A stretch of 32,579 bases of DNA, from NCBI GenBank assembly GCA_913058295.1, contig CAJXRD010000038.1, positions 1-32,579 of the forward strand, read 5' to 3'. Positions within the stretch are counted from its first letter, which is position 1. The number at the start of each line of letters is the position of its first letter. Below are positions 1-32,579 of this stretch, piece after piece. Origin of the DNA: an uncultured Flavobacteriales bacterium. GTDB lineage: Bacteria; Bacteroidota; Bacteroidia; Flavobacteriales; Flavobacteriaceae. The position numbers were made by a program, and so were the translations under genes. Under the pieces are notes generated by a model. The model was not told where the DNA came from. It saw only the letters and a list, made by a program, of their open reading frames with translations, and did no database searches.

Positions 1-56
1 ACAGCCTACAGCCTACAGCCTACAGCCTACAGCCTACAGCCTACAGCCTACAGCCC
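1..56. repeat. Heptamer tandem repeat (unit ACAGCCT)
   Basis: Seven perfect head-to-tail copies of ACAGCCT fill positions 1-49, and an eighth copy with one change (ACAGCCC) covers 50-56. The array is cut by the window edge, so its true length is unknown. Read on the minus strand the unit is AGGCTGT. The stop codon of the neighbouring minus-strand gene (48-50) lies inside the array. The unit length of 7 is not a multiple of 3 and there is no spacer, so this is a simple tandem repeat and not a CRISPR array. Confidence 0.95.
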
Positions 57-1604
57 TTTTGTAGCAGCTTCCGCACATCGTTCCCCATCCATTGCAGCAG
101 AAACAATTCCACCAGCATAACCACCTCCTTCACCACAAGGAAATAATCCTTCAATTTCGGGATGTTCTAAAGTATCTTTTCTCGGAATGGAAACAGGGGA
201 AGAAGTTCGAGATTCTACGCCAATCACATTTGCTTCGGAAGTTAAAAATCCATTCATTTTAATGCCAAAATTCTTAAAACCGGTGCGTAGTCTTCCTCCA
301 ATAAGTTTTGGAAGTAATGAATGTAACGGTGCTGATTTAAGTCCGGGTTGGTAGGAAGTCGAATTTAAATCTGAAGACATTTTACCATCCACAAAATCAG
401 TTAGTCTTTGTGCAGGTGCAGTTTGTGTTCTTCCTCCTGAGGTCCAAGCTAATTTTTCTAAGAATTTTTGATATTCTAAACCTTTCATTGCCCCAAAATG
501 ATCAAATTTATGCAAGTCTTTATTCACATTAATTTCAACTACAATTCCAGAGTTGGCATATAAATTATTTCTTTTAGAAGGGGACATTCCATTAACGACG
601 ATCTCTTCATTAGCAGTTGCTGCTGGGACAATAAATCCTCCAGGGCACATACAAAATGAATATACTCCTCTTTCTTTTACTTGATGCACCAAACTATAAG
701 CTGCAGCTGGTAATAGTTCATCTCGTTCTCCTTTACAATGGTATTGAATCGAGTCGATGATTTGTTGTGGATGTTCTACTCGTACACCCATTGCAAATGA
801 CTTAGCTTCTAAAGCAATTTCTTTTTTATGTAGTAACTCATAGATATCTCTAGCGGAATGTCCTGTAGCCAATATCACGCTATTAACTGTCATTTCATTT
901 GCGTTTTGTAATTGAATTGCACAAAGCTTATTGTTTTTAATTACAAAATCTATAACTCGAGTTTCAAAATGAACTTCTCCACCATGTTTTAAAATGGTTT
1001 CTCGAATGTTTTTTACCACTTTGGGTAATTTATTAGTGCCAATATGTGGATGTGCATCGATAAGAATTTGCTCTGTTGCACCGTGATAAACTAAATTTTC
1101 AAAAATTCTTCTAACATCCCCTCGTTTTAAACTTCGGGTATATAATTTTCCGTCGGAATAGGTTCCAGCACCACCTTCCCCAAAACAATAATTAGAGTCT
1201 TCGTTTACAAAATGATCCTGATTAATCGCTTTTAAATCTCTTCGTCGATCTTGAACATTTTTACCGCGTTCTAAAACAATAGGTTTAAAACCAAGTTCTA
1301 TACATCTTAGTGCAGCATACATTCCAGCTGGACCAAAACCGATGATATGAATTTCTTTAGCAGAAGATACATCCTTGTACTGAAAAGAATAGGTAGAAGA
1401 TTCAGGTAATTTTTGTCGAATATATACTGCTACTTTATAGTTAAAAACGATAGTTTCTTTTCTAGCATCAATAGATTTCCGAAGAACTTTAATTCCCGTA
1501 ATCTCTTTTGAGTCAACTTTTAAAACCCGTGCAGCTTTTTTTATTAAAATATTCTCAATTTTCTCTTCCTTGAGTTTAATACGCAGTTGAATCTCTTTTA
1601 CCAT
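48..1604 (-). CDS. FAD-dependent dehydrogenase / NAD(P)-FAD oxidoreductase (COG2509-like)
   Basis: This 518-residue protein is a predicted flavoprotein oxidoreductase whose substrate cannot be read from the sequence. After an N-terminal region of about 80 residues it has a Rossmann dinucleotide-binding motif, GFGPAGMYAA, at residues 89-98. The glycine-rich C-terminal stretch GEGGGYAGGIVSAAMDGE resembles the second FAD contact of this family. Internal motifs such as CFGEGGAGTYSDGKL are typical of uncharacterised FAD-dependent dehydrogenases common in Bacteroidota. There is no signal peptide, so it is probably cytoplasmic. The ATG at 1604 lies five bases after a perfect TAATTTTG -7 box (1610-1617), which suggests a very short leader. 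The last codons and the stop fall in the heptamer repeat, so the extreme C-terminus (KGL) may have been shaped by it. It is divergent from lpdA, with no obvious functional link. Confidence 0.85.
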   Translation of the reverse strand: MVKEIQLRIKLKEEKIENILIKKAARVLKVDSKEITGIKVLRKSIDARKETIVFNYKVAVYIRQKLPESSTYSFQYKDVSSAKEIHIIGFGPAGMYAALRCIELGFKPIVLERGKNVQDRRRDLKAINQDHFVNEDSNYCFGEGGAGTYSDGKLYTRSLKRGDVRRIFENLVYHGATEQILIDAHPHIGTNKLPKVVKNIRETILKHGGEVHFETRVIDFVIKNNKLCAIQLQNANEMTVNSVILATGHSARDIYELLHKKEIALEAKSFAMGVRVEHPQQIIDSIQYHCKGERDELLPAAAYSLVHQVKERGVYSFCMCPGGFIVPAATANEEIVVNGMSPSKRNNLYANSGIVVEINVNKDLHKFDHFGAMKGLEYQKFLEKLAWTSGGRTQTAPAQRLTDFVDGKMSSDLNSTSYQPGLKSAPLHSLLPKLIGGRLRTGFKNFGIKMNGFLTSEANVIGVESRTSSPVSIPRKDTLEHPEIEGLFPCGEGGGYAGGIVSAAMDGERCAEAATKGL

Positions 1605-1609
1605 GGCTG

Positions 1610-1617
1610 CAAAATTA
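1610..1617 (-). promoter_or_regulatory. Bacteroidota -7 promoter box for the FAD-dehydrogenase gene
   Basis: TAATTTTG on the minus strand matches the Bacteroidota sigma-A -7 consensus TAnnTTTG exactly. It ends five bases before the start codon. No clear TTTG -33 box is visible at the usual spacing. Confidence 0.55.
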
Positions 1618-1688
1618 GTTAAATTAAAAGAGAAAATAATTTAAATAAATCTTCACATTCTAAAATCGTAAATCGTTTTATAATATTT

Positions 1689-1696
1689 TATCTTTG
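1689..1696 (+). promoter_or_regulatory. -7 promoter box for lpdA
   Basis: TATCTTTG matches TAnnTTTG exactly and lies 22 bases upstream of the lpdA ATG at 1719. No convincing -33 box was seen. Confidence 0.6.
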
Positions 1697-1718
1697 CTCC
1701 CGTAAAAATGATAAGATT

Positions 1719-3125
1719 ATGAATTCATACGATGTTACTATTATTGGTTCTGGACCTGGAGGATATGTTGCTGCCATTCGTTGTGCACAATTAGGAATGA
1801 AAACTGCTTTAATAGAAAAGTATAGCACACTAGGAGGTACTTGCCTTAATGTGGGTTGTATTCCAAGTAAAGCACTTTTAGATTCTTCACACCATTATGA
1901 AGATGCCATAAAGCATTTTGAAGAACACGGAATCGAAATTTCTGGAGAAGTAAAAGTGAGCCTAGAAAAAATGATTGCTCGTAAAGAGAAAGTAGTAGAG
2001 CAGACAACGGGTGGTATTGATTTCTTAATGAAGAAAAATAAAATAGAGGTTCTTAATGGTTTAGGAAGTTTTAAAGATGCTACACATATACTTATTACAA
2101 AAGAAGACGGTAGTTCGGAAGAAATTGAAACTAAAAATGTTATTGTTGCTACTGGATCAAAACCCTCAACATTACCATTTATTACAATCGATAAAGAAAG
2201 AGTGATTACTTCAACCGAAGCTTTAAAATTAAAAGAAATTCCGAAGCATTTAGTAGTAATTGGTGGAGGAGTTATCGGTTTAGAGCTCGGACAAGTATAT
2301 CGTCGTTTAGGAGCTGAGGTATCTGTAATCGAATTTATGGATCGTATTATACCAACAATGGATAAGGCGCAAAGTAAAGAACTTACGAAAGCGATGAAAA
2401 AGCAAGGGGTGAAATTTCACCTTTCACATAGAGTTTCTGGAGTTACAAATAATGGAAATGAAGTAACGGTTACAGCAACCGATAAAAAAGATAGAGAAGT
2501 AAGTTTTACTGGAGATTATTGTTTGGTATCTGTTGGGCGTCGTCCATTTACAGATGGATTGAATGCTGAAAATGCTGGAATAAAAATTACCGAAAGAGGA
2601 CAGATAGAAGTAAACGAACATTTGCAAACCAATATCGCAAACATCTATGCAATAGGAGATGTGATAAAAGGTGCTATGTTGGCTCATAAAGCGGAAGAAG
2701 AAGGTGTTTTTGTTGCGGAAACTTTAGCAGGTCAAAAACCACATATCGATTATAATTTAATACCAGGAGTAGTTTACACTTGGCCAGAAGTTGCGAGTGT
2801 TGGTAAAACAGAAGAGCAATTGATTGAAAGCGGTATAAAATATAAATCGGGACAATTCCCAATGCGTGCATTAGGACGTTCTCGTGCTAGTGGTGATACG
2901 GACGGTTTTGTAAAAATATTAAGTGACGAAACTACAGACGAAGTTCTTGGGGTACATATGGTAGGAGCAAGAGTAGCAGATCTTATTGCGGAAGCAGTAG
3001 TTGCTATGGAATATAGAGCTAGTGCCGAAGATATTTCTAGAATGAGTCATGCACATCCAACCTATGCAGAAGCTGTAAAAGAAGCAGCATTAGCAGCTAC
3101 AGGAGATAGAGCATTGCATATTTAA
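1719..3125 (+). CDS. lpdA: Dihydrolipoyl dehydrogenase (E3)
   Basis: This 468-residue FAD enzyme re-oxidises the dihydrolipoyl group of 2-oxo acid dehydrogenase complexes (or the glycine cleavage H protein), passing electrons to NAD+. The sequence shows the N-terminal FAD motif GSGPGGYVAA (residues 10-19) and the redox-active disulfide GGTCLNVGCIPSK with C42 and C47. The NAD-binding motif GGGVIGLELG is near residue 183. The C-terminal interface motif HAHPTYAE has H444, H446 and E451, where the His-Glu pair is the catalytic base. Length is normal for the family. The start is the ATG at 1719, because an upstream ATG at 1708 is stopped after four codons. No E1 or E2 subunit lies in the window, so its partner complex cannot be named. 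It is a single gene, followed by a repeat-like element and a strong terminator. Confidence 0.96.
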   Translation: MNSYDVTIIGSGPGGYVAAIRCAQLGMKTALIEKYSTLGGTCLNVGCIPSKALLDSSHHYEDAIKHFEEHGIEISGEVKVSLEKMIARKEKVVEQTTGGIDFLMKKNKIEVLNGLGSFKDATHILITKEDGSSEEIETKNVIVATGSKPSTLPFITIDKERVITSTEALKLKEIPKHLVVIGGGVIGLELGQVYRRLGAEVSVIEFMDRIIPTMDKAQSKELTKAMKKQGVKFHLSHRVSGVTNNGNEVTVTATDKKDREVSFTGDYCLVSVGRRPFTDGLNAENAGIKITERGQIEVNEHLQTNIANIYAIGDVIKGAMLAHKAEEEGVFVAETLAGQKPHIDYNLIPGVVYTWPEVASVGKTEEQLIESGIKYKSGQFPMRALGRSRASGDTDGFVKILSDETTDEVLGVHMVGARVADLIAEAVVAMEYRASAEDISRMSHAHPTYAEAVKEAALAATGDRALHI

Positions 3126-3127
3126 AT

Positions 3128-3180
3128 TGTCATTCAGACAGAGAACCAATTTATAATTGGGTTTCGACGAGGAATCTCAT
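3128..3180. repeat. Interspersed-repeat-like intergenic element
   Basis: The spacer after lpdA begins TGTCATTCAGACAG and ends CGACGAGGAATCTCAT, with an inner inverted repeat ACCAAT..ATTGGG. This layout resembles the short palindromic 'GTCATTC...GGAATCTCAT' elements scattered between genes in many Flavobacteriia. That match is from memory, and only one copy is present here. Confidence 0.4.
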
Positions 3181-3193
3181 TTTAATTATGGAT

Positions 3194-3237
3194 AAACTAA
3201 AAAAACCATCTTGAAATCAAGATGGTTTTTTTAGTTT
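3194..3237. terminator. Bidirectional intrinsic terminator between lpdA and the AraC-type gene
   Basis: CCATCTTGA (3206-3214) pairs perfectly with TCAAGATGG (3217-3225). The flanking A-run on the left and T-run on the right extend the pairing to 21 bp (3194-3237), giving a U-tract on either strand. It serves lpdA and the convergent minus-strand gene, whose stop codon (3236-3238) overlaps its edge. Confidence 0.9.
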
Positions 3238-4984
3238 AGGAATTAGCATCAAAGTTTTTATTAAGTTGCTTTATATAATAAGATGGATAAATACCAAATA
3301 TTTTATAGAAAGACTTAGAAAAAGATTCTGCACTTTTAAAACCACAATCTTTAGAAATGGCTTTAATGGTATATTTTCTGAATTTTGAATTTAATTTAAG
3401 CTCACTATAAGCATATTCTACTCTTAGGTCATTTATATAATTAGAAAAACGCTTTCCTTTTTGTAGATTGATAACATTAGAAAGGTATTTATGATTTGTT
3501 CCAAAAGATTTCGACATTGTTTGTATGGACACATCTTGGGAAAGATATGCTTTAGTGTTTTCAAAAGTCTCTAGATGCTCTAAGATTTCATTGATAATTT
3601 CTTTAGAAAGTTCATTTTTAGTAGGCTTTTCCTTATTGTTTTTGTTGTTTTCCTCATTTTTTAAAATCAATGTATCAAACCTCTTCTTAAATACTATTTG
3701 TCTGTTAATATAAAATCCTATTACAATTAGACTAATACTTAATAGGGCTAGTGCCCACCATATCGCAACAGATTTAGTTTCATTTTTTTTGGTTAAACTA
3801 GCGATAAGCCTTTCCTTTTCTTTAATTAGTTTAGGGGTTTCAAAATTCTTAATTAGATTAGGTTCAAAATATTGGTATTTTTTTATAATGACACTATCGG
3901 CCAAAATAAGTTTATTCAAATATTTTATTTGTTGCTTGGGGTTATTTTCAAATATATAATGCTCTAAAAGTATTTCAAATAATTCTCTTTGATAGGGTTG
4001 CTTAATTTGTAAATTTTCAGCTTCAAAAATAGAATCCGACTTTTTTAATAAAGAAATACCATTCTTGTATTTATCCGTTTTAATGTAAGACATGCCTTTA
4101 AAAAAATAAAGGTTTTGAAATGTCTCTTTATTATCATTATAATCTAGTTTTAAAAGGAGCTTATCCGCATTGCTTATTACTTGGCTATAATTTTTTTCAT
4201 AATAATTAATTTCAATTAATAACTCATTAAAATAATCGATTACTATTTCTTGATCTGAACCTTTATAGGTTTTGCTTTTTTGCAAGCCTTTATTCACATA
4301 AATAGTTGCGGAATCTAACTTTCGTAAGTTTAAATAACAAAATGAAAAAATGAAAATGGAGTTTAATTCATCTTTATCAACAGCAACTGTTTCTATTTCA
4401 TTACTTCCATCTTTTGAAGTATTATAGATTTTATCGGTATAATCTTTACTTATAATAATGGAATGCCTTTTCTTTTGTAAACTAAGTGCTTCTCTTTTAT
4501 CTCCCCAAATAGATTTTAGAAATATCAATCTTCCTAAAGTAAAAACTTGATGGGAAAGATTATCATTTTTAACAGATAATTCATAAGCTATAAGGTAGTT
4601 TTCAGTAGTCTCTTTGATATCGCCATTACTATTATAAATTCGAGCTTTTAATAAATAACCGGTTCCTGGGTATAATTGGCTGTTTATATTTTTTGTTAAT
4701 GAGATTAAACTATCTGCATACTGTAAGTTCTTTTTATAATTAAAAATTCTAGCTAACTTATCATAGCCGTTTGCAATTTTTAGTGTGTCTTTTTCTTTTT
4801 TCGCTCTAGCCAAGTAAACTCCAGCTACTTTTTCTGCCTTAATAGAATCATTTTGTACTTCTGTAAAAAGAATTAGAAGTTCCATATCCTCCATTTCTTG
4901 TAAGTCTTCCTTAGAAAAATCTTGTGAGAAGGAGCTAAAAGAAAACAGTATTATAAAAATTAAACAATAATAATTAATGGACAT
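3236..4984 (-). CDS. AraC-family regulator with TPR-type periplasmic region and one membrane segment
   Basis: This 582-residue predicted membrane-anchored regulator has an N-terminal signal-like hydrophobic stretch (SINYYCLIFIILFSFSSFSQ). About 380 helical, TPR-like residues follow, then one transmembrane segment near residues 407-427 (WWALALLSISLIVIGFYI), a charged Lys/Glu/Asn-rich linker, and a C-terminal AraC/XylS double helix-turn-helix at about 484-576 (VSIQTMSKSFGTNHKYLSN ... GFKSAESFSKSFYKIFGIYP). Such proteins are common in Flavobacteriia and are thought to sense outside the cytoplasm and bind DNA inside; the ligand is unknown. The ATG at 4984 is chosen over a TTG six codons upstream. 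It is divergent from the secreted-protein pair at 5271-7757, so control of that pair is plausible but inferred. Confidence 0.82.
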   Translation of the reverse strand: MSINYYCLIFIILFSFSSFSQDFSKEDLQEMEDMELLILFTEVQNDSIKAEKVAGVYLARAKKEKDTLKIANGYDKLARIFNYKKNLQYADSLISLTKNINSQLYPGTGYLLKARIYNSNGDIKETTENYLIAYELSVKNDNLSHQVFTLGRLIFLKSIWGDKREALSLQKKRHSIIISKDYTDKIYNTSKDGSNEIETVAVDKDELNSIFIFSFCYLNLRKLDSATIYVNKGLQKSKTYKGSDQEIVIDYFNELLIEINYYEKNYSQVISNADKLLLKLDYNDNKETFQNLYFFKGMSYIKTDKYKNGISLLKKSDSIFEAENLQIKQPYQRELFEILLEHYIFENNPKQQIKYLNKLILADSVIIKKYQYFEPNLIKNFETPKLIKEKERLIASLTKKNETKSVAIWWALALLSISLIVIGFYINRQIVFKKRFDTLILKNEENNKNNKEKPTKNELSKEIINEILEHLETFENTKAYLSQDVSIQTMSKSFGTNHKYLSNVINLQKGKRFSNYINDLRVEYAYSELKLNSKFRKYTIKAISKDCGFKSAESFSKSFYKIFGIYPSYYIKQLNKNFDANS

Positions 4985-5114
4985 AGGCAGGTTTTCTTTC
5001 AATCAAATTATAAGTTAAAATTAAGAAACTTTTAGAAAGTTTAAATCCTCTATTAGAGATATTTAGTGTTAATAATTTTAAACGATTGTTATTAAGTGTT
5101 TAACAGAGTTTTTT

Positions 5115-5144
5115 AGGGGTCTTGATTCATGAATCACGACCCCT
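5115..5144. promoter_or_regulatory. 30-bp near-perfect palindrome in the divergent intergenic region
   Basis: The arm AGGGGTCTTGATTCA pairs with TGAATCACGACCCCT at 14 of 15 positions, with no loop. It lies between the AraC-type gene and the secreted-protein operon. It could be an operator, or part of a terminator-like hairpin since a T-run precedes it. A second related half-site follows 22 bp later. Confidence 0.55.
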
Positions 5145-5161
5145 TTATTCAGGAATCACGA
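5126..5161 (+). repeat. Direct repeat, 14 bp, 22-bp period
   Basis: TTCATGAATCACGA (5126-5139) recurs as TTCAGGAATCACGA (5148-5161) with one mismatch. The 22-bp period is two helical turns, the usual layout of paired AraC-family half-sites. It lies just upstream of a near-consensus promoter and beside a divergent AraC-type gene. Confidence 0.6.
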
Positions 5162-5171
5162 TATACTATAC

Positions 5172-5203
5172 TTGGTTTTTTGAAACTTATGGCTGTATCT
5201 TTA
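5172..5203 (+). promoter_or_regulatory. Probable promoter of the T9SS-secreted protein pair
   Basis: TTGG (5172-5175) and TATCTTTA (5196-5203) resemble the Bacteroidota boxes TTTG and TAnnTTTG, with 20 bases between them. Each has a mismatch. The boxes lie directly after the direct repeats. Confidence 0.45.
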
Positions 5204-5270
5204 TGGAAGGAAAAAAAATATGTTTTGCTTAGAATATAAGATTTCCTATAACAATAGTAACCTAAACATT

Positions 5271-6827
5271 ATGGCGATGAAACATTATTATTTATTATTT
5301 ACGGCTTTATTATTATTGAGTACCAACCTCAGTGCACAATTTGTGGATGATATGGAATACCCCGATGGTGTTCCTGAGTCTAGTTATTGGTGGGGTAATT
5401 GTTGGGGCGGAGGTTCAGGATGTCCGCCATTAATTGCTGGACCTGGAGCTGGACATAATAGTGATTATTCAGGGTATATTCCAGGCGATCTTGTTACAGA
5501 TGTTATACTAGATTTAGGTAATAGAATTTTTGCTCAATGGGGCTTGGAGTTTTGGATGTATATTCCTAGTGATAAAGAAGCCTATTGGAATTTACAAGGT
5601 GAAGTGCCGGTAGGTGCTGGAGAGTGGATTGTTGGGAATGTATTTTTTAACCAAGATAATTTAAGCCCAGGAGTTGGAGTAATTGATGATACCGCATTGG
5701 GACAGATTAATTTCGATTTTCCACATGACCAATGGTTTAAAGTAGTGATGAATTGGGATATTTCTAAAGGGATTAATTTAGCGACCTGGCAGTATAATGT
5801 AGATGGTGTTGATGTAATTCCTTTTGGCACTCCATTTACAAGATATGACGGTACATATCCTACTAGTTTAGGAGGAGTAAATTTCTTTTCTATTTCTTTA
5901 GATCATGAGTTGTATATAGATGATTTTAATTTTATTAATGGTTTTATTGATACAGAACCCAACCCTATTCCTGTAACCGATGATATGGAAAGTTATAATG
6001 AAGGAGAAGCAATTTATGAAGGTTGGTGGGGCACTTGGGGCTGTGGTGATGATTTGGGTTGTGCCTTAGAGTCTACCTCAGCTCAAGCGTATAGTGGCAT
6101 TTTATCGGGACTTGTTCCAGGAGATGGAACCACTTCTCCAGACTTAGATTTGGGTAATAAAACCTCTGGAGAATGGGCATTGGAGTTTCATATGTATATT
6201 CCACAAAATAAAGAGGGGTATTTTAACCTTCAAGGGCAAATCCCTATAGGAGCTGGAGAATGGATTGTTGGGAATATTTTTTTTAATAAAGATTTAGCCA
6301 GCCCTGGTATTGGACATTTTGATAATAGTGCTTTGGGAGAAGTAGAATTCCATTTCCCACATGAAGAATGGTTCTCTATAATTATGAATATAGATCTTAC
6401 CAATGGAATGGCAGATGCTACATGGGAGTTTATGGCGGATGGGGAAATAGTTTTACCTGCAGGAACTCCTTTCACTGATAATTCTGGTGATATACCAACG
6501 AGTTTAGGCGGAATTAGCTTTTTCTCTATTTCAACAAATAATGAATATTACTTGGACGATTTAAATTATATAGAAGGTGTTATACTAGGAAAGAACGATG
6601 TAAAAGATTTAAACTTTAGTATTTACCCAAACCCTGCAATTAATAGCATTAATATTTCAACAACGGAAACGATAGAAACGATTCATATTTATTCTATTCA
6701 GGGAATACTTGTAAAAGAAACTACCAATAATAAAACGATAGATGTTTCTAATCTTTCTAGTGGAATATATTTTATTGAAGTTACTTCTGGAAAAAGGAAA
6801 AGTGTGCAAAAAATGATTAAAATTTAG
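5271..6827 (+). CDS. T9SS-secreted protein with two ConA-lectin-like modules
   Basis: This 518-residue protein of unknown function has a signal peptide (KHYYLLFTALLLLSTNLSAQ) and two homologous beta-rich modules of about 200 residues (roughly 24-232 and 238-440). Both modules share NLQG-x-P-x-GAGEWIVGN, a FPHxxWF segment, and a PTSLGGxxFFSIS stretch near the end, followed by a YxDDxN element. A type A T9SS sorting domain follows at about 447-518 (FSIYPNPAINSINIS ... SGIYFIEV). The modules look like the concanavalin-like beta-sandwiches of secreted Bacteroidota proteins, suggesting carbohydrate or matrix binding, but no catalytic motif was seen. An in-frame ATG at 5220 is rejected because it puts 17 polar residues before the signal peptide; 5277 is also possible as the start. 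It is followed three bases later by a shorter paralogue. Confidence 0.8.
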   Translation: MAMKHYYLLFTALLLLSTNLSAQFVDDMEYPDGVPESSYWWGNCWGGGSGCPPLIAGPGAGHNSDYSGYIPGDLVTDVILDLGNRIFAQWGLEFWMYIPSDKEAYWNLQGEVPVGAGEWIVGNVFFNQDNLSPGVGVIDDTALGQINFDFPHDQWFKVVMNWDISKGINLATWQYNVDGVDVIPFGTPFTRYDGTYPTSLGGVNFFSISLDHELYIDDFNFINGFIDTEPNPIPVTDDMESYNEGEAIYEGWWGTWGCGDDLGCALESTSAQAYSGILSGLVPGDGTTSPDLDLGNKTSGEWALEFHMYIPQNKEGYFNLQGQIPIGAGEWIVGNIFFNKDLASPGIGHFDNSALGEVEFHFPHEEWFSIIMNIDLTNGMADATWEFMADGEIVLPAGTPFTDNSGDIPTSLGGISFFSISTNNEYYLDDLNYIEGVILGKNDVKDLNFSIYPNPAINSINISTTETIETIHIYSIQGILVKETTNNKTIDVSNLSSGIYFIEVTSGKRKSVQKMIKI

Positions 6828-6830
6828 GAT

Positions 6831-7757
6831 TTGAAAACATTATATTTTTTATTGGCGATGTTGTTTTTAGGTAACATAAGTGTAAATGCTCAGTTTGTCG
6901 ATGATATGGAATACCCAGATGGTATTCCAGAGTCCAGTTATTGGTGGACTTGTTGGTTTAATGAGACTAACTGTACGCCTTTTATAGTTGGTCCTGGGCT
7001 AGCTCATGAAGGCGAATATTCTGGGCTTATACCTGGAGATGAAATTACCGAAGAAGCTTTAGATCTAGGCGATAGAATTCTAGGGGAATGGGGTTTAGAA
7101 TTTTATATGTATGTGCCATCAGGAAAAGAAGCCTTTTGGAATTTGCAAGGTACTGTTCCTATAGGTGCTGGTGAATGGATTGTTGGCTTTCTGTACTTTA
7201 ATCAAGATTTAGCAACACCAGGACAAGGTATAATTAGTGATACTGCATTAGGTGAAATAACTTTTAATTTCCCTCACGATGAATGGTTTCGAGTTGCAAT
7301 GAATTTCGATTTATCTTTAGGAATTGATTCGGGAACTTGGGGAATGTCTATAGACAATAGTATTGTTGTTCCTGAAGGTACGGCTTTTACAAATTTGGAT
7401 GGAGATATTCCAACAAGTTTAGGGGGAGTTAGTTTCTATTCTATATCTCCAGACAATGAATATTATATAGATACATTTAACCATATAAATGGTTTCTTAG
7501 AATTAGAACCAATTGCAGGAGTTGACGATAATACTTTATTTAACTTTTCAATATTTCCAAATCCTGCAGTAAATAACATTAATATTTCAACAACAGAATC
7601 TATTGAAAAGATACATATTTATTCTATGCAAGGAACACTTGTAAAAGAAACTAACCATAATAAAATTATAGATATTTCTAATCTTTCAAATGGTTTATAT
7701 TTTTTGAAAATTAATACTGAAAAAGAAAAAAGCATACAGAAGTTTATTAAAAACTAA
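6831..7757 (+). CDS. T9SS-secreted protein with one ConA-lectin-like module (paralogue of upstream gene)
   Basis: This 308-residue secreted protein has signal peptide TLYFLLAMLFLGNISVNAQ, one module matching the first module of the upstream gene (both begin QFVDDMEYPDG and contain PESSYWW and GAGEWIVG), and a T9SS sorting domain from about residue 238 (FSIFPNPAVNNINIS). The start is a TTG at 6831, needed to keep the full signal peptide. It lies three bases after the upstream stop, so the two genes are probably co-transcribed and translationally coupled. Its sorting domain is close in sequence to that of its neighbour, including NxINISTTExIExIHIYS, which points to a recent local duplication with loss (or gain) of one module. 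The ligand is unknown. A terminator follows. Confidence 0.8.
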   Translation: MKTLYFLLAMLFLGNISVNAQFVDDMEYPDGIPESSYWWTCWFNETNCTPFIVGPGLAHEGEYSGLIPGDEITEEALDLGDRILGEWGLEFYMYVPSGKEAFWNLQGTVPIGAGEWIVGFLYFNQDLATPGQGIISDTALGEITFNFPHDEWFRVAMNFDLSLGIDSGTWGMSIDNSIVVPEGTAFTNLDGDIPTSLGGVSFYSISPDNEYYIDTFNHINGFLELEPIAGVDDNTLFNFSIFPNPAVNNINISTTESIEKIHIYSMQGTLVKETNHNKIIDISNLSNGLYFLKINTEKEKSIQKFIKN

Positions 7758-7812
7758 GTTTTAGTAATTTAGAGTACTACTATAGCATATAATTGTTCTT
7801 AGTTTTTATGAT

Positions 7813-7843
7813 CCATCTCGATTCTGTCGAGGTGGGTTTTTTT
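7813..7843 (+). terminator. Intrinsic terminator after the secreted-protein pair
   Basis: CCATCTCGA (7813-7821) pairs with TCGAGGTGG (7827-7835), with one G-U wobble and a five-base loop. A T-tract follows (7837-7843). Confidence 0.85.
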
Positions 7844-7851
7844 ATTTTCTA

Positions 7852-7859
7852 TACCTTTG
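7852..7859 (+). promoter_or_regulatory. -7 promoter box for pabB
   Basis: TACCTTTG is an exact TAnnTTTG match 34 bases upstream of the pabB start, just after the preceding terminator. No clear -33 box was seen. Confidence 0.55.
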
Positions 7860-7893
7860 GCATTTCAAAATAAAACGACACATTTTACTAATA

Positions 7894-9198
7894 ATGCGAG
7901 TTGTAAAAAAACATTCTATACTACTTACTGAAAGTTTTAAAAAATCCATGCTACAATGGGCACAGCAGTTTGATGAAATAATTTGGTTAGACTCCAACCA
8001 TCACCAACAAAGTCATTCCAAATATAAGGCAATACTTGCCGTAGATGCCATTACAGCAATTAAAACAGATAGTGTTCAAGCTTTTCAAAAACTAGAAGAA
8101 TACCAATCCAATAAAAACGATTGGCTATTCGGTTATCTTACTTATGATATTAAAAACGATGTAGAACAACTTTCCTCTCAAAATTTTGATGGCTTAGAAT
8201 TTCCAGATTTGTATTTTTTTCAGCCCAAAAAAATTTTCCTTTTTTCTGAAAATGAAGTAGAGATTCAATATTTAAATTTTGTAGCAGACGAAATGGAAGG
8301 GGACTGGGATGAAATAATAAGTTCTCTTCAGAAAGAAGGCCAAAGCAATTTAGAAACAAAAGAGAGTCCTATAAAAATTCATTTGCGTACCTCGAAAGAC
8401 TCCTATTTTAAAAAATTAGATACTCTATTGCAGCATATCCATTTGGGGGATATCTATGAAGCAAATTTTTGTCAGGAATTTTATTCCGAAAATGTAAATG
8501 TAGACCCCATAAAAACCTACTTGCATTTAAATGATATTTCTAAACCTCCTTTTGCCACCTTTTTAAAATTAGATAAATACTATTCTTTTTCAGCTTCCCC
8601 AGAACGTTATATAAGTAAAACAGGAATAAAAATAATTTCGCAACCTATAAAGGGAACAGCAAAGCGTCATGTCGATAAAAAAGAAGACGAAAAACTAAAG
8701 ATAGAATTGCAAAAAGATATAAAAGAACGCAGTGAGAATATTATGATTGCCGATTTGGTAAGAAACGACCTTTCTAGGTTTGCAGTAAAAAATTCTGTTA
8801 GCGTAGAGGAGCTTTGTAAAGTATATACTTTTGAGCAAGTGCATCAAATGATTTCTACCATTAGCTGTGAAGTAGAAGAAAATATTTCACCGATTTCTAT
8901 CCTAAAAAACACCTTCCCAATGGGGTCTATGACTGGGGCACCAAAAATTTCTTCTATGAAGATAATTGAAACTTTAGAAGATGCAAAAAGAGGTTTGTAT
9001 AGTGGAACAGTTGGTTATTTTACACCAGATGGTGATTTTGATTTTAATGTAATCATTCGAAGTATTTTATATAATTCTGAAAATAGATATGTTAGTTTTT
9101 CAGTAGGTGGTGCCATAACCGCTAAATCTATCCCAGAAAATGAATATGAAGAGTGTTTGCTAAAGGCTAAGGCAATGCGGGAAGTTTTGGAAAGTTAA
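7894..9198 (+). CDS. pabB: Aminodeoxychorismate synthase component I
   Basis: This 434-residue chorismate-utilising enzyme is predicted to aminate chorismate to 4-amino-4-deoxychorismate for folate (p-aminobenzoate) synthesis. The C-terminal two thirds carry the chorismate-binding fold: SFSASPERY, then SQPIKGTAKR, IADLVRNDLSRFA, FPMGSMTGAPKISSM, and GTVGYFTPDGDFDFNVIIRS. The lysine in PIKGT (K253) is the feature that separates PabB from anthranilate synthase TrpE, which has alanine there. The N-terminal region is short and divergent, as is usual in Bacteroidota. No glutaminase partner (PabA/TrpG) or lyase (PabC) is in the window. The start is the ATG at 7894. It is followed by a small four-helix-bundle gene and tilS in the same direction. 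Confidence 0.9.
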   Translation: MRVVKKHSILLTESFKKSMLQWAQQFDEIIWLDSNHHQQSHSKYKAILAVDAITAIKTDSVQAFQKLEEYQSNKNDWLFGYLTYDIKNDVEQLSSQNFDGLEFPDLYFFQPKKIFLFSENEVEIQYLNFVADEMEGDWDEIISSLQKEGQSNLETKESPIKIHLRTSKDSYFKKLDTLLQHIHLGDIYEANFCQEFYSENVNVDPIKTYLHLNDISKPPFATFLKLDKYYSFSASPERYISKTGIKIISQPIKGTAKRHVDKKEDEKLKIELQKDIKERSENIMIADLVRNDLSRFAVKNSVSVEELCKVYTFEQVHQMISTISCEVEENISPISILKNTFPMGSMTGAPKISSMKIIETLEDAKRGLYSGTVGYFTPDGDFDFNVIIRSILYNSENRYVSFSVGGAITAKSIPENEYEECLLKAKAMREVLES

Positions 9199-9248
9199 AT
9201 AAAAATGAAAGGCATTAGAGATAAGGCAAATTTATTTAAGTTTGTATT

Positions 9249-9611
9249 ATGAATAGTTACAGAGATTTAATTGTTTGGCAAAAATCTATTGATTTAGTGA
9301 CATTAGTATATAAAATGACAAGCTCCTTTCCCAAAGAAGAGAAATATTCATTGACATCTCAATTAAAAAGATCTGCTATTTCAGTACCAAGTAATATTGC
9401 TGAAGGTTATGGAAGAAAATATACAAAAGAGTATTCAAGATTTTTGCAAATAGCAAGGGGGTCGCTTTATGAACTGCAAACTCAATTAGAAATTTCAAAA
9501 AATGTAGGGTTTGTAAATTCTATAGAATTAAAGCCTATCGAGAGTCTTTGTTTAGAAATAGAAAAAATGTTAAACTCATTAATTAGTAAAATAAATTCTA
9601 GTGTTAAATAG
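9249..9611 (+). CDS. Four-helix-bundle protein (23S rRNA intervening-sequence/S23 type)
   Basis: This 120-residue, almost entirely helical protein has the family signature YRDLIVWQKSIDLV at the start, SSFPKEEKYSLTSQLKRSA, then ISVPSNIAEGYGR and SRFLQIARGSLYELQTQLEI. Members were first noticed inside intervening sequences of 23S rRNA genes but often occur, as here, as stand-alone genes. Their role is unknown. There is no rRNA sequence around it. It sits between pabB and tilS on the same strand, and TAAGTTTG (9237-9244), ending four bases before its ATG, could be its own promoter with almost no leader. Confidence 0.88.
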   Translation: MNSYRDLIVWQKSIDLVTLVYKMTSSFPKEEKYSLTSQLKRSAISVPSNIAEGYGRKYTKEYSRFLQIARGSLYELQTQLEISKNVGFVNSIELKPIESLCLEIEKMLNSLISKINSSVK

Positions 9612-9650
9612 ACTTATAGCTTATGCCTTTTTACTTTTTAACTTTATAAA

Positions 9651-10961
9651 GTGTTAGATAAATTCAGTCAACATATCAACACTAATTTTTCTTTTTTAAC
9701 CAGAAAGAAACTTCTTATTGCTTGTAGCGGAGGATTAGATAGTACGGTACTTACCTGGTTATTTAAAGAGTTGAAATTTAATATTTCTTTGGCGCATTGT
9801 AACTTCTCTTTACGTGGAAAAGAAAGTGATGGTGATGAAGAATTTGTAAAGACCTTAGCAGATAAATTATCCATACCAATTTTCACAAAAACCTTTGACA
9901 CAAAACAATATGCAGCTAGTCATAAAGTGTCTACTCAGATGGCAGCAAGAGACTTGCGTTATAATTGGTTTAATGAGCTATGTAAAGATCATTCCTTCGA
10001 CTATGTATTAACCGCACATCATTTAGACGATAACTTAGAAACCTTCTTTATCAATCTTTCTAGAGGAACAGGTTTGCGAGGTTTAACAGGAATTCCAGAA
10101 GTCAATGAAAATATTGTGCGCCCATTATTGAAATTCAAAAGGGAAGAAATTTTAAAATATGCTATCGATAAAAATATTCAATGGCGGGAAGATAGTAGTA
10201 ATGCAAGCTCAGATTATTTACGAAATAAGCTTAGGATAGAAGTACTTCCAAATTATAAAGAAGTAGGAGATACTATTTTGCAAAACTTTCAGCAAACCCA
10301 AAACCATCTTCAGGACAGTGAATCATTGGTGAAAGATTATCTAGTTTTAATTCAAGCACTAGTGGTGACAAAAGCCAAAGAAGGATTAGAATTTAATATT
10401 AAAAAACTAACAGAGTTACCAAATACAAAAGCACTTTTATACGAATTGTTTTCCCCATACGGATTTACAGCTTGGGAAGATGTTTTTAGATTATTAAAAG
10501 CACAAAGTGGGAAACTTGTGTTTTCAAATACGCATCGACTTTTAAAAAATAGAGAGGTTTTATTATTAACTGAAATAGAGGAAAAAGAAGACAATATTGA
10601 AAGCCTATTAATTTCAGAAGATATAAATGAAATTAACAGCCCAATTCATTTAAAATTTGAGAAAGTGGAACATTTTTCAGAATTTAATAAACATACCGTT
10701 TTTGTAGACTATCAAAAGCTTTCTTACCCATTGCAATTGCGAAAATGGAAAGAAGGGGATGATTTTCATCCATTTGGTATGAAAGGAAAAAAGAAACTTA
10801 GTAAGTTTTTTAAAGATGAAAAGTTATCTTTGGTCGCGAAAGAAAAAATTTGGGTTTTGTGTTCAGAAAATAAAATCGTTTGGGTTGTTGGAATGCGCTC
10901 AGACTCAAGGTTTAAGGTTGAAGATAGCACCAAAGAAGTATTAAAAATTAAATTGCTCTAA
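9651..10961 (+). CDS. tilS: tRNA(Ile)-lysidine synthase
   Basis: This 436-residue ATP-dependent enzyme attaches lysine to C34 of tRNA-Ile(CAU), converting it to lysidine so that AUA is read as Ile. The N-terminal PP-loop ATPase motif SGGLDST (residues 26-32) is present. LAHCNFSLRG, the TAHHLDDNLET segment, LSRGTGLRGLTGIP and RPLLKFKREEI follow, and the C-terminal tRNA-binding domain contains LRKWKEGDDFHPFGMKGKKK. Length is normal. The start is a GTG at 9651, since no ATG lies at a suitable place and MLDKFSQHI matches the usual start of flavobacterial TilS. It probably shares a transcript with dsbD, whose ATG comes nine bases after the tilS stop. Confidence 0.95.
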   Translation: MLDKFSQHINTNFSFLTRKKLLIACSGGLDSTVLTWLFKELKFNISLAHCNFSLRGKESDGDEEFVKTLADKLSIPIFTKTFDTKQYAASHKVSTQMAARDLRYNWFNELCKDHSFDYVLTAHHLDDNLETFFINLSRGTGLRGLTGIPEVNENIVRPLLKFKREEILKYAIDKNIQWREDSSNASSDYLRNKLRIEVLPNYKEVGDTILQNFQQTQNHLQDSESLVKDYLVLIQALVVTKAKEGLEFNIKKLTELPNTKALLYELFSPYGFTAWEDVFRLLKAQSGKLVFSNTHRLLKNREVLLLTEIEEKEDNIESLLISEDINEINSPIHLKFEKVEHFSEFNKHTVFVDYQKLSYPLQLRKWKEGDDFHPFGMKGKKKLSKFFKDEKLSLVAKEKIWVLCSENKIVWVVGMRSDSRFKVEDSTKEVLKIKLL

Positions 10962-10970
10962 TTATTGCTT

Positions 10971-13037
10971 ATGAAAAAGTTACTCTTTTTAGTTTCCCTT
11001 TTAGGGATTTTATCCCCATCATTTGCTCAAGATGCTCTAGGAATTGGAGGTCAAAATTCAAATGAGATTAAAAATCCGCTAGTTTGGGAAGGAAAAATTA
11101 TAAAAACAAACGACACCGATTACGAAATTTCGATTACAGGATTTATCGATAAAGAATGGCATGTTTATTCACAGCATACTCCAAGCGAATATATTGGCCC
11201 CTTGCCTTTAGAAATGAAATTTTTAAATGCAGATACCGATTTCACTTTAGAAGGTCCATTAGAGGAAAGTGAAACCCATACAGCATTTAGTGAGGTTTGG
11301 GGATTCGATGAGATTTACTTTACCGATATTGTAGTTTTAACTCAAAAAATAAAATTATCAAAGCCTGAAATTCAGGTGATAAAAGCAGAACTTTTTTACC
11401 AGGTATGTATTGAAGTTTGTTTAAATGAAGAGCGTTATGTTGTTTTTGATTTAGCAGCAAATGAGGTTAAGTTTATTGATAATTATGATGATTTTGAATC
11501 ATATGTAGCTAAAGAAAAAGCTAAAACAGATGTAAATGAAGCTAATAAGGAAGATGATGTTACAGATAATTCGGCAGTAGATAAGTCTTCAAAGAAATCT
11601 GAATCAAAAGGACTTTGGGCAATATTTTTTATCGCCTTCTTATCTGGTTTTGCAGCATTACTTACTCCTTGCGTATTTCCGATGATTCCTTTAACGGTTA
11701 GCTTTTTTACCAAGCAAAGTAAGAATCGTGCAGCAGGTATTAAAAACGCAATTTTATATGGAGTTTTTATAATTGTTATATATGTTTTACTAGGATCTGT
11801 AATCGTCGGAATTTTTGGAGCAGATGCTTTAAATGCTCTTTCTACAAACGTATGGTTTAATGTAATTTTCTTTTTATTATTAGTGGTTTTTGCAGTTTCC
11901 TTTTTGGGAGCTTTTGAAATTACTCTACCTCAATCTTGGTCAAATAAAGTAGATAGTCAGGCAAATAGAGGCGGGATTGTCGGAATATTTTTTATGGCTC
12001 TGGCACTTGCAATCGTGTCTTTTTCTTGTACTGGACCTATCGTAGGAACCCTGCTTGTAGAATCTGCATCTAAAGGTGGTATTGCGCCGATTGTAGGAAT
12101 GCTTGGATTCTCATTTGCTATTGCATTACCTTTTGCATTGTTTGCTATGTTTCCAGGTTGGATGAATTCTCTTCCAAAATCTGGAGGTTGGCTAAATACG
12201 GTAAAAGTATTTTTAGGATTTTTAGAATTAGCATTGGCATTTAAATTTTTGTCGAATGCAGATTTAGTTCTTCAATTGCATTGGTTGGAAAGAGAAATTT
12301 TCTTAGCAATCTGGATAGCAGTTTTTGGTACCTTGGCATTATATCTTTTCGGAAAAATAAAATTGCCACACGATGGTATGGAGAATCATATTTCAGTTGG
12401 AAGATTATCCTTAGGTTTATTAGTATTAGCATTTACAGTTTATTTAATCCCAGGTTTATGGGGAGCGCCTTTAAAATTAATTAGTGGTTTTCCACCACCA
12501 TTAAACTATAGTGAAGCACCTTATGGGGTTGGATATACAAAGTTAAGTTCTGCAGCTGGTAGATCTGAAGATAGTACTCTACCAGAGGGTGCAGAATTAG
12601 GGCCTCATGATATCATTTCATTTAATGAATATGAAAAAGGTCTTGCATATGCTAAAAAAGTAAATAAGCCTGTACTTTTAGATTTTACTGGATATGCTTG
12701 TGTAAACTGTAGAAAAATGGAAGAACGTGTTTGGGCTAGTCCACATATCTTAGGGATATTGAATAAAGATATTGTACTTATCTCATTATATGTAGATGAT
12801 AAACGAAGTCTGCCAAAAGAAGAACAATATACCAGTGAGACCACAGGGAAGCGTATAAAATCTATTGGTAATAAATGGAGCGATTTTCAAATTAGAAAAT
12901 ACAAAGCAAATGCACAACCATATTATGTGTTGATGGATTTAAATGAAAATAACCTGAATAGTCCAATAGGGTATACTCCAGATGTGGATGAATATAAGCA
13001 ATGGCTTCAAGAAGGAATAGGGGCATTTAAAAAATAG
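10971..13037 (+). CDS. dsbD: Thiol:disulfide interchange protein DsbD
   Basis: This 688-residue inner-membrane protein moves electrons from cytoplasmic thioredoxin to periplasmic thiol pathways. In order it has a signal peptide (KKLLFLVSLLGILSPSFAQ), an N-terminal DsbD-alpha-like domain with C146 and C150, a low-complexity Lys/Asp/Ser linker, a multi-span DsbD membrane domain with its two redox cysteines in TPCVFPMIPLTV (C234) and SFSCTGPIVGTLL (C353), and a C-terminal thioredoxin-like domain with CVNC (C577, C580). The alpha-domain pair is spaced C-x3-C, tighter than the C-x5-C of E. coli DsbD. The ATG at 10971 is chosen over a TTG two codons upstream. It lies nine bases after tilS and ends in a strong terminator. 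Confidence 0.93.
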   Translation: MKKLLFLVSLLGILSPSFAQDALGIGGQNSNEIKNPLVWEGKIIKTNDTDYEISITGFIDKEWHVYSQHTPSEYIGPLPLEMKFLNADTDFTLEGPLEESETHTAFSEVWGFDEIYFTDIVVLTQKIKLSKPEIQVIKAELFYQVCIEVCLNEERYVVFDLAANEVKFIDNYDDFESYVAKEKAKTDVNEANKEDDVTDNSAVDKSSKKSESKGLWAIFFIAFLSGFAALLTPCVFPMIPLTVSFFTKQSKNRAAGIKNAILYGVFIIVIYVLLGSVIVGIFGADALNALSTNVWFNVIFFLLLVVFAVSFLGAFEITLPQSWSNKVDSQANRGGIVGIFFMALALAIVSFSCTGPIVGTLLVESASKGGIAPIVGMLGFSFAIALPFALFAMFPGWMNSLPKSGGWLNTVKVFLGFLELALAFKFLSNADLVLQLHWLEREIFLAIWIAVFGTLALYLFGKIKLPHDGMENHISVGRLSLGLLVLAFTVYLIPGLWGAPLKLISGFPPPLNYSEAPYGVGYTKLSSAAGRSEDSTLPEGAELGPHDIISFNEYEKGLAYAKKVNKPVLLDFTGYACVNCRKMEERVWASPHILGILNKDIVLISLYVDDKRSLPKEEQYTSETTGKRIKSIGNKWSDFQIRKYKANAQPYYVLMDLNENNLNSPIGYTPDVDEYKQWLQEGIGAFKK

Positions 13038-13047
13038 TGTACATTAA

Positions 13048-13079
13048 AAAAGCGTCCAGATAAATACCTGGACGCTTTT
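13048..13079 (+). terminator. Intrinsic terminator after dsbD
   Basis: AAAAGCGTCCAG (13048-13059) pairs perfectly with CTGGACGCTTTT (13068-13079) around an eight-base loop. The A and T ends let it act in both directions. Confidence 0.9.
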
Positions 13080-13208
13080 AACAAACCTAACTTAGTTAAT
13101 TGTAATATTTTAATTGACTATATTTTTTATCCCCACAAAAAACATAGATCATAAATAATTAACTATTTATCTTACAAAGATATGCAGTGACTTGTTATAA
13201 AACTATGG

Positions 13209-13218
13209 GTGTATACAC
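13209..13218. promoter_or_regulatory. Perfect 10-bp palindrome upstream of the sensor gene
   Basis: GTGTATACAC lies 52 bases before the TTG start of the sensor/regulator gene and just upstream of a near-consensus -7 box. It could be an operator, including one for autoregulation, but a 10-bp palindrome can arise by chance. Confidence 0.3.
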
Positions 13219-13240
13219 GTATTTTTTAATAAAAAAAGAA

Positions 13241-13248
13241 TATATTTA
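13241..13248 (+). promoter_or_regulatory. Possible -7 box for the sensor gene
   Basis: TATATTTA matches TAnnTTTG at all but the last base and lies 22 bases before the start codon. Confidence 0.35.
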
Positions 13249-13270
13249 GCATTCTAATAAAGAATATTAC

Positions 13271-16063
13271 TTGAAGAATATACTATCTATATTGTTTTTA
13301 TTGCTAAGTATCGTAATTTATTCTCAAGAATTACCCCCAATAGAGAGTTTTTCCCCAAAAACCTATGATGCCGATAATCAAAATTGGGCAATATCACAAT
13401 CTCAAGAAAAATTTATTTACGTAGCAAATAACAAAGGTCTTTTAGAATATAATGGAGCTAAGTGGAATTTATACGCTACTCCTAATCAGACGGTTACTAG
13501 AGCTATACATGTAGTTGAAGATAAAATTTACACTGGCTGTTATATGGAATTCGGATATTGGAAAAAAGATATTCTAGGGATACTCAATTATTATTCATTA
13601 TCTGAAAAACTTACCAACCTTATTGAAGATGAAGAATTTTGGAAAATAATAAATGTCAAGCAATGGGTTTTATTTCAATCTTTAGATAGAATTTATATTT
13701 ACGACACTACAAGTGATACCTTTCATGTTATTGAACCAGAATCAGCTATTACAAAAATGTATTTGGTGGATGAAGAGGTTTATTTTCAGTCTTTCAATAA
13801 AGGGCTGTTTAAGATTGAAAACGGATTAGCTGTTCAGCAAATTAATGATTCAAGAATTAACGATTCTAGGGTTGTCAACATGTTTAGACATGAGACCGGT
13901 TTATTAATTCTAACTGCCAGAAAAGGTTTTTTTTATTTTAATAATGATCAATTAAACAAATGGAACATTGATGCAGACCCAAAGTTGGAAGGAATGACAA
14001 TTTATAGTGCACAAAAATTAAATGATGCATCTATAGTGTTGGGGACTATTTCGAATGGAATTGTTATGTTAGATTCTGCAGGCAAAATAATCTATCATAT
14101 TAATCAGTCTAGTGGATTACAAAATAATACCGTTCTTTCAATTTTCCAGGATATTGATAAAAACATTTGGCTAGGATTAGACAATGGAATAAACTTTATT
14201 AATAGCTATTCACCATTCAAAATTTATTATGATTTTACAGGAAACTTAGGTACAATTTATAGCTCGATTATTTATAAAGAACATATCTATTTAGGGACTA
14301 ATCAGGGTTTGTTTTATAAACCAATTAATGGGAATGACGTTTTTCGATTTGTAAAAGGTACAAATGGTCAGGTTTGGAGCTTGGATGAGATTAGGGGTGA
14401 ATTATTTTGTGGACATGACAATGGAACATTTATTATTCGAAACAAGGAAGCTTTTCATATTGCAAGTATTCAAGGAACATGGGGTGTAAAACCCATTAAG
14501 GGAAAGGATGATTTGTTGCTGCAAGGCAATTATGATGGGCTTAACATATTAGAAAAGAAAGGGGATAGTTGGTACTTAAGAAATAAAATTAAAGGCTTCG
14601 ATATTTCGTCTAGACACTTTGAATTATTTAATGACGAAACTGTTTTCATCAGTCATGAGTATAAAGGTGTTTTTAAAATTGAACTCGATAGCTCTTACTT
14701 GAAAGCAGTCAATATAGAAAAACTATTACCATTTGAAAAAGGTCTTAATTCGAGTTTAGAAAAATATAATGGCAACATATTTTACGCTAATAAGAATGGT
14801 ATTTATAAATACGATTTAAAACAAAATAAGTTTAATAGAGATTCAATAGTATCGCAGTTGTATACTAAGGAGGATTATATCTCTGGGAATTTAAATTCTG
14901 ATGATACAAATAAGCTTTGGAATTTTTCGAAATATAATTTATCCTATTTAGATACGGGTTCTTTAAGCGATAAACAAGAATTAATATCTATTGCATTGCC
15001 AGACAGACAAGTTAATAATATGAATGGATTTGAAAACATTTCCCACTTGTTTGATGGAGAGTATTTAATAGGAACATCAAATGGGTATATGATAATGGAC
15101 TTATCTAAATTGAAACCTAATAATTATTCTATATCTATTAACACAGTGGAAGCTTATAATTTAGAACTTGATCTTGAAAAAGCAATTTTAAGTGAAAAAG
15201 GATATTTCAAGAATAAAACCAATAATATTCACTTTTCATATAGTATCCCAGAGTACTATAGATATTTTGAAAAAAGATATCAATATCAACTGGAAGGATA
15301 TAATACTATATGGAGTGATTGGTCTACTGATTCTTCACATTTATTTGAAAACCTACCTTATGGGGATTATACTTTTAAAGTAAAAGGAAGAGTTGGTAAT
15401 TATGTTACTATTAATGAGGCAAACTATAATTTTACTATTGAAAAACCTTGGTATTTATCCGACCTATTTATAATTATATTTGTTATTGCGGCTTTGTTTT
15501 TACTTTTGTCTATACATTTATTATATAGAGCTTATTATAAAAAACAAAGAGAAAAGCTGCTAAGACAAACACAAAGAGATATAGAGTTAAAGGAACTTGA
15601 AAATAAGCAACAATTAGCAAATTTTGAAAATAAAGCTTTGCTTCAGGATATAGAAAGCAAGAATAGGGAATTAGCAATATCTACAATGAGCTTGATAAAG
15701 AAGAATGAGTTTTTAGGAAATATTAAAGATGAACTTAAAAAAAATAATTCTGACAATAGTTTAAAAGCTATTATAAAAATTATTGACAAGAATATTAATA
15801 ATACAAATGACTGGAAATTTTTTGAAGAAGCATTTAACAATGCAGATAAAGACTTTTTAAAGAAAGTTAAATCCAAGCATCCCTTACTCACTCCTAAAGA
15901 TTTAAAATTATGTGCATTTTTAAGGCTTAATTTATCTTCAAAAGAAATAGCACCTTTGCTCAATATTTCGGTAAGAAGTGTTGAAGTAAAGAGATATCGT
16001 TTACGAAAAAAAATGGATTTACTGCATGATACTGGCCTAACAAACTACATACTTGAATTATAG
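13271..16063 (+). CDS. One-component sensor: beta-propeller, Y_Y_Y, TM and LuxR-type HTH
   Basis: This 930-residue predicted membrane regulator has a signal peptide (KNILSILFLLLSIVIYSQ), about 600 residues of repeats typical of periplasmic regulator propellers (such as NKGLLEYNGAKW and DIDKNIWLGLDNGINFI), a Y_Y_Y domain near 648-725 (YQYQLEGYNTIWSDWS, LPYGDYTFKVKG), one transmembrane segment near 730-755, a coiled coil, and a C-terminal LuxR/NarL helix-turn-helix near 870-920 (LTPKDLKLCAFLRLNLSSKEI, NISVRSVEVKRYRLRKKM). It has the input half of hybrid two-component systems but no histidine kinase or receiver domain. The TTG start at 13271 is needed to keep the whole signal peptide. It lies directly upstream of the glucan-utilisation genes and is their most likely regulator, by position and by analogy with PUL sensors. 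Confidence 0.85.
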   Translation: MKNILSILFLLLSIVIYSQELPPIESFSPKTYDADNQNWAISQSQEKFIYVANNKGLLEYNGAKWNLYATPNQTVTRAIHVVEDKIYTGCYMEFGYWKKDILGILNYYSLSEKLTNLIEDEEFWKIINVKQWVLFQSLDRIYIYDTTSDTFHVIEPESAITKMYLVDEEVYFQSFNKGLFKIENGLAVQQINDSRINDSRVVNMFRHETGLLILTARKGFFYFNNDQLNKWNIDADPKLEGMTIYSAQKLNDASIVLGTISNGIVMLDSAGKIIYHINQSSGLQNNTVLSIFQDIDKNIWLGLDNGINFINSYSPFKIYYDFTGNLGTIYSSIIYKEHIYLGTNQGLFYKPINGNDVFRFVKGTNGQVWSLDEIRGELFCGHDNGTFIIRNKEAFHIASIQGTWGVKPIKGKDDLLLQGNYDGLNILEKKGDSWYLRNKIKGFDISSRHFELFNDETVFISHEYKGVFKIELDSSYLKAVNIEKLLPFEKGLNSSLEKYNGNIFYANKNGIYKYDLKQNKFNRDSIVSQLYTKEDYISGNLNSDDTNKLWNFSKYNLSYLDTGSLSDKQELISIALPDRQVNNMNGFENISHLFDGEYLIGTSNGYMIMDLSKLKPNNYSISINTVEAYNLELDLEKAILSEKGYFKNKTNNIHFSYSIPEYYRYFEKRYQYQLEGYNTIWSDWSTDSSHLFENLPYGDYTFKVKGRVGNYVTINEANYNFTIEKPWYLSDLFIIIFVIAALFLLLSIHLLYRAYYKKQREKLLRQTQRDIELKELENKQQLANFENKALLQDIESKNRELAISTMSLIKKNEFLGNIKDELKKNNSDNSLKAIIKIIDKNINNTNDWKFFEEAFNNADKDFLKKVKSKHPLLTPKDLKLCAFLRLNLSSKEIAPLLNISVRSVEVKRYRLRKKMDLLHDTGLTNYILEL

Positions 16064-16177
16064 GCATCGTAATAATTTAATTTCTTACCCATACAATACC
16101 ACAACAATAGCTTATTATTTATAATTTGTATTAAAAGCAACAATTCTATTTAGCTTAAGAATAGTCTTGTTTCCAAT

Positions 16178-16193
16178 AGATACAGTGCTATCT
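16178..16193. promoter_or_regulatory. Inverted repeat, possible operator site 1 of the glucan operon
   Basis: AGATA-cagtgc-TATCT is a perfect 5-bp inverted repeat. Its core GATAC..TGCTATC is shared with the second site at 16279-16294, 101 bases downstream. It lies between a LuxR-type regulator gene and the operon it probably controls. Confidence 0.4.
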
Positions 16194-16278
16194 CTTTAAA
16201 TAAATCGTTTTTTTTTGAAGTGTATGTTTTTTATTGCAGTTAAAATTGTAAGATTCACATTTTCTAGTATTATATTTA

Positions 16279-16294
16279 ACGATACTGCTATCGT
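16279..16294. promoter_or_regulatory. Inverted repeat, possible operator site 2 of the glucan operon
   Basis: ACGATA-ctgc-TATCGT is a perfect 6-bp inverted repeat with a four-base centre. It shares GATAC..TGCTATC with site 1 and lies 65 bases before the ATG at 16359. No exact TAnnTTTG box was found in this 295-base spacer, and no terminator was seen after the sensor gene. Confidence 0.4.
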
Positions 16295-16358
16295 ATCAAC
16301 TAAAACAAGTTCAAATCAAGTTTTAAAAATAGTAAGATCAACTTTAAATTTCAAAATT

Positions 16359-19300
16359 ATGAAAAACAACTTTTTGAGAATTTTTCTTTTCTTATTTACA
16401 GGTGTTCTGTTTTCGCAACAAAATTATGTGTCTGTTAAAAAAGACGCATCAGGAATGAAACTTCAAGTAAATGGAGAGGATTTTTTTATTAACGGAATGA
16501 ACTGGGATTATATTCCTATTGGGACCAATACTGTTAATGCAAATTTTTGGAAAAATTCGGACGATATTATTAAAGAGGGTCTTGATACTGAAATGTCACT
16601 CTTAAAGAATATGGGTGTTAATGTAATTCGTCAATATACTGGAGTTCCTGCTAAATGGATCCAATATATATATGAGAATTATGGTATATATACGATGTTA
16701 AATGACCCTTTTGGAAGGTATGGATTAACATTAGATGGGGTTTGGACTCCTGTAACGCTTTATGATGATCCAAAAACACAAGAGCATTTATTATCGGAAA
16801 TTGATAAGTTGGTTAATGAATACAAGAACACTCCTGGGCTGTTAATGTATCTTTTGGGAAATGAAAATAATTATGGCCTTTTTTGGCAAGGTGCAGAAAC
16901 AGAAGATTTTCCTGATGATGAACAAGAAAAGGCATTTATAGGTGAAACTAGAGGAAGGCCAATGTATAGGCTTATGAATGAGGCAGCAAAAAGATTAAAA
17001 GCTGTCGATAGTTCCCATCCAGTAGCTATATGTAATGGGGATGTTTTATTCATTGATCTTGTAGCAGAAGAATGTAAAGACATCGATATCTATGGTACAA
17101 ATACTTACAGAGGAGTTTCTTTCACAAATATGTTTGATGTAGTAAAAGAAAAATTAGATATGCCCCTTATGTTTACTGAATTTGGTGCGGATGCCTTTAA
17201 TGAGATAGAGAAGAAGGAAGATCAAAAAGCACAGGCATATTATATGCTTGGTAATTGGGAAGAAATTTATAAGAATGCTGCCGGTTTAAATAAGGCTGAA
17301 AATTCAATTGGTGGTTTTACCTTTCAATTTAGTGATGGCTGGTGGAAATATAAGTTCGATGACAGAAAAAATGCAGACATTCATGACAGTAACGCATCAT
17401 GGTCAAACGGAGGTTATCCTCATGATTTAGAAGCCTATGAGGTGAATAATATGAATGAAGAATGGTTTGGTATTTGTGCAAAGGGACCAACTAGTGAAAG
17501 AGGACTTTATGATCTTTATCCGAGAGCAGCTTATTATGCCTTAAAAGAAGCTCATAAATTAAATCCCTATGATGAAGGAGTGACTAGTGATTTTGTAGAT
17601 AATTATTTTAATAATATCCAAATAATGGATGCGGTGTTAAGAGCTAGAGGAGATAAAGCAGCTCTTGGTGCTCAGAGTACTCAAAAATTGAAACTCAGTA
17701 ATTTAAGAGCGGAGTTTACAACATTCAATACAGGGGGGTCTTTATTAACGACTCCAGATACACCGGATACTGATAGTGAAACCTATCCAGATCAACTAGG
17801 TTTTGATCATATGGAGTCTTTTTATATTGGTGTGGAAGCCAATCCAACATCCAATATGAGAGCTAATGTTAATGTAAACATTGTTGCTAATGTAGCTACT
17901 AACCCTATCGATGAAATATTTTATGAAAATAGGGCTCGTACCCGTTCTGTATCTACAGTAGATGGAAATGTGGAATTGTCTGATATAAATAGAGTTCAAG
18001 TATACCAGGCAGAATATGAATGGAATGCTAAAGATTTTGACTTGAGAGGTTTTTATAGAACTGGACATTATCATTGGGGTTATGAGGGTGACTTTTTTGG
18101 TTTATACCGAGAAGCGAATTATGGTCCTAATTTAGATATTTATAACGGTGAAATAAGTGGATTTGAAATCGATGGGAAAAGGGCTATAAATGGATTAAAA
18201 GTTGCCTTTGGACCACAACTATGGTGGGGAGCTAACCCGGCCATACTCTTAAAGTATCAACGTACAGTCGGAAAATTTGATTTGGCAGCAATCTATCATA
18301 ACGATATTGATGATGCTAATACTGCGGTATCATCTATTGCTGTTCCGCTTCCACAAACTCGAACACTTACAGTTTATGGGAAAACAAAAATCGGAGAAGT
18401 TGGTGTTGAATTTGGTGGAATATGGGGTGGTCAGCCTTTAAATGGAAGAACATTTCAAATTGCTGAAGGAGAATCGGGTAATTATACGGTATATGAAGAC
18501 GAGATCACAGGAAAAGATAATTGGGGAGCAAAAGCAAAAATCACTTATTCTAAAGGTTCATTAAATTGGTATGGTCAAGCTGCTTATATGGGTTTAGTCG
18601 CTAATGGAGGTCCAGACGCAACTCAAACTTACACAGGCTGGAAACTAAAAGATTCAGGAAGTGGAAATCAAGCAAACTTCCTTACTGGATTTACATATGC
18701 TTTTGGAGATTTACAAATAGCTCCTAATTTTTTATGGCAGAAACCTTTGGTAGATCCTATGCCAGGAGATGTTGGTGCGCCTGGAAGATTAAGAAATGTT
18801 ATTGACGACCCATTTGCGGTAAGAGCTAATAGAGAAACAGTGGGGGGAGAGATATTGCTTACTTATGACCAAACACCAGGAACCTGGTTTTATGAATGGG
18901 ATAATGATAGGGCAGAGGATGCAAAATTTGCAATGAATGCTGGATTTGTATATCGTCATCTACCAACATCTCTAGATGCAGCAATTGGTATTTTACCAGA
19001 TGGTCGAACAACATTTGCGTTTCCTGGAGCTCCAGTTTCACAAGATTTATGGGAGCTTCATACAAGAATTGTTTCAAAATTAAGTCCAGATATTGGAATT
19101 ATTGCCAATATGTATGTTGGTACCGAGCAAGCTAATGGAAGCCTTGGTCCTAATAGTGCTGTGGAAGATAGATTAATAGAGCGCTACGGTGGTGATATTA
19201 GGGTTATTTATAAAAAATTAAAACTTGTTCATTCCTTTAAAGTTAATGATTGGGGACCTTATGATTATCATCGTGATTTTAACCTTACCTATCCTATACA

Positions 19301-19529
19301 ATTAATGTTGGATTTATCGACAACACTTGGTAAACCAGATTGGTATATTTTACCTAACACACAAATTGGAATACGTGGTACTTGGAGGTCGCTTGATCAA
19401 TACTCCAATAGATACTCTCCAAATGAATCGCTACCATTTACAGGGCAACCAATTATAAGCCCTGTTGGATTTCCAAATGGAGACGAATGGGAAGTTAGAA
19501 CATATATTCATATTAACGTAGGAAAATAA
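16359..19529 (+). CDS. Clan GH-A glycosidase domain joined to an outer-membrane beta-barrel
   Basis: This 1056-residue protein begins with a signal peptide (KNNFLRIFLFLFTGVLFSQ). Residues about 22-465 look like a TIM-barrel glycosidase of the GH2/GH5-like type: LQVNGEDFFINGMNWDY at the start, LLGNENNYG with E169 as likely acid/base, and MFTEFGAD with E274 as likely nucleophile. From about residue 485 to the end (17811-19529) the protein changes to alternating, aromatic- and glycine-rich strands (HMESFYIGVEANP, LKVAFGPQLWWGANP, VGVEFGGIWGG, ending WEVRTYIHINVGK), which look like an outer-membrane barrel. No TonB plug or TonB box is seen, so it is not SusC. An in-frame start at 16215 is rejected because it adds 48 residues before the signal peptide. 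It is first in an operon with a binding lipoprotein and a GH16, so it probably cuts and/or admits beta-glucan. The exact GH family is unclear. Confidence 0.75.
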   Translation: MKNNFLRIFLFLFTGVLFSQQNYVSVKKDASGMKLQVNGEDFFINGMNWDYIPIGTNTVNANFWKNSDDIIKEGLDTEMSLLKNMGVNVIRQYTGVPAKWIQYIYENYGIYTMLNDPFGRYGLTLDGVWTPVTLYDDPKTQEHLLSEIDKLVNEYKNTPGLLMYLLGNENNYGLFWQGAETEDFPDDEQEKAFIGETRGRPMYRLMNEAAKRLKAVDSSHPVAICNGDVLFIDLVAEECKDIDIYGTNTYRGVSFTNMFDVVKEKLDMPLMFTEFGADAFNEIEKKEDQKAQAYYMLGNWEEIYKNAAGLNKAENSIGGFTFQFSDGWWKYKFDDRKNADIHDSNASWSNGGYPHDLEAYEVNNMNEEWFGICAKGPTSERGLYDLYPRAAYYALKEAHKLNPYDEGVTSDFVDNYFNNIQIMDAVLRARGDKAALGAQSTQKLKLSNLRAEFTTFNTGGSLLTTPDTPDTDSETYPDQLGFDHMESFYIGVEANPTSNMRANVNVNIVANVATNPIDEIFYENRARTRSVSTVDGNVELSDINRVQVYQAEYEWNAKDFDLRGFYRTGHYHWGYEGDFFGLYREANYGPNLDIYNGEISGFEIDGKRAINGLKVAFGPQLWWGANPAILLKYQRTVGKFDLAAIYHNDIDDANTAVSSIAVPLPQTRTLTVYGKTKIGEVGVEFGGIWGGQPLNGRTFQIAEGESGNYTVYEDEITGKDNWGAKAKITYSKGSLNWYGQAAYMGLVANGGPDATQTYTGWKLKDSGSGNQANFLTGFTYAFGDLQIAPNFLWQKPLVDPMPGDVGAPGRLRNVIDDPFAVRANRETVGGEILLTYDQTPGTWFYEWDNDRAEDAKFAMNAGFVYRHLPTSLDAAIGILPDGRTTFAFPGAPVSQDLWELHTRIVSKLSPDIGIIANMYVGTEQANGSLGPNSAVEDRLIERYGGDIRVIYKKLKLVHSFKVNDWGPYDYHRDFNLTYPIQLMLDLSTTLGKPDWYILPNTQIGIRGTWRSLDQYSNRYSPNESLPFTGQPIISPVGFPNGDEWEVRTYIHINVGK

Positions 19530-19541
19530 AAAATTAAGAAA

Positions 19542-21479
19542 ATGAAAACAAGAAAATTTAGTTATTATAAAACTGTATTGCTTATAGCAATCGCTATGAC
19601 GACATTTCTGAGTTGTGAAAGAGAGTTATCTGACGATGCAACTTTAGCAGGTTTTTCTACAAATGGTGAGATTTATGTAGATGGCTTTACGGCAGGATTA
19701 AATTATTATCCTTTTGCAGGTTCTTATTTAGAAGCTTTTAGTGTAGATACAGATACAAAATATGCCGGCACCACATCCATGCGCTTTGATATTCCTAATG
19801 TTGGAGATCCAAATGGAGCTTATTCTGGTGCTACTTTTCCAGTAGATTCCCCACGAGATTTGTCAGGTTACGATGCCTTGACATTTTGGGCGAAAGGTAC
19901 AGAGGGAAGAACCATTAATGAAATAGGTTTTGGAATAGATTTTATAGAAGACAAATATAAAAATCAGCTTCAAGAACCTTTGCAAATAACAACAAATTGG
20001 AGAAAATATACAATACCAATTCCAGATGCGGCTAAACTAACAGCGGAATCTGGTATGTTTTGGTATGCTGAAGGCCCCAATCCAGAAGATGGTTCAGGAT
20101 GGAGTTTTTGGATAGATGAATTACAATTTGAAAAATTGGGTACTGTAGCACAATCTAGACCAGCGCTTTATGAGGGTGAAGATTTAGTAGTACAGTCATT
20201 TATAGGTGCTGGAGGAGATTTAGGAGGTTTCGTTAGTCAAACATTTAATTTGGGGACTGGCGAAGATGTAACGGTTAAACCAGCGCCAAGTTATTTTAAA
20301 TGGACATCTTCAAACCCAGGCGTTGTAAGTATAGATGAAAATACAGGAGCTTTTAGTGCTCTTAGTGTTGGGCAAGCAGTTTTAACAGCATCTATAGCTG
20401 GCGTTGAAGCAGAAGGATCTCTCACCATTGAAGTATTGGGGGAATATGTGCCTGCACCAGTCCCTACTAGAGACCCTAGTACAGTCATCTCTGTTTTTAG
20501 TGATACTTATACCAATGTTCCAGTTGATTACTATAATGGATATTTTAATGGGGATGGTCAAACAACACAAGGTCAAAATGATATTTTTATTAATGGGGAT
20601 AATGTTATTTATTATACAGACTTAAATTTTGTGGGTATTGGGACATTTTTAGATGTTGCACCCATTAATGCTTCTGGTATGACGCATCTTCATGTAGATA
20701 TTAATGTGCAAGAAGTTATAGATGCCGGAGATCAATTAACACTTCAATTGTTAAATGGAGTACAGACTTCTAATGAAACTTCTGGTTCTATCGTTTTAAG
20801 TGATTCACAATTGTTATCTAATGAATGGGCTAGTTTTGATATTCCTCTATCCAGTTTTACGGGTTTAAATGCTCGAGATGCTATCGGACTCTTATTCTTT
20901 ATTTCTAATAACAGCTCTAATATCCCTACAATTTCGGATATTTTTGTAGATAATATCTATTATTATGCTGAGCCTACATCCCCAACAGATGCGCCAGAAG
21001 CACCAACGGAAGATGAAACTGCTAATAATGTAATTTCTGTATATAGTGATGCTTATACAGACATAGGAAATGATGGACTAAATAACTTTAATAGTGGTTC
21101 TATTTTATCCGTCGAAACAATTGCATCCAATGATGTTTTAAAATACACAAATTTAGACTTTACGGGCCTTGAATTTCTTGGGGCAAATATTATAGATGCT
21201 TCGGAATCAACAACCTTACACTTAGATCTATGGTCTCCAGATGCTAATGAGTTTAAAATAAAGCTTGTAGACTTTGGTCCTGATGGTGTATTTGGAGGAG
21301 GAGATGATAGCGAGCATGAAATAAATTTTGGTCCAAGCGAAATAGGAGAATGGATTGTTTTCGATATTCCATTATCCGATTTTGTAGGTCTTAATAGTAC
21401 AGAGAACTTAGCTCAAATAATATTGGTTAATGCTCCAACGGGGACACTTTTTGTAGATAATTTATACTTCTATAATTAA
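19542..21479 (+). CDS. Multi-domain glycan-binding lipoprotein (Big_2 plus carbohydrate-binding-like modules)
   Basis: This 645-residue lipoprotein has lipobox TTFLSC with C25 followed by the acidic ERELSDD, a pattern compatible with surface export in Bacteroidota. An N-terminal beta-sandwich at about 45-195 (YAGTTSMRFDIPN, YDALTFWAKG, FWIDELQFEK) resembles CBM/CIA30-type domains. A Big_2 Ig-like domain follows at about 205-300 (FKWTSSNPGVVSIDENTGAF). Two homologous modules at about 313-475 and 495-645 each start VISV-[FY]-SD-x-YT and end with FVDN-[IL]-YFY-like strands. No catalytic motif was seen. It lies 12 bases after the barrel-glycosidase gene and before GH16, so it is best read as a surface glucan-binding protein, a role analogous to SusD/SusE but unrelated in sequence. 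The function is inferred from domains and position. Confidence 0.78.
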   Translation: MKTRKFSYYKTVLLIAIAMTTFLSCERELSDDATLAGFSTNGEIYVDGFTAGLNYYPFAGSYLEAFSVDTDTKYAGTTSMRFDIPNVGDPNGAYSGATFPVDSPRDLSGYDALTFWAKGTEGRTINEIGFGIDFIEDKYKNQLQEPLQITTNWRKYTIPIPDAAKLTAESGMFWYAEGPNPEDGSGWSFWIDELQFEKLGTVAQSRPALYEGEDLVVQSFIGAGGDLGGFVSQTFNLGTGEDVTVKPAPSYFKWTSSNPGVVSIDENTGAFSALSVGQAVLTASIAGVEAEGSLTIEVLGEYVPAPVPTRDPSTVISVFSDTYTNVPVDYYNGYFNGDGQTTQGQNDIFINGDNVIYYTDLNFVGIGTFLDVAPINASGMTHLHVDINVQEVIDAGDQLTLQLLNGVQTSNETSGSIVLSDSQLLSNEWASFDIPLSSFTGLNARDAIGLLFFISNNSSNIPTISDIFVDNIYYYAEPTSPTDAPEAPTEDETANNVISVYSDAYTDIGNDGLNNFNSGSILSVETIASNDVLKYTNLDFTGLEFLGANIIDASESTTLHLDLWSPDANEFKIKLVDFGPDGVFGGGDDSEHEINFGPSEIGEWIVFDIPLSDFVGLNSTENLAQIILVNAPTGTLFVDNLYFYN

Positions 21480-21507
21480 AAGATTGATATAAAAAATTAA
21501 ACAAAAC

Positions 21508-22335
21508 ATGAAAGTGATGAAAAAAAATATCATAAATATAATTACTAAAGGGCTTGGATTAATAACACTTTGTTTTGTTGTTATTAGTTGTTCTAGTGAT
21601 GAAACACAAACCGTAACAACATTAGATCAGCTTGTAATGCAAGATGAATTTGATATAGATGGTGCTTTAAATAGCGAACTATGGACTTATAATATAGGTA
21701 CGGGAAATGATGGTTGGGGTAATAATGAATTACAGTATTATACCGATCGTCCAGAAAATATTGTTGCAGAAAATGGCACGTTAAAAATCACTGCTAGGCA
21801 AGAATCCTTTGAAGGATCCTCTTATACTTCTGCTAGAATATTAACACAGGGTAAGTTTGAGCAAAAATATGGACGTTTCGAAGCACGAATGCAATTGCCT
21901 TGGGGACAAGGAATGTGGCCAGCATTTTGGTTACTCGGATCAAATATTGATGACGTAAGTTGGCCTAATTGTGGTGAAATTGACATCATGGAAAATCGGG
22001 GGTCTGAACCAACACTTATCTCAAGTGCCCTTCACGGCCCTGGTTATTCTGGAGGAAACCCCATTTTCAAAGCCTATGAATTGGTGGATAGTCGTTTTGA
22101 TAATGAGTTTCACATCTTTGGTATAGAATGGGCTCCAGGTTACATTAATTTTTATGTTGACGACGTACTATATAACCAAATAACACCAAGCGATGCTTCG
22201 GGTGATTGGGTATTTGACCAACCATTTTTCATAATTATTAATTTGGCAGTAGGAGGTAATTTTGGTGGGCCACCAAATGAAAATACTGTTTTTCCACAAT
22301 CCTTGTTGGTGGATTATATAAGGGTTTATGAATAA
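21508..22335 (+). CDS. GH16 endo-beta-1,3-glucanase (laminarinase), lipoprotein
   Basis: This 275-residue enzyme is predicted to cut internal beta-1,3 bonds of laminarin-type glucan. Lipobox VVISC is followed by SSDE, again compatible with surface display. The GH16 jelly roll is complete: WGNNELQYYTDRPEN, GRFEARMQLPWGQGMWPAFWLLG, then the catalytic GEIDIMEN with E157 (nucleophile), D159 and E162 (acid/base), followed by HGPGYSGG and FDNEFHIFGIEWAPG. The WPAFWLLG and EIDIME motifs are those of bacterial laminarinases (GH16_3-like). There is no extra CBM; the preceding lipoprotein may supply binding. It is the last gene of the first operon and is followed by a terminator. An ATG three codons later could also be the start. 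Confidence 0.93.
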   Translation: MKVMKKNIINIITKGLGLITLCFVVISCSSDETQTVTTLDQLVMQDEFDIDGALNSELWTYNIGTGNDGWGNNELQYYTDRPENIVAENGTLKITARQESFEGSSYTSARILTQGKFEQKYGRFEARMQLPWGQGMWPAFWLLGSNIDDVSWPNCGEIDIMENRGSEPTLISSALHGPGYSGGNPIFKAYELVDSRFDNEFHIFGIEWAPGYINFYVDDVLYNQITPSDASGDWVFDQPFFIIINLAVGGNFGGPPNENTVFPQSLLVDYIRVYE

Positions 22336-22377
22336 AGTACAAGAAGTAATCTAAAGAACAGTAGTTTTTTAGTTAAT

Positions 22378-22405
22378 GGTCGAGTCTTTTACTCGACCTT
22401 TTTTT
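22378..22405 (+). terminator. Intrinsic terminator after GH16
   Basis: GGTCGAGT (22378-22385) pairs with ACTCGACC (22391-22398) around a five-base loop and is followed by a run of seven T. Confidence 0.92.
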
Positions 22406-22496
22406 AACAATATATAGATATCGACCCAAAGTCAGACTATAAAAAATAAAGACTCAATCTTTTAAAAGAGAAAAGATGTTTAGACTATAATTAAAA

Positions 22497-22504
22497 TAGT
22501 TTTG
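22497..22504 (+). promoter_or_regulatory. -7 promoter box of the phosphorylase operon
   Basis: TAGTTTTG matches TAnnTTTG exactly, 17 bases before the ATG at 22522. AAGGAAAA just before the ATG may be the ribosome binding site. No clear -33 box was seen, which would fit activator dependence. Confidence 0.5.
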
Positions 22505-22521
22505 AGTACAAAGGAAAAATA

Positions 22522-25500
22522 ATGAATAACAATCCAATATATATAGGTAATAAGCTGTCTTCATTAAATGAAAACGAAATTAATGGTGAGTTAATTGATT
22601 TCGAGAAGGAAGTATATTATAAAATTTCAAATAGTAATGCGATGAGACCATTTTTTATGAGTCTCGTAAGTAATTCTAATCATTGGATGTTTATTTCTAG
22701 TAATGGGGGATTGTCTGCAGGAAGAAAAGATGCTGACAACGCATTATTCCCGTACTATACGGATGATAAAATAACAGAATCTACCGAAACTACTGGAAGC
22801 AAAACAATACTTCAAGTACATTTAAATGACAAAACATTTTTATGGGAACCGTTTTCGAATAACTATAGAGGCGTTTATACTATAAAAAGAAATCTTTACA
22901 AAAATAAATACGGCAACAAAGTTATTTTTGAGGAAATTAATGAAGATTTAGGCCTAATCTATAGATATCATTGGAACTCTAGTAATCTATATGGTTTTGT
23001 AAAAAAATCGACATTGCTTAATAATTCTAATTCTAATATTTCTGTAACAGTATTAGATGGTTTGCAAAATATAGTTCCATATGGGGTGGGATCAGACCTG
23101 CAAAATGGCTATAGTAATTTGGTTGATGCCTATAAAAAAAGCGAATTGCAAGCAGATTCTGGAATAGGGATATTTGCATTAAGTGCCATAATTGTTGACA
23201 AAGCTGAACCTAGCGAAGCATTAAAGTCAAGTATAGTTTGGTCAATGGGTTTAAATAATCCTAAATATCTTGTTTCGTCTTTACAACTTGAAAATTTTAG
23301 AGTTGGTAAACCAATATTTCAAGAGACGGATATTAAAGCTGAAAAAGGCGCTTATTTTATTTGTTCAGACTTAGAATTAGAAGCTCTAGAAAAACAAGAC
23401 TGGATGTTTGTTGCGAATGTAAATCAAAGTATTAGTGACCTTGTAAATATTTCAGAAAAAATTAAAAAAACACCGAATTTAATGAGCCTGGTTCAAGAGG
23501 ATATTGAAATGGGTACAAAACATTTATTGGAACTAGCTGGAGCAGCAGATGCAATGCAGATTAGTGGGAACAAATTGCGAAATATGCGTCATTTTTCTAA
23601 TACACTTTTCAATATTATGCGAGGAGGTATTTTTGATGACAATTATAAAATTGAAAAGAGCGATTTCGTAAAATACATAGCGAATGCTAATAAAAAGGTG
23701 TTCAAGAAAAAGGGAAACATTTTAGCTCAATTGCCAGAGGCTTTTGATTTAAATGTTATTAAAAAATTTGCAGAATCTGATGAAGACAAAAACTTCAAAC
23801 GCTTATGCTTTGAATATTTACCTTTAAAATTTAGTAGAAGACATGGAGATCCAAGTCGTCCATGGAATAAGTTTTCCATAAATACTAGAAACGAAATTGA
23901 TGGCTCAAAAATATTAGATTACGAAGGAAATTGGCGGGATATATTTCAGAATTGGGAGGCACTTGCCCATTCGTATCCAGAGTTTATCGAAAGTATGATT
24001 CATAAGTTTCTTAATGCAACGACTTTTGATGGTTATAATCCATACCGTGTTACAAAAGGGGGCTTTGATTGGGAAACCATTGAGCCAGATGACCCTTGGT
24101 CTTACATTGGGTATTGGGGAGACCATCAAATAATTTATTTGCTTAAGTTTTTAGAGATTATCGAAAGTCATTACCCTAATAAATTGGCAAGCTATTTTAA
24201 TCAAGAAGTATTTGTATATGCCAATGTGCCTTATAAAATAAAACCATATAAAGACTTATTGGCTAACCCAAAAGACACTATTGATTTTGACACAGAATTG
24301 GATTCTAAAATTCTTCAAAAAAGAAAGGAACTTGGTGTAGATGGAGCTTTATTGAGAGATGAGAATTTTTTCATTTATAAAGTAAATCTCATTGAAAAAT
24401 TATTAGCCACAGTTTTAGCCAAATTATCCAACTTTATTCCAGAAGGAGGTATATGGCTTAATACCCAAAGGCCAGAATGGAACGATGCCAACAATGCACT
24501 TGTAGGTAATGGTGTTTCCATGGTAACCTTATATTATTTGCGACGGTTTTTAAGTTTCTTTGAAAAAATCGCGGAGAATATGACTGATGAAACTTCTGAG
24601 ATTTCTGTAGAGCTATCTATATTCTTTGAAAAGGTTTTAAGAACATTTAAGGATAACAAAGAAATACTAAACGGCAAAGTCTCTGATAAAGACAGAAAAT
24701 CTGTTTTAGATGCATTAGGGCAAGCGGGGAGTGATTATAGAATTAAGATCTATGAAGATGGATTTACAAGTGATAAAGGAACTATTTCCAAAAAGGATTT
24801 AGTAACGTTTTTACAAATATCAAAAGCCTATTTAGAACATTCTATACGTGCTAATCAACGGGAGGATAAACTATATCATGCTTATAACCTTATGACGGTT
24901 ACCAATGATTCGGAAATTTCAATTTCCTATTTATCAGAAATGTTAGAAGGCCAAGTAGCTGTATTAAGTTCGGGATATATTTCAGGAGAAAAATCCTTAG
25001 AAGTTTTAAATGCTTTAAAAAACAGTGCATTGTTCAGACCAGATCAATATAGTTATTTATTATATCCAGATAAGCAATTATCGCGTTTTGTCGATAAAAA
25101 CAATGTGCCAAATGCTGCAATTGAAAACTCCGAATTGCTAAAGCAATTATTATGCGATGACAATAAGCAAATTATAGAAAAAGATATAACAGGACATTAT
25201 CATTATAATGGAAACTTCAATAATGCCGATTCATTAAAAGAGGCTTTAAATAGTTTACCGGAACAATATCAAAGTCTTGTAATTAAAGATAGAAAAGCAC
25301 TATTAAACACTTTTGAAGAATTATTTAATCATAAGGCATTCACTGGCCGTTCTGGGACATTTTTTGGCTATGAAGGACTTGGGTCTATTTATTGGCACAT
25401 GGTTTCAAAACTATTATTAACAGTTCAAGAAACTTGTTTGTTAGCCTCTAAGAATAGTGAAAACGAAGTCGTAATAGGTGGCTTACTTGATCATTATTAT

Positions 25501-25980
25501 CAAATTAATGAAGGCATTGGCGTTCATAAATCGCCTAAACTTTATGGCGCTTTTCCAACCGATCCATATTCGCATACACCAGCAGGTAAAGGAGCTCAGC
25601 AGCCTGGAATGACAGGGCAAGTTAAAGAAGATGTTCTTTGTCGATTTGGAGAATTAGGTGTATTTGTAGAAAACGGTCACTTATTGTTTTATCCGAGATT
25701 ATTAAGAAGACAAGAATTTTTAGACGCGCCAAGAGAATTTATTTATACAGATATTAATAAAGAATCGAAATCGCTTCCATTGGAAAAAAACACAATATGC
25801 TTTACCTATTGTCAAATCCCAATTGTTTATAAGCTTGGTGTTTCTAAAGGTATTCAAGTTATTTATAATGATGAAGCAATCAAAAATTTTGATGATTTGC
25901 AACTGAACTTAGAAGTAAGTAAAAAAGTATTTAAAAGAACAGGTGATATTAATAGAATAATAGTGTCACTAGATAAATAA
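22522..25980 (+). CDS. Beta-1,3-oligoglucan phosphorylase, GH149-like
   Basis: This 1152-residue cytoplasmic protein without a signal peptide is related to the inverting GH94/GH149/GH161 phosphorylases. These release alpha-glucose 1-phosphate from the non-reducing end of beta-glucans using phosphate. Key segments are RRHGDPSRPWNKFSI, GYWGDHQIIYLLKFLE, then GGIWLNTQRPEWNDANNALVG with D655 in WNDA as the likely general acid, and the C-terminal phosphate-site-like stretch HTPAGKGAQQPGMTGQVKED. The size and the RPEWNDANNAL motif fit GH149 beta-1,3-glucan phosphorylases of Bacteroidota better than the shorter GH94 cellobiose phosphorylases. GH161 is the main alternative. First gene of an operon with GH17, GH30, a symporter and a second GH17, which supports laminari-oligosaccharides as its substrate. 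Confidence 0.83.
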   Translation: MNNNPIYIGNKLSSLNENEINGELIDFEKEVYYKISNSNAMRPFFMSLVSNSNHWMFISSNGGLSAGRKDADNALFPYYTDDKITESTETTGSKTILQVHLNDKTFLWEPFSNNYRGVYTIKRNLYKNKYGNKVIFEEINEDLGLIYRYHWNSSNLYGFVKKSTLLNNSNSNISVTVLDGLQNIVPYGVGSDLQNGYSNLVDAYKKSELQADSGIGIFALSAIIVDKAEPSEALKSSIVWSMGLNNPKYLVSSLQLENFRVGKPIFQETDIKAEKGAYFICSDLELEALEKQDWMFVANVNQSISDLVNISEKIKKTPNLMSLVQEDIEMGTKHLLELAGAADAMQISGNKLRNMRHFSNTLFNIMRGGIFDDNYKIEKSDFVKYIANANKKVFKKKGNILAQLPEAFDLNVIKKFAESDEDKNFKRLCFEYLPLKFSRRHGDPSRPWNKFSINTRNEIDGSKILDYEGNWRDIFQNWEALAHSYPEFIESMIHKFLNATTFDGYNPYRVTKGGFDWETIEPDDPWSYIGYWGDHQIIYLLKFLEIIESHYPNKLASYFNQEVFVYANVPYKIKPYKDLLANPKDTIDFDTELDSKILQKRKELGVDGALLRDENFFIYKVNLIEKLLATVLAKLSNFIPEGGIWLNTQRPEWNDANNALVGNGVSMVTLYYLRRFLSFFEKIAENMTDETSEISVELSIFFEKVLRTFKDNKEILNGKVSDKDRKSVLDALGQAGSDYRIKIYEDGFTSDKGTISKKDLVTFLQISKAYLEHSIRANQREDKLYHAYNLMTVTNDSEISISYLSEMLEGQVAVLSSGYISGEKSLEVLNALKNSALFRPDQYSYLLYPDKQLSRFVDKNNVPNAAIENSELLKQLLCDDNKQIIEKDITGHYHYNGNFNNADSLKEALNSLPEQYQSLVIKDRKALLNTFEELFNHKAFTGRSGTFFGYEGLGSIYWHMVSKLLLTVQETCLLASKNSENEVVIGGLLDHYYQINEGIGVHKSPKLYGAFPTDPYSHTPAGKGAQQPGMTGQVKEDVLCRFGELGVFVENGHLLFYPRLLRRQEFLDAPREFIYTDINKESKSLPLEKNTICFTYCQIPIVYKLGVSKGIQVIYNDEAIKNFDDLQLNLEVSKKVFKRTGDINRIIVSLDK

Positions 25981-25994
25981 ATAAAAAATAATAC

Positions 25995-27287
25995 ATGAAA
26001 ACAATTCAAATACAGGCTTTTGTTCTATGTATAGGGATATTTACGTTTTCATGTGTGGATTCAACCAACAAAATGAATAATACTAGTCTTGTGAAAGAAA
26101 AAAAGAACCTAATGGCTAAGGACATTTTGGGTAATCCAAAGTATTTGGCAATTTCCTATGGAGGCTATCGTAAAATATCTAGGGATAGTCAACCAAGCCT
26201 CCAAGAGCTTAAAAATGACATGAAAATGTTATCGGCTATGGGTATAAAAATATTAAGAACCTATAATGTACAATTAGATCAAGCAGCAAATTTGTTGCAA
26301 GCAATAAAAGAATTGAAATCTGAAGATCCGAGTTTTGAGATGTACGTGATGCTCGGTGCTTGGATAGATTGTTTACATGCATGGACAAATCAAGCTCCAA
26401 ATCATGATGTTGAGAGCCCAAATAACCAAGCAGAGATTGAACGAGCTGTCAAACTAGCGAATAAATACCCAGACATTGTAAAAATCATTGCAGTTGGCAA
26501 TGAAGCTATGGTACAATGGGCGACGAGTTATTATGTACAGCCAAAGGTCATTTTAAAATGGGTCAACCATTTGCAAGAATTAAAGAAAGAGGGGAAACTT
26601 TCAAAAGATCTGTGGATAACAAGTTCAGATGATTTTGCATCTTGGGGTGGTGGAGACCCTGCTTATCGAAATCAGGATTTAGAAGATTTAATACATGCCG
26701 TTGATTATATTTCGATGCATAGCTATCCATTTCATAATACACATTATAATCCAGAATTTTGGGGAGTACCAAGCGATGAAGATCAATTAACAAGTATAAA
26801 AAAAATTGAAACGGCATTGCATCGTGCTGTTCAATTTTCAAGAAAACAGTACGATAGTGTTTCCAACTATGCAAAAAGTTTAGGAGTAGACAAGCCTATT
26901 CATATTGGTGAAACAGGATGGGCAAGTATTTCTAACGGTCATTATGGGCCAAATGGATCTAAAGCAGCAGATGAGTATAAGCAAGCTTTGTATTACAAAC
27001 TTATTCGAGAATGGACAAATTCAGAAAACTTGTCTTGTTTTTATTTTGAAGCCTTTAATGAAAAATGGAAAGATGCTCATAATACAAAAGGATCCGAAAA
27101 CCACTTTGGACTTTTTACAATTGATGGTAAAGCAAAATACTCGATTTGGAATTTAGTAGATAAAGGTGTTTTTGATGGATTGACTAGAAATGGAAATGAA
27201 ATAACAAAAACGTATGAAGGAGATGTTAAAGCATTAATGATAGATGTTTATGTGCCACCAACAAAAAACGAAGTAATAGCGCATTGA
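25995..27287 (+). CDS. GH17 beta-1,3-glucan hydrolase, lipoprotein
   Basis: This 430-residue lipoprotein has lipobox FTFSC with C20. The GH17 TIM barrel begins after a short linker (YLAISYGGYRK). E170 in IAVGNEAM is the probable acid/base and E306 in IHIGETGWAS the nucleophile. MHSYPFHN, FYFEAFNEKWK and the final FGLFTIDGKAKYSIW fit the family. Bacterial GH17 enzymes from marine Flavobacteriia act on linear beta-1,3-glucan, so this one probably shortens debranched laminarin. The residues after the cysteine (VDSTNKMNN) lack a strong acidic cluster, so a periplasm-facing position is more likely than the surface; this is inference. It starts 14 bases after the phosphorylase stop. Confidence 0.9.
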   Translation: MKTIQIQAFVLCIGIFTFSCVDSTNKMNNTSLVKEKKNLMAKDILGNPKYLAISYGGYRKISRDSQPSLQELKNDMKMLSAMGIKILRTYNVQLDQAANLLQAIKELKSEDPSFEMYVMLGAWIDCLHAWTNQAPNHDVESPNNQAEIERAVKLANKYPDIVKIIAVGNEAMVQWATSYYVQPKVILKWVNHLQELKKEGKLSKDLWITSSDDFASWGGGDPAYRNQDLEDLIHAVDYISMHSYPFHNTHYNPEFWGVPSDEDQLTSIKKIETALHRAVQFSRKQYDSVSNYAKSLGVDKPIHIGETGWASISNGHYGPNGSKAADEYKQALYYKLIREWTNSENLSCFYFEAFNEKWKDAHNTKGSENHFGLFTIDGKAKYSIWNLVDKGVFDGLTRNGNEITKTYEGDVKALMIDVYVPPTKNEVIAH

Positions 27288-27313
27288 TAATAATAGCGCT
27301 TAAATTAAATAAT

Positions 27314-28807
27314 ATGAAAGCTGTAAATCGTGTAATCTGTTTTCTTTTATTAGTAATTATGGTAAGTTGTAGTAAAAATCAAGAACCATTAAAAGTTGAG
27401 GTTTACGAAACTTCTGCTAGTGGAAATAAGTTGGCTAAAATCACCAATTTTTCGCCATTAGATTCTAAAAGTTTGATAAAGATTCTTCCAAATAAAGAAT
27501 ACCAAACCATTACAGGAATTGGAGGCTCATTTACGGAATCTTCAGCTTCATTGCTTCAACAATTGAGTAAAGAAAATCGAGATAAAGTATTAAAGGCATA
27601 TTTCAGTAAAGAAGGTGCAAATTATTCTCTCACTAGAACACATATAAGTTCCTGTGATTTTTCATTGAAAAATTATACCTATGCTCCACTTGAAGGAGAT
27701 GTTGAATTGAATAGTTTTTCAATTGATGAAGATCGAGATGATTTAATTCCTATGATTAAAGACGCTCAGTCCATATCTGAAGATGGTTTTAAAATTATTG
27801 CTTCCCCATGGACAGCACCGCCTTGGATGAAAGATAATAAAGCATTTGTGGGTGGAAAATTATTGCCAGAATTTTACGATTCATTTGCATTGTTTTTTAC
27901 TAAATATTTGGACGCTTATAAAGCTGAAGGGATTGATATATGGGGCTTAACTCCTGTTAATGAACCTCACGGAAATGGTAATAACTGGGAAAGTATGCAC
28001 TTTTCTCCAGAGGAAGAAACAGATTTTGTTCAAAACCATTTAGGCCCAAAACTAGAAACTGAAGGGAAAAGTCATGTTAAGATTCTGGGTTACGATCAAA
28101 ATAGAGCAGGTATAAAAGAATGGGTAGATGTTATGTATAAGGATGAGGCTTCTTCTAAATATTTTGATGGAACAGCGATTCATTGGTATGAAAGCACCTA
28201 TGAAGTCTTTCCAGAAGCCTTACAATATGCTCATCAGAAAGCTCCTGATAAATATTTAATTGAAACAGAAGGTTGTGTGGATTCCGAAATACCAAAATGG
28301 CAAGACGATGCTTGGTATTGGAAAAAAGAAGCAACTGATTGGGGTTGGGATTGGGCAGCTGAAGATCAAAAGTATTTGCATCCAAAATATGCGCCTGTCA
28401 ACCGCTATGCTAGAGATATTATTGGCTGCTTAAATAATTGGGTAGATGGTTGGGTTGACTGGAATATGGTTTTAGATCGACAAGGTGGTCCAAATTGGTT
28501 TGAAAATTGGTGTGTTGCACCTGTAATAGTAGACCCTGATAATGATGAGGTTTATTTTACGCCTATTTATTATATAATGGCTCATTTCAGTAAATATATG
28601 AGACCTGGAGCAATTGTTATTGGTGTTGAAAATTCAGATAAAGATTTGATGGTAACCGCTGCTAAGAACCCAGATGGTTCAATGGTAGTAATTCTGTTCA
28701 ATGAAGGAAATGATACTAAAAACTTCAAATTGAATTTAGATAAAAAAAATATAGATATAAAGATAAGCGCACAAGCGATACAAACTATTATGATTCCTAA
28801 ATCATAA
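27314..28807 (+). CDS. GH30 glucan beta-1,6-glucosidase-like lipoprotein
   Basis: This 497-residue lipoprotein has lipobox VIMVSC with C19. The GH30 fold shows QTITGIGGSFTESSA near the start, SLTRTHISSCDFS, then IASPWTAPPWMKDNK. E217 in TPVNEPHG is the probable acid/base and E319 in ETEGCVD the nucleophile, followed by the short C-terminal beta domain. Characterised GH30 enzymes of marine laminarin loci remove beta-1,6-linked glucose branches, which fits this cluster; specificity is inferred. The ATG at 27314 is chosen over a TTG at 27284 that overlaps the GH17 stop, because it gives a standard lipoprotein signal. C-SKNQEP has no acidic cluster, which suggests periplasmic orientation. Confidence 0.9.
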   Translation: MKAVNRVICFLLLVIMVSCSKNQEPLKVEVYETSASGNKLAKITNFSPLDSKSLIKILPNKEYQTITGIGGSFTESSASLLQQLSKENRDKVLKAYFSKEGANYSLTRTHISSCDFSLKNYTYAPLEGDVELNSFSIDEDRDDLIPMIKDAQSISEDGFKIIASPWTAPPWMKDNKAFVGGKLLPEFYDSFALFFTKYLDAYKAEGIDIWGLTPVNEPHGNGNNWESMHFSPEEETDFVQNHLGPKLETEGKSHVKILGYDQNRAGIKEWVDVMYKDEASSKYFDGTAIHWYESTYEVFPEALQYAHQKAPDKYLIETEGCVDSEIPKWQDDAWYWKKEATDWGWDWAAEDQKYLHPKYAPVNRYARDIIGCLNNWVDGWVDWNMVLDRQGGPNWFENWCVAPVIVDPDNDEVYFTPIYYIMAHFSKYMRPGAIVIGVENSDKDLMVTAAKNPDGSMVVILFNEGNDTKNFKLNLDKKNIDIKISAQAIQTIMIPKS

Positions 28808-28831
28808 AATTAATTAACTAAACTAAATATA

Positions 28832-30472
28832 ATGTCACACTATAAAACATTAGCAAAAGACAAAGTCCCATTTTTACAAAAATCCGCTTTTGGTTCAGGA
28901 CATTTAGTACTTAACCTATTACCAGGAGCTTTAGGGGTTTTTATGTTTTTTTTGGTAACTGCATTTGGAATGGATCCATGGTTAGCAGGTTTATTAGGTG
29001 GTTTACCTAGAATATTTGATGCTATCACCGACCCAATAATGGGTTTTATTTCTGATAATACAAAATCAAAATGGGGAAGACGTAGACCCTATATTTTTAT
29101 TGGAGCAATTTTAAGCGGTATTCTGTTTGCGCTATTATTCCAAATGAGTGAAGACAATTCGGTTATGTTTAATTTTTGGTATTTTCTCCTTATGTCTTTA
29201 TTGTTTCTTATTGGCAATACCATGTATGCTACTCCACTTGTAGGTTTAGGATATGAAATGACTTCCGATTATAATGAACGTACACGTTTAATGGCATTTG
29301 CAAATACTATTGGTCAATTTGCTTGGATGTTAGTGCCATGGTTTTGGGTGATTATTGCGGACCCAACGGTGTTTGCATTAAGTGATGAAGCACTAAGAGC
29401 TATAGGGGAAATGGGACTTAAGGGAGATGAATTACAAAAAATAACAGACGAAAAATTACAAGCAAATGGTGTTCGTAAATTATCATTAACGGTTGGTTTA
29501 GTATGTGGGGTTCTTGGGATATTACCAGCTTTATTCTGCAAAGGGATTGATGCTGGAAAAATGGAAAAAAGAAAAAGAATAAGCATTGGTACACTTGGAT
29601 CTAGCTTTAAAGATTTATTTCAAGGCGTCAAAGAAGTATCTAAAAATAAACCTTTTATGAAGTTATGTGGAGCTACATTCTTGGTATTTAACGGATTCCA
29701 AATGGTAGCTTCATTTAGTTTTTTCATCATTGTTTTTTATATCTATAATGGTAACTATGGGGACTCTGGCACTTGGCCAGCTTGGTTCGCTTCGCTTACG
29801 GCAGTAGTGACCGCTTTTATGGTTATTCCAATCATTTCTAGTATGGCTAGTAAATGGGGAAAACGAAAAGCATTTATAATTTCTACGGTAATTTCAATTT
29901 TTGGATATATTTTAAAATGGTGGGGTTTTGATAATTCATTAAATGCGCAATTCAATGGATCAGGATTTGGTAAAGGATTAAACAGTTTTGTGGCTTCAAT
30001 ATTTGATACAATCAATCCTTTTCTTGATAGCGTTGGTATGTCTTGGTTTAGTATGGATATAAGTCAAGGTGGTCCTTGGTTAATGTTTTTACCTATTCCA
30101 TTTATGGCTTTTGGTTTAGGAGGGTTATTTACTTTAATGATGAGTATGACTGCAGATGTTTGTGATTTAGATGAACTAGAAAATGGAATGCCAAGAAAAG
30201 AAGGAACTTTTGGAGCAATTTATTGGTGGATGGTGAAGTTGGGTCAGGCAATTGCTTTAGTACTTGGTGGTGCAATTTTAACCTTAGTTGGTTTCGACGA
30301 AGGAGCTGTCAATCAATCAGCTGAGACCATGACAAATCTACGTATCGCTGATATTGTTATACCGGCTGTTACAGCTGCTTTTGCTATTTGGATCATGTGG
30401 AAATATAACTTAAATGAGGATAGAGCTAGAGAAATAAAGACTGTATTAGTAAAACGAAGAGGAGAATTATAA
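28832..30472 (+). CDS. GPH-family sugar:cation symporter (MFS)
   Basis: This 546-residue inner-membrane transporter has about 12 hydrophobic segments. The GPH/MelB-type signature is in the first cytoplasmic loop, near residues 60-90: RIFDAITDPIMGFISDNTKS followed by KWGRRRPY. YEMTSDYNERTRL and the late MSMTADVCDLDELENG, MPRKEGTFGAIYWWMVKLGQA also fit. Members move di- or oligosaccharides with Na+ or H+. Set between periplasmic GH17/GH30 and cytoplasmic GH17/phosphorylase genes, it is the probable importer of laminari-oligosaccharides. It is longer than MelB (about 470), with extra loop sequence after helix 6 (GEMGLKGDELQKITDEKLQ) and near residue 375. Confidence 0.88.
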   Translation: MSHYKTLAKDKVPFLQKSAFGSGHLVLNLLPGALGVFMFFLVTAFGMDPWLAGLLGGLPRIFDAITDPIMGFISDNTKSKWGRRRPYIFIGAILSGILFALLFQMSEDNSVMFNFWYFLLMSLLFLIGNTMYATPLVGLGYEMTSDYNERTRLMAFANTIGQFAWMLVPWFWVIIADPTVFALSDEALRAIGEMGLKGDELQKITDEKLQANGVRKLSLTVGLVCGVLGILPALFCKGIDAGKMEKRKRISIGTLGSSFKDLFQGVKEVSKNKPFMKLCGATFLVFNGFQMVASFSFFIIVFYIYNGNYGDSGTWPAWFASLTAVVTAFMVIPIISSMASKWGKRKAFIISTVISIFGYILKWWGFDNSLNAQFNGSGFGKGLNSFVASIFDTINPFLDSVGMSWFSMDISQGGPWLMFLPIPFMAFGLGGLFTLMMSMTADVCDLDELENGMPRKEGTFGAIYWWMVKLGQAIALVLGGAILTLVGFDEGAVNQSAETMTNLRIADIVIPAVTAAFAIWIMWKYNLNEDRAREIKTVLVKRRGEL

Positions 30473-30488
30473 AATAAATAACAATAAA

Positions 30489-31397
30489 ATGTCATATAGA
30501 GGAGATCATAATTATTTACTTAAAAACACAAAATTTACAGATCATTTAGGAGTTGAATTTAATGAGTATTCAAATGATGACTTAGTTAAACTGTGGAAAG
30601 AAACTTTAGAGAACGGCATGCATGGCTTGTGTTTTAGTATGTACGAAGATGGTCAAGAACCTGGAGACATTATTACAGAAGCACAAGTTGAAAGACGCGT
30701 TAAAATTATAGAACCTTACACGAAATGGGTACGCTCATTTTCTTGTATTGAGGGCAACGAACATATTCCTCCAATTGCACATAAACACGGATTGAAAACC
30801 CTAGTAGGAGCTTGGTTAGGTGATGACAAAGAAGATAATGAAAAAGAGATAGAGGGTTTAATACGTCTAGGTAAGCAAGGATTTATTGATATTGCAGCCG
30901 TTGGTAATGAAGTGCTATATAGGAATGATTTATCATTAGATGAATTATTAGGTTATATAAAACGTGTAAAAGATGCATTGCCAGACATCCCTGTTGGTTA
31001 CGTTGATGCCTATTATGAGTTTTCAAAACATCCAGAACTTGTGGATATTAGCGATGTTATTTTAAGTAATTGTTATCCATTCTGGGAAGGTTGTAGTATC
31101 GAAGATTCTTTAAATCATATGCAACAAATGTTTGGTCAGGCAACGCAGGCAAGTAAAGGTAAAAAAGTAATTATTACAGAAACAGGTTGGCCTAGCCAAG
31201 GGGAGAATTTAAAAGGTGCTTTTCCTTCTGCTGAAAGTGCTTTAAAATATTTTATCAATTCGCAAGTGTGGTCTGCAAAAGCTAATATTGATATGTTTTA
31301 TTTCTCTTCTTTTGATGAGTCCTGGAAAGTAGGTGATGAAGGTGATGTTGGTGCCTATTGGGGGCTTTGGGATAAGGCTGAAAAGTTGAAGTTTTAG
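30489..31397 (+). CDS. Cytoplasmic GH17 family protein
   Basis: This 302-residue GH17-type TIM barrel has no signal peptide or lipobox. The likely acid/base E141 is in AAVGNEVL and the likely nucleophile E231 in ITETGWPSQGE; SNCYPFWEG and FYFSSFDESWKVGDEGDVG also fit. It starts 16 bases after the symporter, at an ATG preceded by AATAAAATAACA-like sequence, and is the last gene of the operon. Since the product should stay inside the cell, it probably acts on imported beta-1,3-oligoglucans, either by hydrolysis or by transglycosylation that could supply the phosphorylase. It differs clearly from the lipoprotein GH17 of the same operon, so the pair is not a recent duplication. Confidence 0.87.
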   Translation: MSYRGDHNYLLKNTKFTDHLGVEFNEYSNDDLVKLWKETLENGMHGLCFSMYEDGQEPGDIITEAQVERRVKIIEPYTKWVRSFSCIEGNEHIPPIAHKHGLKTLVGAWLGDDKEDNEKEIEGLIRLGKQGFIDIAAVGNEVLYRNDLSLDELLGYIKRVKDALPDIPVGYVDAYYEFSKHPELVDISDVILSNCYPFWEGCSIEDSLNHMQQMFGQATQASKGKKVIITETGWPSQGENLKGAFPSAESALKYFINSQVWSAKANIDMFYFSSFDESWKVGDEGDVGAYWGLWDKAEKLKF

Positions 31398-31819
31398 TTT
31401 AATATTATAGTTGAATAAGCTGCTTTTTTTTAAAGTTAGGTTATAGTTTATTAGTATTGAAACGTTTAAAAGCCAAATCAAAAATATCTTTTTGCTAAAT
31501 AAATTGAATTAAGAATAGATATCACTCTACATTACCTATACAAATCTAGTTTTTAAAGAATTTGAGCACCATTATTACAATAAGAAATACTCTTCAACCT
31601 TATTCTATATCAGCCTTTAAGTGTTTTTCGTATTATATTTTTTTATTGTATGTTTTTTGTAGCGGTGAAAAATAAGGATATCACATTCTATTGACCTTAT
31701 ATTTGAAAATACCGTAAAAATATTTTACAAACATTAAACAATTCGCAACTATTTAACATTTCATTGTTATGTTGGAAATACTGCAAATCATAAACTATAA
31801 AAAATTAATCTCAATAATT
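31398..31819. other. 422-base gene-free spacer with repeated motif
   Basis: No gene or clear terminator is visible after the GH17 stop. The spacer holds two similar stretches of about 30 bases, 31511-31541 and 31671-31702, both containing GATATCAC and then ATT(g)ACCT-type sequence. It also holds an exact -7 box at 31698-31705 and the inverted repeat GTAAAA-ata-TTTTAC at 31714-31728. A minus-strand open frame from 31795 to 32121 is a shadow of the gene at 31820. Confidence 0.5.
31698..31705 (+). promoter_or_regulatory. -7 promoter box for the terminal secreted-protein gene
   Basis: TATATTTG matches TAnnTTTG exactly, giving a leader of roughly 110 bases before the ATG at 31820. It overlaps the second copy of the repeated motif in this spacer. 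Confidence 0.45.
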
Positions 31820-32579
31820 ATGAAAACAAAATTATTTTTAATTGCATTATTATGTTCTGTTCTTGGCTTTGCACAGAATGCACCGATTACTTTTGAACCA
31901 GGGGAGCTTGGAAATACATGGACATGGACTGTGTTCGAAAATGACGACGATCCCGCATTAGAGATTGTTGCTAATCCAGATGCATCTGGAATCAATACAT
32001 CTGCGACCGTTGCGAAATTTACAGCGCGTGATGCAGGAAATCCTTGGGCAGGAGTAGAATCTATGCACGGAAGTGATATTGGAACCTTTGACTTATCGAC
32101 AGGAAATGCCTTAGTTAACATTATGGTTTGGAAAACTAAGATAAGTGATATAGGAATAAAATTTGCAACACCACCTGGTGGAGCTCAACCAGAACTTAAA
32201 GTGGCTAATACATTAATAAATCAATGGGAGCTAATTACCATTGACTTTACTGATTATATAGGACTTGGAGAAACAACAGGCTTAGATCAAATAATTATCT
32301 TTCCAGATTTTATAGATCGTACAGCAGACGATATTATATATTTTGACAACATTTCTTTTGGACCAGCAACTACTAGTGATTTAGTTGAGTTACCAGTAGA
32401 CTTTGAAAGTACGACAGCGGATTATGGTGTACTTGGTTTTGAAGGAGCAGATTCAGCCCTAGAGCCGAATCCAGATATGTCAGGAGAGAATACAAGTGCT
32501 ACTGTAGTGAGAACTACAAAAACAGATGGTGCACAATTTTATGCAGGAACAGCAATGGGCTTGGATACTCCAATAGATT
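31820..32579 (+). CDS. Secreted protein with repeated carbohydrate-binding-like modules (partial)
   Basis: The gene starts at the ATG at 31820 and is open to the window edge (253 codons). The signal peptide is KTKLFLIALLCSVLGFAQ. The mature part starts a module, ITFEPGELGNTWTWTVFEND, then EIVANPDASGINTSATVAKF, ending IIYFDNISFG, and after a short linker begins a second copy (VDFESTTADYGVLGFEG, then EPNPDMSGENTSATVVR). These FE-x...NPDxSGxNTSATV beta-sandwich modules resemble ones found in flavobacterial laminarinases and secreted glycan-binding proteins. No catalytic residues have been reached yet, so the full protein may be a binding protein or may carry an enzyme (for example GH16) and a T9SS domain downstream. 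Confidence 0.78.
   Translation, partial: MKTKLFLIALLCSVLGFAQNAPITFEPGELGNTWTWTVFENDDDPALEIVANPDASGINTSATVAKFTARDAGNPWAGVESMHGSDIGTFDLSTGNALVNIMVWKTKISDIGIKFATPPGGAQPELKVANTLINQWELITIDFTDYIGLGETTGLDQIIIFPDFIDRTADDIIYFDNISFGPATTSDLVELPVDFESTTADYGVLGFEGADSALEPNPDMSGENTSATVVRTTKTDGAQFYAGTAMGLDTPID

Follow-up and report, generated by a model that had tools for sequence, protein, structure and literature searches.

A predicted plugless outer-membrane barrel fused to a secreted glycosidase in laminarin gene clusters of Bacteroidota

Many marine bacteria that feed on algal sugars appear to make a protein of which one half is an outer-membrane pore and the other half cuts sugar, a pairing that escapes family databases because they recognize only the enzyme half. 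The case analyzed here lies on contig CAJXRD010000038.1 of an uncultured Flavobacteriales bacterium (GCA_913058295.1), of which we examined a window of 32,579 nucleotides. Computation shows that the C-terminal half of the protein encoded at positions 16359-19529 (+) is an outer-membrane barrel without a plug, placed directly after a secreted glycosidase. Laminarin ranks with the largest fluxes of sugar in the ocean. The standard explanation of its uptake by Bacteroidota is the TonB-driven SusC/SusD pair, which also serves to predict diet.

The open reading frame translates into 1,056 aa from an ATG start without internal stops. This ATG is preferred over a longer TTG-initiated frame from position 16215 because relatives start at the same signal peptide, which spans residues 1-20 (16359..16418, +; modeled by AlphaFold2 as a helix at residues 2-17). 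We found the same fusion, without an internal stop, in all 80 loci compared (67-82% identity where aligned), and aligned the window protein with those from 69 of them (70 sequences). Cultured carriers include Muriicola jejuensis and Hanstruepera marina. The alignment omits L023, L025, L043, L046, L058, L068, L070, L074, L084, L089, and L092, which were excluded manually and by no set criterion. Q20 is invariant in all 70 aligned full-length proteins. No lipobox was seen in the signal peptide of the fusion; a cysteine occurs at residues 13-35 in 10 of 66 fused proteins, by eye never as part of a lipobox.

The glycosidase domain (residues ~22-436; 16422..17666, +) was delimited using Pfam, Foldseek, and AlphaFold2. 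The original prediction, made by reading the sequence alone, had placed it in clan GH-A with E169 in GNENN and E274 in TEFG. Both motifs are exact, and the two residues, acid/base E169 (codon 16863-16865) and nucleophile E274 (codon 17178-17180), occur without exception in the 70 aligned full-length proteins, as well as in 66 fused domains and 13 stand-alone ones, four of the latter being distant relatives. The AlphaFold2 model, based on the 70 sequences, has an eight-stranded TIM core beginning with a first strand at residues 44-48, about 23 residues past the signal peptide. N168-E169 and E274 go with the strands 161-166 and 270-275, respectively, with E169 after beta-4 and E274 at beta-7; this is the arrangement that defines the clan, in which the acid/base glutamate after beta-4 is preceded by N and the nucleophile E follows beta-7 (PMC7157763). 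The Pfam model of the GH2 TIM barrel (GH2_C, PF02836) matches with an E-value of 3.8e-7 (30 bits, cut-off 21). GH2 enzymes carry N-terminal sugar-binding and immunoglobulin-like domains ahead of the TIM barrel, and PF02836 was the sole GH2 model matched at E ≤ 0.01, with no match to the N-terminal domains. We thus did not accept full membership among the GH2 beta-galactosidases, to which both Pfam and NCBIfam matches pointed. A Foldseek search with the enzyme domain gave a GH158 match (E 4.4e-13), the top matches being BuGH158 (6pal) and GH158(Pro) (9oro) at 12-15% identity in the structure alignments, whereas the family profile matched these proteins weakly (E 0.045 and 0.03, respectively). 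The enzyme is most likely active on beta-1,3-glucan, with the GH158 laminarinases as the nearest solved fold.

After a linker (residues 437-444; 17667..17690, +) placed by AlphaFold2 secondary structure, in which residues 441-444 are little conserved (0.45), the remainder of the protein (residues 445-1056; 17691..19526, +) is modeled as an all-beta region of long antiparallel strands at 445-1054. The original prediction was thus right on the two-domain layout and wrong on the borders, as it had extended the enzyme to residue 465 and begun the barrel at 485. The model has 24 strands by count, which we take as about 24 because the number could be 22-26. They are even in number, antiparallel, and amphipathic, with short turns and long loops in alternation, in a protein that carries a signal peptide. 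Model confidence is moderate (pLDDT 69.9 and 68.7; pTM 0.49 for the whole protein and 0.67 for the barrel alone). Foldseek gave the barrel model 306 PDB matches at E ≤ 0.001; the 50 that were listed are, judging by their titles, outer-membrane barrels without exception, with query TM-scores of 0.25-0.44. Hydrophobicity alternates along the strands more strongly than in shuffled sequences (2.57 vs. 1.43; 0 of 2,000 shuffles were as high), and odd connections between strands (20, 34, 29, 7, 18, 31, 26, 30, 29, 14, 15, and 28 residues) are longer than even ones (2, 3, 6, 2, 2, 2, 2, 20, 2, 2, and 9 residues; p 1.8e-4). Lumen-facing strand residues are more conserved than lipid-facing ones (0.836 vs. 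0.727), and loops 569-597, 620-626, and 965-979 are conserved at 0.96-0.99. No Pfam family covers the region (best E-value among 70 members, 0.042). The predicted lack of a TonB plug was borne out, with no match of PF07715 to the fusion at E ≤ 0.01 by a model that recovers the SusC proteins of L188 and L191.

The moderate model confidence and the missing Pfam family could be taken to mean that the C-terminal half is a soluble beta domain, or that the fusion is a gene-calling artifact. We consider this very improbable, given the listed structure matches, the alternation and loop tests, and the recurrence of the uninterrupted frame in 80 of 80 loci; neither the beta-sandwich nor the beta-helix that would have spoken against the original prediction appears in the models.

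As anticipated, the fusion heads an operon-like run of same-strand genes, behind a Y_Y_Y/LuxR-type regulator (13271..16063, +; Pfam Y_Y_Y, with Reg_prop and a LuxR-type helix-turn-helix below cut-off) for which no histidine-kinase match was listed. A related regulator gene is present in 68 of the 80 loci, in 62 of them at ≥40% identity. Adjoining the fusion is a gene for a 645 aa lipoprotein (19542..21479, +) with acidic residues after its lipobox (CERELSDD) and weak, below cut-off matches to CBM30/CBM11-like and Big_2-like domains; neither SusD model (PF07980, PF14322) was listed for it at E ≤ 0.01. A surface-type lipoprotein is the next same-strand gene in 75 of the 80 loci (median gap 11 nt), and the lipoprotein body was found in 20 of 20 fused but 0 of 9 stand-alone genomes searched. 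Next is a GH16 lipoprotein (21508..22335, +; Pfam GH16, E 8.1e-26), likely a surface endo-glucanase judging by the acidic residues after its lipobox cysteine; a GH16 gene occurs in 76 of the 80 loci. The run continues with a GH149 1,3-beta-D-glucan phosphorylase in which no signal peptide was seen (22522..25980, +; NCBIfam NF058639, 1,798 bits, cut-off 1,150), a GH17 lipoprotein (25995..27287, +; Pfam GH17, E 1.7e-7), a GH30 lipoprotein with a TTG start in the ORF list (27284..28807, +; Pfam GH30, E 7.4e-78), and an MFS_2/GPH-type inner-membrane sugar transporter (28832..30472, +; Pfam MFS_2, E 1.2e-56). The GH17 and GH30 lipoprotein calls rest on the protein starts. Across loci, the lipobox pattern used was simple: it came up empty in 31 of 60 rows for the lipoprotein, 22 of 82 for GH16, 18 of 51 for GH17, and 7 of 17 for GH30, and sometimes matched within the signal peptide.

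Searching for the same two-domain order elsewhere, we sampled 395 genomes across the phylum and found it in 33 (source genome included), while nine others have the enzyme alone; the 54 matching genomes further comprise one with the gene in pieces (G685) and 11 with weak matches only. A barrel search of 395 genomes of the class found 17, all in frames of at least 1,041 aa, and no relative was found on viral contigs. Apart from short tails, the stand-alone enzymes stop at about the position that corresponds to residues 420-436. Judged by eye, they begin either with a plain signal peptide or with a lipobox that lacks a clear acidic cluster; about half seem lipid-anchored by the simple lipobox pattern. 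In a quick tree of 79 rows (66 fused, 9 stand-alone, and 4 outgroup; 20 of the 80 loci used, L095-L099 absent), the stand-alone state arises in five places among fused forms, and starred branches force each of the five changes. The outgroup sits on a long branch, and L189 falls at an unresolved base. One stand-alone gene (L196) is followed, past the enzyme stop codon, by a relic of the barrel start (E 1.7e-4). Because the nine stand-alone enzymes are scattered among fused ones and L196 retains this relic, repeated loss of the barrel is preferred, and the stand-alone form is disfavored as the ancestral state.

Where, then, does the glucan enter? No SusD was found in the source genome (97.6% complete), which makes the barrel a good candidate for the entry of laminarin-type glucan. 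A missed copy is possible, given this completeness and the one or two copies of SusD in 6 of 7 other genomes of the genus. The PF07980 search, which covered the genomes of 46 of the 80 loci and, in the phylum sample, 20 of the 32 further genomes with the fusion, gave no SusD for 6 of 26 fused genomes (source genome included), whereas all 46 of another 46 fused genomes had it. In 11 of the 55 loci with full flanks, SusD is located no more than 10 kb from the fusion, which means that the barrel does not simply stand in for SusC/SusD. SusC and SusD lie upstream of the enzyme in two stand-alone loci and were not found in the other seven of nine (fetched stretches of 3 to 20 kb), and we rejected replacement of the pair as a rule on both counts. 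The indirect case for an entry role is fair; it draws on the source genome without a detected SusD, the lipoprotein whose absence goes with that of the barrel, and the two stand-alone loci with SusC/SusD upstream.

The original prediction, which proposed that a single polypeptide couples hydrolysis to uptake, did not say on which side of the membrane the enzyme lies. By the usual rule for such barrels, the side of the short turns is periplasmic. As odd connections are long and even ones short, both termini are probably periplasmic in the model, which would seat the enzyme under the pore, and this topology makes it likely that glucan passes first and is then cut. Conservation was uninformative on the domain interface, giving no fused-specific face and just two fused-specific positions, both classed as helix. 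On balance we lean toward a glucan entry protein of the outer membrane with a built-in enzyme that cuts at the periplasmic mouth. The downstream lipoprotein and the GH16 enzyme would catch and cut laminarin-type beta-1,3-glucan on the cell surface; chains or fragments would cross the barrel, where the conserved loops may bind sugar; and the glycosidase domain would cut the emerging glucan, preventing it from leaking back while partly closing the hole. Periplasmic GH17 and GH30, the MFS transporter, and then cytoplasmic GH149 would complete the breakdown. More speculatively, and with rather less confidence, such proteins may form a class of plugless outer-membrane glycan importers, used for laminarin across Bacteroidota and in some genomes without SusC/SusD, in which a ~24-strand pore has a periplasmic glycanase in the plug's place, a lipoprotein partner other than SusD, and one-way transport by cutting.

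The barrel might instead be a translocator and anchor through which the enzyme is threaded to the outside as one more surface endo-glucanase. Type V autotransporters have an N-terminal passenger and a C-terminal barrel, with 12 strands in the classical ones. This gross domain order is the same here, other proteins of the operon are of surface type, and helices at 410-436, the last of them missing or unlike in four of nine stand-alone enzymes, precede the first barrel strand, where a threading segment might be sought. Helix 410-418, however, is present in all nine stand-alone enzymes, and helix 422-436 is clear in five of them; little upstream of the first strand is thus likely to thread. With about twenty-four strands, no autotransporter Pfam match, and stand-alone forms that have plain signal peptides, or else lipoboxes with no clear acidic cluster, surface display seems rather unlikely. 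We also regard as unlikely a barrel that does no more than anchor the protein and dock it with the lipoprotein and GH16 in a surface complex, while glucan comes in through other porins or TonB-dependent transporters. Such transporters are at hand (18 plug matches in the source genome, 17 above cut-off), SusC/SusD adjoin the fusion in a minority of loci, and the conserved loops could serve as protein contacts. Yet no SusD was found in the source genome, a lipid anchor of the kind seemingly used by about half of the stand-alone enzymes would suffice, and the conserved face of the barrel is its lumen side. If the entry reading is true, work on a much studied pathway would have missed a transport component, as family models read the fusion only as a glycosidase; clusters that lack SusC/SusD might then be complete, and there would be a second route of glycan import.

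The gene cluster itself is already known. The gene set resembles that of Muricauda/Formosa-type laminarin clusters (PMC13188888, PMC6246565, PMC10108472); in the Muricauda cluster (PMC13188888), a LuxR-type regulator is accompanied by a "GH2 beta-glycosidase," GH16, GH149, GH17, GH30_1, and MFS genes, and the "GH2" gene, being in the same place, is probably this fusion. The unclassified "GH0" given in PMC10108472 for clusters such as GH149-GH0-GH30_1-GH17 may likewise be this enzyme. The descriptions of these clusters that we drew on make no mention of a barrel, and the main text of PMC13188888 never uses the term "outer membrane." The catalytic layout (N-E after beta-4, E after beta-7) is shared with the laminarinases BuGH158 and GH158(Pro), whereas the C-terminal Ig-like domain of BuGH158 (PMC7157763) is absent from the fusion, where the AlphaFold2 model has the barrel in its place. 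The passenger-barrel order recalls type V autotransporters, although the barrel here is larger, has no family match, and probably leaves little room for a threading helix. Another comparable protein is FbGH17b of Formosa, a GH17 enzyme fused to a membrane-spanning transporter, for which the authors knew of no such fusion in other bacteria (PMC6246565). It too joins transporter and glycanase in one polypeptide within a laminarin cluster, but its transporter is of MFS type (PMC10108472), thus in the inner membrane, and its enzyme is of another family. Finally, the SusC/SusD importer or utilisome likewise unites an outer-membrane barrel, a surface lipoprotein, and a surface glycanase in one locus (PMC7618045), whereas the fusion has no plug, its lipoprotein matches no SusD model, and its enzyme lies within the barrel polypeptide, probably on the periplasmic side.

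The fusion gene occupies a single frame of 1056 codons (16359-19529) and has one match in its own genome, namely itself; that genome amounts to 3.07 Mb in 95 contigs and is 97.6% complete, the window being one entire contig of 32,579 bases. The longest frame would begin at a TTG at 16215 (window 16215-16359), a start that we set aside as relatives favor the ATG at 16359. Upstream lies a regulator that has a Y_Y_Y domain as well as weak matches of the Reg_prop and LuxR types. Downstream, on the same strand, genes for a lipoprotein, GH16, GH149, GH17, GH30 and an MFS sugar transporter follow at spacings of -4 to 28 nt, with the exception of 186 nt ahead of GH149. A protein truncated at the contig end (31769-32578) has relatives at 7 of the 80 laminarin loci (33-58% identity) and had no Pfam match at E <= 0.01.

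The N-terminal half was originally predicted to be a clan GH-A glycosidase with E169 and E274 as its key residues, and both the fold model and residue invariance bear this out. The AlphaFold2 model of the enzyme has eight strands, with N168-E169 after beta-4 and E274 at beta-7, which is the clan GH-A arrangement as given in PMC7157763. Both glutamates are invariant in all 70 full-length proteins; the same holds for 66 fused domains and for 13 stand-alone ones, of which 4 are distant. The Pfam GH2 TIM model matches residues 73-283 (30 bits; cut-off 21), while Foldseek places GH158 laminarinases on top (9oro, 4.4e-13; 6pal, 3.7e-11), followed by GH2 glucuronidases, and at the sequence level the family profile hits a beta-galactosidase (7e-4) and GH158(Pro) (0.03). 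This places the enzyme in clan GH-A, close to GH2 and GH158, and from gene context and fold we infer activity on beta-1,3-glucan. Four distant stand-alone relatives of the domain (L007-L010) are 336-347 aa long, and L007 and L008 adjoin GH30 genes; L008 has as a further neighbor a CBM30 gene that also matches GH17 below threshold. L008, the one of the four compared with the PDB by sequence, gave 1.3e-9 for GH158(Pro) and 7e-5 at best for GH2 enzymes; it may be useful in assigning the enzyme to a family.

The C-terminal half gave no Pfam match at E <= 1 in the window protein, and the best value across 70 members was 0.042. Structure prediction from 70 sequences (mean pLDDT 69.9 and pTM 0.49 for the whole protein; 68.7 and 0.67 for the barrel alone) yielded 24 strands, with a possible range of 22-26. 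The best 50 of 306 PDB matches to this part (E <= 0.001) are all outer-membrane barrels, judged by title, with query TM-scores of 0.25-0.44; matches include BtuB, FepA, PfeA, OprC, ZnuD, LptDE, FimD, OpdQ, OccK7, MOMP and the Mtr complex. Median length is 27 residues for the 12 odd connections versus 2 for the 11 even connections (p 1.8e-4), and hydrophobic alternation within strands exceeds that in every one of 2000 shuffles. Conservation is 0.836 on the polar side of the strands versus 0.727 on the lipid side; three loops (569-597, 620-626 and 965-979) reach 0.96-0.99, although loops overall are not more conserved than strands (0.784 versus 0.781). Because the strand limits in the loop, alternation and conservation tests are the model's own, these tests are partly dependent on it. 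Model, fold matches, connection lengths and alternation together uphold the predicted outer-membrane barrel, and we regard the architecture of enzyme plus barrel as secure, with very little room for doubt.

The same two-domain order, sought in relatives as the original prediction had proposed, is widespread. It occurs in 5 of 58 other genomes near the window's own (64-71% identity). A tblastn search of genome_contigs found at least 552 stretches encoding a relative, and the best 80 of these all carry the fusion. Their frames span 1025-1068 aa with no stop inside, one runs past its contig end, and record titles assign them to Flavobacteriaceae, Saprospiraceae and Lewinellaceae. Across a phylum sample of 395 genomes, 33 are fused (own genome included), 9 have a stand-alone enzyme at 51-64% identity, 1 has a copy in pieces and 11 have weak matches only. 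When residues 408-1056 were searched against 395 genomes from the class, the own genome among them, the search turned up 17, all lying in open frames of 1041-1109 aa, and the barrel was not found there as an intact separate gene. A quick tree built from 79 enzyme domains puts the stand-alone state at five separate points among the fused forms, each of the 5 state changes being forced by starred branches. In one stand-alone locus (L196), the 150 nt directly after the enzyme stop codon (3471-3620), ahead of GH149, resemble barrel residues 444-493 (30% of 50 residues, E 1.7e-4 in nine loci) and, judging from this similarity, are a relic of the first strands of a barrel since lost; at the other eight loci nothing scored better than E 1. 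Beside another stand-alone enzyme (L189, 12775-18963) are a PorV-like gene, a PPIC-type peptidyl-prolyl isomerase and a 1124-aa protein without a Pfam match at E <= 0.001.

The partner lipoprotein (19542-21479) follows the fusion closely. A related gene is present at 79 of 80 fused loci, directly downstream in 75. By raw counts, in which kinship is not weighted, its body is found in 20/20 fused versus 0/9 stand-alone genomes (30 searched); two of the nine match the C-terminal part only (residues 288-644), and the genome with a broken fusion copy (G685) was searched for the lipoprotein and has none. Coordinates place it next to the fusion in 19 of the 20, including G750, where it is a piece cut by the contig end; in G606 it lies ~9 kb away.

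Could the barrel simply have replaced SusC/SusD? The own genome has no SusD by PF07980 or PF14322 and 18 plug matches, 17 of them above cut-off. PF07980 detects SusD throughout a first set of 46 other fused genomes, and in a second set of 26 (own genome, 5 nearby and 20 from the phylum sample) 6 lack a match. Because 6 of 7 other genomes of the genus carry SusD, in one or two copies (G012 does not), a copy was possibly missed in the own draft genome. At the loci themselves, a model from 30 SusD sequences found SusD in 12 of 80 fused loci. Flanks of 10 kb are complete at 55 loci, which include 11 of these 12; SusD and TonB-dependent receptors, the latter sought by blastp with 17 own receptors and 2 SusC as queries, are both absent from 42 of the 55. 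Where both are present, SusC and SusD are mostly located upstream, in the same orientation. At L188 and L191, both stand-alone loci, SusC and SusD precede GH16, the enzyme and GH149; neither was found within the stretch fetched at the other seven. Exchange as a rule is thus rejected, with SusC/SusD beside some fused loci and not found in the stretch fetched at 7/9 stand-alone ones. Barrel and lipoprotein instead look like an importer pair able to stand beside or instead of SusC/SusD.

Outer-membrane barrels usually have their short turns on the periplasmic face. The start of strand 1 and the end of strand 24 both lie on the short-turn side. As it is joined to strand 1, the enzyme would therefore be periplasmic, unless the chain is passed through the pore. 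The nine stand-alone enzymes end around the equivalent of residues 420-436; helix 410-418 is present in all nine, and the last helix (422-436) is clear in five and absent or unlike in four. Most sequence before strand 1 is thus enzyme, and the certain linker is only ~8 residues. Acidic residues after the lipobox cysteine are a surface-export signal of Bacteroidota lipoproteins. Counting only rows with a lipobox by the pattern used, at least 2 net acidic residues come after the cysteine in 83% of the 29 rows for the lipoprotein and 65% of the 60 for GH16, against 0 of 33 for GH17 and 10% of 10 for GH30. By eye, a lipobox is lacking in three stand-alone forms and present in five, none of which shows a clear acidic cluster; one form is incomplete. 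This distribution would agree with the enzyme being periplasmic and the partner lipoprotein and GH16 lying at the cell surface. We consider periplasmic placement probable, a shade less so than otherwise because the last helix is clear in only 5/9 stand-alone forms.

We lean, somewhat more cautiously, toward the barrel being a glucan-carrying pore, and hypothesize, as the original prediction did, that glucan cutting would be coupled to passage through it. The fusion is filed as a putative outer-membrane glycan importer whose parts gave no match to any importer family compared here. Among the papers listed (titles and abstract openings; preprints and most subscription journals outside scope), none reports a fusion of an outer-membrane barrel and a glycoside hydrolase serving uptake. 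These papers give a similar gene set including a "GH2 beta-glycosidase" (PMC13188888), a GH0 gene in expressed laminarin clusters, one of them without susCD (PMC10108472), a distinction between GH149 clusters with and without susCD (PMC5827456), mentions of laminarin clusters and SusC/D (PMC11345257; PMC6298971), and a GH17 fused to a membrane transporter (PMC6246565). The window holds the unfused state of such a pair (28832-31397): a GH17-like gene of its own (30489-31397; Pfam GH17, E 1.6e-10) lies 16 nt beyond the end of the MFS transporter (28832-30472). At L196 a single 783-aa frame spans both, resembling the published Formosa fusion of GH17 and transporter.
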